NCBI RefSeq assembly: GCF_000024125.1
Contig: NC_013222.1
Span: 2,334,501-2,398,500, forward strand
DNA from: Robiginitalea biformata HTCC2501
Lineage (GTDB): Bacteria; Bacteroidota; Bacteroidia; Flavobacteriales; Flavobacteriaceae
Reading direction: 5' to 3'
Length of the DNA: 64,000 nt
Part shown: positions 1 through 64,000 of the stretch, piece by piece
How positions within the stretch are numbered: position 1 is the first letter of the stretch
How the letters are laid out: the number at the start of each line of letters is the position of its first letter
The notes under the pieces: model-generated
What the model was told of the DNA's origin: nothing
Seen by the model: only the letters and a program-made list of their open reading frames with translations
The model's database searches: none
Translations under genes and position numbers: made by a program

Positions 1-2
1 GA

Positions 3-1778
3 GCAATTCATGTCTATTCCGTGGCGGGAATGAAGATGCACAATAACACCGTGTACGACCTTCCCACTTCCGGCGCGGCCACGGGGGACATGATTTACAT
101 CGACAACACAACCGGAGGGCTAAACTCGGCCGGGGTGACGATTTCCGATTACCACCGGGTAGCAGGGGATTTGACTACAAACACCGTTTACGACATCAAC
201 AACCAGGGCGCCTATGCCGGGTCGATTTCGGTTTATGATGCGGTGGGTCTCGCCTCTTCACAACTTCTGTTTAACGGGCTTTCAGGTCATGTTGTTCAGG
301 GGGGATATTACATTTCCAATGACGGTGGAGGAAGTGGATTCCCAACGAAGTCTGAACTGGACACTTTCGCCGAACTGGATGCCTTGGTAGCCGACCAAAC
401 CCTGACGTACATCAACGCCTCTGAGTTTGGATCAACCGTTGACAACCGAATTCCAATATTCCGGGGAAATGACGGTGGTATTGAAGGGGATGGCCGCCTG
501 ACCTGGAACAATGGATCGGTCAAGGTCGGAACCGGGGCCTTCAACATGGATTTCGGAAGCAACAATGTCAGCTTCAACGGGACCAGCAATGAAGGATTTA
601 TTGATCAAACCGGGCTTCGGGGCATCATTGTGAGGACTGAAAACTCTGGGGGCGCCTTTGAAAATACACTTACAATTGAGGGCGGGACGGACACCAATTC
701 CGTTGATGTGCTTCAAGACTTGAACGTAGGTGGAGATATCATAACTCCAGGCCTTGTTGACGGTCAGGACGTGTCTGAAATGGCCGGAAATATTTTGGAG
801 CAGAATGATATTTCATTGACAGAAAACAGGAACTTATCTATGGTAAATTCGGCTGGCCGGACCTTCGATATTGAAATTGGAACCGGGCCAATGTTTCGGA
901 TGACTGGCGCGGCTAGCCCGAATGACTACCGCCTTGACCTAGGAAACGTAAGTCAGGGATTGAATTATACGGTCAATACAGGGTGGACCTTTACGAGCCC
1001 ATTTACGCTTTTTAGCAATAGCACACCCCCAGCCACTGCAAACGGGAGGATGTATTATAATACCAGCAATCAAACCGTCTATTATTACAATGGAAATTCT
1101 TGGGTTGCTATCGGAACAAGCACAAGTCTTGGCACAGCAAATCAAAGCATTCCGGCTGCTACTACGCGATACGTTGATATAGACGACACCTCCGACCTAA
1201 TAATCCGAGAGGATGGCCTTACCGATATGGTCATTTTTAACGGCGACGGAACTGTTGATTTTCCAAACGCCGTGCCTACGATTGTGCCGGAGGTCTACAA
1301 CGAGGCAACGTTTAACAACAACAACGAGGTACTTGACAAGGGTACGTTTCGCACGGTCGTAGAAGGAAAGGTCAACACTACAATTCCAGGTTTCACAGGC
1401 ACTGCATTTCTCGGGGCAATGATACAAACACAGGCGCAAGCTGATGCTGATGGAGCCCCGCCAGAAGGGTATTTACAAGTTATTTCAGATGCAACTCCCG
1501 CAAAAGTTGTGGCATCTGCCACAATCACCATGGAGGGGTGGAAGATGTACGATGATGAGACCGCGGATGCCGGAACGATCACCCTTTCCGATTGTGACCC
1601 TGGGGAGACCTTAACCGTTTACATCAACCGCGCATCTGCCCCAACACTTGCCGGAACCGGGTTGACATTTAACCAGCTCCCAAACACAACGGCGTTCGCC
1701 GCAGCCACTCAGATGGCCATATACTTTGAAGTTTCACACGACGGCACCACCGTTGACTATTTCTATTTCGAGCGATGA
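3..1778 (+). CDS. Putative phage tail-fibre/structural protein (5' partial)
   Basis: The frame is open from the first base, so the gene very likely starts before the window; the first in-window start is GTG at 21. The visible part has about 590 residues, rich in Gly, Asn, Thr and Asp and with short beta-type repeats (for example two NTVYD motifs near the start). It also contains a phrase of the type 'GRMYYNTSNQTVYYYNG...W', common in tail-fibre and appendage proteins of Bacteroidetes phages. The C-terminus is a beta-rich module ending in an aromatic strand (DYFYFER). No enzyme motif is seen. Its stop overlaps the next start (ATGA), so the genes are translationally coupled. The function is inferred from composition and from the lysis genes downstream; I did not recognise a named family. 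Confidence 0.55.
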   Translation, partial: AIHVYSVAGMKMHNNTVYDLPTSGAATGDMIYIDNTTGGLNSAGVTISDYHRVAGDLTTNTVYDINNQGAYAGSISVYDAVGLASSQLLFNGLSGHVVQGGYYISNDGGGSGFPTKSELDTFAELDALVADQTLTYINASEFGSTVDNRIPIFRGNDGGIEGDGRLTWNNGSVKVGTGAFNMDFGSNNVSFNGTSNEGFIDQTGLRGIIVRTENSGGAFENTLTIEGGTDTNSVDVLQDLNVGGDIITPGLVDGQDVSEMAGNILEQNDISLTENRNLSMVNSAGRTFDIEIGTGPMFRMTGAASPNDYRLDLGNVSQGLNYTVNTGWTFTSPFTLFSNSTPPATANGRMYYNTSNQTVYYYNGNSWVAIGTSTSLGTANQSIPAATTRYVDIDDTSDLIIREDGLTDMVIFNGDGTVDFPNAVPTIVPEVYNEATFNNNNEVLDKGTFRTVVEGKVNTTIPGFTGTAFLGAMIQTQAQADADGAPPEGYLQVISDATPAKVVASATITMEGWKMYDDETADAGTITLSDCDPGETLTVYINRASAPTLAGTGLTFNQLPNTTAFAAATQMAIYFEVSHDGTTVDYFYFER

Positions 1779-2317
1779 AATGGGCTATTTCCATACTGCT
1801 TTTTCTGGCCTGCATCGGGGTAAGTGCTCAGTCCAAAATGAAGCTTGCCGCTATGCAGCAAGGAGCTGGGCCTGGTGTAATCTACGATGGCCAGAACGCC
1901 GCCGACCCAGTAAATGAGGTCAACGGGGTTGCCAACACGCAGGACTCGGCAAATGCAACTTGGAGCAGCGATACGGGAACCGGCGTTACCAACGGGACGT
2001 ATTGCTTGGTAGTTACCCACGGAACCACCGGGACCGGTTCAACAAGCAGAATCCAAACCCAAAATATTGAAATTGGCGATGAGATACAGGTAGTCATGGA
2101 TGTCAACAAGCGTTCCGGGACAAACGTGACCATTGTTTTGGCCACTGCGGATGGATGGGACGTCCAGGATACGGGTACAGTTAATAGTGAAAATGGGGTA
2201 ACCCGAACCGCTACCGCTACGGCAAGCAACCCAGACATACGCGTGGTATATGGCTCTGGGGCTTCTACTGGAAGCTCCCACGGAATAGACAACATTGTAT
2301 TAACCAAGCTGAATTAA
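1775..2317 (+). CDS. Secreted beta-rich protein of the phage-like element
   Basis: This gene encodes 180 residues with a clear signal peptide (MKWAISILLFLACIGVSAQ, cleavage after about residue 19). The mature part is almost all short polar and beta-branched residues (T, G, N, V, S) and resembles a jelly-roll carbohydrate-binding module; it ends 'GIDNIVLTKLN', a typical last strand of such folds. The start overlaps the previous stop by 4 nt, and the stop overlaps the next start by 1 nt (TAATG). An export signal on a protein coded directly after a tail-fibre-like gene is odd. It could be a virion decoration protein, or a lysogeny factor that changes the host surface. The family was not recognised. 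Confidence 0.6.
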   Translation: MKWAISILLFLACIGVSAQSKMKLAAMQQGAGPGVIYDGQNAADPVNEVNGVANTQDSANATWSSDTGTGVTNGTYCLVVTHGTTGTGSTSRIQTQNIEIGDEIQVVMDVNKRSGTNVTIVLATADGWDVQDTGTVNSENGVTRTATATASNPDIRVVYGSGASTGSSHGIDNIVLTKLN

Positions 2318-4473
2318 TGCGGCAACTACTCTACATACTAGCCTTACTTCCCCTGTCACTTTCCGGGCAGTACACAGGAATAGTGTATAACGGCCCGTGG
2401 TCGCAGGGCCGGGTGGATGCTGAGCGTATCAATCACGTTGTGTTTAGTTTTGAGGCTCCAGCGGGTGCTTCGGGCTATGTTATCGAGCACAAAATGATCG
2501 ATGATGGGTTTGGTTACTATGAGCCTTCTAAAAACCTGACAGGCTTCTCGGTGCTGTCCCAAGATTGCACAAATAACACACCGGCAGGAGGAGCCAACAG
2601 CCCCACATATTGCATAAGCGGCACCACGGTCACCGCCTACGGACTTCAAAACGGAAAGCGACACATTTTCAGATGGAAATCAACAGGAGCCACGAATGCC
2701 GACTTCAACAACATCTACAGCAACCACCTAATAACCCGCACAGGGCTGTTCCCCATAGAGACCACGACCTATGACAACACTCCGTGGATTAATATTCGCA
2801 GGGCGACAGAGCCGGGTCCTGGGGATTTTTCGTGGTGGGACAACCCCTTCGGACAGCGGGAGCGTAAAATTACCGACAGGGTTCGGGACGGCAACGACCG
2901 GGGGGCTTCAATGGGCTACCCGAAACAAGAGCGGGTTTTGGAGATTGGCCCGGAAGGGAGCAGAAAGCAATATTTGCGCCCCCATGAATTTGGCTCCAAT
3001 CGCCTGACGCTCCGGGTCGATGATGATAGCTACGACCTTGTAGATATTTTCTTTGAAACCTACGTGCCCCTCAATGTACAGGCGGCAAATGACACCATAT
3101 TCTGGGATGATGAGGGAGGCAATGAGGCTGTCAACACGGTGGTGAAATATACGAACGGAAGCGGCAATACAGTGTACAGCAGTAGCCCCCGGGTTTCCGG
3201 TAATGGCACTAGCGGAATTATGCGGAGCGGGGAAAACCGGTTTTCCTGGGACATGAAATATTTTGCCGTTGAAACCTATGCAGTTGGAAGTAGCGATCCT
3301 TATTCTGATCAGCCGCAGGGAATTGTATATGACATTGAAGCAGATGCCGTGGAACGCACTTTTACCCCGCCGCCGGGTTTCCTTATCGGCAACGGCCAGT
3401 TTGATGTTTGTCCGAAGGGGGACTGTGCTATGTTTAACAACGACCAGGGGTCAGGTACTGGAGCGGCTATTCACGTGTACGATCGGGCAACGGGTGCATA
3501 CTTGGGGAATTTCGAGAACAATACCGCAGGAGGTACAGGCAATGGAGACTATACCGGACATGCGGACCTGGGGATTTCTCAGCAAGGGAATTGCGGAATA
3601 GTTGGCCGAAAGGGAGGAAACCTTGTATTCGCTCCATTTCGTGGTCCCCGGGCCGGGCAGACGCTGAACCTAATTGAGGTGTCCAGCGCAATCCGTAAGC
3701 CCGAAAATGCTCACATTGGAACGAATTGGTATCTGCATCAAGGATGGGTTCTCGTTGACACAGGAACGAACGGGGGTCACCCGGGAACTTCCGGGGATTT
3801 CAATATGTACTATAACAAAATTTGGGCCGTGGCTATTGATGAAAGTGCCGATGAGCGGAACGTAAATGCCATGGCACGGTTCTACGCAATCGGCCATGCC
3901 ACGGGCACAAAATCCACGGGGGGCAATCGGGTAACGAACCACTATGCAAATGCCACCCCCGATATGGAAAAGGTCTTTTTTAACGCTTTCACCCCACGAA
4001 ATGGGTCCACTAATCATGCCGAGGCATACGTGGTAGAGCGCAATACCTTACATGGCGACGAAATACCTTTTACGGCAGGAGGTGGAGATGTGACCCCGCC
4101 GACGGTGACCAATGTAGTTATCGATCAAATTACCCAAACTTCAGCTAGGATAACCTGGGATCTGGACGAGGGAGCCACCGGGCAACTGGAATACGGACTT
4201 ACCACAGGATATGGCACTACAAGCGTTGCGGATAGCAGTTTCCGAGATAGGCATATTCAAACAATCGGGGCAGGCATCAACCTACCGAATCTAATGTCGG
4301 GAACGCTCTATAACCTAAATATTCTGGGGCAGGACGCCGCCGGAAATGCAATCGCGGCTTTCAACAGAACATTCACTACGCTGGCCGCCGATGTCGGAGG
4401 CATTCGCTTCAATAGTCTTCTTTTGGCATCCGCCCGAGGCAGTGGCGGATCGGTAAAATTTATTGTGAACTGA
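2317..4473 (+). CDS. Secreted protein with C-terminal fibronectin type III-like domain
   Basis: This gene encodes 718 residues. The signal peptide is MRQLLYILALLPLSLSG. The first ~590 residues are beta-rich with aspartates and aromatics and show no motif I can name. Near residues 590-690 there is a fibronectin type III / purple-acid-phosphatase-N-like domain: PPTVTNV, then 'TSARITWDLDEGATG', 'LEYGLTTGYG', 'LMSGTLYNLNILGQDAAGN'. A short tail follows. Proteins of this plan bind surfaces or polysaccharides. It overlaps its upstream neighbour by 1 nt and is followed 1 nt later by the next gene, so it is in the same operon. It may be a receptor-binding or adhesin-like protein; an enzymatic role for the central part cannot be excluded. 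Confidence 0.6.
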   Translation: MRQLLYILALLPLSLSGQYTGIVYNGPWSQGRVDAERINHVVFSFEAPAGASGYVIEHKMIDDGFGYYEPSKNLTGFSVLSQDCTNNTPAGGANSPTYCISGTTVTAYGLQNGKRHIFRWKSTGATNADFNNIYSNHLITRTGLFPIETTTYDNTPWINIRRATEPGPGDFSWWDNPFGQRERKITDRVRDGNDRGASMGYPKQERVLEIGPEGSRKQYLRPHEFGSNRLTLRVDDDSYDLVDIFFETYVPLNVQAANDTIFWDDEGGNEAVNTVVKYTNGSGNTVYSSSPRVSGNGTSGIMRSGENRFSWDMKYFAVETYAVGSSDPYSDQPQGIVYDIEADAVERTFTPPPGFLIGNGQFDVCPKGDCAMFNNDQGSGTGAAIHVYDRATGAYLGNFENNTAGGTGNGDYTGHADLGISQQGNCGIVGRKGGNLVFAPFRGPRAGQTLNLIEVSSAIRKPENAHIGTNWYLHQGWVLVDTGTNGGHPGTSGDFNMYYNKIWAVAIDESADERNVNAMARFYAIGHATGTKSTGGNRVTNHYANATPDMEKVFFNAFTPRNGSTNHAEAYVVERNTLHGDEIPFTAGGGDVTPPTVTNVVIDQITQTSARITWDLDEGATGQLEYGLTTGYGTTSVADSSFRDRHIQTIGAGINLPNLMSGTLYNLNILGQDAAGNAIAAFNRTFTTLAADVGGIRFNSLLLASARGSGGSVKFIVN

Positions 4474-4474
4474 T

Positions 4475-4855
4475 ATGAAATACTTGATCTTTTTGCTTCC
4501 GTTTTTGGGGTTTGGGCAGATGTCATCCGGTGATGATATAACTGATGAAGCTTTAAATGCACTTGCCAATGATCCCGGTATTACTATCGCAACCGATAAA
4601 CCCAAAATACAGGCCTACAAGAAAGAATTGGCCAACGACACGCTATATATCTACTACAAAAAGACTTGGTCCACCTTTGGGATAAACGGAACCTGCGCTG
4701 TTTACAACTGCCAATCCGACCACATCGAGAGAACGAAATACCGGATTCCTTTTTACATCAAAAACGGGTACATCGTTGAAGGGGATGAGCAATACCCAAA
4801 ATATGAGCACAAACGAATTGAAAAAGTTGAATACGAAATTATAGAGCGTTGGTGA
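4475..4855 (+). CDS. Small secreted protein of unknown function
   Basis: This gene encodes 126 residues. The signal peptide is MKYLIFLLPFLGFGQ. The mature protein is charged (Lys/Glu/Tyr rich) with two cysteines close together (CAVYNC) that could form a disulfide. It lies in the same tightly packed operon (1-nt gap before, 1-nt overlap with the next small frame). It is the third consecutive gene of the module with an export signal. No family recognised. Confidence 0.5.
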   Translation: MKYLIFLLPFLGFGQMSSGDDITDEALNALANDPGITIATDKPKIQAYKKELANDTLYIYYKKTWSTFGINGTCAVYNCQSDHIERTKYRIPFYIKNGYIVEGDEQYPKYEHKRIEKVEYEIIERW

Positions 4856-4959
4856 TGGAAGCATTTCTAACAATAGACGCTGTTTTTAGCCTTGCAACTG
4901 CATGTCTTTTAGGACATGATATATGGTTGGATTACAGGCGTCAAAATAAAATTGATTGA
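4855..4959 (+). CDS. Possible 34-residue membrane peptide
   Basis: An ATG overlaps the previous stop (TGATG) and opens a 34-residue frame that ends at 4959, 1 nt before the next ATG. The middle is hydrophobic (FLTIDAVFSLATACLLG) and the end basic (YRRQNK). Exact tiling between two genes and the TGATG overlap favour a real coupled gene. Length and lack of a known family keep the call weak. Confidence 0.35.
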   Translation: MEAFLTIDAVFSLATACLLGHDIWLDYRRQNKID

Positions 4960-4960
4960 T

Positions 4961-5344
4961 ATGGGAAAAATTGTATTTGGTCATCTGACCCTAGAAATGC
5001 TGATTGCCTTTGGAGTTGGCCTTGTGAGCCTATTGGCATTTATACTTGCAAAGGCCCGGGATGCGCGTGATGGCTACGGCGTGCAGCGCTTTATGCGCCC
5101 CACCTGGCAGAACATCCTGTTTCATATCACATCAAGTTTCGGGGTGCTAATGGTATTGCATGAAATCAGCGGAAAGGTCATTGAGCACTTTATTCCTCAG
5201 CTTGCTGGCAGCGGCACCTATCACATGGCAATGAGCTTGCTTACTGGCGCCTTGGGAAGTAGCCTGTTTGGATGGTTTCTTGAAAAGTGGGCCAAACGTC
5301 GCAATGCGTCCGATCCGAACATTACCGAATCAAACAATAACTAA
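4961..5344 (+). CDS. Holin-like multi-span membrane protein
   Basis: I place the start at ATG 4961 (MGKIVFGHLTLEM), 1 nt after the preceding small frame. A longer reading from 4916 is possible but would overlap it. The product has 127 residues and three hydrophobic segments: about 10-27 (LIAFGVGLVSLLAFIL), 50-66 and 83-102. The C-terminus is basic and polar (EKWAKRRNASD). Size, span number and position a little upstream of the amidase gene fit a holin that lets endolysin reach the cell wall. This is by context only, since holins share little sequence. Confidence 0.45.
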   Translation: MGKIVFGHLTLEMLIAFGVGLVSLLAFILAKARDARDGYGVQRFMRPTWQNILFHITSSFGVLMVLHEISGKVIEHFIPQLAGSGTYHMAMSLLTGALGSSLFGWFLEKWAKRRNASDPNITESNNN

Positions 5345-5377
5345 TTCCGTCCAGGTCAAATTCCGGACACTAAAATT

Positions 5378-6211
5378 ATGGCTGTGTTGAGCCCTGAAAT
5401 ATTGCTTATGACTTCCCCCAAAGAGAAAATTTCGTGGCAGGAAATAATTGTAGGAATATTCTCCAATATTACCGGGGGAATGTCCAGGCCCTGGAAGATC
5501 GTATGGTTCTTTCTGGTGACCATTGTATTGCTTGCTGTGGGCACCACCTACTTACTCCAGGATGCGCTGATGGAGGCTTATCAAAAGCGTCCTCTTTCCG
5601 AGGAAGCTGCCCGGGTACAGGCAGAGAATGAGCGGCGCATTGCCTTTATCAATGACAGCATCCGCCAGGAAGAAGAAAAACGTAAAGCTGCCGCCGCATT
5701 TAATGCCCGGCGGGAAATTGAAACCCATGCCTTAAATACCAAATACAGCATGGAACACTGTATAGGCGTGAACTATTACAGCATCCACAATGGAGGCGAG
5801 ACCATTACAGTCGATGGCAAGTGGGAGCTTGAAGTTTATCTAAGTACGGAACCTTACCTAGAGGTTGATTTTCCAGACAATGAGGATGACGGCGGGGATA
5901 TTCGAGGGCCAAAAAACACCATTTGGCGGGGTTGGGCGTGGCTCAATAACGAGGCACTTCAAAGTGAAATCCCTGTTTATATCCCGGATGTTTCCAAGTT
6001 TCCTGGCCTGTACGTTGGACGTGCAAAACCCTATCTGGAACAGGCCGGCATTAAATCGACCGTGGTAATGCTAGTTGAAAACCAGGGCACCGATTTCCTC
6101 TTTGTCTCCTTCAATTTTGATGTGATAAACCCACACGAGGTCAATGGAGGGATCGCAATGCTCAGCAGAAAAATGTATGATTTCCAACGCTTTGTCAAGG
6201 AACGAATCTAA
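5378..6211 (+). CDS. Membrane-anchored coiled-coil protein, unknown
   Basis: This gene encodes 277 residues; ATG 5378 is used, with ATG 5411 as a possible alternative start. One transmembrane helix is seen at about residues 40-60 (IVWFFLVTIVLLAVGTTYLL), followed by an Arg/Glu-rich coiled coil (about 70-115). A globular C-terminal part follows with many aromatic and acidic residues. The layout places most of the protein outside the inner membrane. It sits between the holin-like gene and the amidase gene, so a part in lysis or its timing is possible, but no family is recognised. Confidence 0.5.
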   Translation: MAVLSPEILLMTSPKEKISWQEIIVGIFSNITGGMSRPWKIVWFFLVTIVLLAVGTTYLLQDALMEAYQKRPLSEEAARVQAENERRIAFINDSIRQEEEKRKAAAAFNARREIETHALNTKYSMEHCIGVNYYSIHNGGETITVDGKWELEVYLSTEPYLEVDFPDNEDDGGDIRGPKNTIWRGWAWLNNEALQSEIPVYIPDVSKFPGLYVGRAKPYLEQAGIKSTVVMLVENQGTDFLFVSFNFDVINPHEVNGGIAMLSRKMYDFQRFVKERI

Positions 6212-6219
6212 CCCAAAAC

Positions 6220-6336
6220 ATGAAAAAAATGGAAAAGTTTAAAAATTGGATTACTGACAACCCAGCCCGGATTATTCTGATCCTAGTAGCAATTGTCGCC
6301 GTGCTCTGGCTTGTGCGCAAAATTATCGGCTACTGA
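6220..6336 (+). CDS. 38-residue single-span membrane protein
   Basis: This frame opens 8 nt after the previous stop and overlaps the amidase start by 1 nt (TGATG). The peptide has a basic start (MKKMEKFKNW), one strong helix (RIILILVAIVAVLWLVR) and a short basic tail. Tiling and the membrane topology support a real gene. Candidate roles are pinholin, antiholin or holin partner; this is inference from its place. Confidence 0.5.
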   Translation: MKKMEKFKNWITDNPARIILILVAIVAVLWLVRKIIGY

Positions 6337-6947
6337 TGCTCAAAGGACTTGTGCCGATATTGGATCCCGGACACGGGGGGATAATTGGTGGTAAGTACCA
6401 AACTAGTGGGAAGCGCTCACCCAATTGGGATCAGGGCATTATCTACGAGGGTGCTGCAAACCGCTGGATCGTAAATGGCGTCATGGCCCTTATGGATCAA
6501 CTTGATCTCCCGTATTTCAATATTTGCCCCGAGCTGCGCGATGTATCCCTGGAGGCCCGGGTGCGTCGAGCCAATGCGATTCAGGTCGAACACCCCAATA
6601 GTTATGTGCTCTCGATTCATCACAACGCCGGGGGCGGAACTGGATTCGAGGGATTCACTAGCAAGGGTGATACCCCGAGTGATCCGGTGGCTGACCGGTT
6701 TTTAGCGCAGCTCGAAAAGGATTTCCCGGATGAAACGCCTCGATTTGATTATTACAGTGATGGGGACCGGGACAAGGAGGTGAGTTACCGCATCCTTACC
6801 GGCACTTCAGGGCGGGCCGTACTGCTCGAACTCGGATTTATGGATCACCGCAATGATTATAAGCGAATATTGAACCCCAAGGTCCAGCGCAGGCGCATCC
6901 GCTCGCTGGTCTATTGTATAAGCGCTCTTTACTATGGTTCCCTTTAA
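6336..6947 (+). CDS. N-acetylmuramoyl-L-alanine amidase (endolysin)
   Basis: This 203-residue protein belongs to the Amidase_3 zinc amidase family, which cleaves the bond between muramic acid and L-Ala in peptidoglycan. The motifs are visible: DPGHGG with H13, the Glu ligand E38 (IIYEGAAN), H95 in SIHHNA and the catalytic Glu E165 in LLELGFMD. There is no signal peptide and no cell-wall-binding domain, so release to the periplasm must depend on the holin-like genes upstream. It overlaps genes on both sides. It is a single-domain enzyme close to the minimal size of the family. Confidence 0.88.
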   Translation: MLKGLVPILDPGHGGIIGGKYQTSGKRSPNWDQGIIYEGAANRWIVNGVMALMDQLDLPYFNICPELRDVSLEARVRRANAIQVEHPNSYVLSIHHNAGGGTGFEGFTSKGDTPSDPVADRFLAQLEKDFPDETPRFDYYSDGDRDKEVSYRILTGTSGRAVLLELGFMDHRNDYKRILNPKVQRRRIRSLVYCISALYYGSL

Positions 6948-7566
6948 ATCCATCATATCGGGAATTGGACGGTTTCTGCCGGTGGCAGCTGCCCTGGCCA
7001 TTGCCGTGCTCTTTACCCTTTGGGTCAGGGAGAAAAACGAAAACAAGGTCATCCGGGACAATTTCCGTGCTGCCCTGGCCGAGGACTCTGCCCTTGTCAC
7101 AAACTACCGGGTGCTCAGCCGTGAGTTTAACGACCTGATAAAAGTGAAATTCCCAGCCCTGCAAGAGAAGCTGGACAGCGCAAATATCAGGGCTAAAAGG
7201 GTCGAGCGAGTGGTGGTCCAGCAAATCTATTACCGCGACACTACATCCCGGGCAGTGGACCTTACCCCCGTAGTAGACGCTATACAGCGAGGGGTGAAAC
7301 TGCCCGACAGCATCCCATTTACAGACATCGGCCCTTGTTTAATTATAGGTGGGTATGTGGATTACGACGGCAGGCGGCTGACTATCAATATCACCGACCG
7401 GCAGTTTACCTCCATCAATGAAGTGGTGGGGCACTGGCGGCGGCGGCAGTGGAAAATTTTGGGACTGATCCCCACCAGGCTATTTGGCAGGAAAGAGGCC
7501 GTTATAACGGTTTTTAATTCTTGCGGGGAAAGCAAAACGACTGTAATTGAAAAACTAGACAAATGA
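6934..7566 (+). CDS. Spanin-like membrane-anchored coiled-coil protein
   Basis: This gene encodes 210 residues and overlaps the amidase gene by 14 nt. An N-terminal membrane anchor (about 10-30, FLPVAAALAIAVLFTLWV) is followed by a helical, charged stretch (about 32-100, EKNENKVIRDN... EKLDSANIRAKRVERVV) and then a beta-type domain. This is the layout of an inner-membrane spanin or Rz-like protein. Bacteroidetes phages often code an uncharacterised protein of this plan next to the endolysin. No outer-membrane spanin lipoprotein is visible nested in it. The assignment is by topology and place. Confidence 0.45.
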   Translation: MVPFKSIISGIGRFLPVAAALAIAVLFTLWVREKNENKVIRDNFRAALAEDSALVTNYRVLSREFNDLIKVKFPALQEKLDSANIRAKRVERVVVQQIYYRDTTSRAVDLTPVVDAIQRGVKLPDSIPFTDIGPCLIIGGYVDYDGRRLTINITDRQFTSINEVVGHWRRRQWKILGLIPTRLFGRKEAVITVFNSCGESKTTVIEKLDK

Positions 7567-7952
7567 GCACAAAAAAAGTTCAGGACATCAATGTAAAAGT
7601 AGTCGCCATCAACGCAGCTGTCAGCGCTATTGCAACGGCGATTACTTTGGCAGTGGTAGGCAAGTTTTTTTCCAACAAACCCGCTGGGTTGTCCATCCCG
7701 GCTAAGTTGCTGGCCAACCTGCCGTTGGAGCGCCAGTCTGCCTTGGCCGACATGCACACTATAATGAATGTGAATAACGCCAAGTTCCTCGCTGAAAACC
7801 TCCCGGACCCGGGAAGCCTCCCCCCGGAATTCTACCAGCGCCTTACCCCGCCCCAGGTGGGAAATCTGGCTTTTGTAGCTCAGCACAGCCGAATGGACTA
7901 TGCCCGCGATCACGCCAGGGAGATATTAATCAACTTCAAAAAATATGCTTAA
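7563..7952 (+). CDS. Small membrane protein, unknown
   Basis: This gene encodes 129 residues. A hydrophobic segment lies at about 13-36 (VVAINAAVSAIATAITLAVVG). The rest is soluble and helical, with an LPPEFYQRLTP stretch. It overlaps the previous gene by 4 nt and stops directly before the next ATG, so it belongs to the same transcript. Family not recognised. Confidence 0.5.
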   Translation: MSTKKVQDINVKVVAINAAVSAIATAITLAVVGKFFSNKPAGLSIPAKLLANLPLERQSALADMHTIMNVNNAKFLAENLPDPGSLPPEFYQRLTPPQVGNLAFVAQHSRMDYARDHAREILINFKKYA

Positions 7953-8402
7953 ATGAAAAAGTGGCTCATAATTTCTGGAATCGGAGTGACGGCATTGGCC
8001 CTGTTTGGGGCCAGTAAGGGCGCCTCTTTTAAAAGGGCACTTGAAAGCTTGCAGGTTTCTCTGTCAAGAATACGGAACTTGCGTCTGCGCCCCGATGGTA
8101 TCTACGCAACTATCGATGTGCGCATGACTAACCCGACCGACAAACTGCTCGATATAATGACCGCCGGAATAATAAAGGTCACCCGCATTTTTATCTATGA
8201 TAAATCCGGGTCCCTGGTGGCCACCGCCTCGCCCAATATTGATACGATCACTATAAGACCACAGGGGTCTACCATATTAAAGGACGTGCCGATCAACGCC
8301 AATTACGGGGGAGTGCTTAACACGCTCATTTCCGGTACCAACCCGGATGATTACCGGGTGGAGGCAGAGATCGAAGCTTTTGGAACAACCATCAAAGTAT
8401 AA
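7953..8402 (+). CDS. LEA type 2-like beta-sandwich protein with N-terminal anchor
   Basis: This gene encodes 149 residues. After a short hydrophobic N-terminus (LIISGIGVTALALFGASKG) the chain reads like a LEA2/WHy domain: 'LQVSLSRIRNLRLRPDGIYATIDVRMTNPTD', then 'IRPQGSTILKDVPI' and a final strand pair. Such domains are single immunoglobulin-like sandwiches without enzyme activity. In Bacteroidetes phages small LEA2-like proteins are seen near late genes; their role is unknown. It starts 1 nt after the upstream stop. Confidence 0.5.
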   Translation: MKKWLIISGIGVTALALFGASKGASFKRALESLQVSLSRIRNLRLRPDGIYATIDVRMTNPTDKLLDIMTAGIIKVTRIFIYDKSGSLVATASPNIDTITIRPQGSTILKDVPINANYGGVLNTLISGTNPDDYRVEAEIEAFGTTIKV

Positions 8403-8407
8403 CTACC

Positions 8408-11400
8408 ATGCAACAAACCAGCGCCATTGAAATATTCAACGACCTGAACGGCAGAGTCGTGTCCCGGGAAAAACTGGAAAAGCTACGCCAGCGGGCCGCC
8501 GCTGAATTGCAAAGCGATATCGCCGCCCGTGTGACGGCTATATTGGCCCAATACCCAGAGGCGGAGCGATTTGAAATTGAAATCAGCCGGGAAGCCACCC
8601 AAGAGGTCTCCCCTATGGCCCTTGGTTGCCCGGAAGCGGAAACCTATATCGGCCTGGAAAGCCTGCCCGCCGGCTACGAGGACTTGGCCGGACTCGGCAA
8701 ACCCGTATCGCCCAACGACATATACCAGTACGTCACGGACCTTATGCTTAACACGATCCGGGACAAAGGGCATCTGCCTTGGCATAAAAAATGGGAGTCA
8801 TCCAGCCTCTCCGACGGGCTAGTTGCCACGAACTACGAGTCCAAAAAACGCTACCGTGGCATCAATTTTTTTCTGCTGAACTTCGAGGTAGTCGAGCGGG
8901 ATGGAAGACCGGTGCTGGAGCCGAAAAAGTGGAAAAACCCGTATTTTCTCACTTTCAAACAAATCGAAAAGAATAAGGGAAAACTGCGCAAAGGAGCAAA
9001 TGGCCGCCGGGTCGTGTACTTCACCAAGCTCTATGGGCATTCTGAGGTTAAAGACGACGGTAAAAAGTTAGAATTTTATTCCTACAGCAAAGACAAGTTT
9101 CTCGCCTGGATCAAAAAGCACCAGGGCCAGCTACAGATATTAAGGCGCAACGGCTGGACCCCGGAGCGCCTGGCCAACGCATACATCCCGATCCTGAAAT
9201 ACTACAACGTTTTTAACGGGGGCGATATCACAGGAATCAAATGGAAGCAGCTGCCCAAAAACGAGAATGCCGCGCTTCCGGCGCACAAGAAAATAGCCGT
9301 GGCCGAGGCTATTGTATCGGCCTACCCATCACCCCCGGAAATCATCTACAAGGGCGATAAAGCCTTTTACATGCCACGCACCGACACGGTACTGATTCCG
9401 CCACTGGCGCAGTTCGCCGATCCGCAAAGCTTTTATTCCACGCTTTTCCACGAGCTTGTCCACTCCACCGGGGCGAAAGACCGCCTTGCCAGGCCCTTTG
9501 GCAAGAAATTCGGGGATCGTGATTACGCCAAGGAAGAACTCGTGGCGGAAATGGGCGCCGTGTTCCTTTGCTCGGAAAGCGGCATCCTGTTTCACACCCG
9601 GGACAATAGCGCCGCTTACCTGAAAGGTTGGAACAAACGCCTGGTCAAAAACATGGAAAGGGACAACCGCTATTTCTTCCGGGCAGCCAGCGCGGCCCAA
9701 GAGGCCGCTGATCACATTCTGAGCCGAGACGGTGAGGGAGTGCCTGCCTACCGGGAGGCTGTGTTAGATGTAATAGAGCCGGAGGCCCCTGCGCCCGAGG
9801 TGCTGGATTACGCTGATCCTGAAACTTACCGCCGGGACCTGGACCTTGTAGCTACTCAGCGCAGCTACTATGGCATATCGTTCAGCCCGGAAAAGCGAGG
9901 AACCTCAGAAATCGCCCGATGGGGGAATAACCTGGCAGACACTTATAAGGAGCTTCGGGCTGACGCCGAAAAACTAAAGGTTGATCGGGTGGAATTCGAA
10001 AATGCCTATAGCCAGTTTTATTCCTACCTGCTCCGTGCTAAAAAAGCGATGATCGCCGCACGGTCCAATCTGCTGAGCACGATGATCGCTGGGCCGTCCA
10101 ACTTTCCTGTGCGCCGGGCCGAGAAAGCCAACTCACGGTACCGCACCGCCGTGGAAAAGTTTGACGCTTCTTGGAAAAAGGGGATGAAGAAAATTAACGC
10201 TTTGCTCTACCCAACAGCCGCCATACGCTCGGGCGAGAAAGATACCGTGGAGCTACTTACCAAAAAGCTCAGAGCATTAGAAAAGGTCCGGGACATCCAA
10301 AACGCTTTCAACAAGGAAATGCACCGAGAGGGGGCCTCCCCGGAGGAACGCCGCGCTTATCTGGATAATTCCGGAATCACCGCCCTTATCGCCGATGCAT
10401 TCCCGGGGAAATCCGGATGGTTTCAACAAAGCCGAATAGAGGAAGCGGTCCAGGGGGGTAAGCTGGTGGTAAACATGTACCTGTCCAAGAAAATCCGGGA
10501 CCTGAAAGACCGCCTCGCCGGGGAGGCCCGGCGGTCCAAAAACCTGGACGCCCAAAAACGGGAGGAAGATTTTGAAGGGGGTCGCATTATCCGTAATCGC
10601 GAGGCCAACCGCCTGCAAATCGAATTTGACGGGAAGCCGGGCGAGGAGCTGCGCACCCGACTGAAAAAGGAGGGCTGGCGATGGAGCCCGAGAAACGGGG
10701 TGTGGCAGCGGCAGTTGACTAATATGGCAGTTGCCAGCGCGAACCGGATATTGGGCCTCAAATTGGGCCTGGCCGGTATTGATCAGGATGCAATTGAAAA
10801 CCGGGCCTTTGATATCAATGGTCGCCTGAAAAAGGGATTCTATTACAAAAAAGGCGGGAAGCTTGTCGAGAAAGAGGCAAAGGAAACACCGGCGGTACCT
10901 CCCCGGGAGAAACGTCGGGCCTCGAGCACCGGCAAATTCGATAAATTGATCGAAAAACGTCCCGACCCGAAGGACCTGACCATGGAAGAAATCAGGGGCA
11001 TGGTAGAAGTCTACGCCGATGAAATCCTGTGGGATCAGGCAGATATAGACTACATGCGGGGGGTACTGACTGAATTCCGCAGCCGGAAAGACGCCGGCCT
11101 GGCAGCTGCGGTTAAGCTCGATGGCGGCCATGATCCTGTATTGCCACACGGCACCTCTCCGGAGGTCACCCCGGGCAGCTATCCGGAAAAGCCCCGGGAC
11201 CAGGCGACCGTTAATCGGGATCATCAGCAGGCAAAAAAGCCGAAACCCTCCAAGAAACCGTCCGGGGTCGTGTCCATGGGGGAACTTGGCACGACTAAGA
11301 AGCAATTTTTTGCCACCTCAGGCGATTTAGGGGAGTTTCTAGGGGATATTGAGGTGAAACCCTCCGGTAGCGTCGTCTGTACGATTGACGCCGACCAGGG

Positions 11401-11965
11401 GGCCGGAAAAACCCGCCTACTGTTCCAAATCGTGCGCATGCTGCTGGAAAACGGATACGGGGACGACATCCTGTTTGTGTCCATGGAGGAGGAACCCGAC
11501 AGCCACCTGTTCACTGAAAAGCGGGATTATTACATCCCCACGCACCTTCACAATAAAGTGGACGCCATCGGAGACTTACCCAAGGGGATAGATACGTTAA
11601 AGGAACTGATTCCCCATTACGGCATTATTCTGGTGGACAGCTGGGGCAAGGTTGAGCGCAAAAGTCCGGGCATTGACTTGGATGCGGATATCCGAAAGGC
11701 GTATGACGGAAAACTGTTCTTTGTTATCTACCAGCGTACTGTAACTGGCAGCATGCGGGGCGGTGCTTCAGCCCAGTTTGATGCTGACTTGGTGATGAAG
11801 GTTGCTAAGGACGCCGGTGATTTTAAGAACAACTACGCCTACTTCGACAAGAACCGGTATCAGAAGCGCTCAGGACTGCGCTACTACATCTATCACCAAA
11901 AGGTACTTACCCAGGGGGATCACGTGGATAAGCGACCCACCACGCCCCCGGTGACACTCAGTTAA
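8408..11965 (+). CDS. Polyvalent protein: ArdC-like + zinc peptidase + RecA-like ATPase
   Basis: This 1185-residue protein has at least three parts. Residues ~95-285 resemble the ArdC N-terminal ssDNA-binding/anti-restriction domain (LPWHKKW, RGINFFLLNF, PYFLTFKQIEK). Residues ~295-390 form a zincin-type peptidase with HELVH at 348-352, followed by EELVAEMGAVFL, which supplies a further acidic ligand. The middle (~450-720) is helical and charged. Residues ~725-780 carry a small domain (WRWSPRNGVWQR) of the kind found in large polyvalent proteins of phages and conjugative elements. Residues ~960-1170 form a RecA/RadA-like ATPase with Walker A DADQGAGKT (K1001) and Walker B GIILVDSW. No export signal is seen. 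A role in protecting or processing incoming DNA is inferred. Confidence 0.8.
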   Translation: MQQTSAIEIFNDLNGRVVSREKLEKLRQRAAAELQSDIAARVTAILAQYPEAERFEIEISREATQEVSPMALGCPEAETYIGLESLPAGYEDLAGLGKPVSPNDIYQYVTDLMLNTIRDKGHLPWHKKWESSSLSDGLVATNYESKKRYRGINFFLLNFEVVERDGRPVLEPKKWKNPYFLTFKQIEKNKGKLRKGANGRRVVYFTKLYGHSEVKDDGKKLEFYSYSKDKFLAWIKKHQGQLQILRRNGWTPERLANAYIPILKYYNVFNGGDITGIKWKQLPKNENAALPAHKKIAVAEAIVSAYPSPPEIIYKGDKAFYMPRTDTVLIPPLAQFADPQSFYSTLFHELVHSTGAKDRLARPFGKKFGDRDYAKEELVAEMGAVFLCSESGILFHTRDNSAAYLKGWNKRLVKNMERDNRYFFRAASAAQEAADHILSRDGEGVPAYREAVLDVIEPEAPAPEVLDYADPETYRRDLDLVATQRSYYGISFSPEKRGTSEIARWGNNLADTYKELRADAEKLKVDRVEFENAYSQFYSYLLRAKKAMIAARSNLLSTMIAGPSNFPVRRAEKANSRYRTAVEKFDASWKKGMKKINALLYPTAAIRSGEKDTVELLTKKLRALEKVRDIQNAFNKEMHREGASPEERRAYLDNSGITALIADAFPGKSGWFQQSRIEEAVQGGKLVVNMYLSKKIRDLKDRLAGEARRSKNLDAQKREEDFEGGRIIRNREANRLQIEFDGKPGEELRTRLKKEGWRWSPRNGVWQRQLTNMAVASANRILGLKLGLAGIDQDAIENRAFDINGRLKKGFYYKKGGKLVEKEAKETPAVPPREKRRASSTGKFDKLIEKRPDPKDLTMEEIRGMVEVYADEILWDQADIDYMRGVLTEFRSRKDAGLAAAVKLDGGHDPVLPHGTSPEVTPGSYPEKPRDQATVNRDHQQAKKPKPSKKPSGVVSMGELGTTKKQFFATSGDLGEFLGDIEVKPSGSVVCTIDADQGAGKTRLLFQIVRMLLENGYGDDILFVSMEEEPDSHLFTEKRDYYIPTHLHNKVDAIGDLPKGIDTLKELIPHYGIILVDSWGKVERKSPGIDLDADIRKAYDGKLFFVIYQRTVTGSMRGGASAQFDADLVMKVAKDAGDFKNNYAYFDKNRYQKRSGLRYYIYHQKVLTQGDHVDKRPTTPPVTLS

Positions 11966-11992
11966 TGGTTGGTTTGTTTAGTTGGTTGGATT

Positions 11993-12018
11993 CGCCCCGA
12001 TTTTCGGGGCGTTTCCTT
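11993..12018 (+). terminator. Intrinsic terminator after the polyvalent gene
   Basis: An 8-bp perfect stem (CGCCCCGA / TCGGGGCG) with a TTT loop is followed by TTTCCTTATT, 28 nt after the stop of the large gene. It closes the long rightward operon before the convergent methylase gene. Confidence 0.75.
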
Positions 12019-12116
12019 ATTCAAACTGTATCAAAATAGGGGTGTCGCCAGGCAGCACCATCACATTTGCCTTTCGAGATCTTCCCAGCACATTCACGGG
12101 GGCTGGCCGCTACCGG

Positions 12117-12863
12117 CTAATTTGCCGGTTCCATATGCTCCGGGAAATCCTCCCGGAGTGCATCGAAGTAGTAGTGCCGGTCCGCCGCGCTCATGGCCTC
12201 AAATTTAGCGAGCAGCCGTTTTCGTTTCAAACGGTTGTTTTCCCGCTCCCGATAGTTGGCCCCGTAGTAGCGGTAATCGTGTAGCTCGTTGGGGGGATCA
12301 TAATTGAAATAGAGCGTTTCCGTTGTTACCCCCCCCCGGGTCATGGCCGGGAATTGCACCTTTGACCAACCGTCCAGTTCCCTAGCGTACACGTCATTAT
12401 CATAGCAGGAGATCAGCACCCGGGCCTTTTTAAACCGGCGGGCACAGGAGAGCATGTGCAGGTGGTCGAATGGTGAGAGCTCAAAATTATACCGGTCTTT
12501 GGCCGACGCCCGGACATCGTGCATGTACGGCGGGTCCATGTAGATTACCGCGGATTGTTTGTCATACCCACTTTTTTGAATGATGGACAAAAATGCGGCG
12601 TAATCGTAATTGTAAACCGACGCGTTTCCTCCAAAGCCTTTAATGGCTGGGGATCGGCGCCAGAGATCAGCCACTTTGGGGTCCAGATCGTTCAAATGGG
12701 CTTCACGGGCCGGTCGCATGTTCCGGTAAATGGCGCAGTAGCCCAAAAAAGGGATTATGAGGGTTTCATGCGGAGGAATCCGGTTGATGATGTTCTGAAA
12801 CACCCCGGCCGCCCCCTTGCACCCGAAATACCCTTCGAGCTCAGGAATAACGATTTTCTCCAT
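12117..12863 (-). CDS. D12-class N6-adenine DNA methyltransferase (Dam-like)
   Basis: I choose ATG 12863 (MEKIVIPELEGYFGCKG), 8 nt after the upstream stop; a reading from 12929 would overlap the neighbour. The product has 248 residues. The catalytic motif IV is VIYMDPPYMHD, and motif I-like IIPFLGYCAIYRNM is near the start. The family methylates adenine N6 using S-adenosylmethionine. Alone in a phage element, without a nuclease gene, it probably protects the element's own DNA from host restriction. That would complement the ArdC-like domain of the convergent large gene. Target sequence unknown. Confidence 0.8.
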   Translation of the reverse strand: MEKIVIPELEGYFGCKGAAGVFQNIINRIPPHETLIIPFLGYCAIYRNMRPAREAHLNDLDPKVADLWRRSPAIKGFGGNASVYNYDYAAFLSIIQKSGYDKQSAVIYMDPPYMHDVRASAKDRYNFELSPFDHLHMLSCARRFKKARVLISCYDNDVYARELDGWSKVQFPAMTRGGVTTETLYFNYDPPNELHDYRYYGANYRERENNRLKRKRLLAKFEAMSAADRHYYFDALREDFPEHMEPAN

Positions 12864-12871
12864 GACCGTCG

Positions 12872-13135
12872 TTATTCTTGAATCAGGGTAAGGGAGTGGC
12901 CCACCGGTAGGATTGCATAATCCTCCCAATTGGAAATTTTCACCGGCGCTTTATCGCCAAGCAGCGGAATCATCCAAGGTTGTGCCGTCTGGGATCCGTC
13001 ACCGTTGTCGGTAAATGTGTGTTTGATAAGAACAATGTCTTCTGGAAAAACATCTGCCCCGCTTAGGGGTTCGCCGCAGGTATAAACAGCAAGGTAAGGC
13101 CCGTGTCGCTCGGGGGAGTTCAATTTAATTTTCAT
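12872..13135 (-). CDS. Small protein upstream of the methylase, unknown
   Basis: This gene encodes 87 residues with no membrane segment. The sequence is mixed beta/loop with a possible oligonucleotide-like fold (MKIKLNSPERHGPYLAVYTC, then 'DIVLIKHTFTDNGDGSQ'). It shares a transcript with the methylase gene (8-nt gap). A minus-strand -7-like box TATCTTAG lies at 13160-13167. Function not recognised. Confidence 0.5.
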   Translation of the reverse strand: MKIKLNSPERHGPYLAVYTCGEPLSGADVFPEDIVLIKHTFTDNGDGSQTAQPWMIPLLGDKAPVKISNWEDYAILPVGHSLTLIQE

Positions 13136-13214
13136 GGTGGTGTATTTTACTTGATGCTACTAAGATAGAAATTCCTCAGCATGCAGAAAAGCGCACGCGA
13201 TTTTATGAAATTGG

Positions 13215-13246
13215 TTTGCGGGCAATGTTAAAATTTCAGAAGTTTG
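13215..13246 (+). promoter_or_regulatory. Candidate Bacteroidetes promoter
   Basis: A -33 box TTTG (13215-13218) and a -7 box GAAGTTTG (6 of 8 match to TAnnTTTG, 13239-13246) are separated by 20 nt, the usual spacing. It would start a transcript about 36 nt before ATG 13289. The 153-bp gap between the divergent genes 13135 and 13289 is the likely control region for both. Confidence 0.45.
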
Positions 13247-13288
13247 CCTATGGGACGTGCCGAGCCTTGAAACCAAAAACCTAAAAAA

Positions 13289-13675
13289 ATGCCAAGAGCA
13301 AAACAATCTCAACGAGGCCGGCAAACCAATGGCCACAACCCGTATCGCCCTAATTTTTGGCGATTTTTAGAAAGCACCCTAAATACCTCCATGCAAAAAG
13401 GACAGCTGCCCATGCTCGGGGTTATGCTGTTGCTTGCAATTCTTTTTTGGCGACTTCCAGCCGATGAAATACCCGTTTTTTTCGATAAAGTGCTCTCCTA
13501 CTTACAAAATTTTGCTAATTTCGGATGGATATTGTTCGGAATATCTTTAATTGCATCATACGTTTGGATTAAATGGCAGCGCAGAATCCACACTAGAGAG
13601 GTTCAGCGCATGGCCGACGAGAAACGACGCCTCCAACAAGAGTTGGATGGAAGGCTACCCCCGACGAGCAACTAA
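13289..13675 (+). CDS. Two-span membrane protein, unknown
   Basis: This gene encodes 128 residues. The N-terminus is basic and polar (MPRAKQSQRGRQTNGHN). Hydrophobic helices lie at about 40-56 (LPMLGVMLLLAILFW) and 78-95 (FGWILFGISLIASYVWI). A charged helical tail follows (RRIHTREVQRMADEKRRLQQELD). It is the first gene of a short rightward pair after the divergent promoter region. It has the look of an accessory lysogeny gene; no family recognised. Confidence 0.5.
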   Translation: MPRAKQSQRGRQTNGHNPYRPNFWRFLESTLNTSMQKGQLPMLGVMLLLAILFWRLPADEIPVFFDKVLSYLQNFANFGWILFGISLIASYVWIKWQRRIHTREVQRMADEKRRLQQELDGRLPPTSN

Positions 13676-13693
13676 TAGCGACACGACCCCACC

Positions 13694-14281
13694 ATGCCCA
13701 CACTTTTTTTAATCCTGGTTGTCCTGGCAATCTGGCACTTCATTTATGAAGCAATCTGTGCGCCCGCTATGCGTCACGGGCTTCGGTATAAGTTTTTTGA
13801 GGTTCGCGATGAGTTGCGATACCGGTTAGCCACAGAGGATTTTACCAAAAACGAGCGCAAGGTATTACTGATGATGGACCACGCCCTGTGCGCGACCATT
13901 CGCGATATGAACCTTATTTCTGCCAATAACTACCTGAGTCTGCGCCAGCGTGAGGGGACACTTCCCGAAATTCAGCGATTCGTGCGCGAGAACATTACCG
14001 AAAGCCCTAACGAATTTATCCGTCTTGTAGACGGTCGAGTTCGGGAACTTGTGGTAAGAGCGTTATTTATTAATCATGGCGGGTGGGCCTTATATGTCTT
14101 GCCAATATTTGTTCCGGCCGTAATGATTGCAGCGCTCATTGCAACAGCGGCTTCGAGCATCAAACGCGCTTATGTTAAGGCAAAATGGCAATTTGAAAGG
14201 GTGATTCGCGGAGCTGCTAGTGTGTTCTACGGGTGGGAGCAGCTGCCGACAAGCGCCTACGCGTATACAACTAAAAATTAG
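13694..14281 (+). CDS. Membrane protein with central soluble helical domain, unknown
   Basis: This gene encodes 195 residues. A membrane helix lies at the N-terminus (TLFLILVVLAIWHFIYEA) and a second near 133-152 (LYVLPIFVPAVMIAALIATAASS). Between them is a ~110-residue soluble helical part with many Arg and Glu. It lies 18 nt after its partner gene. Its last 11 bp overlap the convergent integrase gene. It may modify the host envelope or block superinfection, but that is only a guess from place and topology. Confidence 0.5.
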   Translation: MPTLFLILVVLAIWHFIYEAICAPAMRHGLRYKFFEVRDELRYRLATEDFTKNERKVLLMMDHALCATIRDMNLISANNYLSLRQREGTLPEIQRFVRENITESPNEFIRLVDGRVRELVVRALFINHGGWALYVLPIFVPAVMIAALIATAASSIKRAYVKAKWQFERVIRGAASVFYGWEQLPTSAYAYTTKN

Positions 14282-15572
14282 TCCGGTAGGTCGCACTCCA
14301 ATCCTCGGGCAGCACACCCCCAATATCCCGCAAATACTTGCGCAAGGCTTCCTCGCTTCTATGTCGGGTAATTTTCATCAGCCGGGCGACAACCTCCCGC
14401 TCTGGCATGCCATCCTCTATCATCGACTGGAATAGGTCTAGGGCTGCATTGTGCCGGAAACTATAGGTGGTTTTCTCTGGGTCGATTCCCAGGTGATCAC
14501 GCACCGCCCGAAATCGCTTGGCAAAGAAATTCACCTTGTCCCGGGGATTGGTGGGCCAGTGCCCGGGCTTACCGCTTGGGGTGAAAATGTGGTAGTGATC
14601 CGGCAAGTCACCCACCCCAAGGTCCTCCAAAAATTGATACATCGGCTCAATCATCAGAATATGGGATATTTTATCCGCCTTTGTCTCAATGGCCACCGTC
14701 CGCTTTTTCATGTCAATATGCTTTACCTGGACGCTTAAAATTTCCCGGTTTCGCATAAAAGAGTAGAAGATAAAACGCAGGAAATTATAGAGTAGGGGGT
14801 CGAATTCTTTGGTGTAGGCTTGTATGGCCTCCATTTCCTCTTTGGTGAACGGCTGATTCTTCCGGGGCTTTACTTTTTTGGTCTGGATATCGACAAAGAA
14901 ATTGCGATCCGCCCAGCGGTCCTGGACCACTTTAGAGAAAATAGCGCTTAGGTTCCCCTTGTGGTTACTTACCGAGTTGGGGTGCAACTCTTTCCCGTAA
15001 GGCTTGGGGTCGGCCAGGTAGTTCATATAGGCAATCGCGTGGCGCTGGGTGAATGACTCGATTGGATTGCCACCGATCCCCATGCGTTTTATCCACTCCA
15101 AAAAGGGATTCAGGTAATGCCAGTAGCTCTTATACGTGTTGGGTTTGAGGGTCGCTTTTTTGTGCTCCAAAGCCTCAGTAAAGGCCTGGCGGATGCTCGG
15201 GGTCATGTCCGTGCGCTTGCGGGCAACCACCCGGGCGGAATCCTCGTCATACGGGTTAAAACCATCTTCCAAGATCCCGGTTATTGTATTTACCCACGCC
15301 CGGGCGATGGCCTTGCGCTCTTTGATCGTCTTCCCCTGGTTGATGTTGCGGTACGTCTTAAATGGCTGGCGGCCCATTTTACCCGTTATAGGATCCCGGA
15401 AGTAGAAATACACATACCACTGCTTGCTCAGATCGGGCTTGGCCTTGCCTCCGACCATTTTTTTCGGGATATATATTTTAACCTCCGAGTACATCACCTC
15501 TGGCGCACTTTTTCCGGCGTTTGCATACTGTGTGGTATACCTTTTTGCCAGTCGCTTTGAAAAGCCCTTCAT
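14271..15572 (-). CDS. Tyrosine recombinase (integrase) of the element
   Basis: This gene encodes 433 residues. A SAM-like core-binding domain (~110-215) precedes the catalytic domain. The catalytic set is visible: R274 (SFMRNREI), R373-H374 in TYSFRHNAA, H404 in ITRHRS and the nucleophile Y413 (LRKYLRD). The first His of the usual HxxR box is Tyr370, a change often seen in Bacteroidetes integrases. It reads away from tRNA-His, whose 3' end is 68 bp upstream, and so probably recombines in that tRNA. A strong hairpin lies between the two (15590-15628). No excisionase gene is evident in the window. Confidence 0.9.
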   Translation of the reverse strand: MKGFSKRLAKRYTTQYANAGKSAPEVMYSEVKIYIPKKMVGGKAKPDLSKQWYVYFYFRDPITGKMGRQPFKTYRNINQGKTIKERKAIARAWVNTITGILEDGFNPYDEDSARVVARKRTDMTPSIRQAFTEALEHKKATLKPNTYKSYWHYLNPFLEWIKRMGIGGNPIESFTQRHAIAYMNYLADPKPYGKELHPNSVSNHKGNLSAIFSKVVQDRWADRNFFVDIQTKKVKPRKNQPFTKEEMEAIQAYTKEFDPLLYNFLRFIFYSFMRNREILSVQVKHIDMKKRTVAIETKADKISHILMIEPMYQFLEDLGVGDLPDHYHIFTPSGKPGHWPTNPRDKVNFFAKRFRAVRDHLGIDPEKTTYSFRHNAALDLFQSMIEDGMPEREVVARLMKITRHRSEEALRKYLRDIGGVLPEDWSATYRTNF

Positions 15573-15589
15573 TTCTTGGAAAGGCTTGT

Positions 15590-15628
15590 AAACGCCGAAG
15601 CCATGGGGCTTCCCACGGCTTCGGGTTT
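15590..15628. repeat. Long inverted repeat between integrase and tRNA-His
   Basis: CCGAAGCC (15595-15602) pairs with GGCTTCGG (15617-15624). The stem continues inward through ATGGG/CCCAC-type pairs and outward through AAAC/GTTT with one bulge, about 17 bp in all. There is no T-run right after it in either direction, so a terminator role is weak. It may be part of the attachment or integrase control region. Confidence 0.6.
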
Positions 15629-15639
15629 GTAAAAATTAG

Positions 15640-15714
15640 GGTGGAAGACCGGGTTCGAACCGGCGACCTCTGGAACCACAATCCAGCGCTCTAACCAGCT
15701 GAGCTACAACCACC
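15640..15714 (-). tRNA. tRNA-His (GTG)
   Basis: On the minus strand the cloverleaf is complete: G-1 at 15714 opposite C73 at 15640 (the His identity pair), D-arm GCTC/GAGC, anticodon stem CTGGA/TCCAG with loop TTGTGGT (anticodon GTG), and T-arm with TTCGAAC. No CCA is encoded. The acceptor stem holds two U-U mismatches (positions 5-68 and 6-67; GTGGTTG against CTTCCAC). The 3' end is the probable integration site of the element to its left. Confidence 0.9.
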
Positions 15715-15764
15715 GTCATGTCCCGATGCCGACAGGCCCAATGGCGCGTCGGCTCAGGCGGTTG

Positions 15765-15796
15765 CAAAGGTACCTTTTTTTATGAATTGTCCCAAA
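15765..15796 (-). promoter_or_regulatory. Promoter of tRNA-His
   Basis: On the minus strand a perfect -7 box TACCTTTG (complement of 15765-15772) lies 20 nt after a TTTG -33 box (complement of 15793-15796). It would start a transcript about 40-45 nt before the tRNA. Confidence 0.65.
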
Positions 15797-15844
15797 GAAA
15801 AAAACGCTTCCTTCCGGGAAAATTACCAGCAGGGAATTCCCCAA

Positions 15845-17398
15845 TTATCGCGTCGGCTTATCGACAATTACGCGGGTATCCCGGTTGGCGATTTCCCAGG
15901 CCGTATGGAAGATCAGCCGGGTGCGGTTCTCCAGCAGGTCGTAGTTGATCTTGTCCGGGGTATCGCCCGGGCGGTGGTAATCCACATGCGTCCCGTTGAA
16001 ATAAAAGATGATCGGGATGTTATTCTTGGCAAAATTGTAATGATCGCTCCGGTAGTAGAAACGGTTCGGGTCGTTCTCGTCGTTGTAGGTATAATCCAGC
16101 TCCAGGCCGGAATACTTCTCATTGACGGCTTCCGAAAGCTTGTGCAGATCCGTACTCAGCTTGTCCGAACCGATCAGGTAGATGTAGTTGCGGTTCCCTT
16201 CCCGCTTCGGGTCAATGCGGCCAATCATATCGATGTTCAGGTTGGCGACCGTCTGCTCCAGGGGAAAGGCAGGGCTGTAATCGGTGTAATACTGGGAGCC
16301 CAACAGGCCTTTTTCCTCCCCCGTCACGTGCAGGAAAACCACACTTCGTTTCGGGCCCTTCCCATCTTCAGCGGCTTTTTTGAAGGCCTCGGCGATCTCC
16401 AGCATGGCCACGGTGCCCGACCCGTCGTCGTCCGCCCCGTTGTTGATGGCGCCATCGGAGGAAACACCGATGTGGTCCAGATGTGAAGAGATTACCAGGT
16501 ATTCGTTCGGATAAACGGAGCCCGGAATGTAGGCAATGACATTCTCCGAATCCACGGCCTCGCTTTTACTATCCACATTCAGGTCGATGTCCACCGGGTA
16601 GACCTCGGCCACGGTATTCTTTTCAAACCCCGGGTAGATTTTTGCGGCAACATCGCTTTGGACGACGAGCATTTGGGGGGAATTCTCCGGGGAGGCAAGA
16701 CCCATGCGCCCGCTGTTATTTCGCTGCATCCGGTCGAAGTACCGCTTGTACCGGGCAAAATTGGCATCGTCCACGTAGAAAAACCCGCGCGCCCCCTTGG
16801 ACCGGGCCACGGCCTGCCGCTTGTCGATGCCTTCCGAGAGGTTGCTCCAGCCGGATTCCTTATTGGTGCCACTGATTAAATAGGTGCCGTCTGCATTCCG
16901 GGGCTCCCCGGCTTTCATCAGCAGGTATTTTCCCTCCACATCCATATTGCGATAATCCGAATACCCAGGGGTTTCGATGCCATAGCCGACAAATACCACT
17001 TCATCCAGGTGGCCCGTCCCGGGGCTGAAGGTCAGGAAGCCCTCCCCATTTTTCAGATCAGCACCATTGATGGTTATGCTGCCTGTGGGCAGCCGGGCCA
17101 GTTCCAGCGGCACTTTTTGCAGGTATCCCGCGTCGCCCAGAGCCGGGGCAACTTCCATTTCCCGGTAGGCGTTTTCCAGGTATTCCACCGCTTTTTTCTG
17201 ACCGGGCGTCCCGGTTTCCCTGCCTTCGAATGGATCCGAGGCATAGGTGTACAGGTGTTCTTTCAACTCTTCCTCCGTAATCGTGGAAGCATAAGTGATT
17301 TCATCCGGTGAAGCCAGGGCCGTGTGCTCCGCCACGGATTGTTGCGTGCTGTTGCAGGACACCGCCAGGGCTGCACACAGCAAAAGTACTTTTTGCAT
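15845..17398 (-). CDS. M28 family zinc exopeptidase lipoprotein with PA-like insert
   Basis: This gene encodes 517 residues. A signal peptide ends in AVSC (Cys15), so it is probably a lipoprotein. Residues ~75-250 match the protease-associated region between the start and the catalytic core. The zinc and catalytic residues are present: SHLDHIG, NGADDDGSG, TGEEKGLLGS, NIDMIGR and a final SDHYNF. The family removes N-terminal amino acids from peptides in the periplasm or outside the cell. A -7 box at 17425-17432 lies about 27 nt upstream. It stands alone, with the PfkB kinase gene upstream on the same strand. Confidence 0.88.
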   Translation of the reverse strand: MQKVLLLCAALAVSCNSTQQSVAEHTALASPDEITYASTITEEELKEHLYTYASDPFEGRETGTPGQKKAVEYLENAYREMEVAPALGDAGYLQKVPLELARLPTGSITINGADLKNGEGFLTFSPGTGHLDEVVFVGYGIETPGYSDYRNMDVEGKYLLMKAGEPRNADGTYLISGTNKESGWSNLSEGIDKRQAVARSKGARGFFYVDDANFARYKRYFDRMQRNNSGRMGLASPENSPQMLVVQSDVAAKIYPGFEKNTVAEVYPVDIDLNVDSKSEAVDSENVIAYIPGSVYPNEYLVISSHLDHIGVSSDGAINNGADDDGSGTVAMLEIAEAFKKAAEDGKGPKRSVVFLHVTGEEKGLLGSQYYTDYSPAFPLEQTVANLNIDMIGRIDPKREGNRNYIYLIGSDKLSTDLHKLSEAVNEKYSGLELDYTYNDENDPNRFYYRSDHYNFAKNNIPIIFYFNGTHVDYHRPGDTPDKINYDLLENRTRLIFHTAWEIANRDTRVIVDKPTR

Positions 17399-17424
17399 GC
17401 TTAGTAGTTAAAGGGATAATTTTT

Positions 17425-17432
17425 CAAAAATA
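17425..17432 (-). promoter_or_regulatory. Promoter -7 box for the M28 peptidase
   Basis: The minus strand reads TATTTTTG, a perfect TAnnTTTG box, 27 nt before the ATG. No clear -33 TTG was found at the right distance. Confidence 0.5.
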
Positions 17433-17511
17433 CGGAAAATGGCGGGAATCTGCGGGGCATCGCCGGAGGCCCTGTTTCCGGGAGTAAGCTGCTCCGGTAC
17501 CCGGGAAGTGG

Positions 17512-18495
17512 TCAATCCGACCCGTAAGCGGCCCGGATCATTTCCCGGGTTTCTTCCAGAGATTTAAAGACGTCAAACGTACGGCCTTGTGTGCGCTGGG
17601 CCCCCAGGGCATTTGCAAATCGCGCGGCGCGGACGTAGTCGTCCGGATCCTCCAGCAAACCATAGCCCAATCCGCCGGCAAAAGAATCCCCGCACCCGGT
17701 GGTATCCACCACATCGGCAACCGGGACTGAGGGCACGATTTCCTTTTGCACCTCCCCGCCTTTCTTAAAATACACTGCGCTACCCCCGGCATCCAGGGTA
17801 ACGATAAGCGCTTTAACACCCCGGTCCAGCACGTGCGCCGCCAGGTCGTCCAGGTGGTCCGTGGATACATCGTGGAACGGCTGGAGCTGCTCCAGTTCGT
17901 ATTCCTTTTCAAACCAGCAACAGCGCGACTCCTCCAGGTTCATCTTCAGCACGTCGATATACGGAAGCCAAAGATCCCGGTCTATCCAGAACCGGATCAG
18001 CCGGTCCCCGAGGATCGTGGCGGTGTTCGTCGGGCCGTGGGCATCGAATATGATCAACCCCTGGCTGTTGGCCTTGATGTATTTTAACGTTTCCAGGGGC
18101 ACTTCGTAATCCGTTATGGGCACGCATACAAAGACATCGGCATCCATGAGGCCTTTCAAATCTTCGCCAAGGATGGGGTTCATAAACCCGGTTTGCTTCT
18201 CCAGGCGGTTATTCTGGTCCACAAAGGTCAGCTGGATGATATCGCCCTGATCCGCATCGTCGGTAATATAGTCCTGGGAGATGTTGGAGTAGGGGGCAAC
18301 CACTTCCAATACGCCGGGCCGGTCTTTTTTCCGGACGTGGGACACGGGAAAGACCGTCCCCCGGTCTCCCAGTAAGCGGGAAAGCCCGATGGCGGTATGT
18401 GTGGCACAGCCGTATTTCTCAATGACTTCCCCTTTATGCGTGGTGATATGGTCCCTGGGGATCGGCCCCAGGACAGCTGCCTTATATGATTTCAT
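17512..18495 (-). CDS. PfkB family carbohydrate kinase
   Basis: I use ATG 18495 (MKSYKAAVLGPIPRDHI), which gives 327 residues and the normal family N-terminus; the longer frame to 18648 adds unrelated residues and runs towards the tRNA-Ser promoter. The signature near the C-terminus is DTTGCGDSFAGG with the catalytic Asp270. The N-terminus carries a ribokinase-like substrate loop (GCATHTAIGLSRLLGD). The family phosphorylates sugars or nucleosides with ATP. The substrate cannot be read from sequence. Confidence 0.82.
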   Translation of the reverse strand: MKSYKAAVLGPIPRDHITTHKGEVIEKYGCATHTAIGLSRLLGDRGTVFPVSHVRKKDRPGVLEVVAPYSNISQDYITDDADQGDIIQLTFVDQNNRLEKQTGFMNPILGEDLKGLMDADVFVCVPITDYEVPLETLKYIKANSQGLIIFDAHGPTNTATILGDRLIRFWIDRDLWLPYIDVLKMNLEESRCCWFEKEYELEQLQPFHDVSTDHLDDLAAHVLDRGVKALIVTLDAGGSAVYFKKGGEVQKEIVPSVPVADVVDTTGCGDSFAGGLGYGLLEDPDDYVRAARFANALGAQRTQGRTFDVFKSLEETREMIRAAYGSD

Positions 18496-18621
18496 GTACC
18501 TTGGTTTAGCTTGTAGAGGAAGATATGAATTTCCCTTCAATTCCCGCAACACCCCGGCTGCCGGTATTATTTCGCCATCACAAATTCTTTCGCTACCCGG
18601 GCTTCTTTCGAAAAAGCTTTT

Positions 18622-18629
18622 TATATTTG
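18622..18629 (+). promoter_or_regulatory. Promoter -7 box of tRNA-Ser
   Basis: TATATTTG is a perfect TAnnTTTG box, 23 nt before the first base of the tRNA. Confidence 0.6.
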
Positions 18630-18652
18630 CACCCGCAAAGACACGCATACCA

Positions 18653-18737
18653 GGAGGAATGGCAGAGTGGTCGAATGCGGCGGTCTTGAAAACCGTTGAG
18701 GGTCAAACCTCCGGGGGTTCGAATCCCTCTTCCTCCG
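18653..18737 (+). tRNA. tRNA-Ser (TGA)
   Basis: Acceptor stem GGAGGAA/TTCCTCC, discriminator G, anticodon loop TCTTGAAAA with anticodon TGA, a long class II variable arm (TTGAGGGTCAAACCTCC) and T-loop TTCGAAT. It is 85 nt and no CCA is encoded. All stems pair well. Confidence 0.95.
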
Positions 18738-18862
18738 CAAAGCAAAACGCCTCACAGAAAGTGAGGCGTTTTTTGTTTCCGAAAGCCAGGAAAGCGAGCT
18801 TTCAACTGGCTAAAGGAAACAAAAAAAGCGAACGGCGAAAGCCGTTAGGCGTTTTGCTTTGC
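18737..18862. repeat. Nested inverted-repeat block (three hairpins inside an outer stem)
   Basis: An outer 16-bp inverted repeat joins 18737-18752 (GCAAAGCAAAACGCCT) and 18847-18862 (its exact complement). Inside it lie three hairpins. One is the tRNA terminator. The second is a 24-bp interrupted palindrome at 18769-18826 (T-run, GTTTCC, AGCCAG, GAAAGC against their complements). The third is AACGGC-GAAA-GCCGTT at 18831-18846. The outer stem and the terminator compete for the same bases 18744-18752. There is no coding sequence. Confidence 0.8.
18744..18774 (+). terminator. Intrinsic terminator after tRNA-Ser
   Basis: AAAACGCCTCAC (18744-18755) and GTGAGGCGTTTT (18761-18772) form a 12-bp perfect stem with an AGAAA loop and a T-run. 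It begins 6 nt after the tRNA. Confidence 0.85.
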
Positions 18863-18873
18863 AGGATCTCCTT

Positions 18874-19124
18874 TCAGGGATCACGAGCGCAGCGAGTAAT
18901 CCCTTCTCAGATGATTGAAACCCCAGTTTTGTAAGGGGTTGGGAATGAAAAACCAGACTATGCGAACGCATAGTGGGTTTTTGGTATTGCAGGTCCCACT
19001 CTCAGGGATCACGAGCGCAGCGAGTAATCCCTTCTCAGATGATTGAAACCCCAGTTTTGTAAGGGGTTGGGAATGAAAAACCAGACTATGCGAACGCATA
19101 GTGGGTTTTTGGTATTGCAGGTCC
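18874..19124. repeat. 128-bp tandem duplication with terminator-like hairpins
   Basis: 18874-18996 and 19002-19124 are identical over 123 bp as far as I can read, with a period of 128 bp. Each unit starts TCAGGGATCACGAGCGCAGC and holds a small stem AACCCC/GGGGTT. Each then has a long hairpin (AAAAACC, ACTATGCG and complements, e.g. 18948-18982) with an internal AA loop. The end of the nested block before it (about 18851-18873) looks like a diverged copy of the unit end. The short frames here are rejected as genes. Confidence 0.85.
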
Positions 19125-19187
19125 TTTGCCGCCGCATCGCCTGGCCCCTCATTCCAAGGCCAAATCGTTGGCTTTGTCAATCGGTCC

Positions 19188-19213
19188 GGATCACGAGCGC
19201 AGCGAGTAATCCC
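19188..19213. repeat. Third, partial copy of the repeat head
   Basis: The 26 bases starting GGATCACGAGCGCAGC match the beginning of each 128-bp unit. Only this head is present. Confidence 0.7.
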
Positions 19214-19531
19214 GGTTAGGAAATCACCCATCCCGCCATTCCAACCGCATCGCCCGGACCCGGAACACTCCGGTTTGTTTAAGCATTTCCAGCCGCTATT
19301 CCATCAAAACGATCCCTCAGCACCTCTTGGAGTTATTTGTATACAAGCGTCGACCAGCTGCATATATCATCGGCTATCAGGGGGCTGGAGGCCGAAACTT
19401 CAGCAGCGTATTCCCGTTTCACGAGCCCGCTGACAGAAAATTCACCAATTATTTTAACCATTGAACAAAATAATAAGGCATTCCTGCGCGATACTAATAT
19501 GTTTACCATTGATTTTTGACCAAAACGGGCC
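19214..19531. other. Intergenic region before the acyltransferase cluster
   Basis: 318 bp with no supported gene. A 60-codon frame at 19337-19519 is too plain in composition to accept. Just before ATG 19532 the stretch ATTGATTTTTGACC holds a box close to TAnnTTTG, which may be the promoter of the whole 19.5-28.7 kb cluster, but the match is imperfect. Confidence 0.4.
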
Positions 19532-20974
19532 ATGCTTTTCAACTCTTTTGAGTTTTTGCTTTTCCTGCCGGTAATGGTGGCCGGGTATTACCTGATCCCC
19601 TTTGCCTACCGCTGGCTTTGGCTTTTGCTGGGGAGTTATTTCTTCTACATGGCCCATGAGCCCTGGCTGGTCATCCTTTTGCTGATTTCCACGGTGGTGG
19701 ACTATTTCTGCGCCCTGCAAATCGCCAGGACGGGCTCCTGGCGAAAGAAGATGTACCTGGTAATCAGTATACTGGTCAATGCGGGAATGCTGATCGCATT
19801 CAAATATTTGTCCTTTATCACGGAGAATATCCGGGAGATCCTGCATTTTTCCGGGGCGGGCTCCCCGGCTGAAGCCGAAACCGTTTCATATAGGATCGGG
19901 CAAATCCTCCTGCCTGTCGGGATCTCGTTCTACACGTTCCAGACCATGAGCTATACCATCGATGTGTATCGGGGCGCGACCAACCCCGAGAAGCACCTGG
20001 GTAAATTTGCCCTTTATGTGGCCTTCTTCCCGCAGTTGGTGGCCGGGCCAATTGAAAGAGCCTCCCGGCTGCTCCCGCAATTAAAAAAGCGCATCGGTCT
20101 GAATCTTGAGAACCTGAGGCAGGGCCTGGTGATGATGGCCTGGGGATTTTTCCTGAAAGTAGTGATCGCCGACCGGTTGGGAATCTATGTGGATGAAGCG
20201 TATTCGGATCCTGAAAACCACCACGGCCTTCCGCTTTTGGTGGCGGCATTTTTCTTTGGCTTCCAGATTTACTATGATTTTGCCGGTTACACCTCTATCG
20301 CCATCGGCGCGGCCAAAACCATGGGCATCGATCTGATGCAGAATTTCAACCGGCCATTCTTTTCCACGTCCTCCGCCCAATTCTGGAGGCGGTGGCATAT
20401 TTCCTTTATGCGCTGGATGATGGATTACCTCTACCGGCCACTGGTCAAGAACCTGGGGTGGCCCCGTATTGCCGCCGTTCTCCTGGTCTTTTTCTTCAAC
20501 GGCCTGTGGCACGGCGCCAGCTGGTCATTTGTGATGTGGAGTATGCTGAACGCGCTCTTCCTGGTGGTGGAATTAGGTACGGCCCGGTGGCGGACCCGGC
20601 TGTTCCGGTCCCTGGGATTGCCTCGCAAGGCCATCTCTGCTGCCGGCTACGTTGCCGTGATGGGCTATATGATGCTCACCCTGGTCTTTTTCCGGGCCCC
20701 TTCCCTGGAAGAAGCATTTATCTATTTCGGGCAAATGCTCCGGGTAACCAACTGGCATGTGAATATCCTGGGGAATTACTTTGAGTTCTTTTTGAGCTTT
20801 ACGCTGATCCTCTTTGCGCAGACGGTGCATTTCTTTAAGGGAAACAGCCGGATCTACGAATTGATTGAGAACAAGCCGGTGTATCGGAGGTGGGGCATCT
20901 ATCTGGGCTATATTCTGGTCATTACGCTCTTTGCGATTAACAGGCAGAATTCCTTTATCTATTTTCAATTCTAG
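19532..20974 (+). CDS. MBOAT family O-acyltransferase (AlgI/DltB-like)
   Basis: This 480-residue polytopic membrane protein has the MBOAT catalytic histidine at H327 in GLWHGASWSFVMW and the preceding AQFWRRWHISF motif. The family moves acyl groups, usually acetyl, from a cytoplasmic donor across the membrane to surface polysaccharides or other glycans. The next gene (gap 5 nt) codes an SGNH-like partner, the classic pair for polysaccharide acylation. The six GNAT-like genes that follow on the same strand suggest one operon. Acceptor molecule unknown. Confidence 0.9.
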   Translation: MLFNSFEFLLFLPVMVAGYYLIPFAYRWLWLLLGSYFFYMAHEPWLVILLLISTVVDYFCALQIARTGSWRKKMYLVISILVNAGMLIAFKYLSFITENIREILHFSGAGSPAEAETVSYRIGQILLPVGISFYTFQTMSYTIDVYRGATNPEKHLGKFALYVAFFPQLVAGPIERASRLLPQLKKRIGLNLENLRQGLVMMAWGFFLKVVIADRLGIYVDEAYSDPENHHGLPLLVAAFFFGFQIYYDFAGYTSIAIGAAKTMGIDLMQNFNRPFFSTSSAQFWRRWHISFMRWMMDYLYRPLVKNLGWPRIAAVLLVFFFNGLWHGASWSFVMWSMLNALFLVVELGTARWRTRLFRSLGLPRKAISAAGYVAVMGYMMLTLVFFRAPSLEEAFIYFGQMLRVTNWHVNILGNYFEFFLSFTLILFAQTVHFFKGNSRIYELIENKPVYRRWGIYLGYILVITLFAINRQNSFIYFQF

Positions 20975-20979
20975 GCAGC

Positions 20980-21942
20980 ATGATCCGATTTCTTGGTAAG
21001 TTATTGCTATTCAGTTTTGTGTTGTCTGCAACATACCTGCTACTGGTCCATAAATTGTCGCAGGGTTATGTGGATATGTATTACCCCAAATTTACTCAAC
21101 CGGGCGGAAGCCTGGTCCTCGGACTGTCCCGCGCAGACCAGGGCATAGACCCCTCCCTCCTCCGGGAGGAGCTCAGGCCGGCTGACTTTGCAGCCCCTTT
21201 TGTAAACTTCGCGTCCAACCAATCCTATTACGGGGAGGTCTACCTGAAGGCCATTCGGAAGAAGGTGCCCGCCAATGTGAAAAACGGGCTGTTTATCCTG
21301 TCCGTGACGCCGGGATCATTTACCGCTCCCAAAAAGGCGGGAGATCGGGAGCTGGTCAAAATGGATGAGCACACCATCATGGGCAAGACCGGGAACTTCA
21401 CAACCCAACCCAATTACGACTACATTATGAACTGCTATGGGCAGGCGCTCTACAACTCCCTGCACACGCTCACAGCCTGGAAAAACCTGACAACCCATGA
21501 AGACGGGTGGAATGAAGTCCGCATGCAAAGCGGGGAGCAGGAGATCACAAAAAAGGATATCGCTTTCTGGAAAGCCCAGAACCTCAGTTTTTACAACCGG
21601 AAAATCCGGACGGAAGCCGTCCGGGATCACCGAAAGGAATATCTGGAGAAAACCATCGAATACCTCAAAGGCCATGGGAATGTGCTCCTGGTGCGGCTAC
21701 CGGCCGATCCGGATATCATCGAACTGGAAAACCAGACGTGGAACGGATTTGACGGGCACATGGATTGTATTGCCGGGCTGCATGGCATTCCCTATCTGAA
21801 TTATTCGAAGGGTTTTGACGGGATGGAAACCTATGACGGCTCCCACCTGGCTTCTGAAAGCGCCAGGGAATTCACCCGGATGCTGGCCGCCGATATCCGG
21901 GAAATCGTGACAGATCAACAACTGGCAACAAAGACACCTTGA
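20980..21942 (+). CDS. SGNH-like acyl-transfer partner (DltD/AlgX-type plan)
   Basis: This gene encodes 320 residues with an N-terminal membrane anchor (LLLFSFVLSATYLLLV), so the body is periplasmic. The GLSRADQGID block carries the likely nucleophilic Ser, and YDGSHLAS near the end supplies the Asp286/His289 pair. Overall similarity to known families is low, so the catalytic assignment is by motif and by pairing with the MBOAT gene. It would accept the acyl group from the MBOAT protein and place it on the final acceptor. Its stop overlaps the TTG that could start the next gene. Confidence 0.7.
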   Translation: MIRFLGKLLLFSFVLSATYLLLVHKLSQGYVDMYYPKFTQPGGSLVLGLSRADQGIDPSLLREELRPADFAAPFVNFASNQSYYGEVYLKAIRKKVPANVKNGLFILSVTPGSFTAPKKAGDRELVKMDEHTIMGKTGNFTTQPNYDYIMNCYGQALYNSLHTLTAWKNLTTHEDGWNEVRMQSGEQEITKKDIAFWKAQNLSFYNRKIRTEAVRDHRKEYLEKTIEYLKGHGNVLLVRLPADPDIIELENQTWNGFDGHMDCIAGLHGIPYLNYSKGFDGMETYDGSHLASESAREFTRMLAADIREIVTDQQLATKTP

Positions 21943-21956
21943 AATTTATTCCAAAC

Positions 21957-22973
21957 ATGTCGGTGAACACCAATCCGTTTTTGACGTCTACATACACCCA
22001 TGTCTGGCTTTCCCATTTTCACAAGGGGGAGCAGGTATTTGATTTTGGGTTTATCAGGGGCCTGAAATTCGTCAAAAAGCCCGGGAAGCCCTTGTATGTC
22101 AATTGTTGCGGCCGGGATAGTAAAGCCATGGCATACCGGTTGGAAAACCACGGCGTACAGCAACCCCGCCGGAAGGTGTTCCTGATTTACGATGTCCCTT
22201 CCAATTGGCCGTCACCAGAGGCCTCCGGCAAACTGCGTTTGAAAAAATCGAGGCAGTACCCGGGCTTCCTATGCAACCTGGAAAAATACGAAAGCCTGGA
22301 CCAGTACATGGCCGCGCATCTGAGCGGGAAAACGCGGAATAAGTTCCGGAGATACCGCAGGAAACTCGAAGCGGATTTCGATATTTCCTACCAAACGCAT
22401 ACCGGGCCCATGGAGCGGGCGGATTTTGATTTGCTTTTTGACCGCTTCCACGCGCTGCTCCGGAAGCGATTCGAGCAGAAACAAACGGTAAACAACAATC
22501 TTTTTGAACACGAATGGCGCTTTTACAAGGATGCCGCCTTTGCGATGCTGAACGACAACCATGCGGCCCTGTCGGTGGTTTATGACAAGGACCAACCCAT
22601 TGCGTTTTCACTCTTGTTACTGAAGGGCCCCCACGCCTATGATACGCTTCGGACTTTTGACATTGCCTATGCCAGCTACCGATTGGGGACGGTCAGCATA
22701 ATGGCCCTACTGGAATGGTGTTTCAGGAACGGGATAGATAAGCTGGATTTTGCCAAGGGATATTTTTCGTACAAAGCGCAGTGGGCCAATGAGGCCTACC
22801 ATTACGATTACCACATCCTGTACGATCCGCATTCGCTGTATTGCCGGTTGTGGGCGGGATATCTTAGAGTGTACTATTCCCTGAAGCAATGGCTCAGGGA
22901 CCGGCGGGTGAATGAAAAGTTCCACCGGGTTGCGTTTGGAATGAAAAAAATAATTGCATTCGCATCTCCGTAA
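21957..22973 (+). CDS. FemAB/GNAT-like acyltransferase, paralogue 1 of 6
   Basis: ATG 21957 gives 338 residues; TTG 21939, overlapping the SGNH stop, is an alternative. Array landmarks are present: LIYDVPSNW, 'RNKFRRYRRKLEADF', RFEQKQ with an N-rich follow-up, 'DQPIAFSLLLL', 'DIAYASYRLG' and LEWCFRNGIDKLDFAKGYFSYKAQW. This is the Acetyltransf_6 (CelD/BioF2-like) fold, which transfers acyl or aminoacyl groups to amines or sugars. No membrane segment is seen. It lacks the ~50-residue C-terminal extension of paralogues 3-6. Substrate unknown. Confidence 0.78.
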   Translation: MSVNTNPFLTSTYTHVWLSHFHKGEQVFDFGFIRGLKFVKKPGKPLYVNCCGRDSKAMAYRLENHGVQQPRRKVFLIYDVPSNWPSPEASGKLRLKKSRQYPGFLCNLEKYESLDQYMAAHLSGKTRNKFRRYRRKLEADFDISYQTHTGPMERADFDLLFDRFHALLRKRFEQKQTVNNNLFEHEWRFYKDAAFAMLNDNHAALSVVYDKDQPIAFSLLLLKGPHAYDTLRTFDIAYASYRLGTVSIMALLEWCFRNGIDKLDFAKGYFSYKAQWANEAYHYDYHILYDPHSLYCRLWAGYLRVYYSLKQWLRDRRVNEKFHRVAFGMKKIIAFASP

Positions 22974-22983
22974 TAATCCAAAA

Positions 22984-23943
22984 ATGACCGGGACTGCAAG
23001 CACATATGGCGAATTAGGTAAGGCAAAGTTGGTTTTTGACCTCTATTTGCGCAGGTGTGTGGTTCCCCTATTCAACCCTTGCGTACGCAATACGCTGCTG
23101 GATGCGCAATGGCATTTCACCGCCAAACCGGATTCCGCGGCAGCAGACAGGGTAGTGGTAGTCAAAGACATTCCGGACTACCTGGCGTTGGAGGCAAATC
23201 CGGCCTGGGAGAAATTCAAACACCTCGAAGTTAGGCAATATGGCGGAATGCTCATTGCCCTAAACAGGTACAGGGACCTGGAAGATTACCTGAACAACCA
23301 ACTCAGCAAACGGAACCGCAAGAATCTTCGCGCCAAGCTAAACAAGCTGAATCGGGATTACCCCATTTCCTTTGCCACGTATCACGGTGCCATCCCCCGG
23401 GAGGTACACAGACGGTTATTCGATGCATTCCGCCAGCTCCTGGCCCAGCGGTTTCAGCAGAAGGGAATGGCCAACCGGGATCTTGAACGATGGAGTTTTA
23501 TCGAGGACACCAGCCTTCGGATGATCCGTTCCGGAGATGCTTCGCTATTTGTGATTTTTTCAGCCAACCAGCCGATTGCCCTGACGCTTAACTTTCATGT
23601 CGGGTCGATGATCTATAGCCATATGCAGACCTACGACATTGCCTATTCCTCCTATAACCTGGGGGATATAGCCATGTTCAAGCAACTGGAGTGGTGTTAT
23701 AACAACCAAATTGCAGCCTATGACTTCCTGATAGGGGAGTCTTATTATAAATCCAAATGGGCCGATTTCCCCTACCGATACGCCTATCGAATTTATTACC
23801 GGAAAGGAGATTGGTTCGGAATGGGAAAAGCGCGTCTGTTACAGCACTTTTACCAGGTGAAACAGTTTCTGAGGGATCGCGGGATTGCCGGAAAAATAAT
23901 TTCGAGAGACCGTTGGCGGTATAAAAGACAGCGCAATGATTAG
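22984..23943 (+). CDS. FemAB/GNAT-like acyltransferase, paralogue 2 of 6
   Basis: I use ATG 22984 (MTGTASTYGELGK), 10 nt after the preceding stop; the frame is open further back but would overlap. The product has 319 residues, the shortest of the set. Landmarks are VVKDIPDYLALE, 'YRDLEDYLNNQLSKRNRKNLRAKL', QRFQQKGMANRD, 'ANQPIALTLNF', 'YDIAYSSYNLGD', and LEWCYNNQIAAYDFLIGESYYKSKW. It ends soon after the core with a basic helix. It overlaps the next gene by 8 nt. Confidence 0.78.
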   Translation: MTGTASTYGELGKAKLVFDLYLRRCVVPLFNPCVRNTLLDAQWHFTAKPDSAAADRVVVVKDIPDYLALEANPAWEKFKHLEVRQYGGMLIALNRYRDLEDYLNNQLSKRNRKNLRAKLNKLNRDYPISFATYHGAIPREVHRRLFDAFRQLLAQRFQQKGMANRDLERWSFIEDTSLRMIRSGDASLFVIFSANQPIALTLNFHVGSMIYSHMQTYDIAYSSYNLGDIAMFKQLEWCYNNQIAAYDFLIGESYYKSKWADFPYRYAYRIYYRKGDWFGMGKARLLQHFYQVKQFLRDRGIAGKIISRDRWRYKRQRND

Positions 23944-25135
23944 AATTGATTTTATAGACGATTTCCTGGAGCATCGGGAGGCTTTGCCCTACATCGTGGG
24001 GTTGGAAAATGCGTTTACGGAATTGAAGGAGGAATTGCGGTGGGAGAAGAACCCGGGAAGCCGGGCAGGGGGCTATTTGCTTTCCGACCTGCCCGGATAT
24101 TTCAGGCTTGAAACCCCTTCGGATATCCGGACTGTGTCTATCGATTCCTATAAGGGGTCCTATATCCGGTTGTCCGATTATCGCGACTTTGACGAATATT
24201 ACCGCCGCAAAGTCAGCAGCAAACGCCGCGCAACCCTCAAGAGCCATGAAAGGCGCCTGAGGCATTGCCTGCAGGTCCGGCATGAGATATTCTTCGGCTC
24301 CATTTCCAAGGCGGACTACGACGCGCTATTTGCCGCATTCCGGGAAATGCTGGAAAGGCGGTTCGACCAGAAGCAGGCGTACAATTCGGATCTCAGGAAC
24401 TGGGAACGGTACAGGGAATCCTTTTACCCGCTGATCCTGAAGAAGCAGGCGTGTATCTCGGTCCTATGGCACGAAGACCAGCCGATTAGCTTCAGTGTGA
24501 ACCTGGTCCATTCCCAGGTGATTTACGGCTACCTGAAGTCCTTCGACACCGATTACTCCAGGTTTTCATTGGGATTCCTTGAGTTTAACCTGCTGCTGAA
24601 ATGGGCATTTGATAACGGGATTAAGCTCTTCGATCTCCTCAAAGGGCAGTATGAATATAAAAACAAGCTCACCGACGGGGTATATTATTTCAAGCGAACC
24701 GTGATCTTTCCCAAAAAATCACTCCCCGGTGTATTGCGGGCCTGGTTTACCGCGATGCAGATTAAAACGGTTTATGCTGCTGTCCGGTTCCTCAAGCGTT
24801 TTGGCGTCCATGTTGTGGTCCATAAATTTATATCCTATAAGGAGAAAATCCTCAGCAGAAGCACCTCTAACCGGCACCGGGAGTCCTATGTCATCCGGCC
24901 TGTTGAACAGGACTGGAAACCCGCTGATCTCCTTCCGGCGGATCTCCTTCCGGCCGATCACCTTCCGGTGGAATCGTTGCATACAGACCACCGGTTCCTG
25001 CGCAAGCCTGTACTCGAATTCCTGTTCCGGAATAAGGAAAAATTTCGGGAGGTCACCATTAGCAGGATGAATGACGAGGGGCGTAACTTCCTGATAAAGG
25101 GAGAGAAAGCCTCCGCGATTATCACCTTTAATTAA
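23936..25135 (+). CDS. FemAB/GNAT-like acyltransferase, paralogue 3 of 6, with C-terminal extension
   Basis: This gene encodes 399 residues. The core matches its neighbours (LLSDLPGYFRLE, 'RRATLKSHERRLRHC', RRFDQKQAYNSD, 'DQPISFSVNLV', 'FDTDYSRFSLGF', LLKGQYEYKNKL). After the core come ~50 residues and then a tandem repeat ADLLP-ADLLP-ADHLP coded by three 15-bp units (24926-24970). A final ~50-residue module follows (LRKPVLEFLF ... FLIKGEKASAIITF), shared with paralogues 4-6. The extension looks like a separate small domain joined by a flexible repeat. Confidence 0.78.
   Translation: MIRIDFIDDFLEHREALPYIVGLENAFTELKEELRWEKNPGSRAGGYLLSDLPGYFRLETPSDIRTVSIDSYKGSYIRLSDYRDFDEYYRRKVSSKRRATLKSHERRLRHCLQVRHEIFFGSISKADYDALFAAFREMLERRFDQKQAYNSDLRNWERYRESFYPLILKKQACISVLWHEDQPISFSVNLVHSQVIYGYLKSFDTDYSRFSLGFLEFNLLLKWAFDNGIKLFDLLKGQYEYKNKLTDGVYYFKRTVIFPKKSLPGVLRAWFTAMQIKTVYAAVRFLKRFGVHVVVHKFISYKEKILSRSTSNRHRESYVIRPVEQDWKPADLLPADLLPADHLPVESLHTDHRFLRKPVLEFLFRNKEKFREVTISRMNDEGRNFLIKGEKASAIITFN
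24926..24970 (+). repeat. Three 15-bp tandem repeats inside paralogue 3
   Basis: GATCTCCTTCCGGCG, GATCTCCTTCCGGCC and GATCACCTTCCGGTG follow each other in frame and code a linker of DLLPA-type repeats. The number of units could vary between strains without breaking the frame. Confidence 0.85.
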
Positions 25136-25147
25136 ATCCCAGGCCCG

Positions 25148-26308
25148 ATGGAAAGAGAAATATTCCTGAAAGATTTCCTGGAACAAAAAGACCCCTGGTT
25201 TGCCACCCGGCCTGCCAACCGATCCCTCCTCAGGTTCGACGGGGCGCGTTTTAAAAGCAAGGAGGAAACCCTGCTCATCAGGGATATTCCCGGGTATTTC
25301 GAAATTGACCGGACAAGCCTTCCCGGGAAGGTCGCGCTTGCAACCGTCACCACCCACCAGGGGTTCTACGTAGATTTAGCCCGCTACGGGGATTCCGAAA
25401 CGTATTTTCAGGAGGCGATCGGGTCCAGGAGCCGCTCCAACCTGAGAAGATACAGGAACCGGCTGGAAACCTGTTTTGACATTGCATACCGGGATTACTT
25501 CGGCGCTATTGAATTGGACGAGTACAACCGGCTTTTTGAGGTGTTGGAGGGGTTGCTGGTCCGGAGGTTCCGGGAGAAGGGGGAGGAGAACTATGAGTTG
25601 CAGCATCTGGGTCATTTCCAGGCCGTGCTGCGCGATATGATCCTCGATAAAAAGGCCCATCTGTTTGTGATCTATCACGGCCATAAGCCCATCAGTATCC
25701 GCATCAATATGTTCAGGGACGAGATGGCGTATTACATAATCAGCGGATACGACATCGACTATTCAAAATTTCACCTGGGTTTCATAGACATGGCCATGAG
25801 CATACAGTGGATGTTCGCGAATGGTTTTGACAGGTACGACCTGCTGAAAGGGTACGGATACTATAAGAAGAAATGGACCCGGGACAGCTATTTTTGCCGG
25901 GATTGCTATATCTATGATCGCTCCAGACCTGTCGCCTGGGGCGTAACCCGCATGTCCGTACTTAAGTCCCGCATCCGGTACGGGCTGTACCGCTGGCTGA
26001 AGAACCGCCCGGCCGGGAAGCTTGTGAAATCGCTTCGCAAGACAATTGCGGGGCCCCGAAATGCCGGAGGGGCCGCTTCCAGGGTAATCGAAGGGGGTCC
26101 GGCTGAAATCCAACCTGAGAAACTGGGCCTGGAAATCGATATTGAGAACCAGCCGGAATACCGGGTCTTGAGACAGCCGGTTTATCGCTTCTTGTTTTAC
26201 TCCCGGGAAGCCTACAGAGATCTCCGGGTATACGCGCATAAAGAGCGGGACGATCTGTTTTTTATCCGGGGCAGAAATAAGAGCCAGACCCTAGTCGTTC
26301 AACACTAA
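25148..26308 (+). CDS. FemAB/GNAT-like acyltransferase, paralogue 4 of 6, with C-terminal extension
   Basis: This gene encodes 386 residues and starts 12 nt after paralogue 3. It is a very regular member: LLIRDIPGYFEID (~43-55), 'YVDLARYGDSETYFQEA', RSNLRRYRNRLETCF, RRFREKGEEN, 'LFVIYHGHKPISIRI' (~178), 'YDIDYSKFHLGFIDM' and FDRYDLLKGYGYYKKKW (to ~244). A basic linker leads to the shared C-terminal module LRQPVYRFLF ... LFFIRGRNKSQTLVV. There is no signal peptide, so it acts in the cytoplasm on a precursor before export, if it works like other FemAB-type enzymes. Confidence 0.8.
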   Translation: MEREIFLKDFLEQKDPWFATRPANRSLLRFDGARFKSKEETLLIRDIPGYFEIDRTSLPGKVALATVTTHQGFYVDLARYGDSETYFQEAIGSRSRSNLRRYRNRLETCFDIAYRDYFGAIELDEYNRLFEVLEGLLVRRFREKGEENYELQHLGHFQAVLRDMILDKKAHLFVIYHGHKPISIRINMFRDEMAYYIISGYDIDYSKFHLGFIDMAMSIQWMFANGFDRYDLLKGYGYYKKKWTRDSYFCRDCYIYDRSRPVAWGVTRMSVLKSRIRYGLYRWLKNRPAGKLVKSLRKTIAGPRNAGGAASRVIEGGPAEIQPEKLGLEIDIENQPEYRVLRQPVYRFLFYSREAYRDLRVYAHKERDDLFFIRGRNKSQTLVVQH

Positions 26309-26323
26309 CCGACCCAGGCAACC

Positions 26324-27529
26324 ATGGAAGTGTATAAATTCTTTTTGGATATCCTGTTCCGGGCCGATAGCCGGCAACGCTACTTTGACAGCGTGCTGAA
26401 TACTTTTACCGGGGAAACCGTCTACGAGGAAGCCGCGAACCCGGAAGAGGCGCCGATGAGACAAGGCGCCACCTTTGTGGACGTGCCCGATTACCTTTCC
26501 CCTCGCTATACGGGGGGCGATAATTCCCTGCGAATCCTCAAAGTGCCCTTGTATGAAGGGTATCTGGTGGATCTCACAAGGTTTGGGGATGTGGAGGACT
26601 ACCTGAGGAACCACGTAGGGAAGGCGCGATACTCTCAACTCCGACGGTATAAAAAGCGACTGGATCTCTGTATTTCGCCCAGATACGTGGCCTATTACGG
26701 CGAAATGGACGAGCGGGAATACCGGTTTGTCTTTGAATGCCTCAGGGAGTTTACCGAAAAGCGGTTCCGGCAGAAGGAAGAGATCAACTACGAGCTTCCC
26801 TTCCTGGCGTATTACGAAGAAGTCATGTATCGGATGATCCTTGAAAAAAAGGCGCTGTTGTTTGTTATCTACGACGGCAAGAAACCGATCAATATCACCC
26901 TGAATTTTATTTTTGGCGACCTGATGCTGCACTGGAATAGCTGTTTTGACATCGACTACGGAGTATTCAACGTGGGCCATATCAATACCATGGAACATTT
27001 CCGCTGGTGTTTCAAAAACAATATTTGCGTATTCGATATGGGGCGCGGCAATTTCTGGCATAAGCAGCGGCTGATCAACCACACCTACCGCTACCAACAG
27101 CACATTGTCTGCAAGCGGACCTTCCTGTCGGTTTCCAGGGCTGTTCTTTATGCGGCCCGGCCCTATTTGAGGTATTACCTGATTCGCGGGCTGAAAAAGG
27201 TCAACGCTCAGAAACTGTACGGTTACTATGCAAAATACCGGTTCAGGAGCCGACAGCGGGACGGCCATTCCCCAGCAGTTTCCGAAAGTACAGAATATAC
27301 ATGGAGCGATGCAGCCGGGGCGGTGCCTCCGACGGAATGCCTTCGGGCCGTCTTCCCGGGGGAGGAGGGGTATGCCCGTCTCCGGGGTCCCTTCAACCAG
27401 TTCCTGCATCGGGAGAAAATTTCACAAACCGGGGTGCAGGTATTTGAGCAAGCAGGTTCCGAAGACAGTTTTATTATCCGTACCCCCGATAAAACCCTGC
27501 AATTATCCTTCAATCAAAAAATCGCTTAG
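26324..27529 (+). CDS. FemAB/GNAT-like acyltransferase, paralogue 5 of 6, with C-terminal extension
   Basis: This gene encodes 401 residues, 15 nt after paralogue 4. Landmarks are FVDVPDYLSPR, 'YLVDLTRFGDVEDYLRN', 'YSQLRRYKKRLDLC', KRFRQKEEINYE, 'LFVIYDGKKPINITLNF', 'FDIDYGVFNVGH' and MGRGNFWHKQRL. The last block departs most from the others (HKQ in place of YKKKW), so its active site may differ. The shared C-terminal module is also the most diverged (LRGPFNQFL ... FIIRTPDKTLQLSF). Confidence 0.78.
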   Translation: MEVYKFFLDILFRADSRQRYFDSVLNTFTGETVYEEAANPEEAPMRQGATFVDVPDYLSPRYTGGDNSLRILKVPLYEGYLVDLTRFGDVEDYLRNHVGKARYSQLRRYKKRLDLCISPRYVAYYGEMDEREYRFVFECLREFTEKRFRQKEEINYELPFLAYYEEVMYRMILEKKALLFVIYDGKKPINITLNFIFGDLMLHWNSCFDIDYGVFNVGHINTMEHFRWCFKNNICVFDMGRGNFWHKQRLINHTYRYQQHIVCKRTFLSVSRAVLYAARPYLRYYLIRGLKKVNAQKLYGYYAKYRFRSRQRDGHSPAVSESTEYTWSDAAGAVPPTECLRAVFPGEEGYARLRGPFNQFLHREKISQTGVQVFEQAGSEDSFIIRTPDKTLQLSFNQKIA

Positions 27530-27534
27530 GGATT

Positions 27535-28695
27535 ATGGTCAGAACGCCAATCGGTTTGTTGCTAACGCTTTTCCGCGAATGCCGGATCCCGGATAAATTT
27601 TCCCATGTGGGGAAATTCGGGGAGGTGCCCATCGATGCCCAAAGCGAACTGGACCAACTCCCATGCCCGCCCGGGCAGGTGTGCTCCTTCAGGCTGGCGC
27701 CGGGCTACATGCAATTCCACCTGAAGGACCCCGGGGATACCCTGGTACGCATCCCGCAGCAAAACTGGGGCTATTCGATAGACCTGGAAGGCTGCGCCAC
27801 GGCAGACGATTACCTGCAAAAACAATTCAAATCCAAATATCGAAGTATTATCCGGCGGTATGTAAAACGTTTGGATGCCTGTTTTAAGACGGAGTACGTA
27901 ACCCATGGGGAAGACCTCGCCCCCGACCACTACGAGTCTCTTATGGAGGAGTTGAAAACCATGATAGACCGGAGGTTTGGCCAGCGGAAAGAATCGCACA
28001 AGGAAGAGAAAAACTGGAAGGACATCCTGGCGAATTCCCACGATTTAATCCGACGGAACAAGGCCTCCCTGTTTGTTATTTATGCGGACGGGGAACCGAT
28101 TGAAATTTCGCTGAATTACCACTTCAACGGGATCCTGTTCAGTTGTATTTCCTCCTACGATATCGACTATTCCAAATTCGGCCTGGGCCATGTGGAAATC
28201 TACAAACAACTGGAATGGTGCCTCGCCAACGGGTTCCGCGTTTTTGAAATGGGTGTTGGCGGCATGGACTACAAAAGGCGGTGGAGCAATAACATCTACC
28301 AGTTTGAGCACCTGGTAATCTTCAAAAACGGCTGGCCCCAAAATGCAAAATCCCGTTTGGAGGTTGCGCGCATCCGGATCAGGGAATACCTGAAGTCGAA
28401 AAAGGTCAATGAAATCCCCCACCGACTGAAGAGCCGGTTTGCCACTTGGGGCCGGGGAGGGGATGCCGATAAAGGCCCCGACATCCGGGATGCAGACCCG
28501 GCCGGATGGGATGGGGATTGGCACCCGGTAGACTGGATTTCAGGCGAGCACGCGTACCTCCGGAGCCACGTCTTTGATTTCCTGTATTCCAGCGAGGAGC
28601 AGAAAAAGGATGTTGAGGTGTACGAATCGCGGGTGCATCCGGGACACTATGCAATCAGGGGGGCGAAAAAAGCCAGGGAACTCCGGTTTTCCTGA
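27535..28695 (+). CDS. FemAB/GNAT-like acyltransferase, paralogue 6 of 6, with C-terminal extension
   Basis: This gene encodes 386 residues, 5 nt after paralogue 5. The usual DIPGY block is weaker here (YMQFHLKDPGDTLVRIP). The rest fits: 'YSIDLEGCATADDYL', 'YRSIIRRYVKRLDACF', RRFGQRKESHKEE, 'LFVIYADGEPIEISLNY', 'YDIDYSKFGLGHVEI', LEWCLANGFRVFEMGVGGMDYKRRW. The C-terminal module reads LRSHVFDFLYSSEE ... YAIRGAKKARELRF. It is the last gene of the array. No obvious terminator was found directly behind it. Confidence 0.78.
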   Translation: MVRTPIGLLLTLFRECRIPDKFSHVGKFGEVPIDAQSELDQLPCPPGQVCSFRLAPGYMQFHLKDPGDTLVRIPQQNWGYSIDLEGCATADDYLQKQFKSKYRSIIRRYVKRLDACFKTEYVTHGEDLAPDHYESLMEELKTMIDRRFGQRKESHKEEKNWKDILANSHDLIRRNKASLFVIYADGEPIEISLNYHFNGILFSCISSYDIDYSKFGLGHVEIYKQLEWCLANGFRVFEMGVGGMDYKRRWSNNIYQFEHLVIFKNGWPQNAKSRLEVARIRIREYLKSKKVNEIPHRLKSRFATWGRGGDADKGPDIRDADPAGWDGDWHPVDWISGEHAYLRSHVFDFLYSSEEQKKDVEVYESRVHPGHYAIRGAKKARELRFS

Positions 28696-28770
28696 TTCCG
28701 CTGAGTGAAATCTGTACGTGAAACACCGATCGCCCGAAAACACAATCGTGTTTAGTATCCTGAAATTCAG

Positions 28771-28778
28771 TATCTTTA
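28771..28778 (+). promoter_or_regulatory. Candidate promoter of the CBS-domain gene
   Basis: TATCTTTA matches TAnnTTTG at 7 of 8 positions, with TTTAG about 20 nt upstream. It lies 26 nt before ATG 28805. Confidence 0.35.
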
Positions 28779-28804
28779 ATAGGGATTGGTAAAAAGCAGG
28801 AATT

Positions 28805-29266
28805 ATGGGAATCAAGAGTTTTACAGGCCGGAGGGAAAAGCAACCCGAAGAAAAAGTGCCGCTGCGGGTGCGGGATTATATGACCCGCAACCTGATTACC
28901 TTCCACCCGGACCAGCACGTGGAAGAAGTCATCGATTTGTTGATCCGCCATAAAATATCCGGCGGCCCCGTGGTGAATGAAGACCGGGAACTCGTCGGGA
29001 TCCTGTCGGAAGGCGACTGCATCAAGCACATCAGCGACAGTCGCTATTACAACATGCCCCCGGAACAGAACCGCGTTTCCAATTGCATGGTCCGGGATGT
29101 GGAGACTATTGACGGCAACCTGAATATTTTTGATGCCGCCAAAAAGTTTTTGGAGGCCAAAAGACGCCGTTTCCCGATTGTGGAAAATGGCAAGCTGGCG
29201 GGGCAGATATCCCAGAAGGACATCCTGAAGGCCACCGTGGCGCTGCGTTCGCAACGATGGAAGTAA
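28805..29266 (+). CDS. Two-CBS-domain protein
   Basis: This 153-residue protein is almost entirely a pair of CBS domains: 'RDYMTRNLITFHPDQHVEEVIDLL ... GGPVVNEDRELVGILSEGDC' and 'VRDVETIDGNLNIFDAAKKFLEAKRRRFPIVENGKLAGQISQKDIL'. Such stand-alone pairs bind adenine nucleotides (AMP, ATP or SAM) and signal energy state to a partner. No output domain is present. It has its own upstream region and so may not belong to the acyltransferase operon. Confidence 0.88.
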   Translation: MGIKSFTGRREKQPEEKVPLRVRDYMTRNLITFHPDQHVEEVIDLLIRHKISGGPVVNEDRELVGILSEGDCIKHISDSRYYNMPPEQNRVSNCMVRDVETIDGNLNIFDAAKKFLEAKRRRFPIVENGKLAGQISQKDILKATVALRSQRWK

Positions 29267-29604
29267 GCCCGGGTGCCTTGCCCCGCACGGAAGAAGCAGG
29301 CCGGGAAAAATCAATTTTTCCACCCCGATGTTAAACCGACGATTATTCTTCGTACCTTCGCCCCATAATTATCAGGCATCTGCCTTAGCCTTTCTCTGAC
29401 CCGGAATAGATTTTAATCCACTTCTCTCAGTTTACGTCTCTCAGCTGCCCCTTTTAATAATTATCGTGTAGTACGCGCCAAATGGAAACTCCATAGGAGT
29501 GCCTTCGGAAGCGGCCTGCACAACGAACATGAATACGATTACCGGGTATGCCATCAAAAACAACGGCCTGCCCATTACTTGAATAACAATTAACAATTAC
29601 TACA
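29267..29604 (+). promoter_or_regulatory. Promoter and long 5' leader of the cold-shock gene
   Basis: 338 bp without a gene. A -7-like box TACCTTCG lies at 29353-29360, about 245 nt before ATG 29605, so the transcript would carry a leader of about 240 nt. The part near the ATG is AT-rich (AACAATTAACAATTACTACA) and fits easy ribosome entry. Long leaders that refold in the cold are known for CspA-type genes; that this one does so is inferred. Confidence 0.45.
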
Positions 29605-29796
29605 ATGCAAAAAGGAACAGTTAAGTTTTTTAACGAATCAAAAGGTTACGGCTTTATCACAGGAGTGGAAGGCAAAGATGTCTTTGTACACGCTTCAGGC
29701 CTCGAGGAGGAAATCCGCGAGAATGACGAAGTGTACTTCGAGGTTGAGCAGGGCCAGAAAGGCCCCAGCGCCGTTAACGTGCGCATCGCCGACTAA
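29605..29796 (+). CDS. cspA: Cold-shock domain protein
   Basis: This 63-residue single cold-shock domain has both RNA-binding motifs: RNP1 KGYGFI and RNP2 VFVHAS. It binds single-stranded RNA or DNA and acts as an RNA chaperone in the cytoplasm. It is slightly shorter than the 70-residue Escherichia coli CspA. A long leader precedes it and a strong terminator follows 29 nt after the stop, so it is monocistronic. The symbol is used in the family sense; which paralogue this is cannot be told. Confidence 0.95.
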
Positions 29797-29825
29797 CCGG
29801 AATATATTTACCGGACACCATACTA

Positions 29826-29851
29826 CAGGGCCCCATCGGGGCCCTGTTTTT
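29826..29851 (+). terminator. Intrinsic terminator of the cold-shock gene
   Basis: CAGGGCCCC (29826-29834) and GGGGCCCTG (29838-29846) form a 9-bp stem with an ATC loop and a five-T tail. Confidence 0.9.
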
Positions 29852-30017
29852 ATTTCCGGCTTTTTGGAATACCCGTATGGCTGGATTTGGGCAGGAATGG
29901 TGCATTTCATCGAAAAAACGGTTATTCGGGTAGGGTATACCAGAGGTATCTTGTTATTTCAAGGCACAAATAGGTTCAGCAGGGGTCTCACCCGCTGACA
30001 ACCAGAACCCTGAAATC

Positions 30018-30956
30018 ATGAACATGCGATTTTTTACCCTGGCTGCGATCTTTCTGGCCGCCCTGACTTTTTCTTTTTGTACCGATAGCGACGACCCCGG
30101 TCTAAATGCCGATTCGGGTCGGCTCACCGTTCGCCTTACGGACGCCCCTTTTCCCTATGAACTGGTCGATGAAGCCAATGTGACCATTTTCAAAGTGGAT
30201 GCGCGCCTGGCCGAAACGGATGAACCCGGTGATTCCCAAACCGGGGAGGCCGGTGAATCCCCGGCAGAGGAAATGGCAGGCCCCCCTTATATCACCCTTA
30301 TGGAGGAAGAAGTCCAGGTCAATTTGCTGACCCTGGTCAACGGGGTTACCCGGGAACTCGCTGCTCTTGATGTTCCTGCGGGAACGTATGACCTGATTCG
30401 TGTTTACGTTAAGGGGGTCAATGTTGTCCTGACGGACGGGACGCAATACGACCTGAAAGTACCCAGCGGGGCTGAAACGGGAATCAAAGTATTTATCAGA
30501 CCGGGCCTGGTGGTAACCGGCGGGCTGTCGTCCGACCTGTTGCTGGATTTTGACGTCAGCCGTTCTTTTATTGCCAAAGGAAATCCGGAAACACCAGCTG
30601 GGATCAATGGCTTTAATTTCAAGCCGGTTGTCAAAGCGAGCAATATGTCCGTTGCGGGGACCCTTACCGGGAAAGTCGGCACCCTGGAGGATGACGTTGT
30701 TGTGGGGTTGGAAGGGGCTCAATTGTCAATTTTTGCGGCGGATACGCTGAACACCACCGCTTTTTCCGACCCCGATGGACACTATGCGGTCATGGGCCTG
30801 GAAGCGGGTACCTATTCCGTGGTGGCCGAACTGGGGGGATATCTCGCCAGCGATACCGTGGAAGTACAAATAGACGCCGCAAATGTTAGCCGTCAGGATT
30901 TTGTGCTGGAACCTGAGACCGCCGAAGAGGAGACCACTACGGACGGGGGGAGTTGA
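30018..30956 (+). CDS. DUF4382 lipoprotein with C-terminal carboxypeptidase-regulatory-like domain
   Basis: This gene encodes 312 residues. The export signal ends in FSFC (Cys21), an imperfect lipobox. The DUF4382 domain (~33-205) starts GRLTVRLTDAPFPYELVDEANVTI, typical of the family. It carries an acidic insert (~65-85). The C-terminal part (~215-300) is a regulatory beta-sandwich (GTLTGKVG ... SDPDGHYAVMGLEAGTYSVVAELGGY) like those of carboxypeptidases and TonB receptors. A surface or periplasmic binding role is likely; the true ligand is unknown. Confidence 0.82.
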   Translation: MNMRFFTLAAIFLAALTFSFCTDSDDPGLNADSGRLTVRLTDAPFPYELVDEANVTIFKVDARLAETDEPGDSQTGEAGESPAEEMAGPPYITLMEEEVQVNLLTLVNGVTRELAALDVPAGTYDLIRVYVKGVNVVLTDGTQYDLKVPSGAETGIKVFIRPGLVVTGGLSSDLLLDFDVSRSFIAKGNPETPAGINGFNFKPVVKASNMSVAGTLTGKVGTLEDDVVVGLEGAQLSIFAADTLNTTAFSDPDGHYAVMGLEAGTYSVVAELGGYLASDTVEVQIDAANVSRQDFVLEPETAEEETTTDGGS

Positions 30957-31064
30957 CTCCGCCGGCCACTCGAACTAAATTAAGGGGGCAGCGCACTGTT
31001 TTTATACCCGGACCGTAGGCGCCTTAACGCGCATGATGTTCCTGGTGAGAATGCCCGGCAGTGA

Positions 31065-31505
31065 TTATTTGGCAGGGGTAGACGGCGTCGAAATCCGAGC
31101 TCCATCCACCCATTCCCCGTAAGTGACAGGCCTCAGGTATTCGATCAGCGCGACGATCATCTGATCTTCCCCGATATTTTGCAGGTCGTTGACCATTGCG
31201 GCACTCTCAATGGACCGGGTTACGGTTTCTCCCCGTTCAAAAATCAACAGGTCGATAGCCCCTTTGCAGGATCGCGTAATTGCCGTACCTCCTGTAAGGC
31301 AAACCAGCGTGAATTTATGCTGCAATACGCGGAAGGGGATCCGTTCATAGGGCTCCATGCCAAAGACCTTCAATCGCATGTGCGAGTCCTCGTGAAGGAT
31401 GCAATCCTGACCTTCCGCAAGTTGATTCAGCGAGTGGAGTTCATTCAGGTGGTCCGGGTTCCATCGGTCATAATATCCCTCCCGGTTTAATTCAATGCGC
31501 TTCAT
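31065..31505 (-). CDS. Cupin-like small protein, unknown
   Basis: This gene encodes 146 residues. A beta-rich pattern with regular Gly and Pro turns ('HMRLKVFGMEPYERIPFRVLQHKFTLVCLTGGTAI ... IFERGETV') suggests a single-stranded jelly-roll (cupin), but the metal-binding His set is incomplete. It is the last gene of a minus-strand group that includes a receiver, a STAS-like protein and a sigma-54 activator, so it may be a sensor or adaptor. Function not recognised. Confidence 0.5.
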   Translation of the reverse strand: MKRIELNREGYYDRWNPDHLNELHSLNQLAEGQDCILHEDSHMRLKVFGMEPYERIPFRVLQHKFTLVCLTGGTAITRSCKGAIDLLIFERGETVTRSIESAAMVNDLQNIGEDQMIVALIEYLRPVTYGEWVDGARISTPSTPAK

Positions 31506-31579
31506 AAAAGTATTCTCAGTTTATTGTTAAGGTTCGGGGGAACATGATCAACTATTTGTTTTTATATCGTTTGCTTTGG

Positions 31580-32002
31580 TCAATGGGGACCCGAGGATAA
31601 ATCCTGCAGGATTTCTCTGATCCGCTCCACGGTGATCGGTTTTTGGATAAAACCCGCGCAATTCTTGGGGACATGATGACCCATCCGGTCGGAATACATG
31701 GCGTGGGTCAAATAGGCTCTCTTTTTTTTATACAGCCCGCCTTTCAGACCATAGAGGGAGTTCAGGAATTCCGGTCCGCTCATTTGCGGCATGTTGATTT
31801 CCACCAATATCAGGTCCGGAACAAACCGGTATTCCGGGGAATCCGGTAGCACCTGTGTTTTTAAAAATTCGAAGGCCTTTTCCGTATCGAGGAATGTAAG
31901 GATCTCCGCCTGCCGGAACTCGCTATCCAGATTCCGCTGGGCGATATACAGGTCGATTTCGTTGTGGTCTACCAACAGGATTTGCATGGGGTCATCTTTC
32001 AT
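31580..32002 (-). CDS. Stand-alone receiver domain with Glu in place of the phospho-Asp
   Basis: This 140-residue CheY-like receiver has LLVDHNEID at the start of the fold and the conserved Lys in GFIQKPI. The acceptor position reads LILVEINMPQMSG, so residue 68 is Glu where Asp is normal. Glu at this place often mimics the phosphorylated state. There is no output domain. The start overlaps the STAS-like gene end by 11 nt, so the two are co-translated and may bind each other. Confidence 0.82.
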   Translation of the reverse strand: MKDDPMQILLVDHNEIDLYIAQRNLDSEFRQAEILTFLDTEKAFEFLKTQVLPDSPEYRFVPDLILVEINMPQMSGPEFLNSLYGLKGGLYKKKRAYLTHAMYSDRMGHHVPKNCAGFIQKPITVERIREILQDLSSGPH

Positions 32003-32420
32003 TTGTACGGGATTTTTGGCTTGCGGCGGCTACCAGCGAATCGCAGAATCGTTTGGCGTCCGGCATGTTTGTACAGATGGCCGAGGGTGTTTTCCGGTGG
32101 ATAAGACGCACGTATGACTGAACGAGCAGGCGGATGGACAGGGATTGCACCACATAGGCTTCCCCAAGTATCAGCGGAATGCGCTGGCACCTTGCAGAGA
32201 GTATCTTAGCCGTATCTGCCGACAACGTCCCCCGGGCTTGCCTGAGGTCAACGACTAACGGCATGGGTACCCCCCGGCATAGATCGTGGATGACCCGCAG
32301 GAATTGCTGATAGTTGCGGGCGGTGCATTGTGCGATCTTGCTAATGTCGTCAAACCGACAGTAAAGTACGCCTTCATGCGCCCAGAAAGATACCTGGTTT
32401 GCGATATTGGTTTTTTCCAT
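31992..32420 (-). CDS. STAS-like small protein
   Basis: This gene encodes 142 residues. The alternation of strands and helices (WAHEGVLYCRFDDISKI, 'PLVVDLRQARGTLSADTAKIL', 'LVQSYVRLIHRKTPSAICTNMPDAKRF') resembles anti-sigma-factor antagonist (STAS) folds. A similar uncharacterised group occurs in many Bacteroidetes. No clear phospho-Ser motif is visible. It is coupled with the receiver gene. A partner-switch role is an inference. Confidence 0.5.
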   Translation of the reverse strand: MEKTNIANQVSFWAHEGVLYCRFDDISKIAQCTARNYQQFLRVIHDLCRGVPMPLVVDLRQARGTLSADTAKILSARCQRIPLILGEAYVVQSLSIRLLVQSYVRLIHRKTPSAICTNMPDAKRFCDSLVAAASQKSRTNER

Positions 32421-32655
32421 TTAAAAGCTGCTGGCCCGGATTCGGGTTGCCGGCAATTGTTTGGGGGAAGCAGAATGCCGGTCCGTGCTGCCAAAGTCAG
32501 GACCAAGGAGTGTGCCAAAAAGAATTTGGAAACGTATAGTAGGCTTATAGACAAGAATTTAGACCCTGGATAAAAACGGAAGGATCCGATAGGGAAGTGA
32601 CGGTATTCCGTTACCGTAGGGCCGTAAACAAGGAAAACCACGGCATACCGCGAAA

Positions 32656-35064
32656 CTACCCGGGTCTTTCTATACCCAGTTTTTGCATTCGGTCCCGCAG
32701 CGTACTCGGTCTCATGTCCAGGAGCTCTGCCGCCCCTCCCTGGCCGGTTATTTTCCAGTCGCACATATCGAGTACGTGCAGGATGTGGTTCCGCTGTACA
32801 GTTGTCAGGGACAGGTTATTGTTGCGCAGGGGCATTTTTGATTTCTGGCTTTGCGATTCAAAGCCCGGGATAATCAACGTTTCTCCCCGGGATACAATGG
32901 TGGCCCGTTCCAGGAGGTTTTCGAGCTCCCGGATATTTCCCGGCCATTCGTATTGCTTGAGTTGAGACATCGCTTCCTCTGTAACAAAGGAAATATTCTT
33001 CCCGTACTTCCGGTTGAATTTATCCATAAAGTGCTCTACGAGTATCGGGATGTCTTCCTTGCGTTCCCGCAAGGGCGGCACCTCGATCGGGAAGACATTG
33101 ATGCGGAAATACAGGTCCTCCCGGAAATCCCCCTTTTCCACTTCCTCCTTCAGGTACCGGTTGGTCGCAGCGATGATACGGACGTCCAGTTTCCGCACTT
33201 CCGTACCCCCGACCACCTCAATCTCTCCTTCCTGCAAAAACCGGAGGAGTTTTGGCTGCATCTCCAGGGGCAATTCACCGATTTCGTCTAAAAACAGGGT
33301 GCCTCCGTCGGCCAGCTCAAATTTCCCGACCTTATTGCTGACGGCCCCCGTAAAGGCCCCTTTTTTATGGCCGAATAATTCGCTTTCCAGCAATTCCCCG
33401 GGGATGGCTGCACAGTTTACCTTGATCATCGGTTTCCCGCTTCGCGGACTGATATTGTGGATGGCCCTGGCCAGCAATTCCTTGCCGGTGCCCGATTCCC
33501 CCTGGAGCAGGACCGTGGCATTTGTGGCGGCCACCTGTTCCACCTCTGTTAGCACCTGGCTGATGGCCTGGCTGCTATATACCATTTCCTGGTAGTTGAA
33601 TGCCAGGTCCAGTTCATTCCGCAGGTACATATTTTCCTGTTCCAGCCTATTCCTCAGCGTGTCCAGTTCCTTATTGGCTTTGGATAATTCCAGGTTGGCT
33701 TGCCTGATTTGTTCCTCGGCCTTTTTCCGTTCATTGCTTTCCACCATCAGCGACACAACATTGGCCATGGAGGAGGCAAATTCCAGATCCTCCGCTGTCC
33801 AGCTCCTGATCCCCGGCCCGACGTGCTCAAAACACAGGATGCCATAGGGCTGGTGCGCGCTGTAAACAAAAACGTCCATGAGGGATTTGATCCCGTTGGG
33901 CTTCAGGTAGCCCGGCCCGAAATCCGCAGTGGCCGGATCCTCCTGGGCATTGGGTACCAGGACGCTTTTCTGCTGCTCCAGCAGTTTGAAATAGTTCGGG
34001 CAATCCGCACGGGTAAGCCGGTCGCCCCGACGGTGTTGGCCCTCATTTTCGATATATAATGCCTCGCAGAGAATCTCGTTTCCGGAATTGGTGAACTTCC
34101 AGATACTGACGCGTTCCAGTTCCAGGGTCTGAGCCGCAAGCTTGGTTATCCGCCGGAAGGTTTCCTGCAGGTCATCCTGTGCCATCCCGGCCAATTTCAG
34201 GATGGCATCTTTTTTTATTTCCGACCTTCGGGCGCGATCTTCCAGGGCCTGTTCCGCCCGTTTGCGTTCCGTGATATCCCGGATAATGCCAATGAGGAAA
34301 TGATTGCCGGCCTCATCGGTAAATCGCGATTTCTTGGTCGAGATAATCCGCGTATCCCCACCCCGGACCGTGAGTGTTTCCTCATTTACATTCTCAACCC
34401 CGGAATTCAGGACCTCCCTGTCTATTTTCAAAAAACTCTCGCGTTCCTCCGGACTGACGTCTTCGGCCAGTGTTTTTCCTATAATTTCCGATTTCTTGAG
34501 CCCGAAAGCTGCACAGAATGCATCATTGACAAGCAAAAGATGGCTTTCCTGGTCCTTCATAAAGATCGGGTCCCCGATATTGTCCAGAATTCGTTCCAGG
34601 TACTGCCTGCGGTAATGCAGGGTGGTAAAAAATCCAAAATGATTGTCTTTAAGGGGCTGCTCCGCACTCTTGAGTGTCAGGTCCTGCATAAGCCCGAGAT
34701 GTGCAATCACTTTGCCTCCTGAATTTCGGATGGCGGAGGTGGAAATGGCCACCGAGAAGCGCTCCCCGTCCTTCCGGGTATGTATAGTGGCAAATTCCCC
34801 TTTGAAATCTTCGCCAAGGTTCTCTTTTAAGCCATCCCCGAATTCTTCATGGTATTCCGGGGGCCAGAACGGGTAGGGGATTCCAGATTCGAGCAGCTCC
34901 TTTTCTTCAAAACCCGTAATCCGGCAGAATGCTTCGTTGACCAGGACGATCCTCCCCGAGGTGTCCAGTACAATCAGGCCATCCACCAGGGATTCCAGAA
35001 AAGCCTCGGTGAACCCCAGGAGGTTTAACAATTCATTTCTCAGCGTGTCTTCGGGTATTTCCAC
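32656..35064 (-). CDS. Sigma-54-dependent activator with PAS-PAS-GAF sensor region
   Basis: This gene encodes 802 residues; the start is GTG 35064, as no ATG precedes it before an in-frame stop. Domains in order are PAS (~12-135), PAS (~152-275), GAF (~280-455), coiled coil (~455-490), AAA+ (~500-730) and Fis-type helix-turn-helix (~755-800). The AAA+ part has Walker A GESGTGKE, the GAFTGA loop (in KKGAFTGAVSNK) that touches sigma-54, Walker B FLDEIGEL and the R-finger region. It therefore activates sigma-54 promoters in reply to small ligands or redox state bound by PAS/GAF. A palindrome at 35075-35090 sits just before the gene. Targets are unknown. Confidence 0.92.
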   Translation of the reverse strand: MEIPEDTLRNELLNLLGFTEAFLESLVDGLIVLDTSGRIVLVNEAFCRITGFEEKELLESGIPYPFWPPEYHEEFGDGLKENLGEDFKGEFATIHTRKDGERFSVAISTSAIRNSGGKVIAHLGLMQDLTLKSAEQPLKDNHFGFFTTLHYRRQYLERILDNIGDPIFMKDQESHLLLVNDAFCAAFGLKKSEIIGKTLAEDVSPEERESFLKIDREVLNSGVENVNEETLTVRGGDTRIISTKKSRFTDEAGNHFLIGIIRDITERKRAEQALEDRARRSEIKKDAILKLAGMAQDDLQETFRRITKLAAQTLELERVSIWKFTNSGNEILCEALYIENEGQHRRGDRLTRADCPNYFKLLEQQKSVLVPNAQEDPATADFGPGYLKPNGIKSLMDVFVYSAHQPYGILCFEHVGPGIRSWTAEDLEFASSMANVVSLMVESNERKKAEEQIRQANLELSKANKELDTLRNRLEQENMYLRNELDLAFNYQEMVYSSQAISQVLTEVEQVAATNATVLLQGESGTGKELLARAIHNISPRSGKPMIKVNCAAIPGELLESELFGHKKGAFTGAVSNKVGKFELADGGTLFLDEIGELPLEMQPKLLRFLQEGEIEVVGGTEVRKLDVRIIAATNRYLKEEVEKGDFREDLYFRINVFPIEVPPLRERKEDIPILVEHFMDKFNRKYGKNISFVTEEAMSQLKQYEWPGNIRELENLLERATIVSRGETLIIPGFESQSQKSKMPLRNNNLSLTTVQRNHILHVLDMCDWKITGQGGAAELLDMRPSTLRDRMQKLGIERPG

Positions 35065-35074
35065 AATCCAAAAA

Positions 35075-35090
35075 GTTGTCCGGGGACAAC
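35075..35090. promoter_or_regulatory. Palindrome 10 bp before the sigma-54 activator gene
   Basis: GTTGTCC-GG-GGACAAC is a perfect 7-bp inverted repeat with a 2-bp centre. Its position next to the start codon of a DNA-binding regulator suggests an operator or a translation-blocking hairpin. Confidence 0.45.
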
Positions 35091-35217
35091 GTCTATTATG
35101 AATTTATTTCAGTAATGTTTCCGGTCAATTACAATGATTGAAAACTCAATTTGATTACTGTTCTGGATATAGTGGATGTTTGGATACTGAAAATATACAC
35201 AAATATTTAATATTCCT

Positions 35218-35379
35218 ATGGGAGAAGTATTAAATAGCGGCCAGGATAAACCGATAGCGCATGAAAACCTCCGGGATAATTCTTCCGACAGCGGAAAAAT
35301 GGAGATATTTGTAAAAACCCTGTCCGAAAACAGATATACCATAAACAACCGATCGTTTTTTCTGGATTTTGTAAGTTAA
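35218..35379 (+). CDS. Possible 53-residue protein
   Basis: An ATG frame fills most of the 334-bp gap between the activator gene and the acyl-CoA dehydrogenase gene. It ends 19 nt before the latter. The peptide is hydrophilic then aromatic (MGEVLNSGQDKPIAHENLRD at the start; FFLDFVS at the end). No family recognised. The rest of the gap is AT-rich and holds no other frame I would accept. Confidence 0.35.
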   Translation: MGEVLNSGQDKPIAHENLRDNSSDSGKMEIFVKTLSENRYTINNRSFFLDFVS

Positions 35380-35398
35380 CCAGGGTCTTTTATGTATT

Positions 35399-36901
35399 AT
35401 GATTATGCGAGAGAATTTCAATGACTTTATCACCCGGTTCAGTGAAGGCCTGAGCAATTTGTTCCACGACGACAACAATATCGACGCCCTCAGTCTGGAA
35501 CGCGGATTGCCGGATGCCGTGTGGGATGACATTATGGGGATGCAGCCACTTTCGGTGGCCATACCGGAGGAATTCGGCGGGCGGGGACTGCACGTTTCCG
35601 AATGTCTGGGGGTATTGGCGGCTGCCTCCTATGAATCCCTGCCGCTGTCCCTCACATTCGGGATCAATATCGCCCTGTTCATGGAGCCCCTCGCCAAGTA
35701 TGGCCACGAGGAGATCCAGAAAGGTATTTTTGATCGCTTCTTAAACGATAAAGCGATGGGCGGGTTGATGATCACGGAACCGGATTACGGCAGCGACGCC
35801 CTGAATATGCAAACGCAGTATACCGAGACCGAAAACGGCTATCGCATCAAGGGTAAGAAGCACTGGCAGGGCCTCACCGGGATGGCCGATTACTGGATCG
35901 TTGCTGCCCGGAAAGCAAACCCTTCCGGCGACTTAGCCCGGGACATCGATTTTTTTGTCACAGCGGAGAATATGCCCGGACAGCAGATCCAGGTGGAGAA
36001 GTACTTCAACAACCTGGGGTTGTACATGATTCCCTACGGCCTGAATACCCTGGACCTGGAAGTACCGGCCAATCAAAGGCTCCAGGCGCCGCGCACCGGG
36101 ATCAAGATGATGCTGGATATCCTGCACAGGAGCCGGCTGCAGTTTCCCGGAATGGCTATGGGCTTTATTCGGAGGATGCTGGACGAAGCATTGCAGCACA
36201 CAGACCAGCGGATGGTTGCGGGTAAAAAACTCGCCGAGATGGACTCCGTGAGGTATCAGTTGTCTCGGATCCAGGCGGCTTACTCATTGTGTTCGGGCAT
36301 GTGTGCCCGGAGTTCCGGGATGAGTGGTATCGATCAGGAACTCGCCACCCGGGGCATGGAGGCCAATGTGATGAAGGCCCTGGTGACCGACCTGATGCAG
36401 GAGTCCGCCCAGATTTGCGTACAGCTCAACGGATCCGCCGGTTATAAACTCGACCATGTTGCCGGCCGGGGGATAGTCGACAGCCGGCCTTTCCAAATAT
36501 TCGAAGGTTCCAATGAAATGCTTTACACCCAGATCGCCGAAGGGATGATCAAGGCCATGAAGAAGAGCAAGGACCTGCACCTGAAGCGGTACCTGGCCGG
36601 GGAGCCCCTCACCAGCCGCGTAGCCGACCAGTTTGGCGATTTATTCGATTTTCAAATAGGGGAGAACCTGCCGCAGCGCCAATTGGTATCCCTGGGCCGG
36701 GTAATGGCCCGTGTAGCCTCCCTGCAATACGTGGAGGTGATGACGGAGGCTGGTTTCCGCTCCGACCTGTATGAGAATACCCGGAAGCACATGGAAGCGG
36801 ACGTCCGCCAATTGCTCACGCGGCTGCGCTCTTTGAACGACGCGGAACCGGTTGAAGGGTATCGGGAGTCTTCAGACTGGATGCAGTTTATTATCCATTG
36901 A
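35399..36901 (+). CDS. Acyl-CoA dehydrogenase family flavoprotein
   Basis: This gene encodes 500 residues. The family features are the N-terminal helical domain, 'GLMITEPDYGSDA' (the FAD-binding loop corresponding to the usual TEP..GSD), the beta domain, and the C-terminal FEGSNEMLYTQ with the catalytic-region Glu. The family oxidises acyl-CoA to enoyl-CoA with FAD in fatty-acid or amino-acid breakdown. It is longer than typical enzymes (~385), with an extra ~95 residues at the C-terminus after GSNE. Its end overlaps the convergent regulator gene by 11 bp. Substrate unknown. Confidence 0.9.
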   Translation: MIMRENFNDFITRFSEGLSNLFHDDNNIDALSLERGLPDAVWDDIMGMQPLSVAIPEEFGGRGLHVSECLGVLAAASYESLPLSLTFGINIALFMEPLAKYGHEEIQKGIFDRFLNDKAMGGLMITEPDYGSDALNMQTQYTETENGYRIKGKKHWQGLTGMADYWIVAARKANPSGDLARDIDFFVTAENMPGQQIQVEKYFNNLGLYMIPYGLNTLDLEVPANQRLQAPRTGIKMMLDILHRSRLQFPGMAMGFIRRMLDEALQHTDQRMVAGKKLAEMDSVRYQLSRIQAAYSLCSGMCARSSGMSGIDQELATRGMEANVMKALVTDLMQESAQICVQLNGSAGYKLDHVAGRGIVDSRPFQIFEGSNEMLYTQIAEGMIKAMKKSKDLHLKRYLAGEPLTSRVADQFGDLFDFQIGENLPQRQLVSLGRVMARVASLQYVEVMTEAGFRSDLYENTRKHMEADVRQLLTRLRSLNDAEPVEGYRESSDWMQFIIH

Positions 36902-37838
36902 GCAACTGTACGAGTTTTAACCGGCTGTTGATCCCTACTTTTGAGTAAATCCGGTGGGTGTGGTCCTTGACGGTTTGCAGGCTGATAAACAGCTCATCTG
37001 CAATCTGCCGGTTGGTCTTCCCTTCGCAAATCTTTTCAATAACATCCTGTTCCCTGGGGGTAATCCCATATGTTTCAATCAGGTGTTGCAGTTTTCCTTT
37101 GTGGGTGGTCTCCGGGAATACGGGCTGGAAAAGGCGGTCGGACACCCGGTAACTATACAAAAAGGGCAGGGCCGCTGAGAGGAAGTACACCAACAGGCCC
37201 GGGGCTGCCAGGAAGGATTCCCGGGTAATCAGTCCCAGCCCGACAATCCGGAGGATCAGGGCCAGGGCAACCCCCCAGGCAAAACGCATAGCATATCGGT
37301 TGGGTCGGCCGCCTGATTTTTTTCGCCTTAAAAGCAGGGCGCCAACCACAAAGGCCGTGCTAATAAAGTCCGGCCAAAGGGCAGCCCCTGCCAGAACGAG
37401 GGGCCACGCCGGGTCGGAGACATCTCCTGAAACTGCGTTCAAATAGCTGAATATCCATACTACGGGCAGCATCAACCCGGCCATTGCGACCACCCCGATA
37501 GTGTGGCCGGGTACTTTTCGGGAACCGGCCAGGGCAAAACCCAGCGTACTGTACAGCAACCAGCCGACCCCGGCAAACGGCAGGGCCAGGACCGGCAGCC
37601 AGCGGGCCGTATTGTTGACCGTTTCCGGCTGCATCCCGCCAAAAAGCATCAATTCCCTGAGGCCAAAAGGCCCCCAGAGCGCATAGAAGGCGTAGGCATA
37701 AAAGAAAACCAGGTAGTAGAAATACTTTTTGTGGAATTGTGAATCGTACGTTACGACGGTTTGACGGCCCATCCAGATGCAGCCCAGGGCAATGGCGGAG
37801 CAGAGGAGGAAAGCGAGGATGAACAGGATTCGGATCAA
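36891..37838 (-). CDS. LuxR-type regulator with seven or eight N-terminal membrane spans
   Basis: This gene encodes 315 residues from a TTG start at 37838; an in-frame stop lies 12 nt upstream, so only an internal start would be an alternative. Residues 1-235 are a polytopic membrane domain. Residues ~250-312 hold a LuxR helix-turn-helix (ITPREQDVIEKICEGKTNRQIADELFISLQTVKDHTHRIYSKVG). It has no receiver domain. Such membrane-bound regulators sense a signal in the membrane. A 12-bp interrupted dyad lies 54 bp upstream at 37892-37925. Confidence 0.85.
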   Translation of the reverse strand: MIRILFILAFLLCSAIALGCIWMGRQTVVTYDSQFHKKYFYYLVFFYAYAFYALWGPFGLRELMLFGGMQPETVNNTARWLPVLALPFAGVGWLLYSTLGFALAGSRKVPGHTIGVVAMAGLMLPVVWIFSYLNAVSGDVSDPAWPLVLAGAALWPDFISTAFVVGALLLRRKKSGGRPNRYAMRFAWGVALALILRIVGLGLITRESFLAAPGLLVYFLSAALPFLYSYRVSDRLFQPVFPETTHKGKLQHLIETYGITPREQDVIEKICEGKTNRQIADELFISLQTVKDHTHRIYSKVGINSRLKLVQLLNG

Positions 37839-37891
37839 GGCTGGGCTTTATCGACCTAAAAGTATATAAAAAGCCCGGCGTACCAGGCCCT

Positions 37892-37925
37892 ACTTCGGTA
37901 GTGTTTTAAGAATCACTACCAAAGT
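37892..37925. promoter_or_regulatory. Interrupted dyad between the LuxR gene and the divergent membrane gene
   Basis: ACTTCGGTAGTG (37892-37903) and CACTACCAAAGT (37914-37925) are inverted repeats with one mismatch and a 10-bp AT-rich spacer. It is the size of a site for a dimeric LuxR-type regulator and sits in the 138-bp divergent gap. Confidence 0.5.
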
Positions 37926-37976
37926 TGGATGTTTCAAACGGGCTGGTGGCCTATATTCGCTTCAAATCAGATATCC

Positions 37977-38654
37977 ATGCAAACTTCCGGCTCCTTACCC
38001 CAACCCGGCCTCACCAGCAGTTATGCGTTTGGCTGGCAACAAATGCTTAAATCCTTTCTCTTTCTATTCCTCCTGGTTATATTCCTCATGTTTGCGGAAT
38101 CCCCGGCTTCTGTGGCCAGGGATTCGGATTGGGATGAGTCTTTGCTTTCCCCCTTGTTGCATTTACTGGCCTTGATTTATACCCTGCTGGTCCTGCCAGT
38201 TTTCAGTTATGGGGGAGACCTGCTGTTTGTGCGGGCGGTCCGGGAAGAACCCCTGGAGATCCAGGCAGTGGTGCAGGGATTCCGGGAAAACTACCTGCAT
38301 ATTGTACTGGCCCATCTGCTTACCTCTGCACTGATCATCCTGGGGTTCCTGTTCCTGATCATCCCGGGCATCATTTTGGCCTGCCGGCTGGTCTTTGTTT
38401 CCTACCTGGTTATGGATAAGGGTCTGGAGCCCATCGCGGCGATTGAAAAAAGCTGGGAAATGACCCGCGGCCAGGGTTTCCGGATATTCGGCATGGGCCT
38501 GCTTGCCATTCCGATATTTATTTTAGGGCTGCTGTGCCTGGTTGTGGGGGCATTCGTTTCGGTGATGTGGATCAAGGCAGCCTTTGCCTCCCTATACGTG
38601 GCCACAGACCGGCAACAACAAGCCGCCGAGGATCCCTATATTGTCCGGGAATGA
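37977..38654 (+). CDS. Polytopic membrane protein, unknown
   Basis: I use ATG 37977 (MQTSGSLPQPG), which gives 225 residues; the open frame to 37929 would overlap the dyad. It has five or six hydrophobic segments, and the sequence ends in a polar tail (DRQQQAAEDPYIVRE). The phrase 'GLEPIAAIEKSWEMTRGQGFRIFGM' is typical of the bacterial membrane family related to glycerophosphodiester phosphodiesterase membrane domains and DUF975-like proteins. Role unknown. It is divergent from the LuxR gene and may be its target. Confidence 0.65.
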   Translation: MQTSGSLPQPGLTSSYAFGWQQMLKSFLFLFLLVIFLMFAESPASVARDSDWDESLLSPLLHLLALIYTLLVLPVFSYGGDLLFVRAVREEPLEIQAVVQGFRENYLHIVLAHLLTSALIILGFLFLIIPGIILACRLVFVSYLVMDKGLEPIAAIEKSWEMTRGQGFRIFGMGLLAIPIFILGLLCLVVGAFVSVMWIKAAFASLYVATDRQQQAAEDPYIVRE

Positions 38655-38703
38655 GCGATTTCTCTTTTAGGGTGGAGCATTCTGCACCCCCATGGAATGG
38701 GTG

Positions 38704-40827
38704 TTACAGCCCCTGTGCCAGCGCCCGCATCTTATTCGTCAGCGAACGGATGGCATCGGCATACCGGGTGTCCCACTCTTCCAGGCGATTGGTAGATTTC
38801 TCGGTAATTTCATACTCGAGTCCCGGAAGGATCCAGGAAGCATACCCGCTGAACGGATCAGTGGAAGCATAAAGGGATTTATACCAGGAGCCAAAATACA
38901 TCCCCTTGTCATCTATAAAGCTCTTTTCAAGGGCAATGAGTTCCCGGTTGATTCGCTGGGCCCGGGCTTTGGATAGCTCCCCTTTCATAAGTAATGCCTC
39001 TATTTCCCGGGAGAGTTCCAGGGCACTCTGCTCCAGTTCCGGAACGACCTGGTTGACCTGCTCAAACCCTTTGAAATCCCCATCGTACGCCTTGATTTTT
39101 TCCACGGCACGGGCAAAATGGCCTTTCAGGTCCGTGGCGTATTGCGTGAGTGCATAGGGGATCAAATCGGCATTTGCCATCCGGAGCGCCATCAGGCCGG
39201 CCCATTGTCCGATGGTCCCACCCATTTGAAATTCAGGGTCAACAAAGGTCTTGTAGTAGTGAAAATCATCGTAGTTTGTATGATACAATGTTGGGCCTCC
39301 AGCTCCGCCGCTCAGGGATGGTACACCCACATGCATATAAAACCCAACATGATCCGAACCGCCTCCGAGATTGCCGATGGAGGGCGCGTCCTGTCCGTCC
39401 CTCCACTGGTCGTACAGGGAGTTCCCCGAGTAGGGGTAATCCACTTTTTTTGCGGTTTCCGTCAACAACTTTTTGAGGGTCGGGGAGGCAGAGGCGCCGA
39501 TATTTTTGCCGGAAACACCCCCGTCAAAATTCATGTAGGCAACGGCTTTTGCATTGAGTTCCCCCTTCATTTGCTCCACCCATTCAGCAGATCCGATGAT
39601 GCCGTGTTCCTCTGCATCCCAATGGCCGATCAGGATAGACCTCCGGGGTTTTACTCCGCGTTCTGCCAGGGCCCCGAGGGCTTCGCTCACCGTCAACAAC
39701 ATGGCTGTGCCGCTATTCGGGTCTGTTGCCCCGAAAGCCCAGGCATCCAAATGGCACCCCAGGATAATCCATTCATCCGGGTAGACGGCCCCTTCAAACC
39801 TGCCCACTACATTCGCCACCCGGACCATATCCCGTTTCTGATCAACGTGCATCCTGAGGGTGAGCTCACCACCACCTGTGAGCCGGTAGGTAAATGGCAG
39901 CCCTCCCTGCCACGCCGCCGGGACCACATCGCCCTGCATCCTGCCCAGGATTTCCTTTGCAGAACCATAGGGGAGGGGCAATACAGGTATACCGGGCAGT
40001 GCCGTACTGGCCGGGTCCAGCCGATCTACCTTTTGTTTGCCATCAAGCGGCAGGGCAGGTTCAAAAGGCGTCAGGGGGTCGCCGGTGTAATCCAAAGTCA
40101 GGACAGAGCCCCTCTGGATGCCACTTTCATTGTAATAGGCCCCTTCCGGGTAAACCAGCCCGCGGGTGTAACCGCTATCGGCCGGATCCGTGTAAATAAT
40201 CAGGCCCACAGCCCCGTATTGTTCGGCAAACTTGGCCTTGTAGCCCCTGAAATTCCCGCCGTACCGCGCAATGACTATTTTCCCTTCCACCGTTACCCCT
40301 GAATTTTCCAGGTATTCGAAGTCTTGAAGTGTTCCGTAATTGGCATAGACAACTTCTGCCGTTACGTCCCCGCTGCCCGAATAGGCATTCCAACCTTTCC
40401 CCAATGAAGGGTCGGTAGAGAAGGGGTCTTCCGGAAGGATGTATTCCTGTTGGTTGAGCGGCAGGCGGATGGGCGTAACCAGTTCCACCCCGGAGCTGCC
40501 ACCATCCCCGGACATATAGATATCATAGGGATACCGGTTTACTTCCATACCTGCCTCCTGCATGACGGAAGCGATGTAATCCGCTACCTCCCGGTTTGCC
40601 TGGGTACCCGCCACGTGGGGTTTCCGGGTCAATTGTTCGAGGTGCTTCCTGAACTTTTGAAAATCCACGGCCTCCAGATATTCCGATTCCACGGATTGTT
40701 GGTTGATTGCCGATTCCGGGGTATATCCGGTTTGGTACTGGGCTGTGGTTGCCGAATGGGTAAGGGTTGCAAGGAGGATGCAAATGGTTGTTTTAATCCA
40801 GGTCTGCGGATGGAAGGCGGGATGCAT
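38704..40827 (-). CDS. M28 peptidase of the glutamate-carboxypeptidase II/transferrin-receptor type
   Basis: ATG 40827 (MHPAFHPQTWIKTT) gives 707 residues with a signal peptide ending at about TTAQ; the longer open frame adds unlikely residues. Order: N-terminal part, PA domain (~120-300, 'YANYGTLQDFEYLENSGVTVEGKIVIARYGG'), M28 catalytic core (~320-560) and a helical dimerisation domain (~590-700). The zinc-site motifs are GCHLDAWAFGATDPNSGTA, the HWDAEEHGIIGSAEW acidic pair, and YMNFDGGVSGKN. The family trims C-terminal glutamate or acidic peptides outside the cell. It is one of two M28 enzymes in the window. Confidence 0.9.
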   Translation of the reverse strand: MHPAFHPQTWIKTTICILLATLTHSATTAQYQTGYTPESAINQQSVESEYLEAVDFQKFRKHLEQLTRKPHVAGTQANREVADYIASVMQEAGMEVNRYPYDIYMSGDGGSSGVELVTPIRLPLNQQEYILPEDPFSTDPSLGKGWNAYSGSGDVTAEVVYANYGTLQDFEYLENSGVTVEGKIVIARYGGNFRGYKAKFAEQYGAVGLIIYTDPADSGYTRGLVYPEGAYYNESGIQRGSVLTLDYTGDPLTPFEPALPLDGKQKVDRLDPASTALPGIPVLPLPYGSAKEILGRMQGDVVPAAWQGGLPFTYRLTGGGELTLRMHVDQKRDMVRVANVVGRFEGAVYPDEWIILGCHLDAWAFGATDPNSGTAMLLTVSEALGALAERGVKPRRSILIGHWDAEEHGIIGSAEWVEQMKGELNAKAVAYMNFDGGVSGKNIGASASPTLKKLLTETAKKVDYPYSGNSLYDQWRDGQDAPSIGNLGGGSDHVGFYMHVGVPSLSGGAGGPTLYHTNYDDFHYYKTFVDPEFQMGGTIGQWAGLMALRMANADLIPYALTQYATDLKGHFARAVEKIKAYDGDFKGFEQVNQVVPELEQSALELSREIEALLMKGELSKARAQRINRELIALEKSFIDDKGMYFGSWYKSLYASTDPFSGYASWILPGLEYEITEKSTNRLEEWDTRYADAIRSLTNKMRALAQGL

Positions 40828-40999
40828 GAAGTGATATAAATTAATTATTAATGATTCGTACCGTAGCCGGGGCTCCGGGATTTTTCCCGGCTGAAGATAG
40901 GCCAATGCCGACAATGGAGAAAGCGGGGCGTCAAAAAAATACACACCCCGGCAGGATATACCCCAAGGGATAACGAATAGGAGCAGCCTCCCAATAACA

Positions 41000-41020
41000 G
41001 GCCCCGGCAGAACCGGGGCC
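41000..41020 (-). terminator. Hairpin terminator after the lipoprotein operon
   Basis: GGCCCCGG / CCGGGGCC form an 8-bp stem with a 5-nt loop, 53 bp beyond the stop of the lipoprotein gene. On the minus strand it is followed by TGTTATTGGG, so the T-run is weak. Confidence 0.45.
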
Positions 41021-41072
41021 TTCCATCCGATTTGCGAATTGCAGAACCGGAACACCTAACCGTTTGCCAGGT

Positions 41073-41594
41073 CTAAATCCCGGTTGCCACGAATTCCCCG
41101 GTTATCAGGAGATCCCCCGCGGAACCGGAAGCATCGATGTTGATGGACCCCCGGATTACGGATCCACTGATAGAGGATATCGTGAAGGTGCCGTCATCGG
41201 ACTGGGAACCCAGTTGATCCTCCTGGATGTTCCGCGAATAATTGACGAACGCATGGAAAAATGAGAACAGGTCCGTCCCAACCTTATAGGTTCCCGTGGT
41301 TACTTCTTCTTCCATGGTGATACCGAGCGTCAGGGTTTCTTTTCCTTCCGTATCCTGCGCCACCACTACAATGGTATTGAGGACGGTGTCTTCCCCTTCT
41401 CCGTTTTTGACATCCGTAAAATTGGAATTAAAGTGAATAGAGGAGCCGGTGAATGTAGCCTTTCCGGATTGATCCACAATGGTAAAATTAAAATAGGGAT
41501 CGCTGGACTCTGGGGCTGTATCGCCGGAATCCGAGGAACAGCCCATCAGTACGAGCAGGCAGCAAAAAGCTGCGAATATCGAATATGCTTTCAT
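41073..41594 (-). CDS. Hypothetical lipoprotein
   Basis: This gene encodes 173 residues. The signal peptide has a good lipobox (VLMGC, Cys19), followed by an acidic Ser/Asp-rich linker (SSDSGDTAPESSD), the usual surface or outer-membrane lipoprotein layout in this phylum. The mature part is beta-rich and of unknown family. It is 8 nt downstream of the beta-barrel gene and so probably works with it. Confidence 0.6.
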   Translation of the reverse strand: MKAYSIFAAFCCLLVLMGCSSDSGDTAPESSDPYFNFTIVDQSGKATFTGSSIHFNSNFTDVKNGEGEDTVLNTIVVVAQDTEGKETLTLGITMEEEVTTGTYKVGTDLFSFFHAFVNYSRNIQEDQLGSQSDDGTFTISSISGSVIRGSINIDASGSAGDLLITGEFVATGI

Positions 41595-41602
41595 GATTGC
41601 CG

Positions 41603-42172
41603 TTATTTAAAAAAGTATCCAACAGATAACATGACCACGGAGTTGGTCACCTTGATGTCACCTTCCGTGCTGTTGATATCCCCACCGAAGTAGTAACGAG
41701 CCCCGAAATTCAAACCGCCGTCCAGTTTGTATCCCAACCCGAGGTTCAACCCGATATCCGTCGATTTCACAATATCTTTGAAATCCTCTGTCTCTCCGTT
41801 GTCTTCCACTTCGGCTTTGAGCAGAATGCCCAGTTGCGGCCCGGCTTCCAGGCTCAGGCCATCGGCCACAAAGTATTTCAGGATCACCGGGATCACCAGG
41901 TAATCCACGCGCCAGATCTCATCGGTGTCATCCTCGTCTATGGCCCCCTGGCCGGAATAGAGCAGTTCCGGTTGGATGGCGAGTTGGTCCGTCAGCGGGA
42001 TTTCGGCCACGCCCCCCAGGTGAAAGGATGTGCGGCTTTTACCCCCGTTTTCAAAATCGCCCCCCAGACTTGCCAGGTTTAACCCGGCCTTTACCCCGAA
42101 GGCAATGTCCTGGGCCTGCAGAGCAGGCATTCCCAGGAATAGTACAATCAATACATACAGTGTTCGTTTCAT
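41603..42172 (-). CDS. Outer-membrane beta-barrel protein (PorT-like)
   Basis: This gene encodes 189 residues. The signal peptide is MKRTLYVLIVLFLGMPALQAQ. The mature sequence shows about eight strands with the usual pattern (FGVKAGLNLASLGG, 'FHLGGVAEIPLTDQLAIQPELLYSGQGA', 'YLVIPVILKYFVADGLSLEAGPQLGILL') and a C-terminal aromatic strand ending in YFFK. This matches the OMP_b-brl_2 family. It pairs with the lipoprotein gene downstream. No catalytic residues. Confidence 0.82.
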   Translation of the reverse strand: MKRTLYVLIVLFLGMPALQAQDIAFGVKAGLNLASLGGDFENGGKSRTSFHLGGVAEIPLTDQLAIQPELLYSGQGAIDEDDTDEIWRVDYLVIPVILKYFVADGLSLEAGPQLGILLKAEVEDNGETEDFKDIVKSTDIGLNLGLGYKLDGGLNFGARYYFGGDINSTEGDIKVTNSVVMLSVGYFFK

Positions 42173-42298
42173 AATGCTGATTTTTAAGTGTTCCGATAAT
42201 AGTTTCCGGGGGATTTTGGGTCAGTTCCAAAACTAGCAGTCCGGGTGTGACCCTGCTAACACAGGGGTTCCGAATACTGACAAATAAGTGCTTGGTGA

Positions 42299-45124
42299 TT
42301 AATCGCAGAAGGTGGAAGGAGAGGCCCCGTGGCGTTCCCGAAAGCACTTGGAAAAATAAGACAGGTTATTAAAGCCCACCCGATAGGCCACCTGGGTAAC
42401 CGTGTCTGCTTCCTGGCGGAGTAGCTGGGCAGCGCGGTCCAGGCGGAAGTTGCGCAACAGGGTCCCGGGGGCGGTGTTGGTCAGGGCCCGGACTTTCCGG
42501 TGCAATTGGGTCTTACTCATCCCGAGGGCGCGCTGCATCTGTGGCAACCCGAACTCGGGGTCTGCATGCTCCGCTTCCAGCAATGCGTGCAGGCGCTCCA
42601 GGAATTGCTGGTCCAGGGAGGTGGCCGTAACCTCTTCGGGTACCACGGCATGTGCCTGTTGCTGATAGTGGTCGCGCAATCGCTGACGCTGGCGTATGAG
42701 GTTGGCAACCCGAACGCGGAGTTCGCGCGTATCAAAGGGTTTGGTCAGGTAATCATCCGCACCGGTTTCGAGCCCTTCGAGTTTATTTTCCATGCCCGCG
42801 CGGGCCGTTAGCATAACCACGGGGATATGGCTGGTTTCGATACGGGTCTTCAATTTCTCAGTCATTTCCACGCCGTCCATACGGGGCATCATCAGGTCGG
42901 TGATAACCAGGTCCGGATTCCTGGATATGGCCAGTTTCAAACCTTCTTCCCCGTCCCGGGCCGTAAGGGTGCGATAGGCGTCAATCAAGCCGTCGCAGAT
43001 AAACTGCCGCATGTCCGGGTTGTCTTCTACCAGCAATACCAGCGGCAGGTTCCTTAGGTCCGGGGAACGGAATGCAAATGCCTTTGGGGGTTCGGCTTCC
43101 TGCAGCGTGTTTTGCGGGTCCTGCATTTCCCCATGTCCGCGGGTGCGGATGGCCCGCAGGGGTAGCTGAACCGTAAATCGGGCTCCTTCTCCTTCCTCAC
43201 TTTCCACAGTGATCGTTCCGTCCATCAGTTCCACCAGGTCGCGGGATAGGGCCAGGCCGATGCCGGAACCTTCCCGGTCCCTGGTCATGCCGCCCTGGGC
43301 CTGGTAGAACCGGTCGAATATATAGGGCAGGTCGCCGGAGGGAATCCCCCGGCCGCTGTCCGCCACCTGCATGGTGAGCAATTCGTCTTTATATGTGGCT
43401 TCAAATGCCACTGTCCCGCCGTCCTCGCAGAATTTAAAGGCATTGCTGAGGAGGTTGTAAACAACCTGTTCAATTTTATCCCGGTCGAACGATGCCCACA
43501 GGCTATCGGTGGGGATGCGGACGGAATAATCCATGCGGCGTTGGGCCGCGTGAGAGTTAAAGGCTGAGGCTGCCGCCCTCAGGCATTTGAATACGTCCCC
43601 TTCGGTAGGCTTTAACCGGAGTTCCCCCTGGTCAATACGGGAGAGGTCCAGTAATTGGTTCACCAGGCCGAGTACGCGCTGCGTATTGCGGCGGATCATC
43701 CGAACCTCTTCCCGGCTCAGGGTTTCCCCGGGGTTCTGTTCGAGTTTTTCAATCGGGCCTTTGATCAGGGTGAGCGGGGTGCGGAATTCATGCGAAATAT
43801 TGGCAAAAAAACCGGATTTCAACCGGTCGAGCTCCTGCAATTCCAGGTTGGAGCGCTGCTTGAGCCGATACTGGTTGTAGATCAGGCCTGCCAGCAGGAG
43901 CACCAGCAAGGACAGCCCGATAATCCCATTGCGTTCATTGACCCGTTTGTTGAGTTGTAATTGCTGCAGGCTCTTCTCCGACGCAAGCAGCGCAATCTCC
44001 TGGTTTTTTCTTTCGCTCTGATACCGCGCCTCTATCTCGTTGGTGGCCTTCAGGATATTCTCGTCATACAGGCTGTCGGTAACGCGGCCCCAATTTTCTG
44101 CGCTTTCAAATGCCCGCTGGTAGTCCCCCAGGGCGCCGTAAGCCAGGTACAGGCGCCGGTAGATCTTGCTGAGCAAATCCAGGTCCGTTACCGGCGGCTC
44201 ACGGTCCAGCAGCCGCTGGCAAAGATCAATGCTGCGCCTGTATTCCCCGAGGCCATAGGCTGTGACGGACAGGCTGTAGCCCACGGTGTTCACGAGCCGT
44301 TCGTTACCCACCTCCCGGGCCAGGGAATCCGCGCGCTGTAAGACCTCCCGTGCCCGCGCGTATTCGGACAATTCATTGAAGGCAATCCCCAGGTTGTTCA
44401 ATACGCGGCCCGCACCGAGGAGGTCGCCGGTAGCCTCTTTGATGGGAAGGGCTTCCCGATTCAGGGCAATGGCTTTCTCGTTTTGGCCAAGCTCCGTGTA
44501 AACGGCTGCGAGGTTCGTCAGGCAGGCCGATATCCCCGGCTGTATATCGAGCTGCCGCACCCGTTCAAGGGCCTCTTCGTAATTTTCAATAGCCTTATCG
44601 TATTGCTTTTGATCGGCATAGAGGCCCGCCAGGTAGTTGTACGCCTGGGCCTGGGTGTTTATATCACCGGCCTTTCCGGCCAGGTCGATGGCCTGGCCAA
44701 AGTAATCCACAGCGGCAGCCGGATCGTTTTGCAAGCGCTTAAGCCACCCCAGTTCGCTGTAGCAGTTGGCGATCATTTTTTGGTTGCCCGCCAGGCGGTA
44801 GTCGGCCAATGCGCTGACAAGCAGCGAATCCGCTTCCCGGTAATTGCCCAGCCCGGAGAGTGTAAAACTCTTGATGCGTTTGGAAGCTGCCAGTTTCTCG
44901 GTAAGGCCGAGTTTCCGGGCCAGGGTTTCTGTCCGGTTGGCGTAATCCAGTGACTTGTTGAGGTCCGACCGGAAATAGGCCCAACTCAGGTCGAGCAATA
45001 CCTGGACCCGGACGCTGTCTTCCGGGAGCCCCGGCAGGACCTGCAGCAGGCTATCCCGGTTGTATTGCCCGGCGCCGGCCGCATGCAGTGCCAGGAAGAA
45101 CAGCCAAAGTAAATGTCTCAGCAT
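42299..45124 (-). CDS. Hybrid two-component regulator: TPR sensor, histidine kinase, receiver, AraC output
   Basis: ATG 45124 gives 941 residues; TTG 45130 is possible. The signal peptide is followed by TPR-type repeats (~60-350) that should lie in the periplasm, one membrane span (~395-415), and a kinase with H-box SHEFRTPL (His445). Then come the ATPase (N- and G-boxes: NLLSNAFKF, GSGIGLALS), the receiver with phospho-Asp 743 (VITDLMMPRMDG) and an AraC helix-turn-helix at the end. The chain thus senses, phosphorylates itself and binds DNA. It resembles hybrid regulators of Bacteroidetes except that the sensor has TPRs instead of a propeller. A 463-bp gap upstream separates it from the divergent PD40 gene. 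Confidence 0.93.
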   Translation of the reverse strand: MLRHLLWLFFLALHAAGAGQYNRDSLLQVLPGLPEDSVRVQVLLDLSWAYFRSDLNKSLDYANRTETLARKLGLTEKLAASKRIKSFTLSGLGNYREADSLLVSALADYRLAGNQKMIANCYSELGWLKRLQNDPAAAVDYFGQAIDLAGKAGDINTQAQAYNYLAGLYADQKQYDKAIENYEEALERVRQLDIQPGISACLTNLAAVYTELGQNEKAIALNREALPIKEATGDLLGAGRVLNNLGIAFNELSEYARAREVLQRADSLAREVGNERLVNTVGYSLSVTAYGLGEYRRSIDLCQRLLDREPPVTDLDLLSKIYRRLYLAYGALGDYQRAFESAENWGRVTDSLYDENILKATNEIEARYQSERKNQEIALLASEKSLQQLQLNKRVNERNGIIGLSLLVLLLAGLIYNQYRLKQRSNLELQELDRLKSGFFANISHEFRTPLTLIKGPIEKLEQNPGETLSREEVRMIRRNTQRVLGLVNQLLDLSRIDQGELRLKPTEGDVFKCLRAAASAFNSHAAQRRMDYSVRIPTDSLWASFDRDKIEQVVYNLLSNAFKFCEDGGTVAFEATYKDELLTMQVADSGRGIPSGDLPYIFDRFYQAQGGMTRDREGSGIGLALSRDLVELMDGTITVESEEGEGARFTVQLPLRAIRTRGHGEMQDPQNTLQEAEPPKAFAFRSPDLRNLPLVLLVEDNPDMRQFICDGLIDAYRTLTARDGEEGLKLAISRNPDLVITDLMMPRMDGVEMTEKLKTRIETSHIPVVMLTARAGMENKLEGLETGADDYLTKPFDTRELRVRVANLIRQRQRLRDHYQQQAHAVVPEEVTATSLDQQFLERLHALLEAEHADPEFGLPQMQRALGMSKTQLHRKVRALTNTAPGTLLRNFRLDRAAQLLRQEADTVTQVAYRVGFNNLSYFSKCFRERHGASPSTFCD

Positions 45125-45593
45125 TCCCAATGAATCAAAATTTAGGCTACCCGTAAGCAGGTTTTATGGGGGAATGTCGGGGATGGGGCCATCCCGTACT
45201 AACAATCCGGGACCACAATGTGGTACCCGGGTTCCATTTTCTGTATCCTGCGGAGCATCTTGAACACAGGTGCCTGAAAATGAGTTGAATATTTAGCAAT
45301 TTAGCCAAAAACGAGTCAGTCAGGTGAAATTTCGAGGAGAAAAATCTCGATAAACGGCACTATTATCCGACCAAATCCAGGCGGATTTCACTGTTTGGTA
45401 CAAACCTCCCCGGATACCGATTCATTGATCGTGAGAATGTGGTCGTTACCCGAAACTGTGAAAAAATGATAGGGTATCTTATGAATTTTAACAAAATCCG
45501 CAGCGGTTTTGCCAAAAACCTGTGAAAAATTCATAAGGGATTCCTGCCTGCTCTTTTGACATTTGACTCACCGAACCCCAAAATCTGTGTGTT
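45125..45593. other. Divergent intergenic region
   Basis: 469 bp with no gene I can support, between the hybrid regulator and the PD40 gene. The sequence falls to a low GC content near the PD40 gene. It contains several direct short motifs (AAATTCATAAGG and TTATGAATTTTAACAAAATCCGC), which may be part of a control region, but no clean promoter was found. It is the likely target region of the regulator. Confidence 0.4.
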
Positions 45594-46871
45594 ATGAAAA
45601 GAATATTCACCCTTAAAAACCTCCTCGGTACCCTGTGCCTGCTCACAACCCTCAGCCTGAGTGCCCAGAGCGACAGAATTGCTGATGCCCGGCATACGGC
45701 CAGCCAGGAAGCCGACAAGCGCGTCGATGATTATCTGAAGCTGGTGAAGCTCGGGTATTCCGAACGGGAGATATACGAAGACCTCGGAAATGTAAACTTC
45801 CTGACGGAAAACTACGAGTCAGCGGCCTTCTGGTACCAGAAACTGGTAGACCTGGCCGGAATCCGCGCCATACCCGAAAGTTATCAGGAGCGCTATAAAT
45901 ACGCCATGCACAAGGCTGGCATTATCCAATATTCGGAAGTAGTGGCCCAGCGCGACTGGGTTTCCCGGATCAAAGACGACTATCAGATCGAGCGGAGCTC
46001 GCATGCCGCGCAGCTCACCCGATCTCTGGCGGAGAATTATAAAATGCCCGAATTCGGCCGTAACGATGCCTATCCGAATACCGAGAGCCTGGATGCCCTA
46101 CGGGCTCTGTCGGAAGCGGATCTCGTTCAGATGCAATCCGAGCGGGCGGCTGTGCAAAATGCATACCTGCCGCCGGTATCGGTAACGGCCGACGGGCGTA
46201 CCGCCTATTTCAGCAAAGCGGTGTTTGTAAAGCCCCTTTACGGGATTTTCTCCAAAAAACAATTGGTACATAAGATCTTCCGTGCCGAAAACATCAACGG
46301 CCAATGGGGGAATGTACGGGAAGTAGCCGTGGCCCCGAAGTACGCTTCGGCCATGCACCCGGCCGTATCCGCCGATGGATCCCGTCTGTATTTCGCCTCG
46401 GATATGCCCGGTACCTTCGGGAAATTTGATATCTACGTAGCCGATATCGGCAGGGATGGAAGCACGGGTGCCCCCCGGAACATGGGTGAAAAGATCAATA
46501 CGCGGAAGAATGATTTATACCCCAGCCTGGCTGGAGGCGATATCCTCTTCTTTGCCTCTGACGGCCACGACGGATACGGCGGGCTGGACCTGTACGCCGC
46601 ACGTGTGGCTCGCCGCAGTGTGGGGCTTGCCATCAATATCGGCAGCCCGTTCAACAGTATGGAGGATGAGTTTGCCCTGAACCTGCAAACCGAAGACGGC
46701 ATTGCCTATGTCATGTCGAACCGGGGAGCCGCCCGGGATGACATCCAGCAACTGGTATTCTCCTATTTCGACGCGGAGAACAACCACGTGGCCGAAAACC
46801 GGTACAGTTTTAAGGAAATATTGGCTACGGAGCCCTCCCAGTCCTATGCAAACACCATGTTTGAGGATTGA
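45594..46871 (+). CDS. Secreted PD40 beta-propeller protein, partner of PorP/SprF
   Basis: This gene encodes 425 residues. The signal peptide ends at LSAQ. An N-terminal TPR-like part (~25-110, 'YESAAFWYQKLVDLAGI') is followed by PD40 propeller repeats: 'AVSADGSRLYFASDMPGTFGKFDIYVADI' and 'LFFASDGHDGYGGLDLYAARV'. In the usual pair, the PD40 protein next to a PorP/SprF gene carries an OmpA-like peptidoglycan-binding C-terminus. Here the protein ends after the propeller, so that domain is missing. The PorP/SprF gene follows in the same direction. Confidence 0.82.
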   Translation: MKRIFTLKNLLGTLCLLTTLSLSAQSDRIADARHTASQEADKRVDDYLKLVKLGYSEREIYEDLGNVNFLTENYESAAFWYQKLVDLAGIRAIPESYQERYKYAMHKAGIIQYSEVVAQRDWVSRIKDDYQIERSSHAAQLTRSLAENYKMPEFGRNDAYPNTESLDALRALSEADLVQMQSERAAVQNAYLPPVSVTADGRTAYFSKAVFVKPLYGIFSKKQLVHKIFRAENINGQWGNVREVAVAPKYASAMHPAVSADGSRLYFASDMPGTFGKFDIYVADIGRDGSTGAPRNMGEKINTRKNDLYPSLAGGDILFFASDGHDGYGGLDLYAARVARRSVGLAINIGSPFNSMEDEFALNLQTEDGIAYVMSNRGAARDDIQQLVFSYFDAENNHVAENRYSFKEILATEPSQSYANTMFED

Positions 46872-46968
46872 TTGCCCGGAACTTTGACTGACCCACCTGC
46901 CGCCGGGATGCAACCGGCGGCGGATCACCCCAGGGAACACCCCCATCAACCCCGAAAAATACAACCCG

Positions 46969-48642
46969 ATGAAAGTCTGTAACCATTTCGACATCAAAAC
47001 GGCCGCTGTGCTGCTGTTTTCCCTGCTCTGCTTCGGGCAGTCCGTCCGAAGCCAGCAGACCGGAGAACCCGAGGGCGATTTCAAAGTAAAGAGCCCATTC
47101 CACAACCAGTTGTTTTTCAACAGGTTCCTGATCAACCCCACATTTTCGCTGGTCAGGGAGAATAAATCCTACCTGAACATCCTGCACAGGAACCAGTATG
47201 CCACCTACGAGGATAATATCCAGAATTATTACCTGGGATTCAGCAACAAGCTCAATGAGCGGACGGCCCTGGGGATTGGCGTATACGGTCAGTGGGAAGG
47301 CGTGGTCCAGGAATTCGGCTTCAACGCCAATTACGCCACCGCCGTCCGCCTGGGCGATAAAAGCAAATTGACGTTTGGCACCAACATCACTTATGTGAGC
47401 CAGGGGCTCGCCCGGAATCGGATCGTTACCCCGGAAACCGACCCCACCCTGGAGGAAAGCACCAAGGAGAGCAAGATTTCCGTCCAGCCCGGGGTGGCCC
47501 TGTCCGTAGGCCGCTTCGATGTGGCCCTGTACGGCAAGGACCTGATCCGGTACAACCAGACCACCAACGAGTTGCTCACCGGGTTTGAAGCCCGCAACCT
47601 CCACGGGGCCCTGCAGTATACCCAACCGCTCGGCGGGGCGTCCGGCCTTTTTGAGAACGGGCGGTTGATGCCGCTGGTCCAGGTTGGAATGGACGCCGAA
47701 GACCGCATTGCCTATATCGGCTCCCTGCTGCTGGACCTGCCGAATTACGGTTGGGTGCAGACTACCTACGACGCCACCTACGGCCTGTCCATGGGGCTCG
47801 GCTTCAACCTGAATCAAAAGTTGTCCCTGGGCTACCTGATGGAGAAGGATCTGTCGGATACGGGCTCCAACCTCGGGTGGAACCACGAGCTGTCCTTGGC
47901 CTATACCTTTAAGGACGACGAGGACAATGGGGAGATCTTTGTCGATGCCGGTACAATGAGCAAGGACAAACAAATCGATGCGATTGTGCGGAATTATGAG
48001 GACCAGTTGCTGGAGTTGCGCGCGGCCCGGGATGCGGATGCAGTGGTTAGCGAACAATCCCTGGCCTGGGAGAACCGACTGATCCTGGACGAACTCATGA
48101 TGCGCCAGGATTCCATCGAAGAAGCGCGAACTGCCCTTTTTGAACAGAAATTCGAGAGCCTGGTACGGACTATCCGCAATGAGATCCGCAACCAGGACCA
48201 AACACCCGAGCGGGTGGTGCCGCCTGCCGGGCGCAGGAATATCACCACTGCGGTAGCGGCTGCCGAGACCCGGAAGCCTGCCGCCCCGGAACCCTATAAG
48301 CCCGTGGCAAAGCGGGATTTCAAAGAATTACCAATACGAGCTAAAAATCGGTCGGATATCGTTGGGGTATCTTCTGGTTATTATCTGATTGCCAATGTTT
48401 ACAAGAACAAGAAGTATTTAAACGCTTTCGTAAAGTCATTGAAAGAGAAAGGTTTGGATGCGCGGCAATTCTATAACACGGAGAACGGGTTGTATTATGT
48501 ATATCTGGCCGATTTTTCATCCAAAGGGGAAGCCGACATGGCCCACCACACAGACCTGAGCGGGAAGTACCAGGACGAGAAGTGGATCATGGAGGTGTAT
48601 AATCCGGTTGCCACCGCAGAGGTGAGCTTCCAGGAGGAATAA
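46969..48642 (+). CDS. PorP/SprF-like outer-membrane protein with C-terminal SPOR-like domain
   Basis: This 557-residue protein has a signal peptide to about SVRS. Residues ~35-325 are a PorP/SprF barrel ('FHNQLFFNRFLINPTFSLV', 'NYYLGFSNKLNERTALGIGVY', 'SLGYLMEKDLSD', ending 'LSLAYTFK'). A coiled-coil linker (~345-400) follows, then a proline-rich linker, then a SPOR-like module (~475-545: GYYLIANVYKNKKYLNAFVK ... GLYYVYLADFSSKGEAD). The family is normally ~310 residues. SPOR domains bind denuded peptidoglycan. The barrel is linked to type IX secretion and gliding adhesins. The gene starts shortly after a TACAACCC motif. Confidence 0.85.
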   Translation: MKVCNHFDIKTAAVLLFSLLCFGQSVRSQQTGEPEGDFKVKSPFHNQLFFNRFLINPTFSLVRENKSYLNILHRNQYATYEDNIQNYYLGFSNKLNERTALGIGVYGQWEGVVQEFGFNANYATAVRLGDKSKLTFGTNITYVSQGLARNRIVTPETDPTLEESTKESKISVQPGVALSVGRFDVALYGKDLIRYNQTTNELLTGFEARNLHGALQYTQPLGGASGLFENGRLMPLVQVGMDAEDRIAYIGSLLLDLPNYGWVQTTYDATYGLSMGLGFNLNQKLSLGYLMEKDLSDTGSNLGWNHELSLAYTFKDDEDNGEIFVDAGTMSKDKQIDAIVRNYEDQLLELRAARDADAVVSEQSLAWENRLILDELMMRQDSIEEARTALFEQKFESLVRTIRNEIRNQDQTPERVVPPAGRRNITTAVAAAETRKPAAPEPYKPVAKRDFKELPIRAKNRSDIVGVSSGYYLIANVYKNKKYLNAFVKSLKEKGLDARQFYNTENGLYYVYLADFSSKGEADMAHHTDLSGKYQDEKWIMEVYNPVATAEVSFQEE

Positions 48643-49421
48643 CCCCTTCAAAATTGAGTCCGGATCGGAAATAGCGGCTGGCCATCTCCGGGGACAGGGT
48701 TTGCGCCCCAGAAAATAAACCCTCCCGGTAGCCCACCAGCGGTCCAGCCGTGGTCCGGTCCATCCAACGGACCCGATAGAAGTAAGGCCTGCTTTCCAAT
48801 TGCGGATAGCGGGCTTTATTTATTGCGGAACCAAGCCCTTTTGTTGCGGAGCCAACCCCTTTCTGTCACCTGGTTCCACAGACCGCCCGGTCTGTTTTTT
48901 GGCAAATTTTCGACGAACTGCACCACCGGCGTGCACTTGATCGAAAATTCCTGCAAATGCTCGGTGAATTAATTGAATATCCGTACTTTTCGAATAGATA
49001 CAACACAACCAGTTTACAACCCAAATCCCCAGAATCATGACGTACTTTTACCCCCGAAAGCACGGCACCCAGGATTCAATCCACACTGCCGGTTCCCGGG
49101 CAGACCATCGGCCCCGGGAATTTTCCGAAACGCAGCACCCGCTACCAGAACCCATGCGAACAGCCGGCCCCAACGGCTGAGTCTTCGCCGGAAGCGCAAG
49201 GCGCCAGCGTAACAGGATTCACCTGAAACCATTTATTGAAGGAGCTCAGGAGCAGGCCGGAAACGGACTGCGCCAGGGATAGTTTATCTCAAAAACTCCC
49301 CGCGAATCTGCCGCGCGGTTCCCTTGTGGCCCGTACCTCCGGGTAAAGGGCCTGGGATTCCCAGCCCAAACCGGAAGCGTTATTCAAACCCCAAACCCAA
49401 TACAACCCAAATCTTACGCTT
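48643..49421. other. Large intergenic region with one doubtful small frame
   Basis: 779 bp. It has a tandem near-repeat of about 20 bp (TTGCGGAACCAAGCCC, then TTGCGGAGCCAACCCC, near 48823-48863) and a possible 47-codon frame (listed separately). The last 35 bp before the response regulator gene contain TACAACCC. No tRNA or clear promoter was found. Confidence 0.4.
49037..49180 (+). CDS. Doubtful 47-residue frame
   Basis: The frame begins MTYFYPRKHGTQDS and ends in a Gly. It is listed because the same leader word TACAACCC precedes it (49015-49022) as precedes two larger genes nearby. The composition (many Pro, Arg, His) is poor for a protein, and a second frame overlaps it. Confidence 0.2.
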   Translation: MTYFYPRKHGTQDSIHTAGSRADHRPREFSETQHPLPEPMRTAGPNG

Positions 49422-50051
49422 ATGAAAACTACTACTTTAAAGGTCATGGTCATAGACAGCGATATCCGCTTTCTGGAAGCCTATCCTTATTATTTCAACA
49501 CCTACCGCGATTACGACCTCGCGGGGATCTATTCCTCTGTGGCAGAAGCCCTGGAGGACTATTCGAGAATCCAACCGGACATCGTCCTTTCTGAGGTACA
49601 CCTGCCAGAGGGATGCGGTGTGGCCGGGATTGCCGAATTTCGCAAACGGGATGCCGATGCCAAGGTCATCATGGTGAGTGATGAAACGGATTTCGAGACC
49701 ATCAAGAAGTCCTTTAAGCTCGGCGCGGTCGGGTACCTGACCAAACCGGTGAGCAAGAAACGACTGGAGCAGGCCCTGGATTCGATCAAATACGAAGGGG
49801 CTGCCCTCAGCCACGATATTGCCAAACAGGTGATCTCCATGTTTCGCCGGAAGCATTATGCCAATTTTTCGGAACGCGAAAACGAAATCATCGAATGCCT
49901 CGGGCAGGGGATGACCTATAAATCCATGGCCGAAAAACTGTTCGTGACCACCAGCACCATCAATTTCCACATCCAGAATATATACCTGAAACTGGATGTG
50001 AATTCCAAGTCTGAGGCCCTGCAGAAAATCAGGCAGCTCGAATGCGCCTGA
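49422..50051 (+). CDS. LuxR-type response regulator with Glu in place of the phospho-Asp
   Basis: This gene encodes 209 residues. The receiver (1-125) has VMVIDSDIRF at its start and the conserved Lys in GYLTKPVSKK. The acceptor position reads IVLSEVHLPEGCG, so it is Glu58 rather than Asp. The C-terminal LuxR helix-turn-helix (~145-205: SERENEIIECLGQGMTYKSMAEKLFVTTSTINFHIQNIYLKL) is intact. Phosphorylation at the normal site is not possible; the protein may be constitutively active or follow another signal. It stands alone between a long gap and a terminator; no kinase gene is adjacent. Confidence 0.85.
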   Translation: MKTTTLKVMVIDSDIRFLEAYPYYFNTYRDYDLAGIYSSVAEALEDYSRIQPDIVLSEVHLPEGCGVAGIAEFRKRDADAKVIMVSDETDFETIKKSFKLGAVGYLTKPVSKKRLEQALDSIKYEGAALSHDIAKQVISMFRRKHYANFSERENEIIECLGQGMTYKSMAEKLFVTTSTINFHIQNIYLKLDVNSKSEALQKIRQLECA

Positions 50052-50139
50052 AACGATAGTTGCTTTGTGGGATTAGCTGCTAGTTCATCAGCGCGGCGGG
50101 CCGTAGCCATAGCGGCCCGTTTCCTGGTGGCAAAAATGG

Positions 50140-50167
50140 AAAAGTGCTCCGGGAGGAGCACTTTTTT
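50140..50167. terminator. Bidirectional terminator
   Basis: AAAAGTGCTCC (50140-50150) and GGAGCACTTTT (50155-50165) pair over 11 bp with a GGGA loop. T-runs occur on both strands, so it can end both the response regulator gene and the convergent gene. Confidence 0.85.
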
Positions 50168-50192
50168 ATTTCAGAATCTGGTCGGAAACCGG

Positions 50193-50951
50193 CTATTGCC
50201 GATCGGCTGCAGCCACATCCGCGCCCAGGCCGCTCAGGTCCTCCCGGTACATCCATAACTCGGTGGTTTCACTGACTGAGGCGGTTTGCCAGTCTTCCAG
50301 GAATTTCGGAAAACTCCCGGAACCGTGGACTTCTTCAAACCAGGCGGGAAATTCGTCCCCTTCGCCCATAAAGGTCATTTTATCGAAGAAATCCACCCAG
50401 GCAAAATCCATCCCGTCCGAGGTGGCCATCGTATTGAAATAGATTCCGTAGGGGACATCCGCCATTTTTTGGGCGTATACCTCCCGTACCTGATCGACAA
50501 CGCGCATGAACGTTTCATTTTGGAACCGGGCCATGTCTGCGATAAATACATTCAGGTACTTCAGCTTAAAGTCCTCGCTGAAATTCGATTTGTCCGGATA
50601 GAACCGCCAGGTATGGGTGACCGTGCCGGTTGTATGGGCCAGTACGGCATTGTTCCAGTGGTCAAAATGGTCGCCGCCCATTTCCATCTCATCCATGGTG
50701 GCCCAGGTGTGGGGCCCCATAGTCCAGACATAGTTATCCGAGTTTACTCCGTTCATTACCCAGTAAACCCGGGCCCCGGCAGCCCCGTCCTGGTGGTATT
50801 TCTGGTTGTGTTCCTTCAATCCGGCCTCCAATTCGGCGATCTCGGCCATGTTGGGTGTAAGCATAATGTTCGTAAACATGGGGTACCCCATGGATTCCTG
50901 GGCGCATAATGCAAAAGGCGCCAGCAACAAAATGAGCATTAAATTTTTCAT
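50193..50951 (-). CDS. Secreted protein, unknown
   Basis: This gene encodes 252 residues. The signal peptide is MKNLMLILLLAPFALCAQ. The mature protein is rich in Trp, Met, Phe and Asp ('ARVYWVMNGVNSDNYVWTMGPHTWATMDEMEMGGDHFDHWNNAVLA'); two halves with similar strand-helix patterns suggest a dimeric alpha/beta-barrel fold. No motif of a known enzyme was found. It has its own upstream gap of 272 bp and ends at the bidirectional terminator. Confidence 0.6.
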   Translation of the reverse strand: MKNLMLILLLAPFALCAQESMGYPMFTNIMLTPNMAEIAELEAGLKEHNQKYHQDGAAGARVYWVMNGVNSDNYVWTMGPHTWATMDEMEMGGDHFDHWNNAVLAHTTGTVTHTWRFYPDKSNFSEDFKLKYLNVFIADMARFQNETFMRVVDQVREVYAQKMADVPYGIYFNTMATSDGMDFAWVDFFDKMTFMGEGDEFPAWFEEVHGSGSFPKFLEDWQTASVSETTELWMYREDLSGLGADVAAADRQ

Positions 50952-51081
50952 CGGTTACAATTAATTGGTTGATAGACACGGAACATTCCATGCCGATTGT
51001 GTGATGTTGGCGGGGGAGGGTGTCGCCCGGGACGGGGGCGTAAAGGTTCAGACAATCCCGGAAAAACCGGATTGTATCGGA

Positions 51082-51131
51082 AGAGATTCCCGCTACGGGT
51101 TTGCGGGAGCAGGTTGAGGGATCTCTTTTTT
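51082..51131 (+). terminator. Orphan terminator-like hairpin
   Basis: AGAGAT-T-CCC and GGGATCTCT pair around an inner CCCGC/GCGGG stem, followed by a T-run. The gene to its left runs the other way, so no known transcript ends here. It may belong to an unseen small RNA or to a leader of the exporter gene. Confidence 0.4.
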
Positions 51132-51210
51132 GTTTAGTATGCCCGTAACCAACCTAAGATACTAAAAATCAACCAGAAAATTGAGGTAATTAAAGAACTA
51201 AAATATCCCT

Positions 51211-51218
51211 TATTTTTG
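51211..51218 (+). promoter_or_regulatory. Promoter -7 box abutting the exporter gene
   Basis: TATTTTTG is a perfect TAnnTTTG box that ends 5 nt before ATG 51224. The transcript start would fall on or next to the start codon, so a leaderless message is suggested. No TTG was found at the right -33 distance. Confidence 0.45.
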
Positions 51219-51223
51219 CCCCA

Positions 51224-51979
51224 ATGGACACCTGGTACCACTACTTGTTACTGGTCGTTGTGGGATTCGCCGTTGGTTTTATCAATACGGTAGCCGGCGG
51301 GGCCTCCCTGATCTCCCTCCCCGTGCTTATTTGGCTGGGGCTGCCCCCGGCGGTGGCCAACGGTACCAACCGTGTGGCCATTGTCCTGCAGACCGCCATG
51401 GCTACGGCCGGATTTCGCAGTAAAGGGGTGAGCACCTTCCCGTTCAACGGCTACCTGGGTCTCGCCGCGGTGGCCGGTTCGCTGATCGGTGCGTACCTGG
51501 CCGTGGATATTTCGGGTGAATTGTTCAACCGGATCCTGGCTATTATCATGGTCGTGGTCGTACTGGTAATCGCTTTTAAGCCCGGGGTGCAGATCGATAC
51601 GCTCCAGGAACGCCTGACCGGCCGGTATCTGTGGGCCGGCTGCCTGGCATTCTTTTTTATCGGCATTTACGGGGGCTTTATCAATGCAGGAGTCGGGTTT
51701 ATTATCATTCTATTCCTGCACTACTTCCACCGGATGGACCTGGTCCGCACCAATGCGACCAAGGTGGCCGTGGTCTGTATCTATACGATTGCGGCCCTGA
51801 TTGTGTTTATCGTCAACGACAAGGTCATCTGGAAGGTGGGGCTGGTACTGGCCATCGGGAACATGCTCGGAGCCTGGTTCTCGAGCCGGATTTCCGTGGG
51901 TCGGGGCGACGGGTATATCAAGGGCTTTCTGATCGCGATGATCCTGGTGATGGCAGTTAAACTCTGGTTTTTTACATAA
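51224..51979 (+). CDS. TauE/SafE (TSUP) family permease
   Basis: This 251-residue protein has about eight membrane spans and the family motif GFINTVAGGASLISLPVLIWLG at the N-terminus, repeated in the second half as GIYGGFINAGVGFIIILF. The family exports or imports sulfur compounds or small organic acids. The stop overlaps the next start by 1 nt (TAATGG), so this is a co-transcribed operon. The actual substrate cannot be told. Confidence 0.9.
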   Translation: MDTWYHYLLLVVVGFAVGFINTVAGGASLISLPVLIWLGLPPAVANGTNRVAIVLQTAMATAGFRSKGVSTFPFNGYLGLAAVAGSLIGAYLAVDISGELFNRILAIIMVVVVLVIAFKPGVQIDTLQERLTGRYLWAGCLAFFFIGIYGGFINAGVGFIIILFLHYFHRMDLVRTNATKVAVVCIYTIAALIVFIVNDKVIWKVGLVLAIGNMLGAWFSSRISVGRGDGYIKGFLIAMILVMAVKLWFFT

Positions 51980-52626
51980 TGGCTATGGAACGGCATCTCG
52001 ACGCATTGAACTGGCGCTACGCGGTGAAGAAATTCGATCCGGAGCGGTCACTGACAGCCGAACAGGTGGATGGCCTTAAGCGGGCGTTCAACCTGACGGC
52101 CACTTCCTACGGGTTACAACCCATCCAACTCGTAGTTCTCCGGCACAAAACCCTGCAGGAGGAGTTGGTGGTACATTCCTATGGGCAACGACAGGTAGCG
52201 GATGCCTCGCATTTACTCATTTTTTGCATCGAAAAAGCCGTGGATAGCGCGTATATCGAGGCCTATTTTAACCGGGTTCGGGAAGTCCGGGGTACCTCAG
52301 GGGAAATCCTCGACCCGTATCGCCGGGAGTTACAGCAGCGTTTCCGTGGGAAACCGTCGGAGGAGGTGCGCATCTGGGCCACCCACCAGGCGTATCTGGC
52401 CATGGGCAACCTGCTGACTTACTGCGCTTTTGAGCGTATCGATTCCTGCCCGATGGAAGGTTTTGACCCGGAGGCCTACGATCGGGTCCTCGGCCTGGAA
52501 GACCGTGGGCTCACAGCTGTCCTGGCCATGCCGGTGGGGTATCGTTCCCCTGAGGATATTTTTTCCGGTTTCAAAAAAGTCCGGCGGAAACTCGAGCGCT
52601 CCGTCTATACAATCGAAGAAAAGTAA
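51979..52626 (+). CDS. Nitroreductase family NAD(P)H oxidoreductase
   Basis: This 215-residue protein has the FMN-binding nitroreductase fold: LNWRYAVKKFDPERSLT at the N-terminus, 'FNLTATSYGLQPIQLVVL', 'HQAYLAMGNLLTYCAFERIDSCPMEGFDP' and 'GLTAVLAMPVGYRSPED'. These match NfsB-like enzymes, which reduce quinones, nitro compounds or flavins in the cytoplasm. ATG 51985 is an alternative start. It is coupled to both neighbours (1-nt overlap before, 4-nt gap after). Confidence 0.9.
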   Translation: MAMERHLDALNWRYAVKKFDPERSLTAEQVDGLKRAFNLTATSYGLQPIQLVVLRHKTLQEELVVHSYGQRQVADASHLLIFCIEKAVDSAYIEAYFNRVREVRGTSGEILDPYRRELQQRFRGKPSEEVRIWATHQAYLAMGNLLTYCAFERIDSCPMEGFDPEAYDRVLGLEDRGLTAVLAMPVGYRSPEDIFSGFKKVRRKLERSVYTIEEK

Positions 52627-52630
52627 AGCT

Positions 52631-53827
52631 ATGCCCGGTTTTGAATTATTTGGAGAAAAGGAAAAGCAATCCGTTCAGGACGTTCTGGACAGCGGCGTTC
52701 TGATGCGATATGGTTTTGAGCCGATGCGCAACGGCCATTGGAAGGCACGGGAACTGGAATCCGCCCTCGCCGGACGCATGGAAACCCCGCATGCGCACCT
52801 GGTGAGCAGCGGCACGGCGGCCTTAACGGTAGCCCTTGCAAGCGCCGGGGTGGGGGCGGGGGACGAAGTGATCCTGCCGGTGTTCACCTTTGTGGCCAGT
52901 TTTGAGGCGGTGTTGTCCTTAGGGGCGGTACCAGTGCTCTGCGACGTCGATGATACGCTGACCCTGGACCCCGGGGCGGTTTCCGGGCTGATCACGGAAA
53001 AGACCCGGGCCATCATGCCGGTGCATATGTGCGGGTCCATGGCAGACCTGGAAGCGCTCCAGGCCCTGGCGGGGAAGCACGGCCTGCTACTGGTGGAGGA
53101 CGCCTGCCAGGCAATCGGCGGCTCCTATAAAGGCAAGCCGCTGGGGAGTATCGGGGAGGCGGGTTGTTTCTCGTTTGATTTCGTAAAGACCATAACCTGC
53201 GGGGAGGGCGGGGCCGTCATTACGCACTCCCCGGATATATACGAAAAAGCCCAGGCCTACAGCGACCACGGGCACGACCATGTCGGCAGGGACCGGGGGG
53301 CGGAAGGCCATCCCCATTTGGGGTACAATTACAGGATCTCCGAATTGCACGCCGCTGTCGGCCTGGCACAACTCGCCCGCCTGGACGACTTTATCGGCAT
53401 TCAGAAACGTCACTACGAGGTGCTGGAGGGGGCCGTCAGGGAAATTCCAGGGGTTGTTTTACGCCGCGTCCCCGGGGGCGGGGTCCAGAATTATTCCTTT
53501 TTGAATTTTTTCCTGCCGGACGCGGACAGCGCCCGTCGTGCGCAACGGGAGCTATCCGAAGCCGGGGTGGACGGGGTCTTTTACTGGTACGACAACAATT
53601 GGCACTACCACCGTCGTTGGGAGCACCTGAAAGGGTTGAAATCCCTCGGGGCCCTGCCGGCAGAGACTGCCCGGCGGACCCGGGAAGCCAACGACCGGGA
53701 CTTTCCCGATTCCGATGCCTGGATGGGCCGTTGCCTGTCGGTACTGATCAAACTGTCGTGGACGGAAGAAGCGGTCCGTCGGCGCGCAGCTGCCCTTTCA
53801 AATGTCCTGCAGGAGGTGTCGGGGTAG
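52631..53827 (+). CDS. DegT/DnrJ/EryC1/StrS-type PLP aminotransferase, KdnA-like
   Basis: ATG 52631 gives 398 residues; the frame is open upstream but would overlap the nitroreductase gene. PLP-binding Lys186 is in FDFVKTITCGEGG; 'LVSSGTAALTVAL' binds the phosphate. The N-terminus MPGFELFGEKEK and the phrase RYGFEPMRNGHWKAREL recall KdnA, the enzyme that makes 8-amino-3,8-dideoxy-octulosonate, a Kdo analogue of the lipopolysaccharide core. This is from memory of the family. The usual partner KdnB is not next to it. It is the last gene of the exporter operon. Confidence 0.85.
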   Translation: MPGFELFGEKEKQSVQDVLDSGVLMRYGFEPMRNGHWKARELESALAGRMETPHAHLVSSGTAALTVALASAGVGAGDEVILPVFTFVASFEAVLSLGAVPVLCDVDDTLTLDPGAVSGLITEKTRAIMPVHMCGSMADLEALQALAGKHGLLLVEDACQAIGGSYKGKPLGSIGEAGCFSFDFVKTITCGEGGAVITHSPDIYEKAQAYSDHGHDHVGRDRGAEGHPHLGYNYRISELHAAVGLAQLARLDDFIGIQKRHYEVLEGAVREIPGVVLRRVPGGGVQNYSFLNFFLPDADSARRAQRELSEAGVDGVFYWYDNNWHYHRRWEHLKGLKSLGALPAETARRTREANDRDFPDSDAWMGRCLSVLIKLSWTEEAVRRRAAALSNVLQEVSG

Positions 53828-53877
53828 CGAAACCGCTGTGGCCCGCATGAAGGAGTATTCAGCCCCTGCGGTATCGC

Positions 53878-55008
53878 TCAATAGGGCACGTAATCCACTA
53901 TTTCCAACCCGTAGCCGACGATCCCGACGCGCTTGGCCTGGGAGCTGTTGGTCATCAGCCGGATTTTCTGGATCCGCAGGTCGTGGAGTATCTGTGCGCC
54001 AATCCCAAAATCCTTGGTGTCCATTTCGATTCCCGGGGCTTTGAGGATGCCTTTCGCCTGGTTTTCCTCCAGACCCCTGATCCGCGAGAGCAGGTTCAGG
54101 GATTCGCTGGGCTGGTTGATAAAAACTATGGCTCCCGTACCTTCATCGTTCAGGGCCCGGAACATATCGTCCAGTTTTTTGTCTGCATCGTTGGTCAGCG
54201 TCCCCAGGATGTCGTTGTTCACCAGGGTGGAATTGATCCGGGTAAGCACCGGGTCGCCGTCCTTCCAGGCACCTTTGGTGAGGGCCAGGTGTATCTGGTC
54301 GTTGGTGGTTTGACGGTAGGCGTGGAGCCGGTATTCCCCGAACCGGGTTTTGACGTCAAAAGAGGCCTCTTTGCGGATCAGGCTGTCGTGCTTCATCCGG
54401 TACGCGACCAAATCTTCGATAGAAACGAGCTTCAGGTTGAATTTGCGCGCCACCCGGGCCAGTTCGGGCAACCGGGCCATGGTGCCGTCCTCGTTGAGCA
54501 CTTCCACGAGGATTCCCGCCGGTTGGAATCCCGCCAGCCGGGCAAAATCGACGGCAGCCTCTGTATGGCCCACGCGCCGCAATACTCCCCCGTTTTTGGC
54601 GCGGAGCGGGAATATGTGGCCGGGACGGCCGAGTTCCTCCGGCCGGATGTCCGGGTTCACCAGGGCCTGGATCGTTTTGGCGCGGTCGTGGACGGAGATG
54701 CCCGTCGTACAGCCATACCCGATCAGGTCTACCGATACGGTAAATTGCGTGTGGTGCAGCACCGTGTTGTTTTCCACCATCATTTTCAGGTCGAGCGCAT
54801 CGCATCGCTCCTCGGTAAGCGGGGCGCAGATTAGGCCCCTGCCATGGGTGGCCATAAAGTTGATCATCTCCGGGGTTACCTTTTCGGCCGCCGCGATAAA
54901 GTCGCCTTCATTCTCCCGGTTTTCATCGTCCACCACAATGATGACCTTGCCCTGCCGGATATCTTCAATGGCGGACTCGATGGAATCCAGCTGTATTTTT
55001 TTTCCCAT
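53878..55008 (-). CDS. ribB: 3,4-dihydroxy-2-butanone-4-phosphate synthase with degenerate GTP cyclohydrolase II-like half
   Basis: ATG 55008 (MGKKIQLDSIESAIEDI) gives 376 residues; the frame runs further back into the neighbour. The N-terminal half is a good RibB (DDENRENEGDFIAAAEKVTPE, THGRGLICAPL, the 'YGCTTGISVHDR' loop and GHIFPLRA), which makes the four-carbon unit of riboflavin. The C-terminal half has the GTP cyclohydrolase II outline (KDFGIGAQILHDLRIQKIRLMTNSS). It has no Cys at all, so the three zinc ligands are gone. The catalytic loop RQEGRGIGL is replaced by NQPSESLNL. GTP cyclohydrolase activity is therefore unlikely. It is the last gene of the ftsK operon. Confidence 0.9.
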   Translation of the reverse strand: MGKKIQLDSIESAIEDIRQGKVIIVVDDENRENEGDFIAAAEKVTPEMINFMATHGRGLICAPLTEERCDALDLKMMVENNTVLHHTQFTVSVDLIGYGCTTGISVHDRAKTIQALVNPDIRPEELGRPGHIFPLRAKNGGVLRRVGHTEAAVDFARLAGFQPAGILVEVLNEDGTMARLPELARVARKFNLKLVSIEDLVAYRMKHDSLIRKEASFDVKTRFGEYRLHAYRQTTNDQIHLALTKGAWKDGDPVLTRINSTLVNNDILGTLTNDADKKLDDMFRALNDEGTGAIVFINQPSESLNLLSRIRGLEENQAKGILKAPGIEMDTKDFGIGAQILHDLRIQKIRLMTNSSQAKRVGIVGYGLEIVDYVPY

Positions 55009-55010
55009 AG

Positions 55011-56690
55011 TCAGTTTTTGGTAGTCCCCGCTTTCTTTTTTCGGGAAAAACGATCCCTGATAAAATCTATAAAATGCCCGAAGCTCATCAGACCCCGGTC
55101 GGCCGTGGCGCGCCGCGTCAGCCAAACCCCCAGGGGCAGCATAATCATCGTCGGCAGCCAGGCGCCGAGCACCGGTGGAATATTGCCCTCCTTGGCGTAA
55201 TTATTTGAAAATACGCCGAAAAAGTAATAGGCCAGGAACAGGACGATGGCCACCACCATCGGCAGGCCCAACCCGCCCTTTCTGATAATGGCGCCCAGGG
55301 GAGCGCCAACAAAGAAAAGGATGATGCAGGACAGTGCCAGTGCAAATTTGTTGTGCAGGCTCAGGATATGCCGGTTATAGCGCTTGTAACTCAATTCCAA
55401 TTCCTCGCGCTTGCCTTTAACAGAATTCAGGATATTCCGCACGGAATTGCGGCTGGCGTCCAGGATCCGGCTTTTCTCAAATGTCAGAAAAGCGCTCAAT
55501 GGTTCGTCCCTGGGGATTTCCCGGTATTCGGAAGCCGCCAGGACCGTATCGGGCACCTGGATGGCAGCGCCCACCTGTTCCCGGATCTTTGCCGCCAGGC
55601 TGTCTGCCCTGCGGTTTTGGGCGGTATCTGCCTTATTTCCGGTTGCCGCGTCCGTGTCCAACTCGGAATCCGGTTCCGGGTTGCGGTCTGCAACTGCAGT
55701 ATCCGAAAGAGTCGAATCCCTGGGGATGGAATCCGTACTGCGGACCATGGACGAGTCGGTGCCGCCGGCCGCAACGGAATCCGCAGGGCTCAGGGTCATC
55801 ACCCCCATACGCGATCGGGTACTGCGCGAAAAAGCAGCCGCCACCCGGAAATTGTGCTCCCGGATCGAATCGATATCCGTCCGAAGCCGGGAGACGTTTT
55901 TCATCCGGTCCGTTTCCACGTTCCGGTCTGCTTCCAGGTCCTCCATGTTATCCGGCAGGGCAATATTCATGATGTAGGTGTCGAAATCGGCCTTGGCAAA
56001 GGGATGGGTACGCTGGTTGCTGCCGGAGGCCTGCGTCATTTCGTGATAATAGTGGCCGTCCCGCAATACGAGCTGGATAATATCCGAGCCTTCACCACTG
56101 ATCAGCTCGCCGGTGGCCGCCTTGATCACCGTGGTATTCCGCTGCAGGTTAGATTTTTCGTGGATAACCACATTTTCAAGGAAGCGGTCGTTCTCCCCGT
56201 ATTTGCGATCAACCTTGATGTTCTTGCCCTCAAAATCGCTGAACACCCCCTCCGTGATGACAGCGGCCGGTTTCAGGGTGGCGATATTCCGGCGCAGGTT
56301 GTAGATTTTCTGTTCGGAGATCGGGATCACCGTATTGGCAAAATAAAACGTGACAAACCCCAGGAGGGATACAAATACGATTAGCGGCAGCATGGATCGC
56401 TGCAGGGAAATGCCGGACGCCTTCATGGCGGCAAACTCGTAATTCTCGGCAAAGGCCCCGAAGGTCAGGATGGAGGAGAGCAGGACGGTAAGCGGGAGTA
56501 CCTTCTCGGTCAGGTTCGGCATCAGGTAAAAGAGGAACTTCCCGATAATGATGATGTCCAACCCCTTCCCGGCCAGATCGTCGATAAAGAGCCAGATCGT
56601 CTGGAAAATGAAGATGAACATCAGGATCACGAACGAACTGAAAAAATTCGTAAGGAACCTTTTCAGGATATATTGATCGAGAATGCGCAA
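55011..56690 (-). CDS. LptF/LptG (YjgP/YjgQ) family permease with long periplasmic insert
   Basis: The start is TTG 56690 (MRILDQYILKRFLTNFF), which matches the family N-terminus. The product has 559 residues where ~360 is usual. Helices at ~15-35, 55-75, 100-120 and three near the end (TM region LALSCIILFFVGAPLG onward) are kept. The periplasmic jelly-roll is enlarged by a low-complexity part rich in Ser, Asp, Thr and Ala (~325-385: SPADSVAAGGTDSS ... AVADRNPEPDSELD). It works as half of the ABC transporter that moves lipopolysaccharide across the periplasm. F or G cannot be decided. It is 4 nt after lolA and 2 nt before ribB. Confidence 0.9.
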   Translation of the reverse strand: MRILDQYILKRFLTNFFSSFVILMFIFIFQTIWLFIDDLAGKGLDIIIIGKFLFYLMPNLTEKVLPLTVLLSSILTFGAFAENYEFAAMKASGISLQRSMLPLIVFVSLLGFVTFYFANTVIPISEQKIYNLRRNIATLKPAAVITEGVFSDFEGKNIKVDRKYGENDRFLENVVIHEKSNLQRNTTVIKAATGELISGEGSDIIQLVLRDGHYYHEMTQASGSNQRTHPFAKADFDTYIMNIALPDNMEDLEADRNVETDRMKNVSRLRTDIDSIREHNFRVAAAFSRSTRSRMGVMTLSPADSVAAGGTDSSMVRSTDSIPRDSTLSDTAVADRNPEPDSELDTDAATGNKADTAQNRRADSLAAKIREQVGAAIQVPDTVLAASEYREIPRDEPLSAFLTFEKSRILDASRNSVRNILNSVKGKREELELSYKRYNRHILSLHNKFALALSCIILFFVGAPLGAIIRKGGLGLPMVVAIVLFLAYYFFGVFSNNYAKEGNIPPVLGAWLPTMIMLPLGVWLTRRATADRGLMSFGHFIDFIRDRFSRKKKAGTTKN

Positions 56691-56694
56691 GCTG

Positions 56695-57342
56695 CTAGTT
56701 TCTTATGATGTAGTACCCGTCGTCGGTAAACTTCTGCTCATCAAAGGTAAACAAGGATTTTGACAGGGGTTGATCTGTTTTAAAAGAATTAACAGTAATG
56801 GTGGTCTTAGTGCCGTTGCTGCCGGTTTCAATCAACCGGTAAATATGCTTGGTCTCCACGTCGATACCCAGCAGGATACTCCTGATATCCGAATCCGAAT
56901 CGATGGGCGTCAGCTTCACGTACTGGATTTTCCGGCCCTGGACGTTTTGCAGTACGTCCCAGGCGTAATTGTGGCCTTCCCGATAGAAGGTGAGCATCCG
57001 GGACGGGCTCACGGTACCCGGGTCGTCGCTTTTGTCCTCGATGGTGACTTCTTCATTCTCCGGGACCACCGTGTAGACTTTGTCCCCGTCGTAGAGTTGC
57101 TGGGCGCCCATATAGTTGAGGACGTATTTTTCGCCCTGCAGCGTGAGGTCGCCCCGGGTCTCCTGACGGACGTTGGCTTCCGTGTTGTTCAGTTCAAATT
57201 TGAAGTCCACAAAAATATTGTCGTAGCCCCGGACCTTGTCATACACCTCGTCCAGCAAGGCCTTGGCTTTTTCAGGTTGCTGGGCGGTTGCCGAAGAAAC
57301 GGCCAACAAGGCCAGGATTACTATGAGAATTCTCGGTTTCAT
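56695..57342 (-). CDS. lolA: LolA family periplasmic lipoprotein carrier
   Basis: ATG 57342 (MKPRILIVILALLAVSSATAQ) gives 215 residues; TTG 57351 would add three. After the signal peptide comes the LolA half-barrel: 'FVDFKFELNNTEANVRQETRGDLTLQGEKYVLNYMGAQQLYDGDKVYTVVPENEEV', then 'LTFYREGHNYAWDV', and 'LLGIDVETKHIYRL'. The protein carries lipoproteins from the inner to the outer membrane. In this phylum LolB is usually absent. Five nt separate it from the ftsK stop. Confidence 0.87.
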   Translation of the reverse strand: MKPRILIVILALLAVSSATAQQPEKAKALLDEVYDKVRGYDNIFVDFKFELNNTEANVRQETRGDLTLQGEKYVLNYMGAQQLYDGDKVYTVVPENEEVTIEDKSDDPGTVSPSRMLTFYREGHNYAWDVLQNVQGRKIQYVKLTPIDSDSDIRSILLGIDVETKHIYRLIETGSNGTKTTITVNSFKTDQPLSKSLFTFDEQKFTDDGYYIIRN

Positions 57343-57347
57343 GTGTT

Positions 57348-59741
57348 TCAATTTGTTTCGTTGTTCAATAACTGGTCCAGGGCGGCTATATCCGGCACGA
57401 GTACCTGCCGTGCCTTGCTGCCTTCAAATGGGCCTACGATCCCCGCAGCTTCCAGCTGGTCGATAATCCGGCCTGCCCGGTTGTATCCCAGCTTCAATTT
57501 CCGCTGGATCAGGGAGGCCGAGCCTTGTTGGGCCGTTACGATGACCTCGGCGGCATCCCGGAACATATCGTCCCGCTCCTCAATACTGTAATCAAGCCCC
57601 GTGCCAGAATCCTCGCCCACGTATTCCGGCAGCAGGTGGGCATCCGGGTAGGCCCGTTGGGAACCGATGTATTCGGTGATTTTGGCTACCTCCGGGGTGT
57701 CTACAAAGGCGCATTGCAGGCGGATCGTGTCGTTCCCCTGGGTAAAGAGCATGTCGCCACGCCCGATCAGCTGGTCCGCCCCCTGGGTGTCCAGGATGGT
57801 CCGCGAGTCGATCTTGGAGGTCACCCGGAAGGCAATCCGCGCCGGGAAATTCGCCTTGATCAGCCCGGTAATCACGTTGACCGACGGCCGCTGGGTAGCG
57901 ATGATCAGGTGGATGCCGATGGCCCGGGCCAGTTGCGCCAGCCGGGCGATGGGGGTTTCCACCTCCTTGCCAGCAGACATGATCAGGTCGGCAAACTCGT
58001 CGATCACCAATACAATATAGGGGAGGTAGCGGTGGCCTTCGTTCGGGTTGAGCTTACGCGCCTTGAACTTCTTGTTGTACTCCGCAATATTCCGCACCAG
58101 GGCCGCCTTCAGCAATTCGTACCGGTTGTCCATCTCAATACAGAGGGAGTTCAGCGTATGGATCACTTTCGTGTTGTCCGTAATGATGGCTTCCTCGGTA
58201 TCCGGCAGTTTGGCCAGGAAATGGCGTTCGATCTTGTTGTACAGCGTCAGCTCTACTTTTTTCGGGTCTACCAGTACAAACTTCACTTCGGCCGGGTGCC
58301 GTTTGTAGAGCAGGGAGGTCAGGATGGCGTTCAGGCCGACGGATTTCCCCTGCCCGGTGGCGCCGGCCATCAGGAGGTGGGGCATCTTGGCCAGGTCTAC
58401 CACAAAGGTCTCGTTGCTGATGCTCTTGCCCAGGGCAATGGGCAGTTGCATCTCGGCATTCTGGAATTTCTTGGAGGCGATCACCGACCGCATGGAGACC
58501 GTGGTCGGTTTCTTGTTGGGCACCTCGATCCCGATGGTCCCCTTGCCGGGTATGGGGGCGATAATCCGAATCCCCAGGGCCGCCAGGGACAGGGCGATGT
58601 CATCTTCCAGGTTTTTGATTCGGGAAATACGGATACCGGCTTCCGGCACGATTTCGTAGAGGGTCACCGTGGGTCCGATGGTCGCTTTAATCTGGGCGAT
58701 CCCGATCTTGTAATTCCGCAGCGTATCTACAATCTTGTTCTTGTTCTCCTCCAGTTCCTCCTGGTTGATGGTAATACCCCCCGAAGCCCCATGCGTGTCC
58801 AGCAGGTCCAGGTGGGGGAATTTGTATTTGGAGAGTTCCAGGGTGGGGTCGAATTCCCCGAAATCTGAGACGAGCTGGCTGGAGCGCAGGTCCGTTTCGT
58901 CGGTTTCCTCCTCCTGTTCGGCCACCTCTATTTCGAGTTCCTGCCCCGGATCCTCATCCGCAGGCTGGGAATCGCCGGATAGGCTGGGAATGTCCTTTTT
59001 GTGCGTATAGGGGTCTGGTTTGACGGGTTCCGGTTCGGCTTCCTGTGACCCTTCCCCTTCGGCCGTTAAATCCATGGCGGCAGCCGTTGCCTCCGTTGCG
59101 TCGGGCTGGGAAGCCCCGGTTTCCGATGCCTTCCGGTTGCCGGACAGGGACATGCCGGGCACGTTCAATCGGGAAAATGCCTGTCCAACGGCCTGCGGGT
59201 CAAAGCCAAAGAGCCGTACCAGGATAACCACCAGGCCAAACAACAGCAGCAGCATGACCCCGATTTTGCCCGTGTAGTCCTGGAGGAAATCGTTCATCTC
59301 AAAGCCAATCTGGCCTCCGAGCAGGGGTTGCTGCGCGCCCAGGAAGCCGAGGCTGACAGATACCCAAATCAGCAACACAAGCCCCCAGATCCACTTGGTG
59401 AGCAGCCCGCGCAAGTCGATCCCGAGAAACATGTACAGGCCGGTCAGGCACAGCAGGACCGGGAAGACCAGGGAAGCCAGCCCAAATCCCTTGAACATAA
59501 AAAAATGGCTGACGGCCGCCCCGAACTTGTTGAGCAGGTTCCGGGCCTCTTTGTTGCGGTCTGCGAATTCGGTGAGCAGGCTCTGGTCGTCCTGCCAGTT
59601 AAAGTAAAACGAGATAAAACTGAAGAAAAGGGCGATGCTGAGGAGTACCAGCAAGCTGCCCAGGATGACCTTGTTTTGCCGGGAAAGGCGCAGGGAGCGC
59701 TTTTTTTTGGCCGACTTGGTTTTGCGTTTCTTTCTTGCCAT
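57348..59741 (-). CDS. ftsK: DNA translocase FtsK/SpoIIIE
   Basis: This gene encodes 797 residues. The basic N-terminus (ARKKRKTKSAKKKRS) is followed by four membrane spans (~25-190), an acidic linker (~200-300) and the motor. The motor has Walker A GATGQGKSVG (Lys466), Walker B IVLVIDEFADL and the pore loop region. A final winged-helix gamma domain (~735-795, 'RKLKLGYNRAGRIIDQLEAAGIVGPFEG') would read the polar DNA marks. It pumps chromosomal DNA through the closing septum and acts with XerCD. It begins a four-gene operon (ftsK-lolA-lptG-like-ribB) behind a promoter at 59773-59780. Confidence 0.96.
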   Translation of the reverse strand: MARKKRKTKSAKKKRSLRLSRQNKVILGSLLVLLSIALFFSFISFYFNWQDDQSLLTEFADRNKEARNLLNKFGAAVSHFFMFKGFGLASLVFPVLLCLTGLYMFLGIDLRGLLTKWIWGLVLLIWVSVSLGFLGAQQPLLGGQIGFEMNDFLQDYTGKIGVMLLLLFGLVVILVRLFGFDPQAVGQAFSRLNVPGMSLSGNRKASETGASQPDATEATAAAMDLTAEGEGSQEAEPEPVKPDPYTHKKDIPSLSGDSQPADEDPGQELEIEVAEQEEETDETDLRSSQLVSDFGEFDPTLELSKYKFPHLDLLDTHGASGGITINQEELEENKNKIVDTLRNYKIGIAQIKATIGPTVTLYEIVPEAGIRISRIKNLEDDIALSLAALGIRIIAPIPGKGTIGIEVPNKKPTTVSMRSVIASKKFQNAEMQLPIALGKSISNETFVVDLAKMPHLLMAGATGQGKSVGLNAILTSLLYKRHPAEVKFVLVDPKKVELTLYNKIERHFLAKLPDTEEAIITDNTKVIHTLNSLCIEMDNRYELLKAALVRNIAEYNKKFKARKLNPNEGHRYLPYIVLVIDEFADLIMSAGKEVETPIARLAQLARAIGIHLIIATQRPSVNVITGLIKANFPARIAFRVTSKIDSRTILDTQGADQLIGRGDMLFTQGNDTIRLQCAFVDTPEVAKITEYIGSQRAYPDAHLLPEYVGEDSGTGLDYSIEERDDMFRDAAEVIVTAQQGSASLIQRKLKLGYNRAGRIIDQLEAAGIVGPFEGSKARQVLVPDIAALDQLLNNETN

Positions 59742-59772
59742 GCAGTCCGTAGGAATATCAGCGGCTAAAATA

Positions 59773-59780
59773 CAAATTTA
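59773..59780 (-). promoter_or_regulatory. Promoter -7 box of the ftsK operon
   Basis: The minus strand reads TAAATTTG, a perfect TAnnTTTG box 31 nt before the start of ftsK. Confidence 0.5.
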
Positions 59781-59807
59781 CGGGTGAAGGAACAGCCGAA
59801 TGCCGGC

Positions 59808-60173
59808 TTAAAAGAGTTTGGGCAGGTAGATTATCAGGCCCACGATAGAGGCGAGGATGGAGGTAATCATCACGGCTCCGGCCGACATATCCTTGAGCCT
59901 GCCAATCCGCTCATCGTATTCGGGCTGGACGTAATCCGATAGTTTTTCAATGGCGGTATTCACTCCTTCCACACCCATTACCAAGCCGATGGCCAGCAAT
60001 TGGAACATCCATTCGGTAGCCGATATGGAAAAATAAAAGCCGGCCCCGGTAACGACCAGGGCGATGACCGCCTGGATCTGGATGCTCCCTTCTGTGCGCA
60101 CCAGCAACCAGGCCCCGCGCATGGCGATTCCCACACTTTTGATCCGGTTTCGGGTGAATGATTCTTCGGGCAT
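59808..60173 (-). CDS. dgkA: Diacylglycerol kinase family membrane protein
   Basis: ATG 60173 (MPEESFTRNRIKSVGIAMRG) gives 121 residues, the normal size. Three membrane helices, and the signature EGVNTAIEKLSDYVQPEYDERIGRLKDMSAGAVMI with the catalytic Glu, match DgkA and undecaprenol kinases. The enzyme phosphorylates diacylglycerol or undecaprenol at the inner membrane for lipid recycling. It lies 8 nt after nhaC. Confidence 0.9.
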   Translation of the reverse strand: MPEESFTRNRIKSVGIAMRGAWLLVRTEGSIQIQAVIALVVTGAGFYFSISATEWMFQLLAIGLVMGVEGVNTAIEKLSDYVQPEYDERIGRLKDMSAGAVMITSILASIVGLIIYLPKLF

Positions 60174-60181
60174 CGGGTCGC

Positions 60182-61675
60182 TTATTTGGTGGTGCTGATC
60201 TGTTCCCTGAGTTGGGCGATCTTGATCCCGAAAGCTGCGAAGAACAGCGTGGTGAAGGGGCTGAGCCAATTGAATATGGCAAAAAACATGTAGTCTGCCA
60301 CAGAGACGCCCAGGGTGGCGCTGTGATACGCCCCGCAGGTATTCCACGGGATCAGTACAGAGGTGACGGTACCCGAATCCTCCAGGGTCCGGCTCAGGTT
60401 CTCAGGGGCCAGACCCCGGTCTTCGTAGGCCTTGGCAAACATCTTTCCGGGAACGACGATGGCCAGGTATTGGTCCGATGCCGTGATATTCAGTGCCAGG
60501 CAGCTCCCCACCGTACTGGCGAACAGGCTGAAGGTGGATTTGGCCATGCCGAGCAGTGCCCCGGTAATCCGGGAGAGGGCGCCGATGGCATCCATGATGC
60601 CCCCGAATACCATGGCGCAGACAATCAGCCAGATGGTCCCGAGCATGCCCTCCATGCCTTTTGCGTAAAACAACTCAGACAGGGCGGCGTTGTCGGTTGG
60701 GACGGAGGTTGTGACCGTAATGGCGTTGAGTACGCCCTTATAGCCCGATTCAAAAGTGAGTTCGGCCGCCCCGGTAATACCCGCCACGACACCGGGCTGG
60801 AAAATCAGGGCGAACACCCCGCCCAGCAGCGTTCCGGCCAACAGGGCCACCAGAGGGGGCGTTTTGCGGACGATCATAAAAATCACGGCTGCCGGCACCA
60901 AAAACAACCAGCCGGATATATCGAAGGTCGCCTCGATAGAGCGAAGGATCCCACCCGTATCGGCATCCCCGCTTGTATCCAGGGTAAATCCGAGGATGAT
61001 AAAAACAGCGAGCGTAATCAAAATGGTGGGGGTGGTGGTCAGGGACATATACCGGATATGCGAAAAGAGGTCGCCCCCGGCCATGGCGGGTGCCAGGTTG
61101 GTCGTATCGCTCAGGGGGGACATCTTGTCCCCGAAATACGCCCCGGAAAGCACGGCCCCGGCGGTCATCCCCAGGGAAATCCCCAGGGCATCCCCGATGC
61201 CGATCAACGCAATTCCCACTGTGGCGGAGGTGGTCCAGCTACTGCCGGTGGCCACCGAGATGATGGCGCTGATCACCACGCAGGCCGCCAAAAATATCGT
61301 CGGGTTCAGGACCTGCAACCCGTAATAAATCATAGCCGGGATGATGCCGCTGATGAGCCAGGTGCCGGCCAGTGCCCCCACCATGAGCAGAATCAGCAGG
61401 GCCCCGGTAGTGGATTTGATGTTTTCGGCCACTTCGGCCAGCATGGATTTGAAGGAAACCTTGTTAAAGAAGCCCACAATCGCGGCCACTGCACCCCCCA
61501 TCAGGAGGATAAACTGGTTGGAGCCTCCAATGGCCTCATCCCCGAAGACATAAACATTGTATGCCAGCATCCCGATCAGGGCAAATACCGGGATCAGCGC
61601 TTCCCATATCCCGAGTTCCCGGTTGTCTACTATGTGTTCGTCCTGTCGGTACTTACCGGATTTTGGTTTGGCCAT
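60182..61675 (-). CDS. nhaC: NhaC family Na+/H+ antiporter
   Basis: This gene encodes 497 residues with about 12 membrane spans. Family motifs are 'ATGSSWTTSATVGIALIGIG' and 'SGAYFGDKMSPLSDTTNLAPAMAG', which hold the acidic residues of the ion path. The C-terminus ends with two Thr/Lys residues. It takes up protons and releases sodium across the inner membrane, useful in a marine or salty place. The long antisense frame is a shadow (see rejected list). Confidence 0.92.
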   Translation of the reverse strand: MAKPKSGKYRQDEHIVDNRELGIWEALIPVFALIGMLAYNVYVFGDEAIGGSNQFILLMGGAVAAIVGFFNKVSFKSMLAEVAENIKSTTGALLILLMVGALAGTWLISGIIPAMIYYGLQVLNPTIFLAACVVISAIISVATGSSWTTSATVGIALIGIGDALGISLGMTAGAVLSGAYFGDKMSPLSDTTNLAPAMAGGDLFSHIRYMSLTTTPTILITLAVFIILGFTLDTSGDADTGGILRSIEATFDISGWLFLVPAAVIFMIVRKTPPLVALLAGTLLGGVFALIFQPGVVAGITGAAELTFESGYKGVLNAITVTTSVPTDNAALSELFYAKGMEGMLGTIWLIVCAMVFGGIMDAIGALSRITGALLGMAKSTFSLFASTVGSCLALNITASDQYLAIVVPGKMFAKAYEDRGLAPENLSRTLEDSGTVTSVLIPWNTCGAYHSATLGVSVADYMFFAIFNWLSPFTTLFFAAFGIKIAQLREQISTTK

Positions 61676-61827
61676 AAAGTGTGTTAGCTAGACGGTAATA
61701 TTACGACTTTGCCGGGGCTTCTGCAAGGCCGGGCAAGCGCACATCCGGTTCCGGGTTGCGAGGCTTACTACTGCCCGCGGATGGGTTTCAGGCCCGTTCC
61801 CGCACCCCGCAGGCTCTTCGGGTTGAA

Positions 61828-63081
61828 TTATCCCGCCGGCTGCGATTCGGAGGTAACCCCCAGTTGCTGCATACACCGCAGCATGCGCTCGCAGGTGCGT
61901 TCGATATTGTTGTCCAGGCCGATGGAGAATCGGATCAGGCCGGAACCCAACCCCATTTCTTGCTGTTCTTCCTCCGGGATTTCCGAAGAAGTAGAAGACC
62001 CCGGGGCGCTGAAAAGCGTTTTGTAGAACCCGAGGCTTACGGCCAGGTACCCCAGGTTTTCCCGCTGCATCATCTCCATGAGTGCATCCGCTTTTTCGGC
62101 CGATCCCGCATCCACGGTCAGGATGCCGCCAAATCCGAAATCGGGGTTCATCTGGCGCTGCATCAACTGGTGCCCCGGATGGGATTCCAGGCCCGGGTAG
62201 ACCACCCGGAGCCCGGCTTCCCGGAATTTGCCGGCCAAATAGGCGGCATTGCTGCTGTGTTGCCGGATGCGCAGGTGAAGCGTCCGTAGGTTTTTCAAGA
62301 TGGACGCGGCCCGCAAACTGTCCAGGGTGCTGCCAAGGAGCATCCCGGCCCCGTCATTCACATCTTTGAGGGCCAGGCAGAAATCCGAATCGGCGCAAAC
62401 GGCCCCGGCCACCGCGTCGCTGCTCCCGTTGATGAATTTGGTCAGGCTGTGCACCACGATATGGGCGCCCAGGCGGGCCGGGGAGAGGGAGAGGGGGGAG
62501 AAGGTGTTATCCACCACCAGGCGGATGCCTCTGTCATTGGCCAGCTTTGCCAGCGTGGGGATATCTGCAACCTCCAGCAGGGGGTTGCTCACGGATTCGC
62601 AGTAAATCATGCGGGTTTTGTCGGTGATTGCTGCGGCTACTGCTTCCGGGTCCGTGATGTCCACAAAACTCACTGCAATATCAAAGCGTTTCAGGAAATT
62701 CTTCAGGAAGGCATAGGTACCCCCGTAGATGGTCCGGCTGCTGACCAGGTGGTCGCCGCTGCTGCAGAGTTGTAAAATGACTGCCGTGATCGCCCCCATG
62801 CCGCTGGCCGTGACGTTGGCGCTTTCGGTCCCCTCGAGGGCGGCCAGGGCTTCGCCCAGGTAAAGGTTGGAGGGGGAGCTGTGCCTGCTGTAGAGGTAAC
62901 AGCCCTCCGTATTGCCCTCAAAGGTGTCAAACATGGTTTTGGCAGACAGGAAGGTATATGTGGAGGAATCGGAAATGGAGGGGTTCACCCCGCCGAACTC
63001 CCCGAAGTATTGCAGGTCCTGGATGGCGTCGGAGGCGTTGTATGGCTTCATTTTGGTGTAATTTTCTGTGAAGGTACCCAT
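61828..63081 (-). CDS. Trans-sulfuration-type PLP enzyme (methionine gamma-lyase/cystathionine gamma-synthase group)
   Basis: This gene encodes 417 residues. Features are 'YSRHSSPSNLYLGEALAALEGTESANVTASGMGAI' (N-terminal PLP-binding core), YGGTYAFL, 'ESVSNPLLEVADIPTLA', VDNTFSPL, and the PLP-Schiff-base Lys215 in HSLTKFINGSSD. The C-terminus has LIRFSIGLDN. The exact reaction (C-S lyase or synthase) cannot be told by sequence. It shares a 121-bp AT-rich divergent gap with an Lrp/AsnC regulator gene, so control by that regulator is likely. Confidence 0.9.
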   Translation of the reverse strand: MGTFTENYTKMKPYNASDAIQDLQYFGEFGGVNPSISDSSTYTFLSAKTMFDTFEGNTEGCYLYSRHSSPSNLYLGEALAALEGTESANVTASGMGAITAVILQLCSSGDHLVSSRTIYGGTYAFLKNFLKRFDIAVSFVDITDPEAVAAAITDKTRMIYCESVSNPLLEVADIPTLAKLANDRGIRLVVDNTFSPLSLSPARLGAHIVVHSLTKFINGSSDAVAGAVCADSDFCLALKDVNDGAGMLLGSTLDSLRAASILKNLRTLHLRIRQHSSNAAYLAGKFREAGLRVVYPGLESHPGHQLMQRQMNPDFGFGGILTVDAGSAEKADALMEMMQRENLGYLAVSLGFYKTLFSAPGSSTSSEIPEEEQQEMGLGSGLIRFSIGLDNNIERTCERMLRCMQQLGVTSESQPAG

Positions 63082-63130
63082 ACAAAAAGATTATATCAAT
63101 GTATGATCAATTATTTAGATAAACATACTG

Positions 63131-63175
63131 TGATATAGCAATATCATAGATATAATTATGTATTTTGATCAAAAT
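63131..63175. promoter_or_regulatory. Palindromes in the Lrp/PLP-enzyme divergent region
   Basis: TGATATAGCAATATCA (63131-63146) is a 6-bp inverted repeat around a 4-base centre, and ATTTTGATCAAAAT (63162-63175) is a perfect 14-bp palindrome. A half-site TATGATCAA lies at 63102-63110. The region is far AT-richer than its surroundings. Lrp-type regulators commonly bind such sites. Confidence 0.55.
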
Positions 63176-63202
63176 AAGACGTTATTATAGAAAAATATAC
63201 GG

Positions 63203-63661
63203 ATGGAATTCGACCCGACAGACCGCAAACTGCTCCGGCTCCTGCAGGAGAACAGTAAACAGACCACCAAGGCCCTGGCCCTGCAACTCGACCTTTCGCC
63301 AACAGCCGTTTACGAACGGGTCAGGCGCCTGGAGAAGCAAGGGGTGATTGACCGGTATGTAGCCCTGCTCAACCCGGGCAGGGCCGGCCGGAAACTCAAG
63401 GTGTTCTGCCATATCAAACTCAGCCAGCACATCAAACCCCGCGTTTTGCAGTTTGAGGAAGAAGTCCTGGCCTTGCGGGAGGTGGTGAGTTGTTACCACA
63501 TCGGCGGGGAATACGATTATATCCTGGAGATTTACGTTGCGGATATGGAGGCCTACCGGGAGTTCATGGTAGGGAAACTCACTGCCATTAACCACATTGG
63601 GAGCACCCAGAGTTCGTTTGTGATCCGGGAGGTTAAACACACCACGGAATTGCCACTCTGA
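63203..63661 (+). CDS. Lrp/AsnC family transcriptional regulator
   Basis: This 152-residue protein has an N-terminal helix-turn-helix (DRKLLRLLQENSKQTTKALALQLDLSPTAVYERVRRLEKQGVI). The C-terminal RAM domain binds amino acids ('VVSCYHIGGEYDYILEIYVADMEAYREFM'). These proteins form octamers and sense amino acids such as Leu, Met or Cys. Divergent orientation to the trans-sulfuration gene suggests local control of sulfur amino acid turnover. Confidence 0.93.
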   Translation: MEFDPTDRKLLRLLQENSKQTTKALALQLDLSPTAVYERVRRLEKQGVIDRYVALLNPGRAGRKLKVFCHIKLSQHIKPRVLQFEEEVLALREVVSCYHIGGEYDYILEIYVADMEAYREFMVGKLTAINHIGSTQSSFVIREVKHTTELPL

Positions 63662-63690
63662 ATCATCCCTGCAGACTGCCAAAACATTTG

Positions 63691-63698
63691 TACTTTTG
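63691..63698 (+). promoter_or_regulatory. Promoter -7 box of the dihydrolipoyl dehydrogenase gene
   Basis: TACTTTTG is a perfect TAnnTTTG box 44 nt before ATG 63743. Confidence 0.55.
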
Positions 63699-63730
63699 TT
63701 CCTGCTTTTACCAGGATCGATAATCCGTAG

Positions 63731-64000
<270 letters not shown>

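Follow-up and report, generated by a model that had tools for sequence, protein, structure and literature searches.

What could be made by six related transferases encoded one after another behind a membrane O-acyltransferase is the question raised by this locus of Robiginitalea biformata HTCC2501. The window, which is the whole stretch of 64,000 nucleotides that was analysed, carries at positions 19532-28695 of its plus strand a gene for a membrane O-acyltransferase (MBOAT), a gene for an SGNH-fold partner, and six head-to-tail paralogues of the Acetyltransf_6 family, referred to below as A to F. The answer developed here is that A to F probably each attach a small unit of their own to a surface polysaccharide.

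Layout and genomic place of the cassette

All eight open reading frames (ORFs) are present at the positions and on the strand reported in an earlier first-pass annotation, and their coordinates bear out its description of a head-to-tail row with small gaps or overlaps. The MBOAT gene (19532-20974, +) is separated by 5 nt from the SGNH gene (20980-21942, +), which overlaps A by 4 nt; A overlaps B by 20 nt, counting from the TTG start of B, and B overlaps C by 8 nt, while gaps of 12, 15 and 5 nt separate C from D, D from E and E from F, respectively. Sigma-70-like sites, whose consensus is not that of the Bacteroidota, number 5 between 18.6 and 29.0 kb against 10.1 expected from shuffled sequence. 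A pattern for the Bacteroidota promoter consensus has no match near the cassette and 2 in the whole window, against 0.81 expected.

The cassette is on its own in a variable region next to tRNA-Ser(TGA) (18653-18738, +), which bounds that region together with a PfkB gene (17512-18648). Genes like those at 45594-50051 of the window are found downstream of tRNA-Ser, within about 2-10 kb, in 5 of the 8 congeners opened. Among the ORFs of the window and their Pfam matches, no polysaccharide gene adjoins the cassette. The possibility that the cassette is cargo of a neighbouring integrated element was considered and rejected, since that element's recombinase is located at tRNA-His (15639-15713), and between it and the cassette come the M28-type and PfkB genes and tRNA-Ser. 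A search of 12-32 kb for direct repeats of at least 18 nt yielded no convincing pair bounding the cassette; the direct repeats D6 and D7 have two copies each and are short and imperfect.

The acyl-transfer pair and the six paralogues

The first gene product scores 99.1 bits against the MBOAT profile (PF03062, cut-off 27) and carries the histidine motif GLWHG, which makes it an MBOAT domain with its catalytic histidine; it is 59 and 61% identical to the MBOATs of two colinear cassettes. It ends in FIYFQF, which corresponds in sequence to the C-terminal FXYXXF acyl-shuttle motif as defined in the available part of PMC12148441, and the same hexapeptide is terminal in all 33 of the MBOAT ORFs listed, duplicates included. 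The partner has no Pfam match, and a PDB sequence search with it returned nothing relevant; it was recognised as an SGNH-fold protein from its fold together with the invariant residues Ser50, Asp286 and His289, which, judging from the fold, are probably catalytic. A Dlt D-alanylation system in the window was considered and rejected, since the MBOAT scores 138 bits against the DltB equivalog, below the cut-off of 375, and neither a DltA adenylating enzyme nor a DltC carrier occurs among the ORFs beside the window cassette.

The six paralogues all exceed the curated cut-off of 22 bits for Acetyltransf_6 (PF13480) in the profile comparison that the first-pass annotation proposed: A (21939-22973, +) scores 75.2 bits, B (22954-23943, +), which is without the C-terminal domain, 66.4, C (23936-25135, +) 75.1, D (25148-26308, +) 59.6, E (26324-27529, +) 36.0 and F (27535-28695, +) 56.1. 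The companion comparison with FemAB fails at the level of curated profiles, as none of the six matches FemAB (PF02388, cut-off 24 bits) at an E-value of 1 or better, and against FemAB_like (PF04339, cut-off 27) only C (17.4 bits) and F (23.7 bits) give any match, both below the cut-off. Genes adjoining A in other arrays do match PF02388. PDB sequence searches with A to F gave no relevant match.

B to F are 23-31% identical to A, and the six align over the core with 21 invariant columns, so that the objection that they might not be alignable there does not hold. The motif blocks described in the first-pass annotation occur in most members and not in every one: DIPxY is replaced by DVPSN in A and by LAPGY in F, RRY is missing from B and C, and LEWC from C, D and E, while RF, G and the lysine of the last block are retained across the paralogues. 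Nor is the basic C-terminal segment a specific feature, since A to D are basic in their core as well.

The FemAB-like character claimed for the six is borne out by predicted fold for C, the one member modelled. The model (pLDDT 92.6) is a double GNAT, and among the families listed in the fold searches it lies closest to FemX, Sbb17/Sba18 and MprF, ahead of the acetyl-CoA GNATs, with the lipid aminoacyltransferases MprF and aPGS among its nearest folds; the resemblance to FemX is distant (TM about 0.35-0.39 by query length, 9-16% identity). All 138 of 138 relatives share Arg142 and Lys242, in the numbering of C, and in 133 of them the residue before Lys242 is Y, F, W or H. An hhalign comparison of neighbouring FemAB proteins with A to F places Lys242 opposite the FemAB lysine (Lys305 of FemXWv), although very weakly (probability 0.5, E 0.11).

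Recurrence of the cassette and its neighbours in relatives

In the loci opened in 21 genomes with family matches, the order MBOAT-SGNH-A-B-C-(C')-D-E-F is found at 12 independent loci, the window's included, one of which is without A, one without E, and three of which have a second C. The concern that the cassette might be absent from close relatives proved justified within the genus, where a search of nine congeners, one of which is just 74% complete, did not find it, but colinear cassettes occur in other genera of Flavobacteriaceae, Flavivirga and Wocania being among the relatives that carry it, and a chance arrangement is excluded because these colinear orthologous cassettes exist. An A-type gene leads 11 of the 12 cassettes and 13 of 14 other arrays, tandem arrays of two to seven family members being common among the loci opened.

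Each of the six positions forms its own clade across genera, with paired support values of 100/100 for A, E and F, 100/99 for B and C, and 99/98 for D (bootstrap 99-100). The six paralogues are therefore old and, on this sequence evidence, probably non-redundant, in support of the first-pass annotation. None of the 73 cassette proteins has lost any of eight core residues, and in twelve core columns the positions differ from one another, with conservation of at least 90% inside five or six of the positions. Identities within and between positions overlap, the lowest within a position being 0.29 and the highest between positions 0.37. Among the database proteins found with E, 44 of 51 score at least 347 bits, the window's own E included.

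Exopolysaccharide (EPS) genes adjoin the cassette at 8 of the 12 loci, and adjacent EPS operon genes are missing at the other 4. This context supports the surface-polymer role that had been proposed; as to the suggested product, a lipid or capsule, a polysaccharide fits the neighbourhoods better than a lipid. Near 7 of the 12 cassettes a DltA-like enzyme is encoded, a carrier protein was called next to 5 of those 7, and a further GNAT occurs as well; the only match of this enzyme in the R. biformata genome is 26% identical and more than 1 Mb from the cassette.

Possible products and comparison with known systems

In the reading that we favour, tentatively and at something short of an even chance, an exopolysaccharide precursor is decorated by A to F acting as FemX-like transferases, each responsible for a single step, and is acylated outside by the MBOAT-SGNH pair. 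The cassette would be an old, self-contained decorating module whose six double-GNAT transferases work in the cytoplasm. Each of them would add a different unit, an aminoacyl group being the likeliest kind, and the acceptors would be amino sugars or the side chain that grows on a lipid-linked or nucleotide-linked precursor of the polysaccharide; the first, shared attachment would fall to A. Once export has taken place, the MBOAT would place an acyl group on the tyrosine of its own FIYFQF, and the SGNH partner would receive it and transfer it to the polymer. Acceptor, cellular place and order of steps are those that we infer, aminoacyl-tRNA is the preferred candidate donor, and the R. biformata genome would be expected to provide the polymer, whose synthesis would need another locus. 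Observations that count against this reading are the lack of adjoining polysaccharide genes in the window and at the 4 cassettes mentioned, the remote FemX likeness, the weak lysine alignment, the non-specific basic segment, the strings resembling a CoA loop described below, the overlapping identity ranges, the lone 26%-identical genomic match to the DltA-like enzyme of relatives, and the PDB sequence searches that brought up nothing relevant. A bolder version, which we consider rather unlikely, would make A to F a ribosome-independent assembly line fed by aminoacyl-tRNA, in which A puts the initial amino acid on a sugar of the exopolysaccharide and B to F extend it in gene order, each array of two to seven enzymes spelling one peptide side chain and variable arrays giving different peptidyl-polysaccharides.

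The module and the polymer would be the same if A to F were HfsK-like N-acyltransferases that draw on acyl-CoA or on thioesters of a carrier protein, with a different amino group in the repeat unit acylated by each of them, a reading that deserves serious attention even though we doubt it more than we believe it. PF13480 is named as an acetyltransferase domain, the DltA-like enzymes, carriers and further GNAT near cassettes would suit such chemistry, and HfsK and CC2278 modify the holdfast polysaccharide without cross-complementing, their donor not being shown in the available part of PMC5362036. The fold ranking of the C model, however, favours aminoacyl-tRNA enzymes. Of the 73 cassette proteins, 2 contain the CoA-loop-like pattern [RQ]xxGx[GA], neither of them at the loop, which is a weak test, since none of the five neighbouring GNATs intended as a positive control has it; two array members outside the cassette (L053) do carry such a string near residue 215. 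An aminoacylated lipid, LPS core or peptidoglycan branch is a quite unlikely product, for which MprF and aPGS among the nearest folds and the unlinked position of the window module would speak, and against which stand the polysaccharide genes of relatives and the polymer substrates of the MBOAT-SGNH pairs discussed in the available part of PMC12148441. It is very improbable that the six are for the most part redundant and persist for the sake of dosage or through neutral tandem duplication, as the frequency of tandem arrays and the second C of three cassettes might suggest; the clade test rules this out as a main reading, and the conserved order, the intact core residues and the position-specific columns also argue against it.

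Among known systems, the FemABX peptidyltransferases (FemX, FemA and FemB) are a close comparison, with several paralogues that act successively on one precursor. The likeness lies in the predicted fold of C and in a possible counterpart of the catalytic lysine; the differences are that the six have no PF02388 match and that the gene context in most relatives indicates exopolysaccharide rather than peptidoglycan. The MBOAT and its partner resemble the PatA-PatB and DltB-DltX-DltD relays in combining a C-terminal FXYXXF tyrosine motif with an SGNH-fold protein, but in the Dlt relay the motif sits in DltX, whereas here it is in the MBOAT itself (PMC12148441, in part), and the window pair falls below the DltB equivalog cut-off and is followed by six transferases.

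HfsK, CC2278 and CC1244 of Caulobacter crescentus, paralogues about 30% identical that act on one exopolysaccharide, the holdfast, are the precedent for A to F by analogy. As described in the available part of PMC5362036, and likened here by description, not by sequence, HfsK is a FemX-like double GNAT with a C-terminal extension, is localised to the membrane or the cytoplasm depending on c-di-GMP, and has orthologues often located beside EPS genes; the set comprises three paralogues, one without a phenotype on single deletion, which are scattered genes with no ordered array and, in that part, no MBOAT-SGNH pair mentioned. PapO of the Pseudomonas Pap polysaccharide cluster is likewise a GNAT with remote FemX likeness, but it is the single gene of its kind there, with no ordered set (PMC7716237, in part). 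FemX-like transferases of polysaccharide pathways are single or scattered in these accounts, and the cassette is not described in the titles and abstract openings of the literature matches listed, a scope outside which subscription papers and preprints fall. Here the six form an ordered set of fixed composition, whose members evolution has kept apart and in which an A-type gene almost always comes first; if the donors of this set are aminoacyl-tRNAs, it would constitute a relay longer than FemX-FemA-FemB, acting on an exopolysaccharide in Flavobacteriaceae.

The gene row and its recurrence in relatives

ORF calling places the MBOAT gene, its SGNH-like partner and paralogues A to F on the forward strand at window 19532-28695, with junctions that are either gaps of 5-15 nt or overlaps of 4-20 nt. 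The first-pass annotation had described related genes lying head to tail with tiny gaps or overlaps, and the ORF coordinates agree with this description, but several of the motifs it listed are missing from some members. Its premise that the six can be aligned over the core holds, since 21 columns of the core alignment are invariant across A-F and B-F are 23-31% identical to A. It had proposed profile searches against the Acetyltransf_6 and FemAB models: in Pfam searches every one of A-F scores over the Acetyltransf_6 cut-off, FemAB (PF02388) gives no match to any of them, and FemAB_like is matched by two, both under its cut-off. The six are Acetyltransf_6 proteins by membership and not FemAB by Pfam, while paralogue C, as modelled, has a FemX-like fold. 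C-F share a C-terminal domain of about 80 residues, made up of helices and strands (window 24881-25135 in C), which the window's A and B lack.

The MBOAT carries the His motif, and its C terminus is FIYFQF, as it is in each of the 33 MBOAT ORFs listed (counting duplicates). This end fits the FXYXXF acyl-shuttle motif of PatA, the Tyr of which carries the acyl group according to PMC12148441. The predicted SGNH model (pLDDT 77.7) matches SGNH/GDSL enzymes in a fold search, PatB among them, and Ser50, Asp286 and His289 are invariant in 14/14 SGNH sequences.

Family matches at E 0.001 occur in 14 of 60 relatives searched, some of them weak, and G015 and G028, which belong to other genera, carry the same eight genes with order kept and best hits one to one. 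Eight loci came from a search of named genomes for E orthologues; the cassette is present at seven (in Flaviramulus multivorans, Flavivirga amylovorans, an uncultured Flaviramulus, Gaetbulibacter sp. 4G1, Flagellimonas sp. 389, an uncultured Flavobacteriaceae bacterium and Wocania arenilitoris) and absent from L068. Family members at E 1e-30 occur in 89 of 397 Flavobacteriaceae genomes surveyed, up to four candidates being scored in each genome, and loci were opened for 21 of the genomes with family matches among those listed. Once five contigs from named genomes are treated as duplicates of other contigs of equal length, 12 independent cassettes remain, the window's included, from seven genus codes or more; this count is a minimum and does not amount to a census. 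All eight genes are present in ten of them, whereas the row of L074 is missing A (with an A-type gene farther on, in the opposite strand) and that of L075 is missing E; C occurs a second time in three of the 12. A class-wide draw of 395 genomes yields E 1e-30 matches only in the window's genome and one other of its family, and the E profile finds 51 proteins in the protein database, of which 44 score at least 347 bits, the window's own among these. The cassette is absent from all nine congeners searched (one only 74% complete), and five of these have other or weak family matches.

Distinctness of the positions and the related arrays

In an LG+G4 tree of 73 cassette proteins, where the window's rows are flagged for long end branches and odd residue make-up, each of A to F occupies its own branch (bootstrap/SH-aLRT 99-100/98-100), and position labels change 5 times, the minimum possible, versus 47 in shuffles. 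A broader tree with 144 rows, built by a quick method, retains A, C, D and E as exact groups (SH-aLRT 85, 89, 99 and 94), with B taking in four rows from other arrays and F one. Mean identity among the 73 proteins is 48-55% within positions versus 28% between them, with overlapping ranges (lowest within a position 0.29, highest between positions 0.37). Gly74, Arg142, Phe143, Pro183, Gly213, Trp223, Gly237 and Lys242 (numbering of C) are kept in 73/73, and in twelve core columns conservation reaches 90% or more inside five or six of the positions, although at least three different residues occur between positions. A-F were already separate when the genera diverged, or when the cassette spread among them, and the six have been retained ever since in 10 of 12 cassettes.

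Fourteen other arrays of two to seven members lack the MBOAT-SGNH pair (L043, L048, L050, L051, L053 and L076-L082 among others); one is cut by a contig end, another has two fragment members, and a two-gene array at cassette locus L069, both genes A-type, is excluded from the count. An A-type gene comes first in 13 of the 14, L055 being the exception, versus 4.6 on average by shuffling, which reached 13 in 0 of 10000 trials. Because the labels come from profiles built in this analysis and the loci were picked among strong matches, the pattern, in which A-type genes lead the arrays, is suggestive. In 10/14 arrays the gene preceding A is similar to the FemAB gene of L043, and four of these genes were confirmed with PF02388. 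At 8/14 array loci there is a gene similar to the OmpA-type one of L065 (Pfam checked for a few). In two array members, L053:2799-3731 and L053:3948-4847, residue 215 lies in QKYGLG/RKYGMG, a string that resembles an acetyl-CoA binding loop, in contrast to the cassette proteins.

Genomic surroundings

Neighbours were counted by how closely they resemble a reference set of neighbouring genes, and part of them have Pfam and NCBIfam names. A GT4 glycosyltransferase follows F in 7/12 cassettes, and a Bac_transf phosphoglycosyl transferase and a DltA-like adenylating enzyme each lie downstream in 7/12, a carrier protein being called beside five of the seven adenylating enzymes. At least one of the three is found at 8/12 cassettes, and none beside the window's, L065, L074 and L075; FemAB-like genes lie upstream in L065 and L075. 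An ATPgrasp_ST-like gene occurs at three of the 12. Immediately upstream of the cassette in L062 and in L064/L070 come genes for an adenylating enzyme and a carrier protein and a further MBOAT-SGNH pair; the L062 adenylating enzyme scores best with the amino-acid adenylation model, under cut-off (294 of 317 bits). A divergent beta-helix protein, right-handed and about 610-670 aa where whole, precedes the MBOAT in six (L045, L047, L061, L063, L069, L071) and may act on the polymer as a lyase or epimerase.

The window's cassette stands alone, without GT4, Bac_transf or DltA-like neighbours, so that its transferases would have to work on a polymer whose genes lie elsewhere in the genome. In the single contig searched (3,530,383 bases) the cassette MBOAT is the sole PF03062 match, and outside the window the family profile finds two more members at 2199.7-2202.1 kb, with glycosyltransferases and a Bac_transf gene nearby, and one at 2259 kb. 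A PF13480 search adds a FemAB (PF02388) gene at 2202.4 kb and two weak matches elsewhere.

A variable region extends from a tRNA-Ser to genes like those at 45594-50051 (window 18653-45594), both ends being seen in five congeners; this distance is about 2-10 kb in 5/8 congeners opened and about 27 kb in the window. G004 and G005 have other genes after the tRNA-Ser in the stretch read, partly like window 31065-35064, and the contig of G001 ends after it. A 128-nt unit following the tRNA-Ser is tandemly duplicated (94% identical, window 18852-19213), and a 26-nt piece of it occurs there a third time. A probable integrated element at 5378-15713 includes an Amidase_3 protein (6336-6947), an ArdC-N/MPTase-PolyVal protein (8408-11965), an ORF partially matching type II methyltransferases (12117-12929), a 1TM-TIR ORF called by PADLOC (13694-14281) and a tyrosine recombinase (14271-15572) adjoining tRNA-His (15639-15713).

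Donors and known systems

The cassette is likely to be an exopolysaccharide-decoration module. As to the donors of A-F, aminoacyl groups are tentatively preferred to acyl-CoA or carrier-bound donors, which are a lesser though still credible possibility. The boldest form of the aminoacyl reading, in which aminoacyl-tRNAs would feed the stepwise assembly of peptides on a polysaccharide, has a low probability overall, as one part of that reading.

Among known systems HfsK is the best functional precedent for A-F: PMC5362036 reports three FemX-like paralogues about 30% identical, a failure of HfsK and CC2278 to cross-complement, a triple mutant without holdfast, and orthologues that often adjoin exopolysaccharide genes. 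PapO, as described in PMC7716237, is a GNAT of the Pap cluster that remotely resembles FemX, one enzyme of that kind in contrast to the cassette's ordered six. What appears to be new is a set of six that is ordered, fixed by orthology and linked to one MBOAT-SGNH pair, together with the A-led pattern of the arrays.
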